A DNA stretch of 64,000 nt from Paralvinella palmiformis (lineage: Eukaryota > Annelida > Polychaeta > Terebellida > Alvinellidae), in NCBI GenBank assembly GCA_025642065.1, contig JAODUP010000040.1:1092501-1156500 (forward strand), in the 5' to 3' direction. Position numbers and translations under genes: made by a program. Shown here piece by piece: positions 1 through 64,000 of this stretch. The notes under the pieces are model-generated. The model made no database searches. It was not told the DNA's origin and saw only the letters and a list, made by a program, of their open reading frames with translations. The stretch's first letter is position 1; each line of letters opens with the position of its first letter.

Positions 1-105
1 GTATTTTAGTAATCTAAAGTAATCTAATTTTATTTATCTCATATCGTAAATATTTAATTTGTTATTTCTTGACTTTTTAACGGTATTTATTTGTTTTCTT
101 AGTAG

Positions 106-142
<37 letters not shown>

Positions 143-164
143 CGAAACACACACACATATACTT

Positions 165-400
165 AATCCGCTTTACAATAGTATTATCCCTGACTCATAC
201 CTGTTTCCACCCAGCACCTTTCTCAACTCCCAAGGGAGCATACAACGCATGCTACCATTATACGCGCAAAGAGTTACTCAAACTTTATGGATCAGTGAAC
301 CAGTCGCCACATGACAGAATTGCAGCTGACGGAGACTCGAACCCGCGACCGTTCGACTACGAGTCCTACGCTCTAACTAACTGCGCTATCACCGCTCGAC
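165..400 (-). repeat. tRNA-derived SINE (family 1)
   Basis: Read on the minus strand, the stretch from about 399 down to 330 looks like a tRNA: an A-box-like TAGCGCAGTTAGTTAGAGCG and a B-box-like GGTTCGAGTCT at tRNA-like spacing. It is followed by a non-tRNA body running to about 165. There is no clean acceptor stem, so I call it a SINE head rather than a working tRNA gene. The left limit is approximate. Confidence 0.65.
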
Positions 401-472
401 ATATATCGACATATAACTGTCTACCTTTTTATATTCGTTTCTAACAAATAATGTATTTTGTCACAAAATTAG

Positions 473-632
473 AAAGAAGACGTCACCTCCAGTGCCGACA
501 CCTTTGACCCGAAGATCCAACAGACATCTATGTTAATCCAGAGACTTCCATCTCCTGGAGTCATTCTGGATCAATCAGTTGTTGGCGAAGCATATCGCCA
601 TGAATGTATGGATAGCTCAAACACAGACCAAG
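473..632 (+). CDS. Internal exon of an unrecognised gene (exon a)
   Basis: The exon is bounded by an acceptor (caaaattag) and a donor (CAAG|gtaatt). It is open in one frame for 53 codons, starting in phase 0 and ending in phase 1. The translation begins KEDVTSSADTFDPK and contains LPSPGVILDQSVVGEAYRHE. It joins in frame to the exon at 885. I do not recognise the protein: the piece is polar, with no membrane segment or known motif. The gene start lies upstream of the window or in an exon I did not find. Confidence 0.6.
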
Positions 633-699
633 GTAATTAGCGTTTCTAATATTCAAATCACAAATGATATTTATTAACAATATTTAAAGGGTGATTATA

Positions 700-730
<31 letters not shown>

Positions 731-884
731 GCGCGCACACGTACGCACACGCACACACACACTCAACAACCAACCAACACACAGAACATGTACTGGTAGA
801 TTGACCCGCTGTTATATGCCATTATGTTGTGTGTATTTGACAACCTAAGGGTGATATAAAATATTAATTTCCATATCTTCACAG

Positions 885-1006
885 AGATGCTAACAACTAT
901 GGATGGTGGTGACACATCTCTTTCATCAACATATCAACAAAATGAGATGCCGGTGTCTACTACCAACGAGTTTAGCGAGGAGCAAATAAAAGACTTCATT
1001 AAACAG
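885..1006 (+). CDS. Internal exon of an unrecognised gene (exon b)
   Basis: The acceptor is tcttcacag and the donor AACAG|gtagct. It enters in phase 1, completing the split codon from exon a, and leaves in phase 0. The translation includes EMLTTMDGGDTSLSSTYQQ and ends FSEEQIKDFIKQ. Matching phases at both ends are the main evidence that exons a, b and c belong to one gene. The serine/threonine-rich stretch suggests a flexible linker; the last dozen residues look helical. Function unknown. Confidence 0.6.
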
Positions 1007-1113
1007 GTAGCTGGATGTATTAACTAAACACATTAAGTTTACTTAATAAGCCAATAAACCTCAGACAGATCTGTGTTATAACTACACTCCAAAATAAACA
1101 AACTATTTCACTG

Positions 1114-1184
<71 letters not shown>

Positions 1185-1886
1185 GTATGTGTGCGTGTAT
1201 GCGTACGTACGTGCACGCGCTTTAATTTTCTACCTATGATGGCTACATTTGTTTAGGGATAAGCTAAATCCCATTATTCATTATATCACCATACCTGATA
1301 TAAGTAGTCTAGTAGAGTATATGTCTGTATAGCCGCTGAACGGTATCTACATTGATGATAACACATTTGTCTGTATATTAAATGTGATGACGTAGCTGCT
1401 GTTTCAAAATAGAAATATAACAATTAAAAGTATTTGTTCAGGTTATAATAATTTGCTCAGCCTATAAATAATATGGAAATTAAAGATACACTTAATTAAG
1501 ATAAGACACGACCTGACATCCCTCAGTTAGTATTCACATATATCGATGTCTCGTCGTCTATAAAACGATTACGATTTTAAGTATTTTAATTTTGTTATAC
1601 ATCGTGACAATCGTATGCCATGGCGTGCTACTGATAAGTGAAATAACAATAAGTCTTTGACCGCATTTTCTCAGTCAATCCATTAACTTTTTGATATTTT
1701 CGCTTAATTATTTTCACAATGTGGCGCCATCTGTATTATCTGATGGATGCCAGCTTAAGCCGCCATCTTGTCTGTTATTTGTTTATTGTCGATAGTGTTG
1801 TTGTTGACCTCGACCAGTTAAAATGGCTTACCATATTCTATTCCGACGGAAGTTGTTCTGTAATTTTGGTTTCTTTTCGTTCGCAG
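1007..1886 (+). other. Intron between exons b and c, with CT/TA microsatellite
   Basis: No coding signal seen. It contains a C run, (CT)n and (TA)n tract at about 1113-1182, and otherwise AT-rich unique sequence. Confidence 0.5.
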
Positions 1887-1943
1887 ATAATTGAGCGACC
1901 TGAACAATTAAACTTACTGAGTTATTTTCTAAAGAACGAATTG
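1887..1943 (+). CDS. Internal exon of an unrecognised gene (exon c)
   Basis: A pyrimidine-rich acceptor (ttcttttcgttcgcag) and a consensus donor (TTG|gtaagt) bound 19 codons in phase 0. They read IIERPEQLNLLSYFLKNEL, which continues the helix begun at the end of exon b. The combined exon b-c segment looks like a small amphipathic helical region. I could not assign a family. The next exon should start in phase 0 and was not identified with certainty. Confidence 0.6.
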
Positions 1944-1997
1944 GTAAGTTTGATTGCATTAACTGTTAGAATAAGAAAAATCATTAAATAATTAATT

Positions 1998-2040
1998 AAT
2001 TCATTCATTCGTTCATTCATTCATTTATTCATTCATCTAT
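1998..2040 (+). repeat. TTCA tetranucleotide microsatellite
   Basis: Imperfect tandem TTCA/TTCG units directly visible just after exon c. Confidence 0.8.
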
Positions 2041-2836
2041 CATCTAAACATGTGTAAGAACATAATATCCAGGGATCAGTTGTTGATTTACGACTAGAGG
2101 GAGCCGTCATTATTGTTTCGGGACACAAAGGGGTCGCGGAACTGAGAATATGCCTGTGTTTTGTATTATGACCCGCCTCCTTTACGAGGGTGGTCAAATA
2201 TGATCTTTCCTAAATGTGAAGCAATGTAAATTGAGCCTTTCCCTTTTTTCATTTTTAACATTATGTGTTCTGTTGTATACGATCTTAATTTGTTTATTTA
2301 TGTATTCCCTAAAGCACAACAATTTATCTAGTAATCGCAAACAGTGTTAATTTCTCCGACGTGTTACAGGTTATTGCACCTATTCCTAAATCCCGGATAA
2401 CAGTTTAGTCCACCGTGGATGACATCCCTCCTCCGGCTTGACAATAACAGGATTATTAATTAATCTCCTTATCTGATAGCGACAGATAACAATATATATA
2501 TGTACGACAGGTAGAGAGACACGTGCTCAGTTTTATTAGTCACTCATGATACGTAACTGTTGGAGTTTGAATCGATGAACCCAGTAGATGATGTTATGGT
2601 GTTGAATTTTATAAGCACTTTTAATATTTTGTGTCAAAACAGAACATTTCTCAAAACACACTTTCCTTTCTTTCTTCTGAAACACATAGCATTTACTCTC
2701 GGGAGTAGATTATTACACACTTCTATTTATTTACTTATATTTATATATATATATTTTCGATTTGAGACAAAAACTACCAATATCTGACCCTGGTATTATT
2801 TTGTTCGAGCCCTTACTTTATTTCTTAACAAAACCA

Positions 2837-2837
<1 letters not shown>

Positions 2838-2890
<53 letters not shown>
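2838..2890. repeat. (TA)n microsatellite
   Basis: An uninterrupted TA tract. The flanks are AT-rich with no gene seen. Confidence 0.9.
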
Positions 2891-2891
<1 letters not shown>

Positions 2892-3005
2892 GCAATATTA
2901 ACATTATAATGTAATTTCTGAAGTACACTTCACTGACCTCACTGTCTGTTGTGTTTGCTATATTGATGATCATCATTCGATTGATCTAACGTTGTCATAC
3001 TACAG

Positions 3006-3097
3006 AGCAGAACAGAGGTGGCAATATATAACTCAGAGGGACCCAAAACGAGTGAAAAATGTTGACCTCCGCATTCGATTGTGCCAGAGTGGAATAG
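3006..3097 (+). CDS. Possible further exon of the same gene
   Basis: An acceptor (gtcatactacag) and a donor (GGAATAG|gttgac) flank a frame that stays open and reads AEQRWQYITQRDPKRVKNVD and then LRIRLCQSGI. It needs an incoming phase of 2, while the exon at 1887 leaves in phase 0. An unseen exon must therefore lie between them, or this belongs to something else. The composition (basic, few low-complexity residues) is coding-like. Only tentative. Confidence 0.35.
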
Positions 3098-3574
3098 GTT
3101 GACTCTCCGTCGTCCGACTGATCTAATTCGATCAGTAATCTGATTCTTTTTTTTAAATAGAAAATAATATTTTATAAAAGTATATTATGTGGTTGCTGAA
3201 GGTTCGTCTCCATTTGGGTGGGTGATTTTCCTAATTAATGTGGGGGATGTGTCACATCAATTAGATATGCTGTGGTCATGAGAAGGCCCACTATACATGC
3301 TATATGTTTTTATATTATGGGACTGGAACGTCATCGGATTGCACCATTGGGTGTTCAGGCGTGTAATCTGCCAATGGCTAAATATTATTGACCGTGGCTA
3401 GCATCGGATTCAATTAGTATTAAACTAATTAAGAACTATATCAAAATCACAATTTGTCATTATTGTGTATTGAATCACAGCAAAGTTACTGTTGTGAAAT
3501 CACTATATTGTGATTTCTCGATTATCCTGAACGTTTTAAGGATTTCTGTAATTCCCTGTTTTCAAAATCTTACT

Positions 3575-3776
<202 letters not shown>

Positions 3777-3884
3777 CTATAAATAGGGCTGCTTAGATAA
3801 TTAATCTAAACATTCTCACTACTGCCGTGATCTGACGTGGGTGATCTACTCCAAAACTCCACTGTTGTAGGTGATTCACTTTTT

Positions 3885-3985
3885 TCCTATCTTCAAAAAA
3901 TAGCTGGCCAAAAAAACGTCCTAGGCCAAAAGGTTCGGGCGAAAACGTCCGCTGACCAAAACGTCCGCCTACCTGTGAGACATTA
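3885..3985. repeat. Interspersed CCAAAACGTCC-type repeat fragment
   Basis: Contains several copies of a core like CCAAAACGTCC within about 70 bases. The same core on the opposite strand (GGACGTTTTGGC) appears near 6,340, 12,000, 32,920 and 32,993, so this is part of a dispersed repeat family of unknown type. Confidence 0.5.
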
Positions 3986-4254
3986 CACATGTTTCAGCAA
4001 GAAAAATCGACCATCCAGCAAATATCACAAGGCATACTATGATGCGGTTGAGAAAGTTCCGTTTTCAGGTCCGCGCATTCTAAAATCTAGAGTTGTATAT
4101 TCCGTGCTCTATTTGCGTTTTTGGAGTCGCGCCGTTTAGATGTTTGGCCTGGTTATCCAGCATTTAAATGACTGTAACAGGCACAGTACGCTCTTAAAGC
4201 ATTATATGTACTCCTGACTCAGGAATAGAAACGCTGCATCGCATCTCGAGCGGT

Positions 4255-4440
4255 GGCATTGGACCCAACCCAACCCGGACCGGTGGGTCGGGTTGAGCGG
4301 GTTGAACTTTTTCTTCTGGTCACGGGTTTGGGTTTAAGTCTTGTCTTGTTGTCTTGTGGGTTGGGTTCGGTTCGGGTTTAAGTCTTGGGGATTGGGTTGT
4401 GTATGGGTTGCTTGAAAAAATTGTGGGTTTTATTTATTTT
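4255..4440. repeat. Degenerate G-rich telomere-like tract
   Basis: Short units such as GGGTTGGGTTCGG, CCCAACCC and GGGTTTAAG follow one another irregularly, first C-rich and then G-rich. Similar tracts lie at 6,117-6,285 and 11,777-11,945, there as the left part of the 2.1 kb duplicated block. They resemble GGGTT-type repeats but are too irregular for a functional telomere. Confidence 0.6.
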
Positions 4441-4879
4441 AAATAAAAAATATATGCTCAGCCGTCTCCCGTTATTCAGGGACCGTCAATGCTTACGCAA
4501 TAGACCTTGCCAATTAAGCTAGTGACCTCTGGCGGCAGGAATTAGAACTACTACAATCGGGTCGTGTTAATCGCTGTCTGGATCCCCGTTCCTTTTCAGT
4601 GTGTACGCGAGATTTGTTTGTATTATATTTCTATTCAAAGAGGACTGATTTAGTAAACAAAATAGATTAAATTGGAAGTTCTATGTGGTAGTTCGCAGAA
4701 CATATTTCCCGTGTACAAGCAGGCATACATTGAAAACCACGAAACTCCTCCTCCGCTGCTCTGGGCGGTGACCCGAAATGTAAAAGCCCGCGAAAATTAG
4801 TTGGCAAAGTCTATACGAATGACATACATTTGCCATATAAATACCACCCGCTATTACCACCAAAAACTTTAAAGTGAAC

Positions 4880-5180
4880 CCCAGTGGTTAAGCACCCGGC
4901 ACTTGCCAAGAGTCACAGGTTCGAACCCCGCAAGAGGTCGAAACTTTTCCAGAGATTTATTTCTCGGCTCACAACATCGTGGGTGGCTGACCACGTTAAA
5001 TGGCACTGCCGTCTACACTGAATTATTTAAAATAAAGGGGGACGTTGAAAACTCACTGATGACGTAAAACACTCTGGCCGTGACCACCCTCGGGGTATTT
5101 CGGCTCCATCTTTCCGTACTGCTCCCCTGTGAGTGGTTGGGGGGGGGGGGGCGTTTCTCAACAACTCAAGCATAGAGGCC
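4880..5180 (+). repeat. tRNA-derived SINE (family 2)
   Basis: The head has an A-box-like stretch (CCAGTGGTTAAGCACC) and a B box (AGGTTCGAACCCCGC). The body includes CACAACATCGTGGGTGGCTG and ends around CTCCCCTGTGAGTGG with a G run. A diverged copy of the same body is at 45,776-46,060, which confirms a dispersed family. Confidence 0.65.
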
Positions 5181-6116
5181 GTGCTGAATAAGCGACAGCC
5201 TGGGGATTCTCACCGAACAACAAAACAGACCACACACTGACAGTGAAATGTTTCTGATAATCTATGAATTGATTGACAAGCTGTGAAGGTCATTAGGTGA
5301 CGATCGCGACGGTGTTGATAGTACTATCAGCGATACATTATATAAAGTGATACCGGTAGTTGGAGTTAATAAAGGATCAGCCACGTATAACGAACCACTT
5401 CCCAAAGCTGAACGTCGAAACGCACCATTCTAAAGCCACCCCACCACAAAACCAACTTTCAGCCAGGTCCCAAAGTTGACATAAAGTTGAGGCTATGCTG
5501 TATATTATACACAGCTAACAATCTATCTCCAATTTGAACAGTTAAAATGAACCTGTTATAATAGCAGTAGGTGGTTAGTGTCTGGAACTCTTTCCAGATA
5601 GGTGTTGTGTTGTTACAGCTGTTAATTAGTGAGTAGTTTGACTGCTTATATATATTTACCTGTATTCCTGATTATTGTGTTATAATGCTATCAAGCAACA
5701 CATCTCTTGTTATATAAGATATGAGAAAAACTAAATCAGTCACACTGCCTTCTTTCATTACTGATACATGTTGCGGGATGTTTGTTACTATTGGTTATTA
5801 GTAGATATTGTGTTTTATTGAAGACATTTAGTGTATTCTAACTGATTGTAGGTACTCTTATGTTTTGAATAGACGTGACTTTATTCCAACTAAAGCTACT
5901 GATAACCACTTTGCTACTGATAAGCATTTTAAATCAACTAGTGTAAATAACGTCCTATTCATGAATAGTGCTATTCGTCATACTAAGTAGTCACTATTGT
6001 TTAGTACAGGATTTTAAAGATGTTAATAAGTTACAATGAAAAAAGTGAATTCGTTTTTTAGTAAATTATCTTAATAACAGGAGTTTTGTATGTTTCGTGT
6101 TCGGACTCCATTCTTG
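5180..6116. other. Non-coding stretch
   Basis: I saw no exon, RNA gene or repeat with recognisable structure here beyond ordinary AT-rich sequence. Confidence 0.4.
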
Positions 6117-6539
6117 TCGGTTGGGTTGGGTACGGTTTATAGTTTTGTGGGTTGGGTTGGGCACGGGTTCAGCATAATTTTATGTATGGGTTCGGGTTGG
6201 GTTCGGGTTGATATTTGTGGGTTTGGGTTTAGGTGTGGATTGAGTAGTTGCGGGTTGGGTCGGGTTTGGGTTCAGCTTTCCAACCCGTGCATGACTCTAT
6301 CATGCATCCCTGGATGTTTTGGCCACAGAAAATTTTTATGTTGGACGTTTTGGCTATATAATATTTTAATGTAAATGCACATAACATGATTTAATGTGAT
6401 ATTTGTAAGTGTAAATACGGATAATATAAAAGTATTTAGAAGCCATATTTGATATATATTATAATGTCTGCTTGACAAAGAACGTTTACTAGTAATACGT
6501 GATGGACAACTAACCAAGCGTTTCGAAGTGAAGACTGGA

Positions 6540-7375
6540 GTTAGACAACGCTGCTTGTTGTCCCTATTCCTCTTCCTTCTGGTCATCGATACTAAATACG
6601 CAACTTGAAGACCTGGACTTTGCCAACGACCTGTCACTGTTGTCCCACAGCCATCAACAGATGGAGGAGAAGACAAGTGAACTGGCAGCCATCTCTTCAC
6701 GAGGTGGCTTAAATATACATAAATGCAGGACAAAAATCCTGAAGGTAAATGCAGCCAGTATGGAGCCAGTCACACTGGAAGGTAATGAAATTGAGGAGGT
6801 AGAGACGTATCTGGATAGTATCATTGATAAACATGGTGGTACAGATGCGGATGTTAAGGCAAGGATTGGCAAGGCTAGAGGAGCATTTATACAGCTCAAG
6901 AACATATGGCGCTCCAAAGTGTTGTCATTACACACAAAGATATGCCTGTTTAAATCCAACCTGAAGTATGTACACTGTATGGAGCAGAGACATGGAGGAC
7001 AACTAACACCACCATCAAGAAAGTACACACCTTTATCAATAACTGTCTGAGAAGAATCCTCCAGATTCCCTGGCCAAACACCATAAGTAACAGCGACTTG
7101 TGGGAGAAAACACACCTATAGAATGCTGGAGATGAGATCAGAAAGAGACGATGGGGGTGGATTAGCCACAAACTCCGGAAGCCAGCATCAACTATCACCA
7201 GGCAGGCCCTAACATGGAACCCACAGGGAAAGAGAAAAGAGGACGTCCAAGAAATAGGTGGAGAAGGGATCTCCTGACAGACACAAAGAAGACAGGTTAC
7301 AGCTAGAGAGAGCTTGAATAGAAAGCCTAGGACAGAAAACTTTGGAAGACTATGTCCCAGGAGGGGCGAAGGGTG
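6540..7375 (+). pseudogene. Degraded LINE reverse-transcriptase 3' part (copy 1)
   Basis: The longest open part (6,640-7,050) contains GLNIHKCRTKILKVN, DKHGGTDADVKARIGKARG and an LKNIW block, which I recognise as the C-terminal reverse-transcriptase region of non-LTR retrotransposons common in invertebrates. Upstream, in another frame, is LEDLDFANDLSLLSH: the catalytic YADD/FADD-type motif here reads FAND, so one aspartate is replaced. Downstream, also out of frame, is the typical [23 protein letters not shown] region and a REL-like tail. Several frameshifts and the changed catalytic residue mean it is inactive. The endonuclease and the 5' part are absent. Confidence 0.8.
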
Positions 7376-7690
7376 AAAGGAAAAGAAACATTTAGGTTAC
7401 TTTAATAATCAAAAACAATTCTTTGTAATTTTAACTGGCGTCAAAAGTAGTGTGTCTGAGAAACTCAAACTCTGGAATAGAAAGGTTTTTTTTTAAATTT
7501 CTTTGAAGAGACAATTGAAGAGTAAGTTGTGATTGCAGTTAGAGTATGTCACTAAAGGAGAATCTTAAACTAAAATACAAAGGGATTTACTCACTAAAAA
7601 GTATTTGAAAAGGCAACTGAAGAGTGATATGATGTGTGGTAATACCCATAACCTCCGTAGTCACCCCAACATCTGATGTGTTATCAATAA

Positions 7691-7945
7691 CAGACATGGG
7701 GTCAATTCCATTTTGTCAATTCCAATTCCACTCAATTCCATTTGGTCAATTCCAATTCCACCTCAAATTTATCAATTCCAATTCAATTCCAATTCCAAAT
7801 TCTTTTTGCCTAATTGTTTTTACCATGAGTAGGTACTCCGAGTAGTTTATATTCCAAGTAGATTTATCATGGAAGAAATATTTCTGAATTAAAAAATTAA
7901 ATGATAAATTAATTTGTGGATTTAATTTAATTTTGCCAGTTCAGG
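7691..7945 (+). mobile_element. AATTCC-rich MITE-like insertion (copy 1)
   Basis: It begins CAGACATGGGGTCAATTCC and consists of repeated AATTCCA units followed by a block with GAGTAGGTACTCCGAGTAG. The same terminus, reversed, closes the insertion at 37,421-37,740. The related element at 33,420-33,475 runs straight through this position without the insertion, so it looks like an empty site. The right end here is uncertain. Confidence 0.5.
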
Positions 7946-8213
7946 ATCAATTTGGTTCCAGTATATTGGTAACACCACATGTAAGTGTTAACGCGGTAAA
8001 ATTAGCGCAAGCCTAACCACAAGGCGCTTTTAGCTAAGGGGGTATTTGATTATATCAAGTGGTGGATCATAGTCTTTGGTGCATCCCCATGTAAGAGTAT
8101 ATTTTCTAATCATCAAAGATGTGTTTTTATTCCACTGCCCAGTAGGAGCCTTGAAACGAATGTATTTGCTTAGCTCCGTCCAGCAGGATTTACTTTCACA
8201 ACCCTGCTGGGTA

Positions 8214-8504
8214 CTAAACCATTGACATACGGTATGTTTACAAAATCTCTCAAATGATTATTAAACAGTTACGTCTGGGGACAGGCTATAGTAGTCACAG
8301 TTTGAGGAGAGGAGGGGCAAACTTTGGCTCCAGATTGGCATTCCCGGTGATATGATAAATTAATTAATACCTAAATAGCAATATCTCTATATAGATTACA
8401 GGTATGATATGTGGTGGTGTCACAGTGGGGGTAGAGCTCATGGTTTCCAGACCACTTTAATTGTTTAAATGCTCACTTGGGGTGCCACGGTCGGTGTACC
8501 TATT

Positions 8505-8553
<49 letters not shown>

Positions 8554-9780
8554 GAAATAATGGGAGATGGAGGAGGAATAAATACATTTGTATATAATGT
8601 ATAGTCGCTAAGCTCTTGGGGAACTGGTAACAAAGACACAAAAATTCAAATATATTAGGCTATTAATACATAAACGGCAGATTTTTTAGGGCGGATACAT
8701 TTAATTTGTCCTAAAACTAATGCGAATAACAGGTTTTACAGATTGATAACAGTCTCACTCACTAACCATACACACGCGCGAGCAATTGCATATCCACATC
8801 GGGACACACACATTAGGCTTAACTTTTCACTCAGGTTAGAGAACAACTTCCAACCCCAGACCAGTCGGACGTCTATTGATATGGTTCTTAGAGGTAGGAT
8901 TTGTTTAATCATTCGAACCCAAAATAAAGCTGAGGTCAAGTAGAAATGTTATATGTATAGGTTTCTTTTGTACCACAGCAAATTACTGTTGAATGTAAAC
9001 TGTGGTGTCAAAGTAGTTATCTTGTGTACATACTAACTCCCCATTGAACCACACGCACGTGTTGTTTACTGCAAACTGTGGTGTCAAATGGTATGTTTTG
9101 TAAGTGCTTCCGGTTTTGTACGTAGCCTGCATGTAGCCACTTCCCTGTGGGCGTGACATATTTGTCCCGTACGAAAATCACAGGCTGGTGAATTGTCCAG
9201 ACACATGTATAGGTCTATGTATATGTGTATCGATATATGGAGGTGTAGAACATTTTATATTAAGATTTATGTATGTATAGTTTTATGTATATTTGGATTT
9301 TTTAAGGTAGAGGTCTCAAAGGGTGTTAACAAATGTTGATGTTCTGAGCCAGCGCCACTATATATGTATTCCCATACCCACACAACACACGCATTAACCT
9401 TTTAATTATATTTCATATAATATGCTGACATCTCTTGTCCCTGAGCAGCAGAGAAATTTGATCTAAAAATAACATCAATACAGGATGTGTATAAATTCCG
9501 AATTAGGGTCTCTTTAAATAGCTTCAGTGATCATTTTCAATTTGATAAAATGACATTATTCAAATATCTAGTGTCCTGTTTAGATAGTCGATTGTTGTTC
9601 AGGTTCAGAATGAACCGGGAAATGTTTCATTATGAAATTATACATTAATATGCCATCTTTTAAGATATATAGGTCTTGTACAAAATAAGTCTTGTGCAAA
9701 ATAAGCCAAAGAATGTGTATTGTACTGTGCATGATTCACTGCTATTTGCAACAGGATACGACCACGACCAACATCCGGGT
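8214..9780. other. Non-coding stretch with a (TA)n tract
   Basis: Contains (TA)n at about 8,506-8,549. No exon with splice borders was found; short ORFs on opposite strands overlap each other and show no recognisable protein. Confidence 0.4.
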
Positions 9781-9811
9781 TTCGCTTATAGACGTCATTA
9801 ACCTGTCGGAG

Positions 9812-10053
9812 TTATAATGCCAAACTCGGCGCCAACAATTGACGACTATTGCTAGGACCGATCCTTATTTCGTGGGAACAATTAATAAGTGATAACGCCA
9901 GTTGAGAACGCACGGCTTTATTAGGCCAAAGACTATTTACTTCGCGTTTTAACATGGGGCGCCATTTTGAATTCATGGAGCGCCAGGGCCCTAGCGACCG
10001 GAGGTAGATTGTCACGGACAGCACCCTTCCTTAACATGGCGCCTAATGGCACT
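9812..10053 (-). repeat. End module of a foldback-like repeat family
   Basis: The stretch around 9,955-10,010 (GGCGCCATTTTGAATT, then CGACCGGAGGTA) resembles the reverse complement of the right end of the element at 26.7-28.4 kb, which contains GGCGCCACTGG and ACATGGCGCGG. Similarity is partial, so the limits are approximate. Confidence 0.4.
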
Positions 10054-10575
10054 GGTTCATTCTGCGGCTGCAGTAACAGGAAAAGTATGCACAAATAAAG
10101 ACATTGCCGAAAGGAAATGAAAGCTAGTGTAAAAATTTGGTATGATCTGGCTTTAAAAAAATAAAGGATATTTAAAAAATAAGCATAACAATTTGAAGTA
10201 GACACGTACATACTTGACGTGACCCAAGCAGTAGGCCCAAGCAAGATCTATCTAGATCTATATTTGTTTCAGACAAAATCTTATTAAATTTTACTGAACA
10301 GTATCAAACCTATTAATCACAAAATGAGTATGTAAGAAATACATAAACTTACGGTTACATGTACTGGAGCCATTGAAGATGTTATGGGCGGGAGGTATAT
10401 TGTACTTTGTTATTGTTAATAATATAATTGGACTTCTAAAATTACATTACTTTAATCATATAGTTTTTCCCTAATTACAGTAATTATAAGTAGGTGAGTA
10501 TTTACATGATCACCTGCATCCATATATAGTCCTCGATATAATTAATTGTGGACTGTTATGGATTGACAACATTAC
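10054..10575 (+). repeat. Dispersed repeat module M, copy 1
   Basis: Nearly the same sequence recurs at 26,032-26,757, starting TTCATTCTGCGGCTGCAGTA and ending TTGACAACATTACA. The second copy has roughly 200 extra bases at 26,506-26,709. No protein is encoded in either. Confidence 0.8.
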
Positions 10576-10740
10576 ATTATATATATATATATTGAAACTA
10601 ACTCTGATAAAACAAATTACAAAATCTTACAGAACAATGTACTTCATTTTACATCATAATAACATTCACTCCATTCAGCTTCATTCTTACACATATAGTT
10701 GTATAAAACTATAGTATATATATATATATATATATATATA

Positions 10741-11710
10741 TCACTTAGAAATAAAGTCTTTATATCTTGCTAGCATTCTGGTGCGTCGCTTTGGACGACC
10801 TGCTGAGACATCTGTCATATTTTAATTATGACTACTGTCTTGATTAAGTTCATCATTGTTCACTGTTATTATTTCCGGCATGTCTTGCGAATAATCGCTG
10901 TTTTCGATTGTTGACTCGGTTTCAGGTGTAATATCATGGTCAGTCACTTTCCTGAAATGTGATGAATTTCTTGTTTTGCTGCCAAGAACAGGACTATTTG
11001 CTGTTATCATGCTCCCTTTCACTTGCACCACAGACAGTGGTGCTGGATTATACGCTGGACACAATTTGTCCGTTTTCGTTTGTTTCATTAACACTGTATC
11101 CCCAACATGGAGAGGAATGTTCGGTCGTACACAATTTCTGGCATCTGCATACTGTTTTTGTTGCTGTTTCTGCTCTGCATCTCGAGTTCGCAGTTCTTTA
11201 TCTTCAACTCGAATGAATAGTTCGGGTAATAGCACTTTTATGTTCGAACCAAACAAGAGTTCTGCATGTGGTCGACCTGTTGTCATATGTGGCGTTGCGC
11301 GGTAATTTCGTAGGAATTTGTACATTTCCTGTCTCCACGACTTCCCTTCCACAGTAGCACTTTTAATTGCCTTGTTCAAAGGTTTCATAAAGTTTTCTGC
11401 TTGCGCGTTAGATCTTGCCACAGTGGCGTAATCCGACGATGACGTATACCACAATATTGCATGCATTTAAGGAATTCAAATCCTTGAAATGGCGGTCCGT
11501 TGTCAGTTTTTAATGTTTCTGGCATTCCGTGTGTTGCAAATATTTTGTCAAATACTGTGATTACACTTCTGGCTGATGTGGATCTCACCAGCTCCACCAC
11601 ATGAAATCGTGAATATTCGTCAAGAACTACTAGACAATAATCTCCGCTAGGATATGGCCCACAAAAATCAGCACACAGAGACTGCCAAGCTTTACCAAGC
11701 TTTACCCGGG
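10741..11710 (-). pseudogene. Ty3/gypsy-type integrase and pol C-terminus, decayed
   Basis: Minus-strand translation gives an integrase core: CADFCGPYPSGDYCL with the first aspartate, TDNGPPFQG with the second, and NAQAENFMKPL with the glutamate of the D,D,E triad. It is followed by KSWRQEMYKFLRNYRATPH and a GRPHAELLF block, a VGDTVLMK region and a basic tail ending near RPKRRTRMLARYKDFISK. A frameshift separates the second and third catalytic positions (about 11,410-11,460), and an in-frame stop lies before the last 25 residues. It is truncated at about 11,710 and dead. It acts in no pathway now; it marks an old LTR-retrotransposon. Confidence 0.8.
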
Positions 11711-12199
11711 TCGGTACACTGTGTTAACTGTATATTGCTGTAGACGTAAACACGATACTGTAGACGTAAACATGATTCGGTTGGGTTGGGTACGGTTTAT
11801 AGTTTTGTGGGTTGGGTTGGGCACGGGTTCAGCATAATTTTATGTATGGGTTCGGGTTGGGTTCGGGTTGATATTTGTGGGTTTGGGTTTAGGTGTGGAT
11901 TGAGTAGTTGCGGGTTGGGTCGGGTTTGGGTTCAGCTTTCCAACCCGTGCATGACTCTATCATGCATCCCTGGACGTTTTGGCCACAGAAAATTTTTATG
12001 TTGGACGTTTTGGCTATATAATATTTTAATGTAAATGCACATAATATGATTTAATGTGATATTTGTAAGTGTAAATACGGATAATATAAAAGTATTTAGA
12101 AGCCATATTTGATATATATTATAATGTCTGCTTGACAAAGAACGTTTACTAGTAATACGTGATGGACAACTAACCAAGCGTTTCGAAGTGAAGACTGGA

Positions 12200-13035
12200 G
12201 TTAGACAACGCTGCTTGTTGTCCCTATTCCTCTTCCTTCTGGTCATCGATACTAAATACGCAACTTGAAGACCTGGACTTTGCCAACGACCTGTCACTGT
12301 TGTCCCACAGCCATCAACAGATGGAGGAGAAGACAAGTGAACTGGCAGCCATCTCTTCACGAGGTGGCTTAAATATACATAAATGCAGGACAAAAATCCT
12401 GAAGGTAAATGCAGCCAGTATGGAGCCAGTCACACTGGAAGGTAATGAAATTGAGGAGGTAGAGACGTATCTGGATAGTATCATTGATAAACATGGTGGT
12501 ACAGATGCGGATGTTAAGGCAAGGATTGGCAAGGCTAGAGGAGCATTTATACAGCTCAAGAACATATGGCGCTCCAAAGTGTTGTCATTACACACAAAGA
12601 TATGCCTGTTTAAATCCAACCTGAAGTATGTACACTGTATGGAGCAGAGACATGGAGGACAACTAACACCACCATCAAGAAAGTACACACCTTTATCAAT
12701 AACTGTCTGAGAAGAATCCTCCAGATTCCCTGGCCAAACACCATAAGTAACAGCGACTTGTGGGAGAAAACACACCTATAGAATGCTGGAGATGAGATCA
12801 GAAAGAGACGATGGGGGTGGATTAGCCACAAACTCCGGAAGCCAGCATCAACTATCACCAGGCAGGCCCTAACATGGAACCCACAGGGAAAGAGAAAAGA
12901 GGACGTCCAAGAAATAGGTGGAGAAGGGATCTCCTGACAGACACAAAGAAGACAGGTTACAGCTAGAGAGAGCTTGAATAGAAAGCCTAGGACAGAAAAC
13001 TTTGGAAGACTATGTCCCAGGAGGGGCGAAGGGTG
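12200..13035 (+). pseudogene. Degraded LINE reverse-transcriptase 3' part (copy 2)
   Basis: Same content and same defects as the copy at 6,540-7,375, including the FAND variant of the catalytic motif and the same frameshifts. Sharing all the lesions shows that the two were duplicated after the element had died. Confidence 0.8.
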
Positions 13036-13350
13036 AAAGGAAAAGAAACATTTAGGTTACTTTAATAATCAAAAACAATTCTTTGTAATTTTAACTGGCG
13101 TCAAAAGTAGTGTGTCTGAGAAACTCAAACTCTGGAATAGAAAGGTTTTTTTTTAAATTTCTTTGAAGAGACAATTGAAGAGTAAGTTGTGATTGCAGTT
13201 AGAGTATGTCACTAAAGGAGAATCTTAAACTAAAATACAAAGGGATTTACTCACTAAAAAGTATTTGAAAAGGCAACTGAAGAGTGATATGATGTGTGGT
13301 AATACCCATAACCTCCGTAGTCACCCCAACATCTGATGTGTTATCAATAA

Positions 13351-13605
13351 CAGACATGGGGTCAATTCCATTTTGTCAATTCCAATTCCACTCAATTCCA
13401 TTTGGTCAATTCCAATTCCACCTCAAATTTATCAATTCCAATTCAATTCCAATTCCAAATTCTTTTTGCCTAATTGTTTTTACCATGAGTAGGTACTCCG
13501 AGTAGTTTATATTCCAAGTAGATTTATCATGGAAGAAATATTTCTGAATTAAAAAATTAAATGATAAATTAATTTGTGGATTTAATTTAATTTTGCCAGT
13601 TCAGG
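13351..13605 (+). mobile_element. AATTCC-rich MITE-like insertion (copy 2)
   Basis: Identical to the insertion at 7,691-7,945 and carried along with the duplicated block. Confidence 0.5.
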
Positions 13606-13887
13606 ATCAATTTGGTTCCAGTATATTGGTAACACCACATGTAAGTGTTAACGCGGTAAAATTAGCGCAAGCCTAACCACAAGGCGCTTTTAGCTAAGGG
13701 GGTATTTGATTATATCAAGTGGTGGATCATAGTCTTTGGTGCATCCCCATGTAAGAGTATATTTTCTAATCATCAAAGATGTGTTTTTATTCCACTGCCC
13801 AGTAGGAGCCTTGAAACGAATGTATTTGCTTAGCTCCGTCCAGCAGGAGTCAGATCCTGTATTTACTTTCACAACCCTGCTGGGTAT

Positions 13888-14083
13888 TGTAAACTTGATG
13901 CCGTACAGATACAGATGAAAATGTTCGACTCCCCATCGAACAGCTACAGCTTCTCGCTCTGTTTGCGAGTAACCAGATTCTACGTTGTCCAGTGCACGTG
14001 ATGCATATGCGACAATTTGAACATCTCTACGGCCATCTTTAGTGGGTTGTATCTGGGTTAAAATAGCACCAACACCATGTTAT
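13888..14083 (-). pseudogene. Ty3/gypsy RNase H fragment
   Basis: Minus-strand reading gives HGVGAILTQIQPTKDGR, then VAYASRALDNVESGYSQTER, EAVAVRWGVEHFH and LYLYGIKFTI. This is the region where gypsy reverse transcriptase passes into RNase H. The frame is open but cut at both ends: upstream by a dispersed repeat at 14,083, downstream by the 2.1 kb block. The stretch that should link it to the integrase (rest of RNase H, zinc-binding part) is missing. Confidence 0.75.
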
Positions 14084-15701
14084 GAAATTAATTATTAAAT
14101 ACCTCAACTAGTGGTAGAAACTTTTTTTTTTCTCTTGACAGAAGTAAAAGATGGGTTATTAATTGTTGTTGGGCAGATATATGACGAGGAAAGATTTAAA
14201 TTAGTTGAATACTAATTGTAGAATGTATGATATATGCACTTCACTGAAACGGAATACATGAACCAGACAAGAGATAAACTTATCTAGAATGCTATTCCAA
14301 CTATTTTTGATGTACCAAATCCACCGCATGCATCCACTGAAATCAAAGAGGAAGGCATTAACAGATAGGAGACCTATATATGAGACAGGGCCAGCTGTGA
14401 TGGTAATTAATATTTATAAATATTAATGGTGAAAATTGGTATTATAAAATTAATTATATAAGAAACAAGGCACCAAACCCATGAATTTGTTTCAGCCCAT
14501 TTCATATCTTAATACAAAAAAAAGGATTACCAGCACCTGAATTTTCAGCTCATGTGCTTTAATTGGTATACTTCTCTTCATAACTTAAATGCATATCAAA
14601 TCAAATTCTTTAACAACTTGAAAAAAGGAAAACATGTGTTTACACATTGTGTATGCACTTGGTTCAAGGCATTATTTTACAAGGTATTGTTCTGTTTCAG
14701 TCCTTGAAGTTCTATGATGATGAGATACCATGTAAACAGGCCAATCTTTTGGATACAGATTTAGTGGTGTTGGATGTGATATATACTTTTGAGTTATCTG
14801 TTACAGTAGTCAATGCATGTGTCTATTACATCTCTGTGTATATTCTGTCTAACTTTAAACTGTTCACTGATCTGGACTTAATGTCTTATTTTTGTAGTAG
14901 TGGTTGTTTAGAGCAGGAAACAATTTGGGTTATTCTATTCATTTGATAACAAATGACTGATTGTAATTGTAGATGAACCCATGGCACAAGAGATTTGATG
15001 CCGCTTATTGCATGAAAGTACTAATTTCTCTATATCTAACATGTTAACGCAAACATAAACATTGTTAATATTCCATGTATATTCTTTGTTCTCAGCTGGG
15101 CAGGCCTATATTGCATGGTCTATATTATTGAGGTGTAAACTTTAAATGAACTTATGATTTTTAAAAGTTAATATATGATAAACGGACACGATGAATATAT
15201 GCCATATGGTGGGAAGTTTGTACTGAATTGTGTTATGGTTGCGTTATAATAGCTGTATATATCATTATATGTATATATCCAAATAAATAAAAATTTATGG
15301 ACTATGATAAACTGACATGATGAAAGTATGTTTGTATGCATTTACCTCATATATAGCTAATTGTTTTCATTAAAAAAACTTCCGCACATAAAAATGGGAA
15401 ATAACCTAAACCACGTTCAATTATTTTCTGATCAGCTGTCAAGTGATTGCAAACTGTAAGCTATGAATTAAGTGACTTTTTTCGATATCATGTGTGCACA
15501 ATTAAAGTGTTAATTAATAAAATAGTATGTGATCATGTAACATATAGAACTAGTATTGGCAATTCATTTCAATCATGCGCACACATGTACACAATCGCAT
15601 GTGGACAACCAGAGACCTTTTGTTTATCTGGAGGCGTCACTGGTTCAAAATTCAACATGGCGCGGCAAGAGTAACGCCTCTCTATATTTAAGCTCTCTGA
15701 T
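14083..15701 (+). repeat. Foldback-like repeat R1, copy A
   Basis: It begins around CCTCAACTAGTGGTAGAAAC and ends ATATTTAAGCTCTCTGAT. The same sequence in reverse is at 24,745-26,033 (copy B) and in the same orientation at 26,758-28,397 (copy C). It has no clear open frame. The right end holds AACATGGCGCGGCAAGAG followed by a TATATTTAAG box-like stretch, which may have been a promoter. The class of element is not clear to me. Confidence 0.75.
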
Positions 15702-15836
15702 TACAACCGTTAATCTTCGACAAAGATATATAATCTCACACAGACCCGTCCTGGTAATTCCGGAGATACGCTGTGACGTTTCAGTCTTTATTTGGAATAA
15801 CAGATTCCATACGATATACAGCGATTGTCTATCAGC

Positions 15837-16050
15837 CAAGTCAGTCTATCAGCCAAGTTGTCCTTTCAATCAATCATTCATTCATTCAATCAGTTAGTTA
15901 GTCAGTCAGTCAGTCGGGTAATCAATTGGGCAATCAAGTCAGTCTATCAGCCAAGTTGTCCTTTCGTTCACTCATTCAATCAGTCAGTCAGTCAGTCAGT
16001 CAGTCGGGTAATCAATTGGCCAATCAAGTCAGTCTATCAGTCAGGTAATA
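15837..16050 (+). repeat. Short tandem repeat with ~90-100 base period
   Basis: The phrase CAAGTCAGTCTATCAG occurs at 15,837, 15,936 and 16,025. Between them are CAGT and ATTC short repeats and a shared GGGTAATCAATTGG. Confidence 0.75.
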
Positions 16051-16594
16051 CTATTAGAGACGTACCTATGTATATTGTATGTTTCTTCTGTTATTATATG
16101 ACGTCACGATAGGATGAGAATTGAGATAAAACTGTTTATTTGTATATTTGAGAAGCACGATCTAACATTAACGGAGTGAATTTTCTATCTTCAGTCCCCG
16201 GATGATCCAGACCGTCGCCGTGAAAGATCGATTGTTATTTACCGGGAAAACTCTAGCACCATCCTATAGCTACATCAGTACAGAGCGTGGGTATAAACTA
16301 TGCAGTGCGAGGTCCATTATTTCGGTCGGCTGTGACGAACGTTCGCACATAATGAAACCAGGTTCCTGGTGTACACGTCACATTTAATTGAGTTTGATTT
16401 ATCGAGATTTCGTTGTGCCGACGTTATTTGGACATCCCCAAAATTCTGAACTTAACCATTCATTTAATATTTTTACTTTGACGTATCAATTAAGAATTCA
16501 AATGATCTAACATTTTGGAATGAATTGCTCATTCGAACATTTTGACAACCACGATATTTTGTTCTGTTAGTTCCCTGTTTGTAGCTTCGGCACA

Positions 16595-16662
<68 letters not shown>

Positions 16663-16860
16663 AGGTGTATAGTGGTTGTTGTTGTAATTGGTATTTTAAT
16701 CAGATGTCTGTAGTTGAGTTATGTTACACTAATTGTCCACGGATGAAAACAAATGTTTGTTTTGTTAAGAAAAAAGACGTTAATGTTAACATTGATAAAG
16801 TGAATTATGAATGACTGTTCAGTATATGTCTCACTAATTGTGTAAATATTGTCGATCAGT

Positions 16861-16897
<37 letters not shown>

Positions 16898-16916
16898 ATA
16901 TGTGTGTGTATGTGTT

Positions 16917-17002
<86 letters not shown>
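16595..17002. repeat. Microsatellite cluster (TA, GA, GT)
   Basis: (CA)(TA)n and (GA)n at about 16,595-16,658, then (TA)n and (GT)n at 16,860-17,002. No coding content between them. Confidence 0.9.
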
Positions 17003-17003
<1 letters not shown>

Positions 17004-17130
17004 TAAGTTCAAATAATGTTATAAATCATAATTGTTAATTCCATTGGCTTAGAATTTATAAATATTTCCTCTTTTAAAAGCGTTTTCTATTGACACAGAA
17101 ATAAAATAAAATAGTAATAATATAGAATGC

Positions 17131-18753
17131 GGGTACTACCGAATATCCTACATTTCACATTGATTCTGCTTAGAAACAAGAGCTCCCATTGGCCGTTGCT
17201 CATGATGCTTGTATTCCGACAACTGAAAGGTTCCATTTCCCTTGCTATCAATATGTTGATGCTGCACTCTGAGGAATAAGAAAGAAACTAATGGCTTGAA
17301 CATGGGTGTGGGTATAACCGAACACATGGAGGGTACTGCCGAACACACAATGAGGGCATTATCGAACACTCCATACTGTACAATAATCTAAGTCTCCTCC
17401 ATTATCTGACTTTTCAACTTAGAGAAATACTGATATAAAGGTATATATTGTATTTAAGATGTATCTAATAATATTAATGAGTTTAAATTGACCCAGTAGA
17501 AAACAGTATTAGACCATTGCTTAATATATAATATGCAGATGGATGTCTTGGGCAAGTTATAAGGTCACCATGCTGTTGGACGTTTGGGTGGTTTATTTAT
17601 GCCACAGTGCGGTTACAATACATGTATAGACAATACATCTAAAGGAATCCCCCCCCCAAAAAAACATATATTAATAATCTTATCACAGATATTGCTTGCA
17701 ATAACCATTAAATATAAAATTACCAGCTACATATTACAAGACAACTTATAATACAGGAACTATTACTTCCGTAAATAACAAACACCTTATTTATAACAAG
17801 TGAACAATCACAATTTGAAATCTATCAGAACGCCCTCCCGTTTTCAAGCAATTGTAGATCCGCCCATGTTGGCAGTACACTCACTACCAAGTGTGCCTGT
17901 TTTGAAGATGCGTTAAATTTAGATTCACAGCCTATTTAGATAGAGAAATAACATTACGGCCTCCACCAGGAGAGTAAATTATTAAACATGTGTATGCTAT
18001 ATATTGGTATATCAATTGTCGGAACAGAATGCAAAAATTGTATATCGGTCTATATCTACACCTGAGAATAAATAAAAATAGTGCATGTTTTCTCTCATTC
18101 ATACTTGTATCACATGCACATCATATAGGCTATCAACCAAATGAAACCATATAATTCATCTTTAATTGTAAAATCACACTAATAGAATGGATTCTCTTAA
18201 TTTCTATAATCATCAAATTATACATATATTTTTCATAATTATTAGTATACAGAGTCTATCATTGTATGTTGGTTGTGATAGTGTTCGTTAGTCCCCTACC
18301 CTATGTTCGGCAATTGCCAGCTATACACAAATTTGGCTTAACTTTGAGAGGGTACTAATGAACACCTAGCTAATCTGTTAATTGCAGCCTATTCTACAAG
18401 GTTATGCTGAAAATACATTGATAGTCATGACCTTGAAGTCATAATACACCTATACTAGGTCATAGACTCTACATGCTGTTACCTTGGTCTTATAAGTTAT
18501 CTGCCCGTTATGATCGGCTATCATTTTCGTCTTTGTAAGACTCTATCAGGCTGGAATGATTTTCCAAATATGGCGCCAAATATTAGCTAACACCTGACGA
18601 ATCGTAGTTGAATTACTTCGTCATTTTCAACCAATGACAATATCGATAAATATAATACTCGGAGGTGTATATACGCAAACATTTCGACATTAAATTGTCT
18701 ACAAACAGTTAAAAACGTTAATTAATTAATTAGTAAGTGTTCGGTGGTACCCA
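17131..18753. repeat. Cluster of a GGGTACTACCGAACAC-like motif
   Basis: Variants of this 16-base motif occur at 17,131, 17,310, 17,331, 17,354 and 18,350 on the plus strand and at 18,281 and 18,738 on the minus strand. Three of them are spaced 21 and 23 bases apart. The rest of the interval shows no gene. Confidence 0.55.
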
Positions 18754-19188
18754 CATCTATATACAATAATCTTGGGAATACAACAAAATCAGAATCTGGT
18801 AACTGCATTTCTTCTAGGTCAATGGGTAACTGCCTCACGGTCCACGGAGGTTCACGTGATCGTTCTTTTTCTTAGTCATGTGACTCATGTAGACTGTCCA
18901 GTTATTCACTGAGAAGTGAGTGCTGCGGCGCTCAGTACCTCACTCAGTGGCAAGTGTGCCAACAACACACGTGGTAACATTGTAACTTTATAAGTAAGCT
19001 GATTCCTGTTTCCATTTTCATGACATTGACAACAAATAACCTAATGTTTCAAAAATGTTGTGGGCTGTTAACAGACCTTCGAACATTTTTTATTTAAAAA
19101 GTGCAGAAGATCTTCCGCTTACAACCAAAAAATGACAGAATATTTTGTGCGTGAAAAACAAATGTTCACTTTCACACCTTTGAATATT

Positions 19189-19632
19189 TTACAATATACA
19201 AAGGCCGAACAGGAGTTCGACTGGGGCCTGGTCGTACCTCAGTGTCAGTAGTATTATCACTTGTGAGTCCAAGTACGCGTGAGTCAGCTGAACATCGCAG
19301 TCATTCTGCTGAAATTGATCGCCTGACCACTTTTTCACTCCCATCTCTACGAATTCGGGTAGATTAATGGCAACCTGGAGAACAGTCAGCCTCGCTTGGA
19401 TCCCCGAAAATTTCGCATGCCCCACTTTGTGTTTTATCATCAGCTGATGTTTCGTGATATCGGTCTTCCCGTGTGTGCGACACTGAAGTCTGTCGTACAA
19501 TATTTGCAAAGACACTTCCTTCGACGACGCTTCTTGTGATTCATGGGAACATATTCTTGCCGAAACCTCGCCGCATACTGTTTTTTTTTTCTTTGCAGAA
19601 TTGCCTGGGTCTTCGCCTTTCCTTTTCATCAC
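19189..19632 (-). CDS. Unrecognised 147-residue ORF
   Basis: The frame opens with MMKRKGEDPGNSAKKKK, a basic start that could act as a nuclear localisation signal. It continues with SLQILYDRLQCRTHGKTDI, KHKVGHAKFSGIQARLTVL and NLPEFVEMGVKKWSGDQF, ending in TAA. Amino-acid use is that of a real soluble protein, and the surrounding 1.5 kb is richer in CpG than the rest of the window. A possible acceptor (gttgatag) lies about 20 bases before the start, so it may be a last exon. I do not recognise the family and give no function. It could be a host gene or a transposon-carried gene. Confidence 0.45.
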   Translation of the reverse strand: MMKRKGEDPGNSAKKKKTVCGEVSARICSHESQEASSKEVSLQILYDRLQCRTHGKTDITKHQLMIKHKVGHAKFSGIQARLTVLQVAINLPEFVEMGVKKWSGDQFQQNDCDVQLTHAYLDSQVIILLTLRYDQAPVELLFGLCIL

Positions 19633-20029
19633 ACTGTCCCGCGGAACCAGCTATCAACAACTAATTCTACCTACTAAAAACAATTTACTTCCTAAAATAA
19701 CTCGTATTCAAACTATAAAATAATTCAGACTACAAAATACGCGATATTTCGAAATCACTTCTTCACAGACCTGCAAAACGGCGTGATGAAAAATATGCGG
19801 TGAAAATGTTATACTCCAATCTCATTCGTTCAAAAACAATGCTCCACCGAGAGGTGCTACCAGAGCAAATCCATCCAAACTGTAGTATAGCGCACTCACA
19901 CCGATGGTGTACAAACTTAAAACAGATATCGTACTAACCAACGAAACGTCCGACATTGATCAAGATCTGTGCCCGTTTGTTCCACAGAGAGGGTGCCCCA
20001 GCTCCTCTTTAATAGCTGGTACTACTTTC

Positions 20030-20200
20030 AACCTTTGAAAGAAAACTAGACCGAGCACTCAGTGGTGTTTGATCGGGCCGCCATGACCAAACAGCGCTGA
20101 CTTCCGTTCGGGGCAAAAAGCAAAGTTGAAGCGGTTGAGCTTCGAGTTTTGAATCTATGAATACGGACATTTATTGTGATATGTGCATCATAATTTTGTC
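20030..20200. repeat. Dispersed ~170-base repeat, copy 1
   Basis: Similar to 30,597-30,775 in the same orientation, sharing GAAAACTAGAC, GGGCCGCCATGACCAAA and CTATGAATACGGACAT. On the minus strand both copies show GTCATGGCGGCC with the next ten codons or so open and closely related. Confidence 0.6.
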
Positions 20201-20628
20201 TTGTTGGGATCAAACGCCAGAGACGGGGTTGTCGAATAGACTAAATAAAATAGTAGTTAAACTTAATTTCCCTCAACAAAACGCTTTAACAGCAATTTTA
20301 CATGTGTTCCTTACCGATAAAAATATATCCTTTTTGTATTACTTCCACGGCTTATGCAACCATCGACACAACAAGAATTCACCATGTTAATAAACCTGAT
20401 TTGAGCAGTCTGCTTTCCTTTTTTCACCTACCGAAAGTTGGGACCTGTTTGCCATCAAATAGACGGGCGTGCACGGTCTTTTTTCTATCAAGTCAATGCT
20501 TTCAACTATATTTTAATTTATGTTTTGACGTCGGGTGGCCCTGCGACAACGGGCCAAGTATGTAATAAGCAGAAGATTTTCAAAATAAAACTCGGAAAGC
20601 GGGAGGTTTTCTAGAAAAGCAGGAAATG

Positions 20629-20644
20629 CGGAAGATCTTCCGCT
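20629..20644. other. Perfect 16-bp palindrome
   Basis: GCGGAAGATCTTCCGC is its own reverse complement. A one-base variant, GCAGAAGATCTTCCGC, is at about 19,104-19,119, on the other side of the CpG-richer segment. Confidence 0.7.
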
Positions 20645-20899
20645 TTATCGGAAGACTTGGAAGGTCTGTGGTAGAGCTTATGAAATCTCGTGAAACTCGT
20701 GAAAACAGTCAAACGGTGTATAGTGTTGTATTTCGTTGGGATACTCTTGATTCTGTCATCTCTGTGGTTGCAACGAATTCGGTTTATGTTTGCTCACTTC
20801 CTGAAGATGGTGTTTATTGGTACTTGTGAACACCCATCACTTCACTTGATATAGACAAAGAATTCTATTTTTAACTCATTTGCTAAACTTGCCTACGTG

Positions 20900-22130
20900 T
20901 AAATTAGTCACGTGGTATTCGGGATTGAATAAGTGAAGTCACGTAGACGGGGCTTTGCTTCGATAAAGAAATATCAAAATTAATATCAAAATGTAAATTG
21001 CAAAAAGGTGCAATATGACACCTTTTAATGCATGCTTCCAAGAGTATATTCGAGTGTTATTTGTGTACATTACAAATGGGACTTATGGAACAAATGGATT
21101 TATTGTGCTAAAAATGAATTAATTTATCAATCTATGCTGAAAAGCAGCTTACGGCTGAAATGTTGTCCCACTATATAATAAATGTAAGGTGTATTAACAC
21201 TCATTGCAAAACCTGTCAGCAATGATCAGATCCTCTTGTATTGTCCTGAAAATTATAATGAACGTTCGCCTAATTTTACTTATTGAAAAATGAGGGTTCA
21301 ACTCTTTTCCTGCTGGTCTGGTTATTTTAACTGGGATTAAATTTTGCGTCATGTCTCCTCTTCGGGATCGTCATCCGCTCTGATTTTAGACAGTTTCCAC
21401 TGTGAAATTAATTACTTAATTGGGGGGGGGGCATTAGTTAAGAGAGAAAAAGCTATCCTGATCCATCAGTTTCCATTGTATCAAAATAGAACTTATGTGA
21501 ACTGAATAAAATATATATATTCTCTCTCTCTCTAGCTTTCTGTATAATAGGTATAAGACCAGGAAATAGACCTATTTTATAAGCCAAATACGGTGTAGGT
21601 ATATATCATAATGATCAATTTCTAGATCAATTAGTATGGAATTTGTTATATCATAATGGATCATTTGTCTCAGGGTTTGTCTTTCAAACGAATTACTATT
21701 AGACATGAGGCCAAAGCCTCAACAAAGGTTATAACGACATTGTTTGTTAATAGCAGACGATCACTCAATCACTCATAGGATGTCAAAAATGTTGTGGGTG
21801 GATCTCATTGTTAATTATGAGTTTCGATGTCATTTTCAAGGTCATATAGGTCACCAAGTAGTTAACAATTGCATCAGAAGCATGATAATTGGTTCAAAAA
21901 ATATTTTGAGCATTCGTAAAATCCAAATAAGTGAGCATTTGAAAATTCAGGATGGCGGCCACTTTTTCCAAATTGGCAGCCAGTTTTGCACTTTTGGACA
22001 TAACTTTGCTTAGATTCGTTCGATTTGAGTTATATTGGCATCTATTTGTATGTTTTTGCTTGTGTTTAAGCCATTTGTGCCACTTTTAGTCCTTTTAAAT
22101 ATACAATTATCATATTTGAAGCTATTTTAA
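20900..22130. other. Non-coding stretch
   Basis: A G run near 21,422 and a short TA/CT tract at about 21,511-21,533. No supported exon. Confidence 0.35.
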
Positions 22131-22487
22131 CAGCTATTGTCCAGCTGGGTTGTAGCAACCGATTACATCACATCCACATGCTGCAGTGCACTGCATGTTC
22201 TTCTTGAGGGTGTGCACTTTGACTTGCATTTGCCAGTTACCAGTTCCACGCAGGCATCTGGTATAGTGGGAGACTTGTCCAGACTGCTCTCAGAGACCCT
22301 GCACCCTTCTTCCAAGACGAAGTGCATCTGACAGCTGGTCGATTGGAGAGCAGAGTTTTGCTCTATGGTAAGCGTTATTATGCTTCTTCAACACCTAACC
22401 CACACTTTGGGCGAACTCTTCAACTGCCACATCATGTTCATGGCCATGTTCAGCTAGCTATGACTTGAACATAGGCCCCTTGAGGTG

Positions 22488-22709
22488 TCAGAGGGCTTCG
22501 TATAGAAGTTGGTGTCTTCTGACAGCACGGTAATATGTCTTGCCATCCAGCATGGTCTGAGTGGTGTTGGCTGCATATACACCTGCCTCAGACCAAAAAT
22601 CATTCAGTCCTGCACTGTCCAAGTGTTGGCCAATGCTTTTGATGTAGTTGGATTTGTCCACACCAATTACTTTCCCCTGCTGAACAGAGTTGGACAGCAT
22701 CACTGACAC
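22488..22709 (-). pseudogene. Fragment of a transposon-associated uncharacterised protein
   Basis: The reading frame contains MLSNSVQQGKVIGVDKSNYI, SAGLNDFWSEAGVYAANTTQ and MLDGKTYYRAVRRHQL. I recall the GVYAANTT..MLDGK..YRA..H pattern from large predicted proteins that recur in many copies in invertebrate genomes and are usually linked to transposable elements. The name and function are unknown to me. Upstream coding on the minus strand breaks down, so this is a remnant. Confidence 0.4.
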
Positions 22710-23255
22710 ATGGTCTGTGAGTATTGTTGGTGGTAGTTTAAGTTGAAAACACTTCGCGCAGCAGGGTGAGTGTCGGTGATCTGCATGTACCCGTACACAA
22801 AATGACCGTCATCTTCAGGATTGTGTTAAAAATGGCTAAAACTAAAATAATAGTACATCGGAGAGGATTAGAATAGCATAAATGGCTTCAGCATGCTTGA
22901 AAACATACAAATAGATACCAAGATGATTTAAATCGAATGATTATATGCAAAGTTACGTAAAAAAGTACAAACTTGGATTTTCAAATGTCTACTTATTTGC
23001 ATTTGAAGGATGCTTCAAAAATATTTTGTGTCAATTATCATGCTTCTGCTGCAATTATAAATTACTTAGACAAATAAACTTGAAAATGACATTGAAACCT
23101 AAACTTGACAATGGAATCCACCCCATCTTTTTAGTCATCCTATGAATGAATGATTCCACATGGATGTCTGGTATAAAAATTGTCCTTATCAGGGAGAATA
23201 AGTTTTGAATGGTTAATATAATGGGTTGATGTTATTCCTGAACACTTTATTGCAG

Positions 23256-23445
23256 ATAGAGTTTTAACTCACAAGTTACAAGTGGGACAGATAAATAAAC
23301 ATCATGTCGAGCATACACCAGAAGGATACGACGTTCACTGAAATATTTGTTGGTGGCTTGCCATATCACACAACAGACCAAAGTTTGAGAGAATTATTTG
23401 AACAGTTTGGAGATATAGAGGAGGCTGTCGTTATGACAGACAGGG

Positions 23446-23479
<34 letters not shown>

Positions 23480-23502
23480 GCAAATCTCGGGTATATGGCT
23501 TC
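23256..23502 (+). CDS. RBM24/RBM38-like RRM first coding exon, frame disrupted by CAGA repeat
   Basis: An acceptor (ttattgcag) opens the exon; a short leader then reaches ATG at 23,304, and a consensus donor (CTTC|gtaagt) closes it. The translation starts [20 protein letters not shown] and continues [27 protein letters not shown] is the RNP2-type strand and the whole matches the N-terminus of the RBM24/RBM38 family, which bind mRNA through one RRM. After AVVMTDRET a (CAGA)n tract at about 23,451-23,480 is inserted. Beyond it, the expected KSR.YGF is readable in a different frame, as K-S-R-V-Y-G-F. As given, the exon is shifted out of frame, so this is a pseudogene, a variant allele or a sequencing error. 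No later RRM exon was found in the window. Confidence 0.7.
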
Positions 23503-24056
23503 GTAAGTATATATTGTGTATCATTAGTTATACTGCACTCTAGACGTACACATATAATCTTCTATATAAAATAACTACTAGTATTGCGATGCTGTCATTG
23601 CCATTGCAGATTTGATATTTTTCATATTGCATTATAGCTCATATTGTAATACTGAATAATCTGGTTATGTGAAAATATTGATATCACAGAATGGTTGTTA
23701 TACACGCGGTATTGTATTCAATTAGTGTTAAGTTATGAAGTCATACGTCAGTCATTGACGATTATACATATTAGATTTACTATTAGGCTTGTGTCCTGAT
23801 ATAGTTGTGTATTACTCTATCTATCAATCGCATAGCACCTGGATAACTACCGTGTCTTGTCCACAAGAAAGTAATTCAGAAAAGACAGAGAGATGGAAGA
23901 GTATAGTTTTAAAAGTTTAAATCTTCTAAAAACTGACATCGTCAAGATTGCTTTCACCAGTAAACAGGTGTGTGTAATCTTCAAGTATGTTACAAATCGA
24001 AGTGAAAACATGGACTTCGCGGTCAACCTATAACGCGTTCGACAGTTTGTATACTC

Positions 24057-24091
24057 CAACTACCGCGTTATAACAGGGGCCTACTGTATTT
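24057..24091. mobile_element. Possible pogo/Tigger-like transposon terminus
   Basis: Read on the minus strand the sequence is CAGTAGGCCCCTGTTATAAC followed by GCGGTAG, preceded by TA. This resembles the CAGT..CC..TTATAACG ends of pogo/Tigger elements. A second end was not convincing. Confidence 0.25.
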
Positions 24092-24744
24092 GCCTGCTGA
24101 GAATTCGAAGGAATCCTTCATTGTGTAATCAGCCGGAGTTGTATTTGCACATTAGTATTTCTTATCCAGTGACATGTCTACTGACAGCTATGGCTGAAAT
24201 TAGCTGATGTGCAACTGATATATTGGCATACTGATTGATGACAACTTTAATATATATAATTAAACCTTGTCTAGACATGGCTTATTTGTTTAAACATTTG
24301 TTTGGGTTAATGATCGTTCAAATTTAAGAAATTTTTAAGAAGTAATATGGTGGATATGTGTAAAGCACCATATATCTAGCAGGGTATAACCAAAGTTTTG
24401 TCCTTTTATACATCAGAAACTTTGATTTATTAATGTTCAATGTTTTTTACTGAAATGGTTGTCTACTTTCTTCACCAAATTGAATTTGTTCCAAAAACCT
24501 TTTCCTTCTGTCAAAACCTTATTAGTAATGAGGATAATATGTAAATCTGGTGCATGATGATAACAAAGATGATAACATAGTTTTAACATTGATCTAGAAT
24601 AATTCGAATGAAATAAAATTTGAAAGCAATTTTTTGGACAAAGAAAATGGTAAATTAGTTTGTAGATAAAGGCGACTTAATTTCATAGCTAATTATGAAT
24701 TTTTATGAAAGGCTGTTAATTTATGAATAACTATAAATTATGAT

Positions 24745-26033
24745 TGAAGGTGGTTTACGTTATTTCACAGCTTTGTGTGTGGAAGTTTTTTTAATGAAAA
24801 CAGTTAGCTATATATGAGGTAAATGCATACAAACATACTTTCATCATGTCAGTTTATCATAGTCCATAAATTGGTATTTATTTGGATATATACATATAAT
24901 GATACATACAGCTATTATAATGCAACCACAACACAATTCAGTACAAACTTCCCACCATATGGCATATATTCATCGTGTCCGTTTATCATATATTAACTTT
25001 TAAAAATCATAAGTTCATTTAAAGTTTACACCTCAATAATATAGACCATGCAATATAGGCCTGCCCAGCTGAGAACAAAGAATATACATGGAATATTAAC
25101 AATGTTTATGTTTGTGTTAACATGTTAGATATATAGAAATTAGTACTTTCATGCAATAAGCGGCATCAAATCTCTTGTGCCACGGGTTCATCTACAGTTA
25201 CAATAAGTTATTTGTTATCAAATGGATAGAATAATCCAAATTACTTCCAGCTCTAAACAAACACTACTACAAAAATATGACATTTAGTCCAGATCAGTGA
25301 ACTGTTTAAAGTTAGACAGAATATACCCAGAGATGTAATAGACACATGAATTGACTACTATAACAGATAACTCAAAATCATCTATCACATCCAACACCAC
25401 TAAATCTGTATCCAAGAGAATGGCCTGTTTACATGGTATCTCATCATCATAGAACTTGTAAAATAATGATTTGATTCAAGTGCATACACAATGTGTAAAC
25501 ACATGTTTTCCTTTTTTTCAAGTTGTTAAAGAATTTGATTTGATATGTATTTAAGTTATGAAGATCGAGAAGTATACCAATTAAAGCACATGAGCTGAAC
25601 ATTCAAGAACTAATTCAGGTGCTGGTAATCCTTTTTTGTATTAAGATATGAAATGGCCTGACAAAATTTCACATTTTTATAATACCAATTTTCACCATTA
25701 ATATTTATAAATATTAATTACCATCACAGTTGGCCCTGTCTCCTGTATAGGTCTCCTATCTGTTAATGCCTTCCTCTTTGATTTCAGTGGATGCATGCGG
25801 TGGATTTGGTACATCAAAAATAGTTGGAATAGCATTCTAGATAAGTGTATCTCTTGTCTGGTTCATGTATTCCGTTTCAGTGAAGTGTATATATCATACA
25901 TTCTACAATTAGTATTCAACTAATTTAAATCTTTCCTCGTCATATATCTGCCCAACAACAATTAATAACCCATCTTTTACTTCTGTCAAGAGAAAAAAAA
26001 TAACTAAATGAATACTTCTACCACTAGTTGAGG
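24745..26033 (-). repeat. Foldback-like repeat R1, copy B (inverted)
   Basis: Reverse complement of copy A from its left end. It is separated from copy C by about 725 bases (module M), giving an imperfect inverted repeat with arms of about 1.3 kb. Sequence differs from A and C by many small changes, so it is older than the 2.1 kb duplication. Confidence 0.8.
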
Positions 26034-26757
26034 TTCATTCTGCGGCTGCAGTAACAGGAAAAGTATGTACAAATAAAGACATTGCCGAAAGGAAATGAAA
26101 GCTAGTGTAAAAATTTGGTATGATCTGGCTTTAAAAAAATAAAGGATATTTAAAAAATAAGCATAACAATTTGAAGTAGATACGTACCTACTTGACGTGA
26201 CCCAAGCAGTAGGCCCAAGCAGGATCTATCTAGATCTATATTTGTTTCAGACCAAATCTTATTAAATTTTATTGAACAGTATCAAACCTATTAATCACAA
26301 AATGAGTATGTAAGATATACATAAGCTTACAGTTACATGTACTGGAGCCATTGAAGATGTTATGGGCAGGAGGTATATTGTACTTTGTTATTGTTAATAA
26401 TATAATTGGACTTCTAAAATTACATTACTGTAATCATATAATTTTTCCCTAATTACAGTAATTATAAGTAGGTGAGTATTTACATGATCACCTGCATCCA
26501 TATTTATTATTTAAACGTAAGTAATTGGTACTTATTGATATATGTGGACTTCTATTTATAATTTAAGTATTATGAAATTAATTATTAAATACTGTGATGT
26601 TTGTAGATTGTCATCAAGTATATTATTAATAAATCACAGATACAATCTTGACCATCTGGTTTATTCTCTAAACTGTTTCCGGTCCGTTACAATTCTAAAT
26701 ACCAACATTAAGTCCTCGATATAATTAATTATGGACTGTTATACATTGACAACATTA
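26032..26757 (+). repeat. Dispersed repeat module M, copy 2
   Basis: Matches 10,054-10,575 except for extra sequence at about 26,506-26,709. It forms the spacer between the inverted R1 arms. Confidence 0.8.
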
Positions 26758-28397
26758 CAAATACCTCAACTAGTGGTAGAAACATTCATTTTGTTATTTT
26801 TTCTATTGACAGAAGTAAAAGATGGGTTATTAATTGTTGTCGTTCAGATATATGATGAGGAAAGATTAAATTATTTGAATACTAATTGTAGAATGCATTA
26901 TATGCATTTCACTGAAACGGAATTAATGAACCAGACAAGAGATAAACTTATCTAGAATGCTATTCCAACTATTTTTATGTACCAAATCCACCGCATGCAT
27001 CCACTGAAATCAAAGAGGAATGTATTAACAGATAGGAGACCTATACAGGAGACAGGGCTAGCTATGATGGTAATTAATATTTATAAATGTTAATGGTGAA
27101 AATTTGTATTATAAAATTAATTAAATAAGAAACAAGGCATCAAACCTATGAAATTTTGTCAGCCCATTTCATATCTTAATACAAAAAAGGATTACCAGCA
27201 CCTGAATTAGTACTTGAATGTTCAGCTCATGTGCTTTAATGGGTATACTACTTCTCTTCATAACTTAAATGCAAATCAAATCCTTTAACCAACTTGAACA
27301 AAGGGAAAACATGTGTTTACACATTGTGTATGCGCTTGGTTCAAGACATTATTTTACAAGGTATTGTTCTGTTTCAGTCCTTGAAGTGCTATGATGATGA
27401 GATACCATGTAAACAGGCCAATCTCTTGGTTACAGATTTATTGGTGTTATCTGTTACCCTAGTCAATGCATGTGTCTATTACATCTCTGGGTATATTCTG
27501 TCTAACTTTAAACAGTTCACTGATCTGGACTAAATGTCATATTTTTGTAGTAGTGTTTGTTTAGAGCTGGAAGCAATTTGGGTTATTCTGTCCATTTGAT
27601 AACAAATGACAGATTGTAACTATAGATGAACCAGTGGCACAAGAGATTTGATGCCGCTTACTGCATGAAAGAACTAATTTATATATCTCTAACATGTTAA
27701 CGCAAACATAAACATTGTTAATATTCCATGTATATTCTTTGTTCTCAGCTGGGCAGGCCTATATTGGATGGTCTATGTTATTGAGGTGTAGACTTTAAAT
27801 GAACTTATAATTTTTTTAGTTAATATATGATAAACGGACATGATGAATATATGGTGAATTGTGTTATGGTTGCGTTATAATAGCTGTATATATCATTATA
27901 TGTCTATATTCAAATAAATAAAAATTTATGGACTATGATAAACTGACATGATGAAAGTATGTTTGTATGCATTTACCTCATACATACCTAACTGTTTTCA
28001 TTTTTTTAAACTACGCCTTCCACACACAAAGCTGTGAAATCACCTAAACCACGTTCAATTATTTTCTAATCAGCTGTCAAGTGATCGCAAATTGTAGGCT
28101 ATGAATTAATTAAGTGACGGCTGTGAAGTCACTTAATTATTTATTTACAGTTTCAGAGCTTCATTTCCTTCAATATCATGTGTGCACCATTAAAGTGTTT
28201 ATTAATAACATGTAACATATAGTACTAGTATTGGCAATTCATTTCAACCATCCCACACATGTACACGATCACATGTGGACAACCAGGGAGACCTTTTGTT
28301 TATCTGAGAAATACCTCCGGTCGTTGGAGGCGCCACTGGTTCAAAATTCAACATGGCGCGGCAAGAGTACCGCCTCTCTATATTTAAGCTCTCTGAT
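26758..28397 (+). repeat. Foldback-like repeat R1, copy C
   Basis: Same orientation and the same right end (ATATTTAAGCTCTCTGAT) as copy A. It contains a short internal palindrome, AATTAAGTGAC facing GTCACTTAATT, near 28,107-28,138. No protein-coding potential seen. Confidence 0.8.
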
Positions 28398-28399
28398 AG

Positions 28400-30590
28400 A
28401 AGTCTAGGAATAAGTGTTGCGTAGCGATTTAGGCGTATAGTGGCCGATAAATGTCTTCCTGAAAACTGTATATAGGCTATTTACCAGCTATATTTGGATT
28501 TTATTTACAGTCTATTAAGTGTATGTGATATCCAGATCATAATTTTCCATTTAATAGGAATGGCATATACTTCATCCAATAGATGTATGCCACTAAGCTA
28601 AGTAACGTTCAGCACAATTTGCATGGCTGTTATGGTCCGGCCTGTCTAGTTCAAATTTATACTTTGTAGAACCTTTGCCATCTGACATGACGACGTGAAT
28701 GGATAAAATCAATGATCACATAGATTATAATTCACTGGGTGATTCCTATTATTGTAGCAGTGGTATTTATGCATGATATCTTGTATTGAAAGTGAACTGT
28801 TTTATTTTCTGAATCAGCCATTCGACAATGTGTACTACATGTAAATGGCAAAGGTGTTAATACTCTAATGTAATAAACTAAATTATTTATTAATATACAG
28901 ATGACACATATACAAGTATAAATAATATTTTCCAAACTTGCCAATTGCCCTTTATATCATGTATTTAATCCATTGAAACCTATGCTAAATATCCCCTACA
29001 AGTCAATATGAATAACGAAGGCGTACCTGTGTCATTCATCAGGAAAGATCAGTCTTCTCAATCGTTGGGTTATATCTTGATAAATATTGTGTTAAATCCT
29101 TTGGAAAGACACAATCGTCTCATTCTCCGTGTAATATGAAATAAATTGCTGGATGATTTCCAGTATCCGTATATCCTTGTATGGGGAAATGCCACACAGA
29201 CTCTACCGAAGCGAAATATCTTTACCATCCACAACAAAACATATGACAACCATACTGATCCTCCTTTCTAGCAGTCGGGTATTCTTAAATTGTTTGACTT
29301 GTATCAGCAGGAAAGTATATTATTCATGCATAAATAACTAGGTCATTTCAGAATGTATACAACTTTAATAGTAATATTCATAGTGCGAATGAAACCCGAC
29401 AAGACCAACCGTTCTATATTCCTAGGACAAAATCCAGATTTGCGAACAAATTCCCGCTCTTTTATTTTCCCACCATACGGAACAAGTGGTATACCTAATT
29501 AGATGTTAACACCACACATATAGTTGTTTGAAACCATCCATAAAAGCTTTAATTTTGAACAGTTAAGCTGCTTCAGTCATATGTGACAATCCACGTTGTG
29601 TTGATTGTCACACAATAGCATAGTCTAGTACCTCATCCCGTTATGTTCTAAATGGTTGTATTTCTGCTCCCCATGATGCGTGGTTTTCAGTCGGATATAC
29701 CTGCTACATATTGTTTCTCTGTCATTCTCACATTATTATCTTTAAGCATAACGTTGTATTTAATAATAAACTTGCACACATTAAATATAATTCTTACTGC
29801 TAGCAAAACCTCAGACTAGATGCAATCTCCAAAGACGTACAGTGTAACCATGGCATCTGAGATTAAACGCAGTATTCGAATTATGATACATTAAAATAAC
29901 TGATCCAAATTACTGACCCTGGCATCCAAACTGCCTAAAGTATCTGGATCCAAGACGCCTGATCACCACACTCTGGGCTTTACCCATTTGACAACACATC
30001 AAAAAATTATCCTAACACATGTAATAAAACACCAATATTAGCATAAACCTAACTAACAGATTACGGTTCGTATAAAACTTAGCTAAATACTCCTATATAT
30101 AGATCAACATATAGTATGAACATGCATGAACTTCAAATATGGCATATGGCAGGCTATTTACTTTCAATACATAATATTACTATGCATATTTTTTATTTCA
30201 TAATTGACCCACCCCCCATGGAAGCATACCCTCCCTTCAAATGAATTTGTATCCTTAATTGGCGTTGTCATGTGACTAAACCTCTTTAATTTGGTTTTAA
30301 TTCATTCATTCATTCAAACACATTATATTCAACCTTTTGGCTACCCTAAATACTTCATATTTCGTACCTACAATGCGGAGCAAATTGAGAACACTTCTTG
30401 GCCTCCACTTAGCTTTTTTTTAAACACATGCAATTTCTGGCGTGTCCAAAAATATTATTCTGATCCGTTATTTCTAAAACTACCAAAAATATTGTTTCAT
30501 GTAGCCAACTATCTGTACATAACTATTGAACATCTTAAAGGTAGTAAAACTAAAAATATAATAAATAATGCAATTAAGATGGCACAAACA
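28400..30590. other. Non-coding stretch
   Basis: Only short unsupported ORFs. No exon, tRNA or recognisable repeat. Confidence 0.35.
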
Positions 30591-30596
30591 TCGGTA

Positions 30597-30775
30597 CCAA
30601 CCATTGACCTGAAAGAAAACTAGACTGAGCACTCGATGGTGTTTGATTGGGCCGCCATGACCAAATAGCACTGACTTCCGGCAGAGGCAAAAAGCAACGT
30701 TGAAGCGGCTATGCTTCGAGTTTTGAACCTATGAATACGGACATCTATTGTGATGTGTGCCTTATAATTTTGTGT
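30597..30775. repeat. Dispersed ~170-base repeat, copy 2
   Basis: Partner of 20,030-20,200, diverged by scattered substitutions. Both copies keep CCGCCATGAC and GAATACGGACAT. Confidence 0.6.
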
Positions 30776-32475
30776 GTGCAGAGAATCTGTATTAGTGATG
30801 TCTTATTATATGCCATGTGAACATTTCCAAAATTGAAAGTGAACATGTCGCCTTATTGTCAAAGCTATAATATGTGATCAAGGGTCAAATAATTAGTCAA
30901 TGGTCACAAAACTAGGAGCATATGTTAGCAAGCCATATTTTATGCACAACAATAATCGCGTTTACTGAAGAATATACACAACAATCTTTAAAAGTTAGGT
31001 TTCAAAGTTGGAGAGAACACTGTTATTTCATTTTACTGTAGCGATTCATTTTTACCTATCAGAATGGCTCCCAAGTTAACACAAAAACTTGTGGATTTGT
31101 CAGTGTTTTCAGGGAGGGTAAAATGGTCTACATAGGGACAACCCTGGTGCCACACAATTCCATACTGTCTTCTGACATAACATGGTCGATCGTATTTTGT
31201 ACAATGAACCTCTAGACCCACCAGTTCCTTATTCTTCCAAGAGCCATCAAATGTCTCATAGTTATTTTTAGACCACAAAATCGGCTTACGGTAGAGGAAG
31301 CCATTATCATCATTTATATAGCGGGATACATTTATCGCAAAATTAAATAAAGCAAACTCTTCCCATGTGTTTACTGCTACTAAGCAGTATCAATATCTTC
31401 CCAATGGTGGTCTTGTTGTGTGTACATTGATACAAGCAGAATTCCGCAATAATATTGAAAAGATCCTCCACATAAGTAAATTAAGTTAGATCTATACTAG
31501 TAACACTTCTGCTGTCAAAGATACAAGGAAAGTTAGAATGTGATTCTTGTAAAACATTACAGTTTGTTGTACACCTGTATATTAATATCCTAACTTTTGA
31601 AATTGAGGCAGTGTTGATTGATCAGTGTCATTAATTATTATTTCTTGTTACTTGATGTAAATACATATTCTGGACTTGTATAATACAAAACAGAACATAT
31701 CATTTATTGAATATTTAAGGATAACATTCACAGCTTTCTAGTTGTGGATCTTGTGGAACTCACTGCTTTGTTTTATTTCCAGAAGATATTTGCTCATTGG
31801 CCAATATATGTTTAGCATAGTGATTATGTGAAAGAAACATAACATGGTATCTAAAATGCATGATCAGCAATAATAATGGTCATATAGACAAATAGCTATC
31901 ACCAAATATCATAACACACCTTGCATCGTTAAATAAATCATGCAAAAAGTAATTCTACACTAGTGATTAGGCCAACTTATTAAACTTTTCAACTATACAA
32001 AACGAGTGGCAAATCCAAATTTATAGTCCCAGCCCACTCATTCTCTATACTATAGATGCCAGTATTACTCCTTTCCCCATTTACTTAACTTTTATCTTTG
32101 AATATATCCAGTTATATTGTCTAATGCCTGTTTAAAGCTAACTTCTCTTGCGAAAGTCCATTCGAAGATAAGAAATAATCTACCATGTATTCCGCAAGGC
32201 GGCGCTGCTAACAGTTTATTTCACACAATGCCATAAGCTATCGCCGCTGTCCGGTCTTATTCTATATGGTTTTGAGCGGTATTAAGTACCCTCTGTACTC
32301 TTGTAAGCCAAGTATATTACGAGCGAAATCTAAGCAGCTACAATCTATCAATATACTCCCTAAGTTCCAAACGAGGCACGTGTTATGTGGGACTAACCGG
32401 ACGGAGGTCATGGTGCTTGTGAAATAGGAACGTGTCTCCTTACGTATTTGCGATAACTGGCACCATCAATTAAAC

Positions 32476-32876
32476 ATGTCATCCTATACTTACACCTGCA
32501 AAAACAGGATTAAGTTCGTCGCTTCTGCTTTGCTGTATGCCATGAACACCACCTCCAACATTGAAATCATCAAACAGAAACTACTTGAACCTGGCCACAC
32601 ACAAATGGAATGTAACCCGATGCATACAGCAATAGAGCATGCAAAGAAAGGTACTTCCATTTTAATCCAGATTATGTGGGACACAACTGTACATATGAGA
32701 CGTTGCAAGAACCGATACAGTATATTGTGTCCTTGAAATACGACCATTTCTGTAATCTAAAGAAGCTGGTAAAAAGATGTGTCAACGTGTTGAAGATAAA
32801 ATATCTGCTTTTCGGAAAAAATAAGAACAACATTTTGGTGAAGATAGCTACGATCAACCAATGTTTGATACAGTAA
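32476..32876 (+). pseudogene. Remnant of a transposon-associated ORF (GHTQME motif)
   Basis: Frame 32,476-32,736 contains FVASALLYAMNTTSNIEI, then EPGHTQMECNPMHTAIEHAK. I recognise the pattern GHT.ME.D..H..IE from multi-copy predicted proteins in invertebrates whose function I do not know. The sequence continues in another frame (32,676-32,876) with KYDHFCNLKKLVKRC. At least one frameshift and an N in place of the usual D point to decay. Confidence 0.45.
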
Positions 32877-32914
32877 GTGTCGGGAAAATGAAGGTAAAGA
32901 CAAGCCAAAATAGT

Positions 32915-33480
32915 TGTAGGACGTTTTGGCCACGAACGTTTCGGACACGCCATACATCCCTGGATGTTTTGGCCAAGGAAAATATTCAGGGTGGACGTTT
33001 TGGCTATATCCTATTTTTGTATATGTACATAATATGATTTAATGTGATAGTTGTAAGTGTAAATTGTAAATACAGATAATTATTTAGAAGCCATATCCGT
33101 TATATTTTTTTCAGTTTTAATTATGTAAAATACATTTAATTTAAAAGCCAGTTTATGTTACTTTAATAATAAAAAAAAACCAGTTCTTTGTAATTTTAAG
33201 TGGCGTCAAGAGTATGTCGCTAAATAAGAAACTATTTGGAAGTTGATAGAGTGTTTGCAAGTAGAGTGTTCTTGTGTTGAGTGTGTAATACTTCAGGACC
33301 AGCGTGGCATCCGCCATGTCAAGAGGATGGAGAAGATATATGGTGAATTCCATACTCGGCTGTATCTGCCAAGGTCAAGTTGGTGGGAAAAATCTATTTC
33401 AGATATGATGCGCGGTATTAGCCATAACCTCCGTGGACGTCGCACCAACCTCCGATGTGTTACCATAAACGATGTAAATC
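32915..33480 (+). repeat. Dispersed repeat related to the 2.1 kb block
   Basis: It shares GGACGTTTTGGC, ATCCCTGGATGTTTTGGCCA, a block ending TTTAGAAGCCATAT, TTCTTTGTAATTTTAA and CCGATGTGTTA with 6,300-7,690. It lacks the LINE segment and the AATTCC insertion, so it may be closer to the original element. Confidence 0.6.
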
Positions 33481-34205
33481 AAGCCGAATTATTTTGTGTG
33501 TTTTTTTTTTGCTTTTATAATATGGCCAAAACATCCACTTTGAATATTACCGTCGCCAAAATATACAATAAAATCATAACATTAATTTGTAATTTGTGTA
33601 TGTGTTTTGTCAATTACTTGGTCTCATGATAAAGTATGAAAATCTGTTTCTTTTTTCCCGTAATTTTTTTCCTGTTTCATTTCTTCCTACTAGATTTTGT
33701 TTCTTTTTTTCCACTTCCTTCTTTCCATTTACCATATTTATCCATAAGTATACTCTCATAAGTATATATATATATATATATATATATATTACTTTAATGT
33801 TTCTTTATTAACATTTTAAAAAGATGCGAGTAATATTCTTCAGGAGACCCACAAAATGGACATATAGGGCTATGTGTAAAGTCATACGGTTCTTCGTTAG
33901 ATGTGTACGAAAATACATTGTATGTATTAATAATCGCCCATTCCTCACACTTCACAGTTTATGGCCAATTGTTGGCATCACACACGGCATAAATATAATA
34001 ACCACGGGTTTGGTTAAATTTATATGGTGGGTAATTTATAGTTTAGAACCAGTATGGCAAGTTTATCTATAGATTAACTTAATAACCAGGGTCTGATGTA
34101 TATGATTTACCGGTATCTGTTGTTTATAGTATTTGTTTGTATTGTGGTTCAGCCAAGTCAGCGGTGATTGGACAAGGTAATCATGTCGGTCTATTTGTGG
34201 GTCTA

Positions 34206-34237
<32 letters not shown>

Positions 34238-34628
34238 CTATTACGTTTTGTACGTAGACTGAAATTCGCCATCCCCGACTTTATGGATGTTCTACGATTT
34301 TGTGTGGTTTTAGCTTACAGATCCTTCACAAACACCATTTAATACAGCGTTTGGAACGATGCCACTTTATTAAGCAGCGAACTATATAGGGTCAAGACAT
34401 TAATAATTCCTCAACGACTACCATTTACAATAATAGGGGCCACACTAAAGATGAGAAATGTGTTCCACGTCTTGTTGGCATCGTCTTATTTTATATGTAG
34501 ATCGTATCATAATTTTATTGACAAACAGTCCATAATCTACTTTATAAATTATAGCCATGGATAGTATTCAAATAGCAACATTATAAATCCTCTGGAAATC
34601 TAGAATCCAGGATCTATTTTGGAGTAAG

Positions 34629-34889
34629 ATCAATCTATTGCTGATCGTTTGGCCAGGACGACGTTTTCGCACAGTCTGAAAGCTTATCCTCACCGCACGC
34701 CAGCCAAACCCAAGTATGGGGACCAGATTACTCACAGATTGAGCAGGACGCCTACCGAAACTTCTCGATGTATGCACAACTCCGATTACCCGGATATGGA
34801 TATGGTCGATAAATTCAAGTTGGGAGAATCAAAATCGGAGAGATTTAAGAAGAAATCAAGAAACAACAACAACAATTGCACACAATCAA
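34629..34889 (+). CDS. Possible exon, unrecognised protein
   Basis: A frame open across about 86 codons reads SIADRLARTTFSHSLKAYPH, then TPAKPKYGDQITHRLSRTP and MVDKFKLGESKSERFKKKSR, followed by asparagines. It ends at a reasonable donor (ATCAA|gtaaag). The acceptor (gagtaag) is weak. The locally richer GC and varied amino acids are coding-like. The basic, polar composition suggests a disordered or nuclear protein. Low confidence; no neighbouring exon identified. Confidence 0.3.
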
Positions 34890-35145
34890 GTAAAGTATAT
34901 AATCTCAACATAATCTTGATCAGGTTTTTTTAATGACAGAAGGAATTAAGAATCATATAATCAGAATATTAAGGTAGTTATAGATATACTGTATTTCTCT
35001 TAATCATTATTTTAATATATTAGTGAATGCAGCAAATATGTATGTTAAATCTGTATAATTAGATAATTAATATGTGTATTATCTGAAAAACTCAGTTAGG
35101 TAATATACATATTAATATATACATAATACCTGATTTTAGAAATTA

Positions 35146-35148
<3 letters not shown>

Positions 35149-35188
<40 letters not shown>
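35149..35188. repeat. (CA)n(TA)n microsatellite
   Basis: Directly visible repeat. Similar TA tracts lie at 33,763-33,789 and 34,211-34,237. Confidence 0.9.
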
Positions 35189-35193
<5 letters not shown>

Positions 35194-35656
35194 TGCAGCC
35201 AAACAAAAAAGTTCAACCAATGCTCAACAAACACTGAAAATAAAGCATAGTTAAAAGGTGAAGCTCAACAGCTTAATATGAATAGGTCACATGTGGTTCA
35301 ATTGAAGTTGAATTCAAGGACTTATATTTTCATTAGTTGAATAAAAGTCGAGTGTAAAACAGATTTTTTCCCCTAAGTTCAATAAAACTTTGAACACCAA
35401 GATTTGTGCCAGTTGAAATGAAGTTGAATGTGTAACATAGAATTTTTCTGCAAATGAAATGAAGCTGAATTCAGACATTCAAATGAATTGTTTTTAAATT
35501 AATCATTACCATACAGTATAGTGCTCAGGGTTTGCAGATTGTTAGACAGAAAGAGAATAAAGTTAATCAAACCAAGTGAGCTTGTCTCCTTGATGTCAAC
35601 AAATTCTAGTTTGGTTGAAAGAAACAACAGATACTGAAGAGATCATTGAGTTATGA

Positions 35657-35705
35657 TATATTGATGGTGTTGGATACATAATGTGTATCTAACACCATCA
35701 ATATA
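35657..35705. other. Near-perfect 22-bp hairpin with 5-base loop
   Basis: TATATTGATGGTGTT pairs fully with AACACCATCAATATA. The next seven bases (GGATACA with TGTATCT) also pair, one of them as a G-T wobble, leaving the loop TAATG. It lies in non-coding DNA. Possible readings are a small-RNA precursor, a transposon end or a chance palindrome. Confidence 0.6.
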
Positions 35706-36644
35706 TACACAGGACGATGTATGACCTGATTTATGTATTACAGTCACTTTGCTCTTGTTCAGAAAACTTCAAATGATGATCTTCTGGATCTCGACAGTTC
35801 TCAAACATGCAAGAATAATTTTTCCAGCTCTGTGTCCCTTCTTGTTCTAGTGTACAATAAAAGTTGTATATCGATGGTATATTCAATTGTCCCTTCTGTT
35901 TTGTTATGTCTTTTTTGCCATCTAATAGGTTTCCAGAAAATATTTTGAATGTTACAGAATATGATATCAGCAATACAATATGGAAATGCATTCCTACTCG
36001 TGTGTTCTAAATTACTGAATGCATTTATCCCAATCTCCGCTGCTGTAAGTCATCCAGTTCTTCACATTACATCATCTTCCTGTATCCTAGGACTCCTTCC
36101 CTACCTGATAAGCTAAGTATACATCATAGGCCAAATTTAACCAAACTGAAAGCAAAATTTTCTACTGAATTTCTTTACTGATTTTATTGTATGTGTGTGT
36201 TGTCCTTACTAACAGTCCCAACATCCAAGCTAAAGTATCCCTATGTGGCATGTACCTTTTCATAGAAGATATGTTTATTCTCTGCACCATGATATCAACC
36301 AATAGATGACACTGTATTTTATCTGCAAAGTTGTGAACAGACTGGAATGCAGTATTAACAGGTAAATTCAAAATTATGGAGACAAAATCAAATAATTTTG
36401 AAATGATCAGATGAATGTTGTTTAACGACACATCGGCACAATTTAGGCCATTCAGTGTCCTTTTGAAATGATCAGTTCTCATTACTTATCACTCGTATGT
36501 CATTTCATACACAGTAATTGTAAATGCTATAATATGTCATGGCATATCTTGTTGTATGCTTAATATATTTCATGAAATAATTCAGTATAATGTAGTGTGT
36601 GTCCTAAACATGTATAGCATTACATACATTCCAGCCAATATTGT

Positions 36645-36705
36645 CACTCAAAATATAGGAAATATAGGATTTTTTATGTCAAATATAGGCTAAATATAGG
36701 TCTTT
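36645..36705 (+). repeat. AAATATAGG repeat, left flank of the MULE remnant
   Basis: Repeated AAATATAGG units with TATAGGATTTTTTATGTCAA. A similar stretch is at 38,325-38,395, on the other side of the transposase fragment. Confidence 0.45.
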
Positions 36706-37114
36706 CATATGTAACAAAATTTACTCACATTGGGCATAGTGAACATACACAATTATTCCGCTTACCTATAAGCTACAGATTGTTCTCTCACCCTTCCCAA
36801 ATACCTCAAATTTGACATTATACACGTGACAGACAACATCATATACGTGAACAACATTTTGAGATACCCAAAGGTAAATGGTAACGTCGGACTTCAGCAA
36901 TTTCGGAGTGGTAACTTCGGCCCCCTAGATTATAGTGATCTCAGACTGGTAATTTACCTAACATGTTGATATATATACTGGGGATATATGGATAGTGATG
37001 AGTAACGACAATATACGCTATTAAATTAAATAAGTTTAATTGTGTGGTGTTCTGATTTATGTATTGTGTATATGATAATGTAGTATGAAGTCTGCACGTG
37101 GTATAAAATGCATA

Positions 37115-37154
<40 letters not shown>

Positions 37155-37289
37155 CACATATGAATGAATTTTCAAGATATGTCACAACAAATCATATGAT
37201 AAATCTGTATTAAAATCATATTAATAACTTGTCCATTATTTTTTTCCTGTTTCCTTTTTTTCCCACTTCCATTTTTCCGCTTACCTTAT

Positions 37290-37905
37290 CAGCAACGTGT
37301 AGCCCCCATCAGCCTGGAGTGTATATGGACTCAGTATCGGTACAAACAACGATGTCCAAGAGTGGCACAACAGATTAAACAAGCCTCGGCGTCATCAGAT
37401 GCAATTTTACATACTGATCAATTCCACTTCAAATTTATCAATTCCCAATTTTTCAATTCCAATTCCATTTTTACTGACTCTTTTTACCTACTACTTTTTA
37501 CCATGACTAGGTAATCCGAGTACCTACCCCGACTACATACTTGGAATGCCTACTCCGAGTAGTTTATATTCCAAGTAGGATTGTCATGGAAGAAATATTT
37601 CTGAATTAAAAAATTAAATAGTAAATTAATTTGTCGATTAAATTTTGTTGTAGGAAACTCCAATTCTAAATTTATTAATACCAATTCCATTGTTTTAAAT
37701 AATCAATGCCAATTCCGGAATTGAATTGACCCCATGTCTGCTGATCACACTCATCCATGATGAGGCAAGGGGTAGTAGTAAGGCTGGTATACATCTCCAA
37801 GTCCGACTCATCAGCGAATTAAAACTCAAGCGCCACCAAGAAATGAAATATCGTGAACTTCAGAATAAAATATTCAACTATTGAGGAGAATATAAAAATG
37901 GCACA
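37290..37905 (+). pseudogene. MULE-like transposase C-terminal fragment, split by an insertion
   Basis: Before the insertion the frame reads GTNNDVQEWHNRLN and QMQFYILI. After it come HDEARG and, in shifted frames, LISELKLKRHQEMKYRELQ and NKIFNY. This is the TNNDVE.WH..LN ... LL..E ... L..KY..LQ..I pattern found at the end of Mutator-like (MULE) transposase proteins. The catalytic core is not present and stops or frameshifts occur, so the copy is dead. Confidence 0.6.
37421..37740. mobile_element. AATTCC MITE-like insertion with 7-bp target-site duplication
   Basis: CTGATCA occurs at 37,414-37,420 and again at 37,741-37,747. Removing the 320 bases between them restores the transposase reading across the gap (ILI then TLIHDEA). 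The right end, reversed, reads CAGACATGGGGTCAATTC, the same terminus as the copies at 7,691 and 13,351. The inner part has the same CCGAGTAGTTTATATTCC block. Confidence 0.75.
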
Positions 37906-38324
37906 CTGAGTGTGTTGCAACTTCTGTGTGAATGTTCCGGACTATATGGACCTGTGCAATAATAATATACCATTGTAGTGTATATTGTCGTATTTACAAT
38001 CCATATATGAACTGCATTGTTAGTGTTGCCAATAAATAAACAAAATTGGCGTTGTATAATTGTCTATGGATACCAGTAATAGAATGCACAAGTCCAAATA
38101 AAAATATATAGGAGCTACCAGTCCAAAATTACTATATAGAGCTCTCCAGATATATACCTAAGCATCTATAAAAAACAACCGCATTGTCATAACAAAATAA
38201 TATCTAAACAATACCATCTGTGATGCTCTGTTGAGAGACCCGGTTTAACTCAGCATTCACAACCATTTATTCATAGGCCCTGATAGGAGGCCGATGTTAC
38301 AGAAGTTACCCTAATTTTACCCAA

Positions 38325-38395
38325 ATATAGGACATATAGGCTTTTTACTTCAAATATAGGCAAGTCCTATAAAAATATAGGAAATATAGGAGGTC
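38325..38395 (+). repeat. AAATATAGG repeat, right flank of the MULE remnant
   Basis: Direct counterpart of 36,645-36,705. Confidence 0.45.
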
Positions 38396-38905
38396 TGGGA
38401 TGTATCGCATTATTATATAATCTATCTATATATAGAATCAGTTATATTCCTACAATACCTTTTTATCAAATACAGATTATCATTATTATTATAAATGTTT
38501 CCCTGTGTACATATGCTGATGTGTTGTAATGATCTGATCATGATAAATGATACCGATTGATTGATTGATTGAAGCAAAACCTCACCTTTCTAATACTTAA
38601 TGTCACATATATAGCTTTCATATGAATGACACAAAGACAAAATGCTATTTCAAAATAGCAACACTCTCAAAAAAGGGGAATTGGTTTTATAAAGACTCGG
38701 TGATTTAAATATCTAGCATTAAAATTTTATACACTGATCAAATTAAATAAACAGCTTGGCAAATACGGTTTATAGCAGAGTTGATTAATTTGGAACTATT
38801 CAGTAAACTAAGAGTTCCCATCTTGTTACATAGTTCAGAAGTGTGGAGATATTACTGGTAATTGAGCAAGGAAATGAAATTGTTGTAATATATAATGGTT
38901 CTATC

Positions 38906-38910
<5 letters not shown>

Positions 38911-38956
<46 letters not shown>

Positions 38957-39315
38957 CACTGGGTGGCCTCAACTTGTCTTCACTGCCAACTTGGAAATTT
39001 TCAGAAATAATTTTGTGTTAACAATCAATTTTTAAGAAACCATATGCATAATTGTAAATCACCATGCTTAAATATTGTAAATTGTTTGCTTTTTGGGCCT
39101 GCAGCTATGCATGCAAATAAATCTAAGCTATACTATTTATCAAATTTGTATAAAGTTTCCATTATGAAATATTTTTCATGACAATAAGACAAATTTATAA
39201 TTGTTATTGAGTGATTTAATTTGCTACATGTCAGTACCATGAACACAGATTCTATAGTTTCATAACACCATAATTTTAGTGTGGTGAATACTTGACAGCT
39301 AGTAAAAGTATTTTC

Positions 39316-39348
<33 letters not shown>

Positions 39349-40093
39349 GTCAATATAAACATAAAATACTTGAAAGACACAAATACACAATTGTTAGGTA
39401 CACAGTAACATAATAATGTAAACATTAGCTTCTCAATGAGACATTCTTTAAAGACTGACATGCAATTAAAATAGGTCATCTTATGTAAGAATTGTCTAAC
39501 TTAAATAGAATTTAATTAAATGTTTTCAAACAAAACAATATCACACAGCAAACAATGTTAAAATAGCATATTATTATGATCAGTGGTTAAGTACAGCAAA
39601 GAAGTTACCTCTAATATAGTATATAACCTTTGCTAAACATAGTATATTTTATTACCAAGCACTGATTTAGTTATAAACATTTCAGGAATGTAACTTCAAT
39701 TCCAGATCTTTATTTTGTTATCTTGGTGAGCTCCACCCAAACTAGAACCTACATTCTGTGAGAAATAATTAAAGGAAATAAATTATTCATTTAACAATAA
39801 GAATGACATTAATCAACCTTAGCTTACACCAAAGTGGTCACTTTAGAAAAATAAATGATTTTGATCATTATACTCCAAATCCAACATTATTACTTTTAAA
39901 ATTCATTATTATTATTATTAATACTATACATGTTTATCCAGTATCACCGTATTTAGGTTTATTTAACATCTTAGTATGCCATTTCATAAACAAAAACTGG
40001 CAGAATCTTAAAAATACAAAAGTCAGATAATCAATGATTATATTAAAAACATTCCCCTGATAAAAAATGTATTAATGGAAAAACACACACACT

Positions 40094-40127
<34 letters not shown>

Positions 40128-40401
40128 GTATGTGGTGACAGAATATTGATCATGGCGTCACCATGCTATGGCACAAATCATTGTAGCAGGTTGTTAGTCA
40201 TTATATTACTATATGTTGTGCAATTTTGTTTTGCTACTTAACAGTGGCAACACTGGCTTAGCTGATTCCATTATTTTGTGTATGTTGATATTAATGTTTT
40301 ACTTTTTAATCCAAATTCACAGCATATTTACTTTTATTACACACACATAATACATACATATGTATATACATCTATATACCATTGTGATAATAATTTGTCA
40401 T

Positions 40402-40478
<77 letters not shown>

Positions 40479-40791
40479 GAGAGAGAGAGAGAGAGCATTA
40501 TTTATTCAATAATATTACAGGCTGCTAATAATAGGCAAATCTATATAAATAAAAATGAATGTATGTGTTTGATTGTGATGGTTATATATTAAGCTTTTAT
40601 TTTTTATTCCAATAAATTGTTTACTCACTAAAATTATTTATTATTTTTATTATTCTAAACCCTGAGTTAGTAACCGTCTGCAGAAGTAAGCTTTATAAAC
40701 ATCGTGGAATGCAGCTTTTAGGCTGGTAAACCATAAAAGTGTAATATACAATCACCAGTCAAAACTGAGTACTCAAGTATAACTAAGTCAA

Positions 40792-40824
<33 letters not shown>

Positions 40825-40847
40825 GTGTGTGTGTGTGTCTGTGTGTC

Positions 40848-40891
<44 letters not shown>
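38911..40891. repeat. Region rich in TA/GT microsatellites
   Basis: (TA)n at 38,911-38,953, 40,097-40,126, 40,404-40,472 and 40,853-40,891; (GT)n at 39,319-39,347; (GA)n near 40,478; (TTAG)n at about 40,792-40,824. No exon was seen between them. Confidence 0.85.
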
Positions 40892-40895
<4 letters not shown>

Positions 40896-42211
40896 AGATT
40901 TTTACTAAAAAGTAGAAGTACCACCATTTTATAATAATCATATTTTAACTCAATAAATATGCTATATAAATATCACATATTATTATTTATTATTATGATA
41001 TAGTGATATAGAAGAAATATGCCCCTTACACCAGTGCCAGCCATATTATTATTTATACACGCAAAACCTAAAGCTGTTGGTGTAGTAGTTTCTTAAATTA
41101 AAAAAAGTCACAGGAAAAAGGTTACAGGAAGCCAATTTTGTTAAAGAAAAAGGCTCACATTATTAGTCACATATTTTCCCGACACTAGATATGACTGCTA
41201 CTTTTGTCTGTGTCTTTTGTAACCCTTTATTAAGATTTTTATACACACCTGTTGTTGATATGGCACTCCAAATTATTCCGTCCTTCCTAGAGCTAACAAG
41301 AGTAGAACAACCTTTTCAGAACAAAGCATGCTTCCTGACTAATATGACGGTGATATGTCAGTAATGTACAGCCCTCCCCCCCCCCCATTATTTTTTCCTA
41401 CTTTGTGGTCTTCATCTGGGCTGTTTTTGACAGTCTAGATTTTCACTATATCAGTAACTTCTGCATCATTTTATATTTAACAGAACAGATGGAATGTTGC
41501 ACTATAAAATATTGATCATGTTATCACCAAATTGTTTAATCAAGGAAAGAAAATCATTGTAGCAGGTAGTAGTACGTCATTATATTTCTATTTGTGGGGC
41601 AATTTTGTTTCGCTACTGAACAATGATAGCACTTGCTCTGACTGATTCCATTATTTTATATATGTTAATATTAATATATTTTACCTTTTAATCCAAATTT
41701 ATAAATATATTTGTTTATCTATCTTTGGTGATGGGTTGATAAAATGGTGAATAATTGAGAAGACTTAACCTGTGAGTTAGGGTGTGGTTGGTGTATGTAC
41801 GTATGAGGCTAAAGTTGGTTTATCCAGTCAGTTAATTTGCAACGTTTTCTCTTAGTCTAGAAACAATTCTGATTAACTACAGTAGACAATAATGAACACT
41901 TAGTGAAGGAACGATTCTAGTAATAAACAGCTCTTAGTCAAAATATATTCAGTACTATTGCTTACAATACTCGGCAATGATCAACTAAGCTCTTGCTTTG
42001 TTTAATCTCAGTTCAGCACTTATTTAATCAAGGACCAAAGTAATATTATCAATCCAAAACATTTTATTTATAAATGAAACATCACTCAGATAGTGTCAAT
42101 ATTGATATCTGATCCTGTGAGTTGAAAAAACTGAACCATGGAAACATTCAGTAGGTGAAACAAATTTAAACATTCAACATTAACATGTTCAGTGTCGCAA
42201 TGATGACTTAT

Positions 42212-42383
42212 GTTTTATGACCACTTTTGTGCACATGATAGGCTAAATAGGCTGAGCTACCTCCAAAGGTAATGAAGTGAAGTCAAAGATGAAACACCCT
42301 TCAGATATGCCTATGCTGGGATTCAAACTCAGGTAATGGTGATCTGTCATCCAACACGCTACCAGTTAGACCACAGAGGCACC
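42212..42383 (-). repeat. tRNA-derived SINE (family 3), copy 1
   Basis: On the minus strand it starts TGCCTCTGTGGTCTAACTGG and has an A-box-like TGGTCTAACTGGTAGCG and a B-box-like GAGTTTGAATCCC. The body contains CATTACCTTTGGAGGTAGC and GTGCACAAAAGTGG. Two more copies lie at 61,812-61,983 and 62,651-62,826. Confidence 0.75.
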
Positions 42384-42802
42384 GCATCAGTGTCACCAGC
42401 ATATCTAATTATTAGTTTTGTGATATATTTTGGGAAACACTCTAATTAAATTAATATTTAATAATTAGTTACTTCAAAGTTAAATAATTTCAAATAACCG
42501 TAAAATGTGATTATTACACAATATTCATTTTACTTCAGATAACAAAAATACAAACTGAGCAGTGAGCACCAATAAAAATATATAACTTTTATTCTACTTT
42601 TATTTTCATTCCTGTTACCATGACCTAAAAATATCTAAATAAATCAAGTTGTTTCGATTAAAATTTTGATTTACAACTTCCATTCCCTTCAATATCGTTT
42701 TTGTTTAATTTTACCAAGAAACACACAAACAATAAACACTAATCTACTGAGATATTCTAGTGTCAAACATTAAATATAAAAGAATTATAGTTATTTACAT
42801 AC

Positions 42803-42914
42803 CAGGTCTACTCTTGTAACCATAACCAATGGTTCTACTTGGTTCAGAAGATACAGAATCGCGTGAATTAAAGGAGGAAAGACTTCTTTTTAGGTGCAGC
42901 TTTTTCCAGTTATC
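42803..42914 (-). CDS. Myosin exon 26 (alternative 3' exon)
   Basis: Acceptor tctcatacag and donor CCTG|gtatgt enclose a phase-0 frame reading [20 protein letters not shown] and [17 protein letters not shown]. Only phase 0 is open. It is serine- and basic-rich, like a disordered tail. Whether it follows exon 25 by alternative splicing or belongs to another transcript is open. Any later exon was not found. Confidence 0.5.
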
Positions 42915-44221
42915 CTGTATGAGACCAAAACATGATAAAATAAGCAGGCTGTTTAATTTCTTCAGATCCAAATGAGAGCACACACATTATGATACTGACA
43001 CTAAATGAGACATTGCTTGAATGGAAATAATATATATTTTATATAATCAATTTATTAATTAATATAATAAAAATGTATATGAAGAATCTATTACAAAGAC
43101 CACTAATCAGACAAATGTTGTCAAAAGGATTCTATTTACAATAAAAAATATCTCAATGGTAAAGGTCACAGGAAAAGGGCTTCCCAAAATTACCAGTAGT
43201 CAAAATGCTAGTGCTATATATTAAAATAATTTCAATCACAGATATATTTAATCTTTTACTAGAAATAAAGTCATAGTGGTGTTAAAACTTGTTTTGCTTA
43301 CATCTCACATCGCTGAAACTTTAATTGAGAAACTTTGGAATGTGACATCATCTTTGTCAAACAAAGACCCCAAACACTCCAAGTGGCCTTGTTTAGCCTG
43401 TGTTACTTGTTCCATATTGTCTTTATTAAACATATAAAATGATTATATCTGACGTGTAAGTGCCGTCAAATCCCAGCCTGAAACCAACCCTCCCCCCCCC
43501 CCGGAAAATTAAAAAACAAATGGCTAAAAAGACACACCAAGGGCGGCATATCCCTGTATAGACTAATATAGGGCACATATGGGAGAGCCCCATGCATCCA
43601 CCATTCTCCCATGTACAGACAAATACCACTTTATTTTAAATGAAGTAATGCGATAGGAGGAGGGAAATACTCACATTCAGCGCCAGTGTATTGACTTATC
43701 AATTAAAGTTATACTAACACAAACAAATACCCAGTACACACCACTCCAACTCTTGTTGTGGACTAGGGGTGGGTGACGGTGGCACAGGTGGCTATTCTGG
43801 ATCCATGTGTGTACTTGCTGTAGCTAATTCCTCACAATTAATACTGCCTGTGACCTTTTTCGCAAGTGGTTCAAAGCTGTAGGGCTTGATACCCCTGAGA
43901 ACGTCAAAACTTTCATTGGAATCTGACATTTTGTCTGTCAACTGGTCAAGACACTTGTAAACAAGCTGTGGCACTATGTGATGTTTGGCAAAGATGATGT
44001 CATACAATAACCCCTAGTGAGTGTAGTATACACTTAGCAATGGCTCATGAAAGTTCAGAAATTAAGTATTTTGGGATCATTTTAATGGAAATATGATATC
44101 TGATGGTTAGAATTTTTTTAGTGTGGTAGTGCATACCTGAAGTCTTATTCGCCTTTGTGGAGTTATTGGTGTCCTTCCATTATGGAGTAATTCTTGAAGA
44201 ACTAAAAGTATACATGCATTT

Positions 44222-44258
<37 letters not shown>

Positions 44259-44452
44259 CTTGAAAACAGACAAAAGATCAGTTACAAAAGTGATAGATGC
44301 ATAAATGGGTGAGTGCAAAAATGTATGAATGAATAAATTTGCTCTATCTGTGTGTGTGTGTATGTGTCTCTCTCTGTGTGTGCACATTTGTGTGTATGTG
44401 TCTCTCTTTCTCTATATGTGTGTGTGTGTGTGTGTCACTCTCTCTCTCTCTC

Positions 44453-44486
<34 letters not shown>

Positions 44487-46790
44487 CATGTATGCATGTC
44501 TGTGCATTCAGCAGAACATACTCGTTTCATTCCCTATCATATCAAGCGCTGCAAAGTTCAATAAGAACATCCAAGATGGTGTTTCCATGTCATCCACACA
44601 GTTCTTCACAAATGAAAATCGAATTACTGATAACATCTGTAGACGTTTTACATCAATTTCTGGCTGATGCAGCTCATGTAGAATGTGTTCCTTGTATCTG
44701 GTAACATCAAATATCTATCAAAAATTAAATTACATTGTTATTGTCTATTGCAACATATAATAAACAGAACATTCCCTATACTGACTCTCATACATCTAAT
44801 TTCATTAATTTACATATTTTATCGACTAGCAATATTAACCTTGACAAACCACTTAGGAACTTGGCCAAAGTTCTCTTTCAGTTCTTGTCCTATACATGAC
44901 ATACCAGGATTGATGTAATCCTTTGCTATGATAGCATTTTCAGACAGATTCCTGATCATTACATTTCCTTCATCATCACGCATCAATTCAATGCCCTGTT
45001 GAAACAAATCATTTACAAACATAAGCTAGTTTTAACATGATTTAGTATGGAAACAGTATTAAATAAAATACTTGAATATAAATGAATTATAACTCACTCA
45101 CTCACACACAGAGAGAGGGGGGAGAGGGGAGAGAGAGGGGGGAGAAAGAGAGGCTGTACTACACTGTATTACTAATACACAAAGATACTGCATACATGAT
45201 AGTTGTATTATATTTCAGGTTTAGCTTATTTGACAATAATTACTGTAGAATTTGAAGTATTTTATGTAGAAGGAACCAGCAAATATGAAATAAAACTGTT
45301 GTTTTATATTATCTTTAACAAGTTCATGTTACCTGTGAATTAATCCAGTTCTGAACTCTATAAGAATACATTTTCCATATACAAACAAAACTAGTTGGCA
45401 TTTACCGATAATTGCATGTGTTCATTTCATTTATTACTTTAATGATCAACATACCGGACCAATCTGGTTCCTGGTAGCCACACATTCCTCTTCACAGCCA
45501 TCATTGCTGAATGCTTTATAGTTTAATCCAATCCTGAAAAGATTTGAATTTCTTTACTGGACTAGATTAAAATAATATAACTTTATAAGAATAATATTAC
45601 ACATTTATTGGTGTGTAATGCATGCATGTGTGTGGGGTGTGGGTGCATGTGTGTTCTCATGTATTGCCTATTTAAATTGTAGTCAGAGGGATGTTGGCAT
45701 GAATCACAGGTCATTATCTGAATTGTTTAGCTTTCTTGATTATCACGTCATCATTGTCTGATATAAGGATTATTAGTCTAGCAGTTAAGCAAGTCAAAGG
45801 ATCGATTTACTCTAACTGTCAAGGATCATGAATTTCATACTACAAATGTGTCAAAACCTTTTCTTGTGTTAATTTATGAGGGCATAACATCACGGGTGGT
45901 TGATCACATTAAATATAGTGCTGGTGTCTCACTGAATTAATAAAAATGAGATGTAAAAGACCCTCTGAGGATCTAAATCACACTGGCAGGGACTACCCCC
46001 AAGGAATTTCATCTCCATCTTTCTATTTTTCTCCCCTGTGAGTGGTAGGGAAGGAAATACTATCAGCCTCTAACAAAAAGGATCAAACTGGAAATAACCA
46101 TTCACACTTCCATGCATCATCCCTTTTTTATGATCATAGATCATGAAAAAAAATCCAATCCAAATCCAATTAATAATAAAAATTATGCAACAAGTAATCC
46201 ACAGTTATTTTGACAACACTGATGTCCAGATTATTGTCAACTCAGGTTTTGATATCAATTAACCAGAATTATGGGTAATCTCTATTCTATACTCGTGAAT
46301 CTGACATTCCTGGTTACCATTAATTCTGCACTTCTTGCAATCTGGTGCTAGAGACACATCTGCTGATTTGAATTTACGTTTGTCAGGTGTTGTTTACCTC
46401 ACACACCATGTCTATTACACTAGAATGGTGTATAAACATACAAAGTAAAAAATGTGGGTCTTTATATAAGTTAGTTAGATTATTAAAAAAATGCTTGAAA
46501 ACTGAAAAAGGCTGTGAGACATCTGCTTTCAGACTAATTAATTCCAAACCAACCCAAAGTTACAATCAAACATAAATAATGTGTGACCAACAAGAGAACA
46601 TTGGAAATAATCCACAAAACTATCATTTAGGAAATAATTATTTTGAAAATTAGTTGTGTGGAATTAAACAGAATAAATAGGTCAGTGAAAGGGATAATAA
46701 TTGTTTCTTTATCAAGTGTGCATGACTTCAAATTAATTCAGGGGCACTACAGTACACCAGCAATATTGTGCACCTTGATGAAAGTGACTG

Positions 46791-46832
<42 letters not shown>

Positions 46833-49800
46833 AACAGACAATTCATAAATGTATATTTGTGTACTTTCAACATCTTTAGTGTCTAACAAAAAAAAAGACA
46901 TACATCCTGCCACATTGCTTCCATTATAAAGACCTACAACACTAAATTATCCCTTTACACTCATTCCAGTAAAGAGTTCTATGTTCACTGAATACTCACA
47001 CTCTTCCATTATATTGTGCACTGGAATTGTTGATGATCACATTCCAGTCTCTGAGGTAGACCTTTCCTATCAAATCACCTTTTTCCATATAAAACATCTT
47101 GGCCCAGATTTGTTGGCTTATGTCTGGAAAGCGTTCTATGGAATCTACTAGCTCTTCCTGTGTGTGATATACATAAAGATATCATATGCTAGAGACAAAC
47201 ACATGTTAGTATTTACTAATGTATGGATATGCATATGTTAATATATTTTTGTTATATGTGCATGCAAGGTTAAGAATAATCAAAACACATCACCAAGTTA
47301 CTGGTTCCTTAACAATAAACAAACCACACACACACACACATATTTAAGTAAATGGAACATACCCATATAAACATGGCAGCTGCAGTAACGACTGGTGGTG
47401 GCTTTCTGTGGAAGTGTGTAAATAAACAAGGATAAAATATTTCACAAACTTAATATAATTATTGAATATCTTACTATGTTGTAACTTACTTTGTTGTGAC
47501 TTATAAATCTCAAACATGAAATCTCAAATTTGATTGATCTAATCCCAATTGGGAATTTGAATGTTCAGTATTATTTACTGCCAAAAGTAACGTTGAACAT
47601 GTGGCTATTCAGAAATTAAAACCTTTTAAGAGAAGTTGCACTTCCAATTTTCTCTGGCAACTTGTTCCACAAAGTGGAGGATGCTACATTAAACAGAATC
47701 ACCAAAGTTAGAAGGTAATTTAATTATAATTCATTATTAGTCCACAGGATTAGTAACTTGGAAAATATCCTAGTCCTGTTTTGTATAACATTATAAATAC
47801 ACTTAAATGTCCATTTGAGGAAAAGTAACTACAAATTATTGGTAGCTGATTCCAAAAGAGCATCTGGTTTCAGCTGCTGAAGCACAGAGGAACCTAATTT
47901 TGTGTCAATTTCTGTTTCGATTGTTCATTTACAAATGCCATGAAACAAGCAAGTTGTTCAGATTTGAGTTCAAAAGGAAGTTTCATAGGCTAACGAGTGG
48001 CTTCAACTTTCTAATTCAAATCGTTCATACTAGACTGTCATGTATTTCACTGTGGCACATAAAGAAATATGACCACCTGGACTCCAGTAGGCTTCAGTGT
48101 GTAAGAAGCTGAATGGCTGCGCATGCTCCGGTTCATGTGAGTGATGGTTTAATGAGAAACAGGAGTGAGCCAGAAACCAACCAAGCAAGTATGATGAATT
48201 TATTGAAAATAAAACCTGGGCTGGGGGATACTATAGGTGGAATTTAGTGTGATGGTGATGACGACACAGTGTCCTGTTCCCACTGTCACACATTTTCCTT
48301 CAGCATGCACAACCTGTTGGCTGTTCAAAAACATTTTGACACAGATTGATAACTGAAACAGAATGGCCATATCTGGGCCATAACATGTAACTGCAGATGC
48401 GACTTTATTCTCGCCTGCTGGAAGACTCAAACTGAAAATTTACTAATCCTGTCAATTATTTCCTTGTCTTGGATGAAGGAGCTAGCATTAATTTCAAACC
48501 CAGCAATCACCATATGACTTGAGCCAAAACACAGATAGTTGACTGGGATGACTTTCTAATAAACAAGAATTCATATAGATATTCAGTAAAAACTGATACC
48601 AACAGAGTTGTTAGTAAGATCATTAATTGGTGTATTTAATTTTGAAGAATTGGGGTGATATGATCAAATTTTTGAGTATTTATCATTACGCAAATTGCAC
48701 CAGTTTTTAATATACTGAAGGTATTTGATGTTATAATGAGATAAGCTATTAAACATGGAATTACAATCAAAGCAAAATGTAACAATGGCATGTACCACTG
48801 CAAGCTGTGATTTTTGTGTCAAAAATGGCTTTAGACATTGGATGATCTTAAGGTGATATAGTAAGCACTGATTTATTTATGGGGCAGGTGTATTACTAAC
48901 ACAGAATGGTTTACGTATGAAAGGTTGTATTTCAGACTGTTCTGTCTTATGCCACGAACAGTCTGAGTGTATATTAATGTTAATTTCAAGCTCTCAATCA
49001 AACAGTCACATCTGTGTAAACCAGCAATGGTAAACATATTTGAAACAATACACCTTTGGTGCAATATCTCAGAGTTCAATCTATTTGGTAATGTACATTA
49101 CACCTTTGTATATTATCATAATACTGTTCAGTTGGAAGATAAATATCTACTTGTTTCCTTATTTATACAAGATTTCGGATTTCAAAATATTTACATCTTA
49201 AGCTTGTTGAAAAACAGTGCAATAATTATTCAGTATAACTAGCCTTATATTCTTTTACAGAAACATTCTTTTGATAGTATGCTTGGCCAAAATAACTTAA
49301 ATAATATGTCATATTTTAGAATCTGGACATAATGTCTTAAAGAATTATTAAGCAGTTAACAAATAGATCATAAAGGTATTTCTGCTTTCTTTTTGATGTA
49401 CTTTATTCTAATCCTGTTATGTTAAGATTTGTTTTACATATATGAATAACTATGTAAATTAAATCACATATACATATATGTATTTTAATAAAATAAATAT
49501 TTACATGATTTGCTAACATGAATGTGTATGTGTGTGTGTGTAATTATATACTGTGAATATATATATATATATATATATATATTTGTATATGTGTTCTGAC
49601 TCCAACACTTCATTTCGCCAACAGAAGGTGATACTTAATTTAATGTAAAATGACCTCGATAATCCAACAACACGAAAATGTTGCCAAATATTTCCACTGG
49701 TTCAGTGATGCAAGACACACCAACATGATCTCAATAATGGTTCATTAACCTGCCCACCCGTGATAATTGCTATATCATAACCAATTGCAATCATCCTCGA

Positions 49801-50162
49801 CCATACACACTGACACATGATCCTTCCATTGCCTGTAGCTATCTAATAGCCAATCATAATCATTCATGGCTAATTAAAAACACAAATATGTGATCTTTCC
49901 AATGAGCAGATCATGAGTTAATCTGATGGACTAAGTGACAAGAGTATTTCTTTACAGTGTCTGTAATTAACAAACATCAAAATTATCAATGACTTCAATA
50001 TCATTCCGTATCTTGGGCATGGTTATTGAATACTGGTTTAAATACGGAAGTAATTTAAAATGATTTAAAATGTGTGACACAGACTACCGGTATATCACGA
50101 ACTCAATATTCAGGCATTCTCGTTTTGCGTGAAAAACCTTGTTGGATTAATGGATTCTGACT

Positions 50163-50213
<51 letters not shown>

Positions 50214-53200
50214 TGACAATATTTTTTATGTAAATGTATATATTATAATTATATACACAAAGAAAGCAAAAAAGAGGATATTTGAATTCCTAGTTCAGTT
50301 GCTATCATAAACCTTTTTCTATTTAAGAAAAACAGGTAGAAGAAAACATAAATATTCAGTTGAATACTTTGGTAAATGTATGCCACTATATAGCAATAAT
50401 TAGGTAACATATCTGATAATTCTATAGCTATGTATGTATGCCATGGTACAAGCAATATTTCAACAGTAGACCATAATGAAAATATTTTTATGCCTGTTCC
50501 TGCCAGTGTCATCCTGACAGCTTAATGGATTTTGTTAATGTTGTAAACGATGTTTGTACAAAGTTCAGCTGAGATAGTAAATAAACCACATTTTATAAAT
50601 GTTCTTCATACTCCTGTCTTAATTACTAAAATTCTTGGTTAAATAATTATATTTTGTTTCCTATTGACAATCAGTGCAAAGATTCGTCTATAAATGGTTC
50701 AATCATTATAGGTTAATATTAGTTTGCCATGATTTATATGAGGCTATAAATGTTTGCGCTACTGATATGATGGCCTTTATTTTGATCATAATACACAACT
50801 TTGCACCATTGTTTGAATGAGTAATTTAAATAACACTTGATGATGGAGAATAAATAAGAAATTACAGTATTCCCCACTGACCTATCTCTATCTGCTGGTA
50901 ACAGTGGTATGTCACTTTCTTTTTGCTTTTTCTTTTCCATTTCAATCCGTTTCCTCTCAGCTTCTCTTCTTTCTGCTTCCTTTCTCTCTCTCTCAATCTA
51001 GTTTGGTTCAGTAAGTAAAACAAAAAGAAATAAAAACAAAACACAGACCAAAGAACAGATTGTTTTTATGTGAAAAAAGACAAACCAGATGCAACCTATC
51101 CTTCTATGCTGCATAAATTACAGAGAGTTTCTTAACATAAACACACAAAGTTATTTATCACATTCTTGTTCGTAAATCAGTTGACCTCACTGATGTACAA
51201 TTTTGTCTACTCAAGGCAATATGGCAGCCGAGAATTCAAAAGATTAATACGATGGAAATTATCTGACATGTGAATTATTAATAATGTTAATGACTGAAAC
51301 TTGAACTTTGTAGTATGTCTGTAGTCTGTGTTCACTTTATCAATTGGGAAATCTTATTAGAAATACAATTTTGTTGAAAATACCAATATCAAAATACTGT
51401 AAATATTCACAAACAAAATGTGGCTGGTCATGTCTTCTGTGCTGCTGTAAGTGCTATTCTGACCATGTACCTGTTCTTTGTGTGTTGTCTTGTCAAACTC
51501 CACATTTTCCATTTGAATCTTGTAGATGTATGTAGATATCTTAGCTATTTCTTGACACAGTAATTTAACTTCATTTTCTTCTTGTTTGGCCTGAGCTTGC
51601 ATCCTCTTCAGTAACTGTTTGGCCAAAAATCGTCTGGGGAAAACATATTTAATAATGAACACTTACACGTGTGTTATTATGTTATGTGAGAAATATGTGG
51701 ACCATACAATATACTGTAATGTCATCCGTGATACCACCACCCCATATATATACCCTATTTATAATGTAAGACTACAGAGTTGTTTCTAATAGTGTGAGAC
51801 AGGTCTCACTGGAGTCTTGAGAAATTGGCTGATTCTCATGATAAACTGTGGACCAAAAGTAAATTTGAGGAATGTGATTCTCAGCTTCAAAGTAATATAA
51901 CTGTTGGCTAAATATAATTATATTTATCATCAACAATGACACTCAGATAGATATGGTGATTACCTAATCATTAACTAATTATAGGTAATGACAAAAGAAA
52001 ATGAGGGAGTGATTCCCGGTTAATTACCTCAAAACTTCTAGAAATATTTTAGTTTGAGTTAGGAGCATCTGTATTGATACAGCTATGAATGTCAGCTAGA
52101 ACAACCAAGCTGACATTCAACATTCAGTTTGTCATTTGAGTTATATATTTATATGGATATGCACAAGATTAACATCTAGAATACCAAAAACAAAACACCA
52201 GAGGCATCCTCGTAAAAGTGATTGCCCAAAATTAAAGTAATAACAACTAATAAATATAGTTAATATTTTAGTCCATGTCTTTGTTTTACATATTTTATTA
52301 TCTAGACCTAAATTCAGACAAGGAAGTCCTATTTTAACAAACAATTTAGCTTATATATTATTATTTATTCTATACTTTAATTCCCTTTATTTAAACTAAT
52401 TATATTAACACCTAAAAACGAATTAAACTAGTTGAAATAATACTAGTAATAATACAATGCTTTCACTGACATTTGTTAAGCAAATAATGAAAGACATGAT
52501 CATATTACATATCTTCACGGTGAAGATATATAATGTGAAGAATTCACCAGCTGATATTATTACAGCCTAATTCAATTGCATGACTGAGGATGTAATATTG
52601 AATAAGTTAGATTTACTTATATAATTGTTGATGACTAATTGATGCTGAAAATAAAGGATCTGATTCAAGAATTAAGCAGTGCAAAAATATTTGTATTAAA
52701 TATGTTGACACAGCTAAACCACAGTATTGAAAGCAGAGCATACACAATTCCAGCTTAAATTGTTGGACGACAGGTACTACACGCGTATTTTTTGGTCGGC
52801 CCACACATTCTTTGTCAGCCACCAGCAAAATGTTTGTCAGACCTGCTGATTATTTTGAGCAGTCATTTCACTTTTCATTTCTAAGCGATAAAACACTGAA
52901 TACCCAACAAAACATGCTAATTATTACTCACTTCAGATTTTTTGTCGGGGACGGCCCAGGGGGAGGGGTTATGCCTTTTATTTGATGGTGATTAAAAGTC
53001 GTAGTTTTGTGTGCTTGGTTCAAATGTTCAAAAAATTTCTAAATGCTTTCATCACCAGTGACCACAAACATTACACAAAATGTTGCCAAAAAAATAGCAA
53101 CCATAGCAGCTAATTATAATTCTGTGCAAACATTATCAGACAAACAAGCCGACTAGTATAAATTTATGTCAGACATCATCATATTTTGGCTGACATGGCC

Positions 53201-53921
53201 AACGAATTTAGTATACTCTGATTGAAAGTCACAGGCCAAGATCCAGAAAACAATTAATCATTTGTTTCAGTAAGGAAAACACTTTTTATTACTTATATAC
53301 ACTGATCAGACCCAACTCTGATTACATTTGGCAAGTCTTGTATCAATAAGGTGATAAGTCAATACACCTTAATTCCATAGGTAATGTATGTGCTTTAAGA
53401 TTTTTTGTTACCATGAATATTCCAAAATATCAGTAAGTAATGTATTTGTGTGAGTTGCTCTTTATTATATTTATAATTAATTTGAAATTTCCATTTAAAC
53501 TCACAAATTTCCAACAAATATATTATATCCAGTATTTCTCATGAGATTTAGGATTTAAATTTAAATGCATCCAGATATAATTAACTATATTACCTGAGTA
53601 GTAGCTATAATAACAATGATAACAAAACAACAACATTCATCCATTTTGATAAAAGTTTACACAGATAATACATAAGAAAACCGACTTTATCTACTATATA
53701 TTTGGATTTAGATAACAAATGGCATCGCAACATTTGATAAGATATCACTTATTCTGTGGCCTCAAGTGGGTACCACTAAGGAAATGATGACATGGCAATA
53801 CAGGGAAGGTAACTAGTCAACACAATAAAGCTAAAAACACAGTCCAATTTACAGAAGCATTACATAAACTAACGAAAACACTTATGAAATATATAACAGC
53901 AGTGCAATTCAAATTCAATCC

Positions 53922-54000
<79 letters not shown>

Positions 54001-57000
54001 TCAAAACATGACATCTTGTAGATACACATAATTCATATCATACCTAACACATGCTTGGCATTTAGTTACGCCTTTGTTGATTCGATCCATCTGAATCTGA
54101 AGTTGTTCTGTGTGCCAGTAACGAAGAAAAACCTACCAAAATCAAACAAATGGTTTTCATCCATTTTAATACTTATAATTTTTGAAGCTACATTTACAGA
54201 AATACTGTACAAAAGAACTACATGATGATGATGATTCATAAACAAAGCTGAGTTATATTTAAGTGATGTTTAAGAAAATAAATTTTTATCATGGTCATTG
54301 AAACTAACCTTGGTTTTTCCAATTTCATAATCTTTCAGACCTGCACTTTTCAGAATCTGCCTGCATTTTTCAGCCGAAGTAGTAGCCAAAGTGGGATTTG
54401 AACAGAGCAGTCCATACCTGAATTAAATTGATACACCTTTAGTGACTTCCTACAAATAAATATAGGTAAAGTTGGTCTTCAGAAATAAACATTCAAAATG
54501 GTATTTTTCCAGTTGTAAGAGATTTCTCACAAATATATCCAACAGATCTTTTCTCATAACATTAACACATTATCATAATGATATATTAATAACACATTAA
54601 TCTAGAGTACTTTTAAAACATTAAACACAGTATTATAAAGTATGATAAAGTTCCAACAGCTATAATTAATACGAGAAAATGATAACCAGAGATTCATTTC
54701 TGTTTTTACCTTTTCTAATCATGTAACTCGCCTTAAAAGCTATGAACATAACATATTCCCCTTATTTAGTCACAGAAGTAATTAACATATTTTGAAAATA
54801 AGCAACAGGCAGGATCACTGAGTAAAGAAAGACCAACAACAGAACACTAAATTATACCTTTCCAAAAAGAGCTCAAATGGCAGACGGCTAGCATATCCCT
54901 GGCGACGTATCTTTACTGTTTCCAACACACCTGTATACCTGAGCTGCTGCAGTACAAGATTATCTTGGAAGATCTCTGGTAGCTTGTCTGTGTTTGGCTT
55001 GATGCACCTGTATGTCAATAGTACACAGTATACTAGTGAAAAGTCAGCAACTGAACAAAACTAAAACACTACTTGCCAAAACAAACAAGCTAAATTTAAA
55101 TGCTCTCCTGCCAATGGGCCAGAGATTTAATCAACTGAGATTTACTTACATAAGTATACACATGCTACATTACTTATACATGTTGTATGTTAACTGGCAA
55201 TATTCAGAATAAGTCCCCCCTATATAAATTTAACCAGTTACTCACTCGCTGGTAACATAGGATATATCTGGTCATCCTCCCATTGTCACATTCATTGGAC
55301 ACGATACATGGCTCAAAATCATTATGATATTTTAATACTGGTCATAGTGATGTCAAATTAGATACCATCTAAATACTTTTTATATAAAATAGATTGATCA
55401 GATATGTCACTGTGACTCATTTCTAAATGAAATAAATGAGGTCACAGATATGTTTGCCTCAGTAACAATTGCCTCTGTGGCCTTATGGGTTAGAGCATGG
55501 GACTTTCTTACTCTTGGTCATACTGCGCATTTATCATTGGGGTTGGGCATGTTGGGATGATTTATATTATGGCCTCTTCCTGGACTTACCATTTTGTTAA
55601 CATTACTCACTTACATTGACGATAGAAAATATTACCTTATAAAATGTGGTTCTCCCGAGTGCAGTTTGTCCATGAGATGCTCAAGTGAACTCTATAAATG
55701 AATGAAATGACACAAGCATGTATTTAAGGAAAAGACTGCTATCACATTATACATCCATAGTAAATTTACTTAAACAAGATACCTTTTTAATTGTTATTAT
55801 GTAAACTATAGCAGTAAAATAGGAACTGAATGAATCAAAAGAGAAGGCCATCACCTACCATGAAATGTTGTCCTATGGTATTACCTGGCTTATCACCAAG
55901 TGCTTTTCTTCCATACGTTCCTGGCTGCCTGTGAAATATGACACACTTCATCAGAAATTATTAATGTTTCTTCAACTCTTGTGCTAACAAGCCATAAGCT
56001 GTCATATGATAATCTAAGAAAGCTGTTATGCAATCAACTATTATGTCCAAGAAACATTCAGAAATGTTTAGTGAAGTCAGTTAATAGGAACCAGACTTAA
56101 ATGACTAACTTGAACTGATGAGCTTTGTTCTTTACTGCCATTGATATGCGACTTCCAGTGGATGATGGCTGCACAGAGTTTGGCACAGTTTTAACAAGGA
56201 CTGATGTTCTATTCCGTTTTGGAGCCGAAATCCTAAGAAAGATTAATTAATGCACCTGTCAAGTCAATGAATTAGTCTTACAATCAGCTATGCCATGTGG
56301 AATAATGCTATCCTCATACATTGAGGCTCATATTGAACTAGATAACTTACTTTGCGATCATGGAACCCCTTTGTGACATCTCCGCATAAAACATCTTACA
56401 TATGAAATCACTCTCACTGTTCTTCAAACATTCATCCAAATTGCTGCTAAGTGTGTCACGATTTTTCTCCAGGAACGCTTCACAATCATAAATAACCTGA
56501 ATTTGTGTTAAGATGTCAGTTCTAAATATGCAGAAATAAACATGTATATGACTAATGATTTACTTAGTTAAAAATACATATCTGTATAAAATAAAAATGC
56601 CTCTAATAAAGTCAGTATCGTAATTGTTAATGACTGACCTCAAGTGAGAAATGACTTTAATACAGAACAACCATTAATTGTAAATTGTATTATAGGAAGG
56701 ACTGAGTGAAATGTAGAAAATGGCTTCCTTGCAGATCAAGTGTAGTCATTTGTAAAAATGTGATAAGAGAAAAATAAAACCTTGATCAATGATATATTAC
56801 AATTTTTCTGAAGTACAGGTTTTGTGTCATGAGGGACCTGCCTGAGATACAATTAATATAGAAAAATTCTGACACTCATTAACATTTTTTTAGGAGCAGA
56901 TTAAGGTTGTTGTGTATTTAAAATTACTCCTGAGTTTCCTAGTTAATGTGTACTATATTTTCTCCTCAAAACATTGCTTAAAATTGGATTTCTTTTTCCA

Positions 57001-57909
57001 ATATCTTTAATATGGTAGATATGTAGATATAATATTGCTAACATACTACTACAAACATATTCTAAGGTAATAAAAATCAGAAAGAACACAACATCAAGTT
57101 GATCAAGTTTAAACTTTTTCCCAACGAGACAGGTAACACTTAATTGATCCCATAATCTGGAGTTTTGCATAACAGTGCATTATCAATTGCACCATAGGTT
57201 TACCCTGAATCACAGACAGGGATGAATAGATCCATCCTATGCAATGAGCCAGATACAAACACTCTGGCATATAGCTCAATAAAAGGAAAAATACAACAAG
57301 TATTATATTGTTTCAGGTTGGCCCACAGAAAGTAACCAAATCTTACTTCAAGGCTCACCTATTAATATATTACTCAGACTAGGATCTCGGAGCAGGATCA
57401 TTTTGGAAGTATATGTTAGCTGATGGTATGCAGATTAGTTAATCCTTCCTGATAGAAGATACAATAATTTGCATGCTGTAGTTTCTAATCAGAGCTTTTT
57501 TAAACATGCCACACATAGACACTGAAAAGTGATTATTGTCATAGGCATCTCTACACACACACGTATATACAGTATATTATATGGATCTGGGAATAGAGTA
57601 ATGTGATGGAATTTAAAAAGCCATGAAACATTACATGTTTTATTATAAGAAGAACATTTTAGACAGAAAGAGAGAATGAGTGAAAAAATCATGTTGAATG
57701 GAACTGAAGGTAAGTAATATGAAAGGATTTTAGTTTTCACTTACTGGGCCTGCATAATGATGAATAACAAACTTCAATGTTTGACCTTTTGGACGCTGGA
57801 AGCTAGGGTTGCTCTTGAAGTTGTCAGTTATCTGATCAAGAAACTTTCTAGCAGATGCTGCTGGCATCCTCATCTGATCATCCAGAATAGCAAAAAATCC
57901 CATCTTTGC

Positions 57910-57943
<34 letters not shown>

Positions 57944-59131
57944 AATAATCAGTTCACTCATGACCAGTTTAATCAAATCTTTTGCCATTTTGTTACTAAC
58001 TTATTGTATCATCTTGAATCTGGCAACAGGTACAAAAACACTTGAAACCAATCCAGCTTTACATGAACACATGATGAATATATATATGAGTGTGCATATG
58101 CTTCTATCATGAAAGCTTTAACAAAATGGGGGTTGACCTTGCCGTAAACTGTAAATCTATGAGACCAATACAAACTACTCATAGCTCAGACATCTAAGCC
58201 GTGGCTGAGAAGAGCTCACAGGTCAAAGTGGGTCACATCTTACATAATTATCATATTGCTAGCCCCAACAACACCTCTATTATCTTTAATATCAAACCAA
58301 TCAATTTCATTCATGCATTACTGATTTGTTTTTATAATCACTGATGTTTTGTAGATTTCTTTACTATCCACTTTATGCTGTCTATGCATACCATATGTAC
58401 ATGGATAATACTACATGTGTGAATACATGCAACCATTGTTTATGTACAGATATAATTATGCACCCAACAAATAATATGCTATTTCAGATATCAAGCAGCC
58501 AAAATCACTGGTCATGGAAAGTAATATAAATTCACTTTCAATCTGTAGGACGTTACACTATTACAGCAAAACAATAAGACTATCATTATTATTATATATA
58601 AAAGCAATTTTTAACATCTTAATGATAAACAATAACAATTTTACCTTAGTAAACATTGTCAACAGTTCTGTATTATCGACAAACTTTATGTCCTTTCCTT
58701 CAATTCCCTCCTTCTTGTATTCTTGCATCTCCCATTGAAAGATATGTTGATTGAAGAAGTTGTGCAGCTGCTCATTGGCCATATTTATGCACAGCTGCTC
58801 AAAACTGTTACTCTGGAAGTTTTCAAAACCAGCCAAATCAAGGATTCCTATCCATTTCCTGTTGGTAACCCGAATCCTGTCAATAGAAGAAAAGGCCTGA
58901 GTTAATTCTGATTAAATGAGGCTATACAATTAAAACATCATGTTTCTATAAAGCTAAATTTATACCCTGCTTTTAAAAAATATAATAGAATTAAGCACTT
59001 TAAAAATTCATTTTCACCATAACTCTATCTATTAAATCCAAAAGAATGCCTTAATACAAATGAATTCAGTGGCAACTAGACTTGCTTCTTCAAATTCATG
59101 AGTCAAAATCCCTGTTTTAAGACATTTGACA

Positions 59132-59170
<39 letters not shown>

Positions 59171-60187
59171 ATGGTATATGTTATGTGTAAATTTTAGTAA
59201 GACTGACCTACGCTCTGGTTTCAGAAGTAAGTTGACCTGTCTTACAGTCCAGGCAAACAGTCGTCCATAAAGGGCCTTAGCTAAAGCATCCCGTCCATCA
59301 TTAGCTTGAGTTACGTTCTTCATTGCTAACATTCTATCTCCTGTGAAACAACAATATTATTTTTCTATGGATAAATATTTAACATCCATCCTTTTATTAA
59401 AAAAATTCCCTGACAACAGTTTATAATAATTACATCATCAGGTATTTATAATAACAGAAGATTATGAAAAGCTTTGCTGCAAACAAAACATACCGAGTTA
59501 CAAATAACAGATCTACCTATAATTATAAATATTTATTTTTAATCAGTGATATAGGTCAGAATAATTAATTTACAAATGTATTCAAGGTGCTTTTCAGCTT
59601 ATCTCAGTAAAGAATAACAGTAATCATACAAACCTGAACCTTTCATCACAGTAACATTTGATATGAGTGCCTTAGCCAACTCTTCACAGTTTACCATTAG
59701 CAGCTCAGATGCTATATGATAGGAATAAAAGTTTGGTGAATTATTTTGTAAGAATGCAATAAAGCATATTTCTGCCAAGAGAGGAGATATATTTAATTAT
59801 TCATAATCAATTTTAGCATCAGGTGTTTTAGCTGATTATTCTTAACAGATTTTAGCAGAAGGACTGTTTAGCATCTCCAATTTTAATTTAATGAAGACTC
59901 TTTCATTATGAAGTCATTAAAATAGTGTGTGAGGATATCGCTTTACCCATAACCAGACTGTCTTCATTCTTGATCAGTACACTGTCATCTGTGGCAGATT
60001 CATCTTTGATAAAAACAATATCTGTCAGATGCAGAACAGCTGCTAATGTGGCCAATATACCTTGTTCTTCCTGAATTTTGAATATTCATACATAAAGGAT
60101 TTGTATTCAAGGTTAATACTGTAATAGATATCAAAGTGTGAGATCACAAGAGAAAAATATTTAAACTCCAAATAAAATATGGGAAAT

Positions 60188-60227
<40 letters not shown>

Positions 60228-61024
60228 AATACTGCAATACAGTCTATTTATTTACCAGTTCTTTAAAGCCTGTTATCTTAAACAATGTCTGTAGATTATC
60301 CCACATCTTTTTGCACTCGTCTTTCTCTTCTGCTGATTCAAACACTGGAGATCCATCAACTGGCTTAATTATTCTAAAATACATCAAATATTTCCTTACA
60401 ATATTTCCTTAATTATTTATATGTTTTAAGTATCTATATTAAATATTCAGCATTGACAAAAACATTCTTTATTTCTATACATAAAAGGTACACTTTTATT
60501 GTACATTGGAACATTATTCTAGAATCATTTAACTGACCTGTGTTCATCTGGTTGGTCAAGCTTGTTAGCTTTAAGTACCTCTCCAGGAATGCCAGCAAAC
60601 ATATAATAAAATATGTGAAAGTTCTTCTCACCATGAGCATGTGATACCACACGAGACTTCTCCAGTAAATACTCCATAATATGTGCTATATGTGTGTGAA
60701 AAATAGATGAAACAGTGACTAAATATTGAAATGAAAATAAATAAAGACACAGAGAGAAGTATAAGTTAGGGCTCTTTATTACAGATAGTTTGCAAATTAA
60801 AATTTTAAATAATGTTTCAGGCTGTTTTAGTGAATTGTCTCATATTAATAAACATTAATCATCAGTTTACAAGATATAAAATATTTAAGCATATACCAAA
60901 TATCAATACCTTCTGTGATACCACCTGTATCATCAAAATTCAACTGTATGAATTTTCCAAACCTACTGCTGTTGTTATTGAGAACAGTCTGTGCATTGCC
61001 AAATGCTTCCAGCGATTAACCTAA

Positions 61025-61074
<50 letters not shown>

Positions 61075-61130
61075 ATGTATATACACATCTATATATTGTT
61101 GCCCATGTTTTATATAAAATCTAATGTATG

Positions 61131-61180
<50 letters not shown>

Positions 61181-61244
61181 ATGTATATACATATCTATAT
61201 ACTGTTGCCCATGTTTTATATAAAATCAAAGTATGTATGTATGA

Positions 61245-61295
<51 letters not shown>

Positions 61296-61343
61296 ATGTA
61301 TATACACATCTATATATTGTTGCCCATGTTTTTATATATAATG

Positions 61344-61407
<64 letters not shown>

Positions 61408-61469
61408 ATGTATATACATATTATATACTGTGTCCATTTTTATATAAAATCTAAAGTATGTATGTATGA

Positions 61470-61522
<53 letters not shown>

Positions 61523-61574
61523 ATGTATATACACATCTATATATGTTGCCCATGTCTATATCAAATTATGTATA

Positions 61575-61619
<45 letters not shown>

Positions 61620-63078
61620 ATGTATATACACATCTATATATTGTTGCCCATGTTTTATATACAATCTATGTTTAAATATGATAAAAATATTTTAAGCTGA
61701 AAATCTTATTCTTTTATGATTTGTTATTAGATAAATGAACTATATATATAATACTGAAATGACTATCCTCTTATTCGAGGTATTTATGAAATTGCATTAG
61801 ATGATGATTGGTGCTTTATGGCCACTTTTGTGCACATGATAGGCTAAATGGGCTGAGTGACCTCCAAAGGTAATGAAGCGAAGTCAAAGATCAATCACAC
61901 TTCAGATATGCCTACGCCAAGATTCAAACTCGGGTGGTAGTGATCTGTGGTCTAATGCGCTACCAGTTAGACCACGGAGGCACCCCCAAAATTGCATTAG
62001 TGAGATACAATGTAGTTCATGCTATGCCTGATGCAGAAAAATAGCTGATCTTTGTTACTTCTCAAATTACTTAAATTTCGTCAATAATAGGGGTATATCA
62101 ACAATACATTATCTGCCTAATATTAATAAGCTTACTAATATTTGTCTGCTGGTTACTTTAAATTAGTTTATTGTTAGATACTGTCACAAACAGATAGTGC
62201 TCTCATATTGTAACTGTAATTCCCCAAAGCTACATCCAGAAATATATCAATTTAATACAGTAATAAGTGTCTTAATATTCAGTAAATATCAGCACAGTTA
62301 TTTATGTAATTATTTCTTGAGATGAATATTATTTAAAAATTAACAATTAAAACATATATTTTGTGATTTATTAATATATATACTCATTTAGCATTAAACC
62401 AATAAATTGATCCCAAGAAGTACTACTGAATAATAATAAAAATAACACATTTACAGTATTTTATACATGAAAATACAAATTTCAGTTTCAAGATTATCTG
62501 CAACTTCAGTGATTTTTTAAGAAAATAAATTGGTGTTTAACCCAATTTTCTATCAACACATTTCATGTGTGTGTTTTCCTGAATAAAGTGATATTTTATT
62601 CCTTATTTGCAACATAATAATGATAATCATACAGTCACTCAATGCCAATGAGGGAGACCTCTGTGAACTAACTGGTAGCACAGTTGGCCACATATCTATG
62701 GCACCTGGGTTCAAACCCCAGCTGGGCTATGTCAGAAGGGTGTTTCATCTTTCACTTCACCTCATTACCTTTGGAGGTCGCTCGGCCCATTTAGCCTACC
62801 TTGTGCACAAATGTGGGCATAAAACAGCAACATTTATATTTTTACTCCATGTAGATGATCATTGTCTATCCTTGAGTAGAGTTAGTAACTCCAACGAGAC
62901 ACAAACAATCACTGATCAAATATCCAATATGTTAACTACTGTTGTTAACTATTGTAGGTAGTAAAAAGTGATCTAGATGCCAGCAACTAAGAATCAGGTC
63001 ATGATCACAATGTTTACAGATTTCTAAGTCAGAGACATTATAAAACGTAGCCACCATAATGTGGCAGTTTCAATTCAG

Positions 63079-63124
<46 letters not shown>

Positions 63125-63274
63125 TTAAGTGTTAAATAGATCTCAAGAAACTTCAGTTATAAGCAGAATGAATATTCATAATTACCATGACAATACGCTC
63201 ATGCAAATCTGAATGATCTTGGTTACAAAGCTGTGCAATCTGCTGAACAATGTATTTTGTACTCTCAGTCTTTC
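42803..63274 (-). CDS. Unconventional myosin with C-terminal MH2-like domain (5' end outside window)
   Basis: Twenty-six exons on the minus strand, from the P-loop exon (63,274) downward. Exons 1-25 total about 1,034 codons to a TAG at 43,792; the upstream N-terminal exons are not in the window. Order: P-loop GKTES, switch [11 protein letters not shown], loop and relay, switch II DLAGFE, actin-binding loop 2 (basic), FIRCIKPN, SH1 helix, converter, one IQ-type motif ([14 protein letters not shown]), a long charged helix rich in E, R and K, a proline-rich linker, an MH2-like domain of about 195 residues, and a short tail. The motor should hydrolyse ATP on actin. MH2 domains in SMADs bind other proteins, so the tail may bind a partner; that is inference. 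I cannot assign a myosin class. All junction phases agree except at exon 2. Confidence 0.85.
43792..44013 (-). CDS. Myosin exon 25: tail with in-frame stop
   Basis: It reads [20 protein letters not shown], then [29 protein letters not shown] and ends at TAG (43,792-43,794). The IKPYSFEPL stretch resembles a motif seen in P2X7-tail-like proteins (PY.FEP), but it is too short to call. An alternative weak donor (AAAAAG|gtcaca) ending at 43,855 would join exon 26 in frame. Confidence 0.6.
   Translation of the reverse strand, partial: GLLYDIIFAKHHIVPQLVYKCLDQLTDKMSDSNESFDVLRGIKPYSFEPLAKKVTGSINCEELATASTHMDPE
44137..44201 (-). CDS. Myosin exon 24: tail after MH2
   Basis: It reads [20 protein letters not shown], ending CAG|gtatgc. 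The phases fit exon 23 (1) and exon 25 (0). No known motif; arginine-rich. Confidence 0.65.
44226..44484. repeat. TA, GT and TC microsatellites in an intron
   Basis: (TA)n at 44,226-44,253 and mixed GT/TCTC tracts at 44,350-44,484. Long apparent ORFs on the plus strand here are repeat translations. Confidence 0.9.
44522..44714 (-). CDS. Myosin exon 23: MH2-like domain, end
   Basis: It reads [19 protein letters not shown], then [37 protein letters not shown]. It parallels MH2 KIFN...F...L, then (C)TIRMSFVKGWG...TPCWIEIHL..PL..L. The GWG of the receptor-binding L3 loop is replaced, and there is no C-terminal SSxS phosphorylation site. A good donor (ACGA|gtatgt) lies 14 bases before an in-frame TGA at 44,508-44,510, so splicing or stopping are both possible. 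Confidence 0.8.
44840..44995 (-). CDS. Myosin exon 22: MH2-like domain, third part
   Basis: It reads [36 protein letters not shown] and VPKWFVK. With exon 21 this gives IGPGIEL...[15 protein letters not shown], parallel to MH2 IG.GV.L.Y..GEVY...LSD.SIFVQ. Phase 0 at both ends. Confidence 0.8.
45099..45160. repeat. GA-rich simple repeat in an intron
   Basis: Imperfect GAGAGGGGAGA units. Confidence 0.85.
45455..45533 (-). CDS. Myosin exon 21: MH2-like domain, second part
   Basis: It reads [20 protein letters not shown] and RNQIGP. It corresponds to the MH2 strand F(C/S)LGLLSNV and the following variable loop up to the R..IG.G turn. Phase 2 in, phase 0 out. Confidence 0.75.
45776..46060 (+). 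repeat. tRNA-derived SINE (family 2), diverged copy in an intron
   Basis: Shares the body of 4,880-5,180: CATCACGGGTGGTTGATCAC, AATTTCATCTCCATCTTTCT and CTCCCCTGTGAGTGGTAGGG. The head (AGTCTAGCAGTTAAGC) is strongly decayed. Confidence 0.6.
47000..47157 (-). CDS. Myosin exon 20: MH2-like domain, first part
   Basis: It reads [39 protein letters not shown] and [13 protein letters not shown]. This matches the start of SMAD MH2 domains, W..I.YYE....VGEVF....SVIVDG. Phase 0 in, phase 2 out; donor GAGT|gtgagt. Confidence 0.75.
47363..47405 (-). CDS. Myosin exon 19: short linker
   Basis: It reads [14 protein letters not shown]. Acceptor cttccacag and donor TGG|gtatgt match the phases of exons 18 and 20. 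Confidence 0.75.
47620..47720 (-). pseudogene. Small LINE C-terminal remnant in an intron
   Basis: The minus strand reads [20 protein letters not shown] and ATSLKRF before a stop. LWN.LP..(I/V)..A.SL..FK is the typical end of many non-LTR retrotransposon polyproteins. Surrounding coding is not preserved. Confidence 0.5.
48100..50880. other. Intron 18 interior, no gene seen
   Basis: The interval between exons 18 and 19 holds (TA)n at 49,556-49,582 and (TA)n(GA)n at 50,165-50,209. No exon with matching phase was found. Confidence 0.5.
50882..50997 (-). CDS. Myosin exon 18: charged single-helix segment
   Basis: It reads [38 protein letters not shown]. Alternating E and R/K over some 27 residues fits a stable single alpha helix rather than a coiled coil, since a heptad of hydrophobic residues is lacking. 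Phase 0 in, phase 2 out. Confidence 0.85.
51471..51633 (-). CDS. Myosin exon 17: IQ motif and helical neck
   Basis: It begins [20 protein letters not shown], completing one IQ-like motif (C-Q-A-C-V-R-R-F-L-A-K-Q, light-chain binding). It continues as a helix to THKEQ. Only one IQ motif is visible, so the lever arm would be short unless the charged helix extends it. Phase 2 in, phase 0 out. Confidence 0.85.
53926..53997. repeat. (TA)n(GA)n microsatellite in an intron
   Basis: Directly visible, close to exon 16. The same TA-then-GA arrangement occurs at 16,600, 40,450, 50,170 and 63,080. Confidence 0.9.
54044..54132 (-). CDS. Myosin exon 16: end of motor, start of IQ
   Basis: It reads [20 protein letters not shown] and GVTKCQACV. 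Unlike most myosins, this segment ([12 protein letters not shown]) has a W-H pair before the lever helix. Phase 0 in, phase 2 out. Confidence 0.85.
54309..54417 (-). CDS. Myosin exon 15: converter
   Basis: It reads [18 protein letters not shown], then [23 protein letters not shown](L/F)R at the end of the motor is split between this exon and the next. Phase 2 in, phase 0 out. Confidence 0.85.
54858..55007 (-). CDS. Myosin exon 14: SH1-SH2 helices
   Basis: It reads [40 protein letters not shown] and [19 protein letters not shown].(K/R)IRR.GY is one of the most diagnostic myosin blocks. Phase 2 at both ends. Confidence 0.92.
55465..55560 (+). repeat. Possible tRNA-like SINE head
   Basis: GCCTCTGTGGCCTTATGGGT followed by TAGAGCATGGGACT resembles a tRNA 5' half, but no B box follows clearly. 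Confidence 0.3.
55636..55691 (-). CDS. Myosin exon 13: motor
   Basis: It reads [18 protein letters not shown], leading to the R of FIRCIKPN. Phase 0 in, phase 2 out; donor TAAG|gtaata. Confidence 0.85.
55885..55924 (-). CDS. Myosin exon 12: 40-base microexon
   Basis: It reads [13 protein letters not shown]. Two AGs are close together; only the second (ggcag) keeps the frame through to exon 13. Donor CCAG|gtaata, phase 2 in, phase 0 out. Confidence 0.7.
56110..56232 (-). CDS. Myosin exon 11: loop 2
   Basis: It reads [19 protein letters not shown] and [18 protein letters not shown]. This basic, serine-rich stretch is at the place of loop 2, the variable actin-binding surface loop. Phase 2 at both ends. 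Confidence 0.75.
56351..56496 (-). CDS. Myosin exon 10: motor
   Basis: It reads [20 protein letters not shown], then [25 protein letters not shown] is the conserved strut-side helix. Phase 0 in, phase 2 out; donor AAA|gtaagt. Confidence 0.85.
57745..57909 (-). CDS. Myosin exon 9: motor, lower 50 kDa
   Basis: It reads [19 protein letters not shown], then [16 protein letters not shown] and [12 protein letters not shown]. The usual G.(F/L)..LDEE..FP is altered to [13 protein letters not shown], and HYAG is retained. Phase 0 at both ends. Confidence 0.85.
58645..58876 (-). CDS. Myosin exon 8: switch II and relay helix
   Basis: The longest motor exon. It reads [14 protein letters not shown] (switch II, D..GFE), [36 protein letters not shown] and [14 protein letters not shown]. 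Phase 2 in, phase 0 out; donor AAG|gtaaaa. Confidence 0.9.
59208..59340 (-). CDS. Myosin exon 7: motor, TEDS-site region
   Basis: It reads [36 protein letters not shown] and [19 protein letters not shown] is a hallmark. Counting 16 residues back from DALAK gives an aspartate, so an acidic residue may occupy the TEDS site; the count is approximate. Phase 1 in, phase 2 out. Confidence 0.85.
59634..59711 (-). CDS. Myosin exon 6: motor
   Basis: It reads [19 protein letters not shown] and VTVMKGS. This is the usual segment of (A)SELL(G)V..EEL..AL before the cardiomyopathy loop. Phase 1 in, phase 1 out. Confidence 0.8.
59947..60070 (-). CDS. Myosin exon 5: motor
   Basis: It reads [20 protein letters not shown] and ends [19 protein letters not shown] is a typical motor helix. 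Phase 0 in, phase 1 out; donor ATGG|gtaaag. Confidence 0.85.
60256..60373 (-). CDS. Myosin exon 4: motor
   Basis: It reads [19 protein letters not shown], then [17 protein letters not shown]. It enters in phase 2 (completing R) and leaves in phase 0 at GAACTG|gtaaat, in frame with exon 5. Confidence 0.8.
60538..60685 (-). CDS. Myosin exon 3: motor, upper 50 kDa
   Basis: It reads [38 protein letters not shown] and [21 protein letters not shown] and NFHIFYY are strongly conserved motor strands. Phase 1 in, phase 2 out; donor ACAG|gtcagt. Confidence 0.85.
60910..61020 (-). CDS. Myosin exon 2: switch I, with an apparent 4-base gap
   Basis: It reads [20 protein letters not shown] and [14 protein letters not shown], which contains switch I (NNNSSRFGK, nucleotide and magnesium contact). 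Donor GAAG|gtattg, phase 1 out. Immediately after the acceptor (tatatttag) come GTT AAT and then CGCTGGAA. The family would have V-N-P-L-L-E here, and the exon is 4 bases too short to keep the frame from exon 1. The acceptor abuts a TA minisatellite. Confidence 0.75.
61021..61660. repeat. Tandem array of TA blocks with a conserved spacer
   Basis: Five to six units of about 105-120 bases. Each has a TA tract followed by AAAGTATGTATATACA, CATCTATATATTGTTGCCCA and TGTTTTATATAAAATC. It abuts exon 2 of the myosin gene. Confidence 0.9.
61812..61983 (-). repeat. tRNA-derived SINE (family 3), copy 2
   Basis: Minus-strand head GTGGTCTAACTGGTAGCGC with the B-box-like GAGTTTGAATC. The body matches copy 1. 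Confidence 0.75.
62651..62826 (+). repeat. tRNA-derived SINE (family 3), copy 3
   Basis: Plus-strand head AACTGGTAGCACAGTTGG with B box GGGTTCAAACCCC. The body includes CATTACCTTTGGAGGTCGCT. Opposite orientation to copies 1 and 2, in the same intron as copy 2. Confidence 0.75.
63078..63124. repeat. (TA)n(GA)n microsatellite in an intron
   Basis: Directly visible tract next to exon 1. Confidence 0.9.
63186..63274 (-). CDS. Myosin exon 1 in window: P-loop
   Basis: The exon completes the Walker A motif: a split glycine, then [17 protein letters not shown] and HERIVM. Acceptor ttttgcag, donor ATG|gtaatt; phase 1 in, phase 0 out. The GESGA half of the P-loop must lie in an exon beyond 64,000. 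Confidence 0.85.
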
Positions 63275-64000
63275 CTGCAAAATGAAAAAAATACATGAAA
63301 CACATCCTCCCTGATGTGAAATGCTCATCCACAGTTTTGGTATTTATTTGCCATAAAACTTTAAAAAATGAATATTAAGTGGCCACTCAATAAGTCACAA
63401 ACATAAATTGTTTAAATGATACATTAATATTACAGATGTCATCAATGATAAACATTTTCTTTTTAGCTAATATCATAATAAATCATTTAAAATAAAACCC
63501 CAACTCCTAGTAGCTAACATATATTTTTAATACTCTAACCTCAAGTGATCACTATAACTTCAACTTTATCATGACTGCATATCGATATGTCTGAGACATT
63601 AACACAAAGTATATTCATTAGTGTACAATGTGTGCTATCTATTCATCTTACAAGAAAGTTAGCTACAGATTTGTTACATTAGTCATAATACATATCATTA
63701 TTCACAGCTAGTGTTGTATGAATGAAATGCACAAAATCAAATTTTAATCTGAACCAAACAAAATTTTGAAATAAAATTTGACTCCCTAAGGTATTAATGT
63801 TGTCTTCAGCAATTAGTTTCTTTATGATATAGATGAACTAAGCTCATAACGTGTGTCTTAATTGGAGCATCATAATTAAATCATTATGTTGTACATGAAC
63901 ATCAATTAAATTGAAATAAAAACTATGTCTGGTAGTAGATAAACACTATAACATATAACAATGATTTAATCATTAACTACTTAGCAGATACAATCAAACA
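63275..64000 (-). other. Intron upstream of the P-loop exon
   Basis: No earlier myosin exon could be found in this stretch. The N-terminal exons lie beyond the window. Confidence 0.5.

Follow-up and report, generated by a model that had tools for sequence, protein, structure and literature searches.

Myosins that end in an MH2 domain are already on record: class 80 and a set of lophotrochozoan MH2 "orphans" are described in the available portion of PMC5583752, while that of PMC3942036 adds single examples from a choanoflagellate and a sponge. In the portion of PMC5583752 at hand, the orphans are polyphyletic and group with or beside class 36, whose tail is a chitin synthase with membrane spans, while PMC3942036, to the same extent, proposes that MH2 arose first on myosins. 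The MH2 fold is shared with the Smads, which have an MH1 domain, a long L3 loop with a GWG and, in R-Smads, an SSxS end, and which lack an N-alpha helix. It is shared too with Drosophila Expansion and Rebuf, which are without a motor; in these the MH2 is N-terminal, and another tail and a CM2 motif are present as well. Chitin deposition needs Expansion and Rebuf alongside the synthase Kkv (PMC4305360, in the part available), and their N-alpha-MH2 is needed for extracellular chitin, whereas polymerisation and apical placement do not depend on it (PMC9894549, likewise in part). Other fly roles have been reported for Rebuf and Expansion, namely recycling of luminal matrix (PMC6176944) and, in work that PMC4388265 cites, receptor tyrosine kinase signalling. 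MH2-myosins are catalogued, yet in the partly available literature examined they stand without a tested function.

The window analysed here, a 64,000-nucleotide stretch within contig C1942 of the 594-Mb genome of Paralvinella palmiformis, holds a gene that, judged by its sequence, belongs to the class-80 lineage of myosins with an MH2 tail and is present in two gene copies. The original prediction had left it undecided whether such a class was catalogued; the literature above settles that it was, and the myosin–MH2 fusion is known, the duplicate pair being a new member of it; what looks new is the likeness of its tail to Expansion. The gene shares a motor and a C-terminal MH2 with the class-80, orphan, choanoflagellate and sponge forms, whose motors fall in one clade with its own, and it differs from these in no essential respect except that it belongs to a recently duplicated pair.

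On the minus strand, 21 exons were modelled from 63274 to 44508, all of them also found in the second copy at C432, and the order along the gene is motor, one IQ-like stretch, charged helix and MH2. Exon e1 (63186..63274) is the second half of the P-loop exon (GKTESTK...) and e2 (60910..61020) encodes LEAFGNA and a switch. The motor continues through e3 (60538..60685), e4 (60256..60373), e5 (59947..60070), e6 (59640..59711) and e7 (59208..59340), the last of which has an Asp, ahead of DALAK, at what we take, by hand count, to be the TEDS position. Switch II (DLAGFE) and the relay lie in e8 (58645..58876), followed by further motor sequence in e9 (57745..57909) and e10 (56351..56496), the loop 2 region in e11 (56110..56232), e12 (55636..55689), CIKPN with the SH helices and converter in e13 (54858..55007), and more of the converter in e14 (54309..54417). 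The IQ-like stretch is divided between e15 (54044..54132), which also holds the motor end, and e16 (51471..51633), which runs on into the helix; e17 (50866..50997) is the charged, ER/K-rich helix. Four MH2 exons complete the model: e19 (47000..47157), with the N-alpha helix region and first MH2 strands, e20 (45455..45533), e21 (44840..44995) and e22 (44508..44714), with the MH2 end and a short L3, closed by a stop at 44510-44508 or spliced just before it at A|gtatgt.

The gene extends beyond both ends of the stretch to which the original prediction had confined it. Three further 5′ exons, at 64948-64371 in window numbering and thus narrowly beyond its edge, contain the start together with GESGAG, the other half of the P-loop. 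As regards an N-terminal protein kinase, the mark of class 3, an exon upstream of MENPEVINDLATL, which is preceded by an acceptor-like AG, is possible; those MH2 homologues whose records were examined have no kinase in front. At the other end, a candidate last exon (DNWKKL..., 42914-42798, minus strand) resembles the W-K stretch that ends annelid homologues, and joining it in phase to e22 needs another exon; the C432 frame stops earlier. The consensus of the myosin tails has conserved WSK/YSW/WAK stretches. When the exons were joined provisionally, Pfam matched Myosin_head (PF00063) at 483 bits and MH2 (PF03166) at 53.5 bits against a cut-off of 25, and the four MH2 exons on their own reached 64.8 bits, which bears out the reading of the tail as an MH2 fold. 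Neither MH1 nor chitin synthase appeared among the six Pfam matches for the joined exons.

The second MH2-myosin gene, at C432:843051-813754, aligns with the window gene across exons and many introns, retains all 21 modelled exons and is open in frame across them. Among the matches of the window protein to this locus, 13 of 19 are at least 80% identical and the rest 58.6-79.3%, one of them running across an intron. An AG precedes 21/21 exons and a GT stands at 20/20 internal ends in both copies, and exon length is identical in 19/21, the exceptions being e17, which differs by 6 nt and remains in frame, and e2, which differs by 4 nt. Phases agree at every junction from e2 to e22 and are retained in C432, as had been claimed for the later exons. 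These observations bear on the alternative that motor and MH2 are two neighbouring genes, with the MH2 exons forming a separate Expansion-like gene. In its favour, the donor of the e17-e19 junction (ACT|gtaatt) is weak, and Expansion itself is motor-less (PMC4388265). A small additional exon is possible there; 14 candidates between e17 and e19 fit a simple splice pattern, and support was found for none. However, the GT and phase of this junction are kept in C432 together with order, strand and splice sites, 40 of the 120 homologues among the matches listed are single proteins with both domains, and the MH2 is terminal here but N-terminal in Expansion, all of which makes two separate genes extremely improbable.

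The divergence of the copies shows how the two halves of the gene have fared since duplication. Aligned introns differ by 0.125 over 5,953 sites. Between window and C432, the motor has dS 0.114, dN 0.035 and dN/dS 0.31 (589 codons; p 2e-7), the MH2 dS 0.103, dN 0.050 and dN/dS 0.48 (198 codons; p 0.043), and the helix part dS 0.097, dN 0.058 and dN/dS 0.60 (96 codons; p 0.25, not significant), with p values from one-sided Fisher tests on rounded counts. A single duplication thus took in motor as well as MH2, and each has since been held back from free change, the MH2 being barely significant. The conserved exon lengths and this selection between copies mark a gene structure of more than chance origin.

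One difference sets the window copy apart. Its e2 starts with 4 nt fewer than that of C432 (GTTAATC----GCTGG, window 61007-61020), so that the window copy is out of frame from e1 into e2 where C432 reads VNPLLEAFGNA. The original prediction of a single minus-strand exon series through motor, IQ, helix and MH2 accordingly holds in its series, order and phases and fails at the e1/e2 junction and in its extent. A micro-exon restoring the e1/e2 frame was sought, and neither of two pattern matches fits; the gap may reflect gene decay, allelic variation or an error of assembly. There is close to an even chance that this copy has recently become a pseudogene, leaving only the C432 copy functional: the deletion itself and the open frame of C432 across the modelled exons speak for it, whereas this is the sole frame-breaking difference across 21 modelled exons, and it adjoins a long TA repeat at which an assembly slip is plausible.

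A homologue search gave 3,432 proteins at E<=0.001 among 7,975 scored, and the 40/120 with both PF00063 and PF03166 among the matches listed show the same pair of domains elsewhere; named bearers among those matches include Owenia, Lingula, a chiton, bivalves, hemichordates, echinoderms and the sponge Corticium. Motor trees took in 25/40 and 21/40 of the MH2 myosins. In the latter, of 45 rows, two chitin-synthase myosins from the same genome fall with the MH2 myosins in one clade (99/96), which unites the window motor with the ambulacrarian MH2 myosins and so gives it the placement that the original prediction had left to a myosin tree. Within it, the window motor belongs to a subclade (97/96) with motors from Capitella and Helobdella and another four proteins, without names, and the genome's own chitin-synthase motors are nested beside mollusc MH2 myosins (95/96); one row of the motor trees, P0054, has a record showing IQ and motor only. 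A clade made up of MH2 myosins alone, with the chitin-synthase motors outside, was not rejected by an AU test (p 0.14). In contrast to the polyphyletic orphans in the available part of PMC5583752, the larger sample here brings ambulacrarian, sponge and lophotrochozoan forms, with the chitin-synthase motors, into one clade. Class-3 and SH2-tailed myosins are the next nearest motors; they carry a kinase in front or an SH2 behind, and no MH2. Among the matches listed, between P0046 and P0102, such class-3-like myosins with a terminal SH2 occur in gastropods, bivalves, echinoderms, an annelid, a coral and a sponge.

The tail itself, as judged by profile score, L3 length and a homologue's structural model, is an Expansion-type N-alpha-MH2 domain and not a Smad-type one. 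By MH2 profile and L3 length, with the window sequence compared too, it is nearer Drosophila Expansion (PDB 4r9p) than Smads; its L3 aligns gap-free with 4r9p and is six residues shorter than that of SMAD4, and e19 aligns to the N-alpha helix region of 4r9p. The MH2 was folded on its own for structure comparison because the best 50 matches listed for the full-length P0001 model were all myosins or fusions with one. The MH2 fold was recovered in this way, in a homologue's model and not the window protein's, and among solved structures it is closest to Expansion in overall fold, with a helix at 3-15 and an alignment to 4r9p that begins at model residue 1.

Smad or receptor signalling, in which the motor would carry or anchor parts of the TGF-beta pathway, was the direction in which the original prediction took the tail to point, and the Expansion-type features turn the evidence the other way. 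The MH2 fold is common to Smads, and the MH2 profile still gives 82 bits on SMAD4. On the other hand, the shortened L3 is without GWG and the end without SSxS, as had been noted at the outset, while two Smad loci in the same genome carry GWG and one of them SSVS; receptor-Smad-like activation is unlikely on these grounds, as first proposed. Furthermore, the N-alpha helix sits at the trimer contact site, where the extra helix of Expansion-type MH2 domains has been argued to block Smad-like trimers, and Expansion itself has no TGF-beta role (PMC4388265). We regard a Smad-signalling role as very unlikely.

Trees of the MH2 domain place three Smad rows outside (100/99) and Expansion within the protostome myosin MH2s (95/97 in a 43-row tree, 97/97 in a 39-row tree), in accord with an Expansion-type tail. 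The 43-row tree took in 38/40 MH2 myosins, P0023 and P0034 being set aside by eye as incomplete; the 39-row tree also dispensed with four long rows (the genome's own I-Smad, P0044, P0010 and P0006). Expansion adjoins Lingula with weak support and forms a single long branch, and three other placements of it passed the AU tests unrejected: outside every myosin MH2 (p 0.177, 39-row tree), outside the lophotrochozoan MH2s (p 0.098) and together with the Smads (p 0.148). Searching proteins with only the MH2 region gave no match at E<=0.001 among 621 candidates, owing to limited word sensitivity, as MH2 myosins do exist in that database. Expansion MH2 likewise had no match in the worm's own genome, where PF03166 gave 9 matches on 4 other contigs; since that profile misses the window's own MH2 exons too, the null result is uninformative on a separate Expansion gene.

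The kinship with class-36 motors directs attention to chitin synthesis. PF03142 matches 12 pieces on seven contigs of the genome, and also 4/14 control genomes, bacteria included, so that a match alone is not proof of chitin synthase. A survey covering six of the contigs (setting aside C510 and a second C1971 site) found motor exons upstream, on the same strand, of chitin-synthase-like exons on two: C2160 has motor exons at 495.3-502.2 kb and then chitin-synthase-like exons at 509.7-510.7 kb, and C1971 at 21.4-35.8 kb and 45.2-46.3 kb, respectively. Each pair probably constitutes one class-36-type gene, with a motor related to that of the window and a different tail. In the examined stretches of C1120, C2133, C2042 and C509, no motor exons preceded the chitin-synthase-like matches.

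Given these relationships, the gene product may be envisaged as a single-headed actin motor with a short lever that would move along, or hold, actin in apical protrusions. The parts for ATP use are present, with GESGAG and GKT split over two exons, and the one IQ-like stretch and ER/K-rich helix, seen as one long predicted helix (742-829) in the P0001 model, point to a protein with one head and a lever that is short and stiff. The MH2 tail would bind a membrane complex and set the place or timing of its work, the likeliest client being chitin synthase or a similar polymer synthase; such a client is favoured because fly Expansion and Rebuf serve Kkv and the nearest motors carry chitin synthase. 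Against it stand the other fly roles of Rebuf and Expansion and the action of the Expansion MH2 in flies without any motor. As a whole, this account, a class-80-lineage motor in two copies with an Expansion-type tail and a synthase client, is tentative, by our estimate a little short of evenly balanced. A class-3-like role, in which the motor would serve actin protrusions such as microvilli or bristle cells and the MH2 bind an adaptor or kinase of another kind, chitin playing no part, is a possibility of some substance that we nonetheless doubt. Many homologues among the matches listed carry the name myosin-III-like, the motor lies near the class-3 and SH2-tailed myosins, and MH2 myosins occur in echinoderms and hemichordates, but no other solved structure comes as near to the tail as that of Expansion.

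If the MH2-myosin tail is indeed the module that licenses chitin translocation in flies, and the nearest motors carry chitin synthase, the role of these myosins becomes testable in animals with chitinous bristles, tubes and shells, and the origin of Expansion and Rebuf would be accounted for. A bolder proposal, possible though we would not count on it, is that Expansion and Rebuf are a motor-less remnant of an ancient MH2-myosin, that MH2-myosins are the motorised ancestral chitin-synthase cofactor, and that class 36 arose by exchanging the MH2 for a synthase tail, giving one functional unit in three arrangements. The word "myosin" does not occur in PMC4388265, PMC6176944 or the available parts of PMC4305360 and PMC9894549, and only PMC5583752 and PMC3942036, again in part, join chitin synthase, myosin, MH2 and "expansion", which is there also an ordinary word. 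The Expansion link and the three-way arrangement were thus not found in this partly available literature, an incomplete check by which their novelty is weakly supported.

Elsewhere in the window, 6078-8257 and 11750-13915 have identical open-frame translations in blocks 5,660 bases apart, reflecting a recent duplication or two mobile-element copies. Between them, 11388-11723 holds what we take to be an integrase-like frame, and 23295-23540 on the plus strand an open frame that presumably corresponds to the beginning of an RNA-recognition motif.
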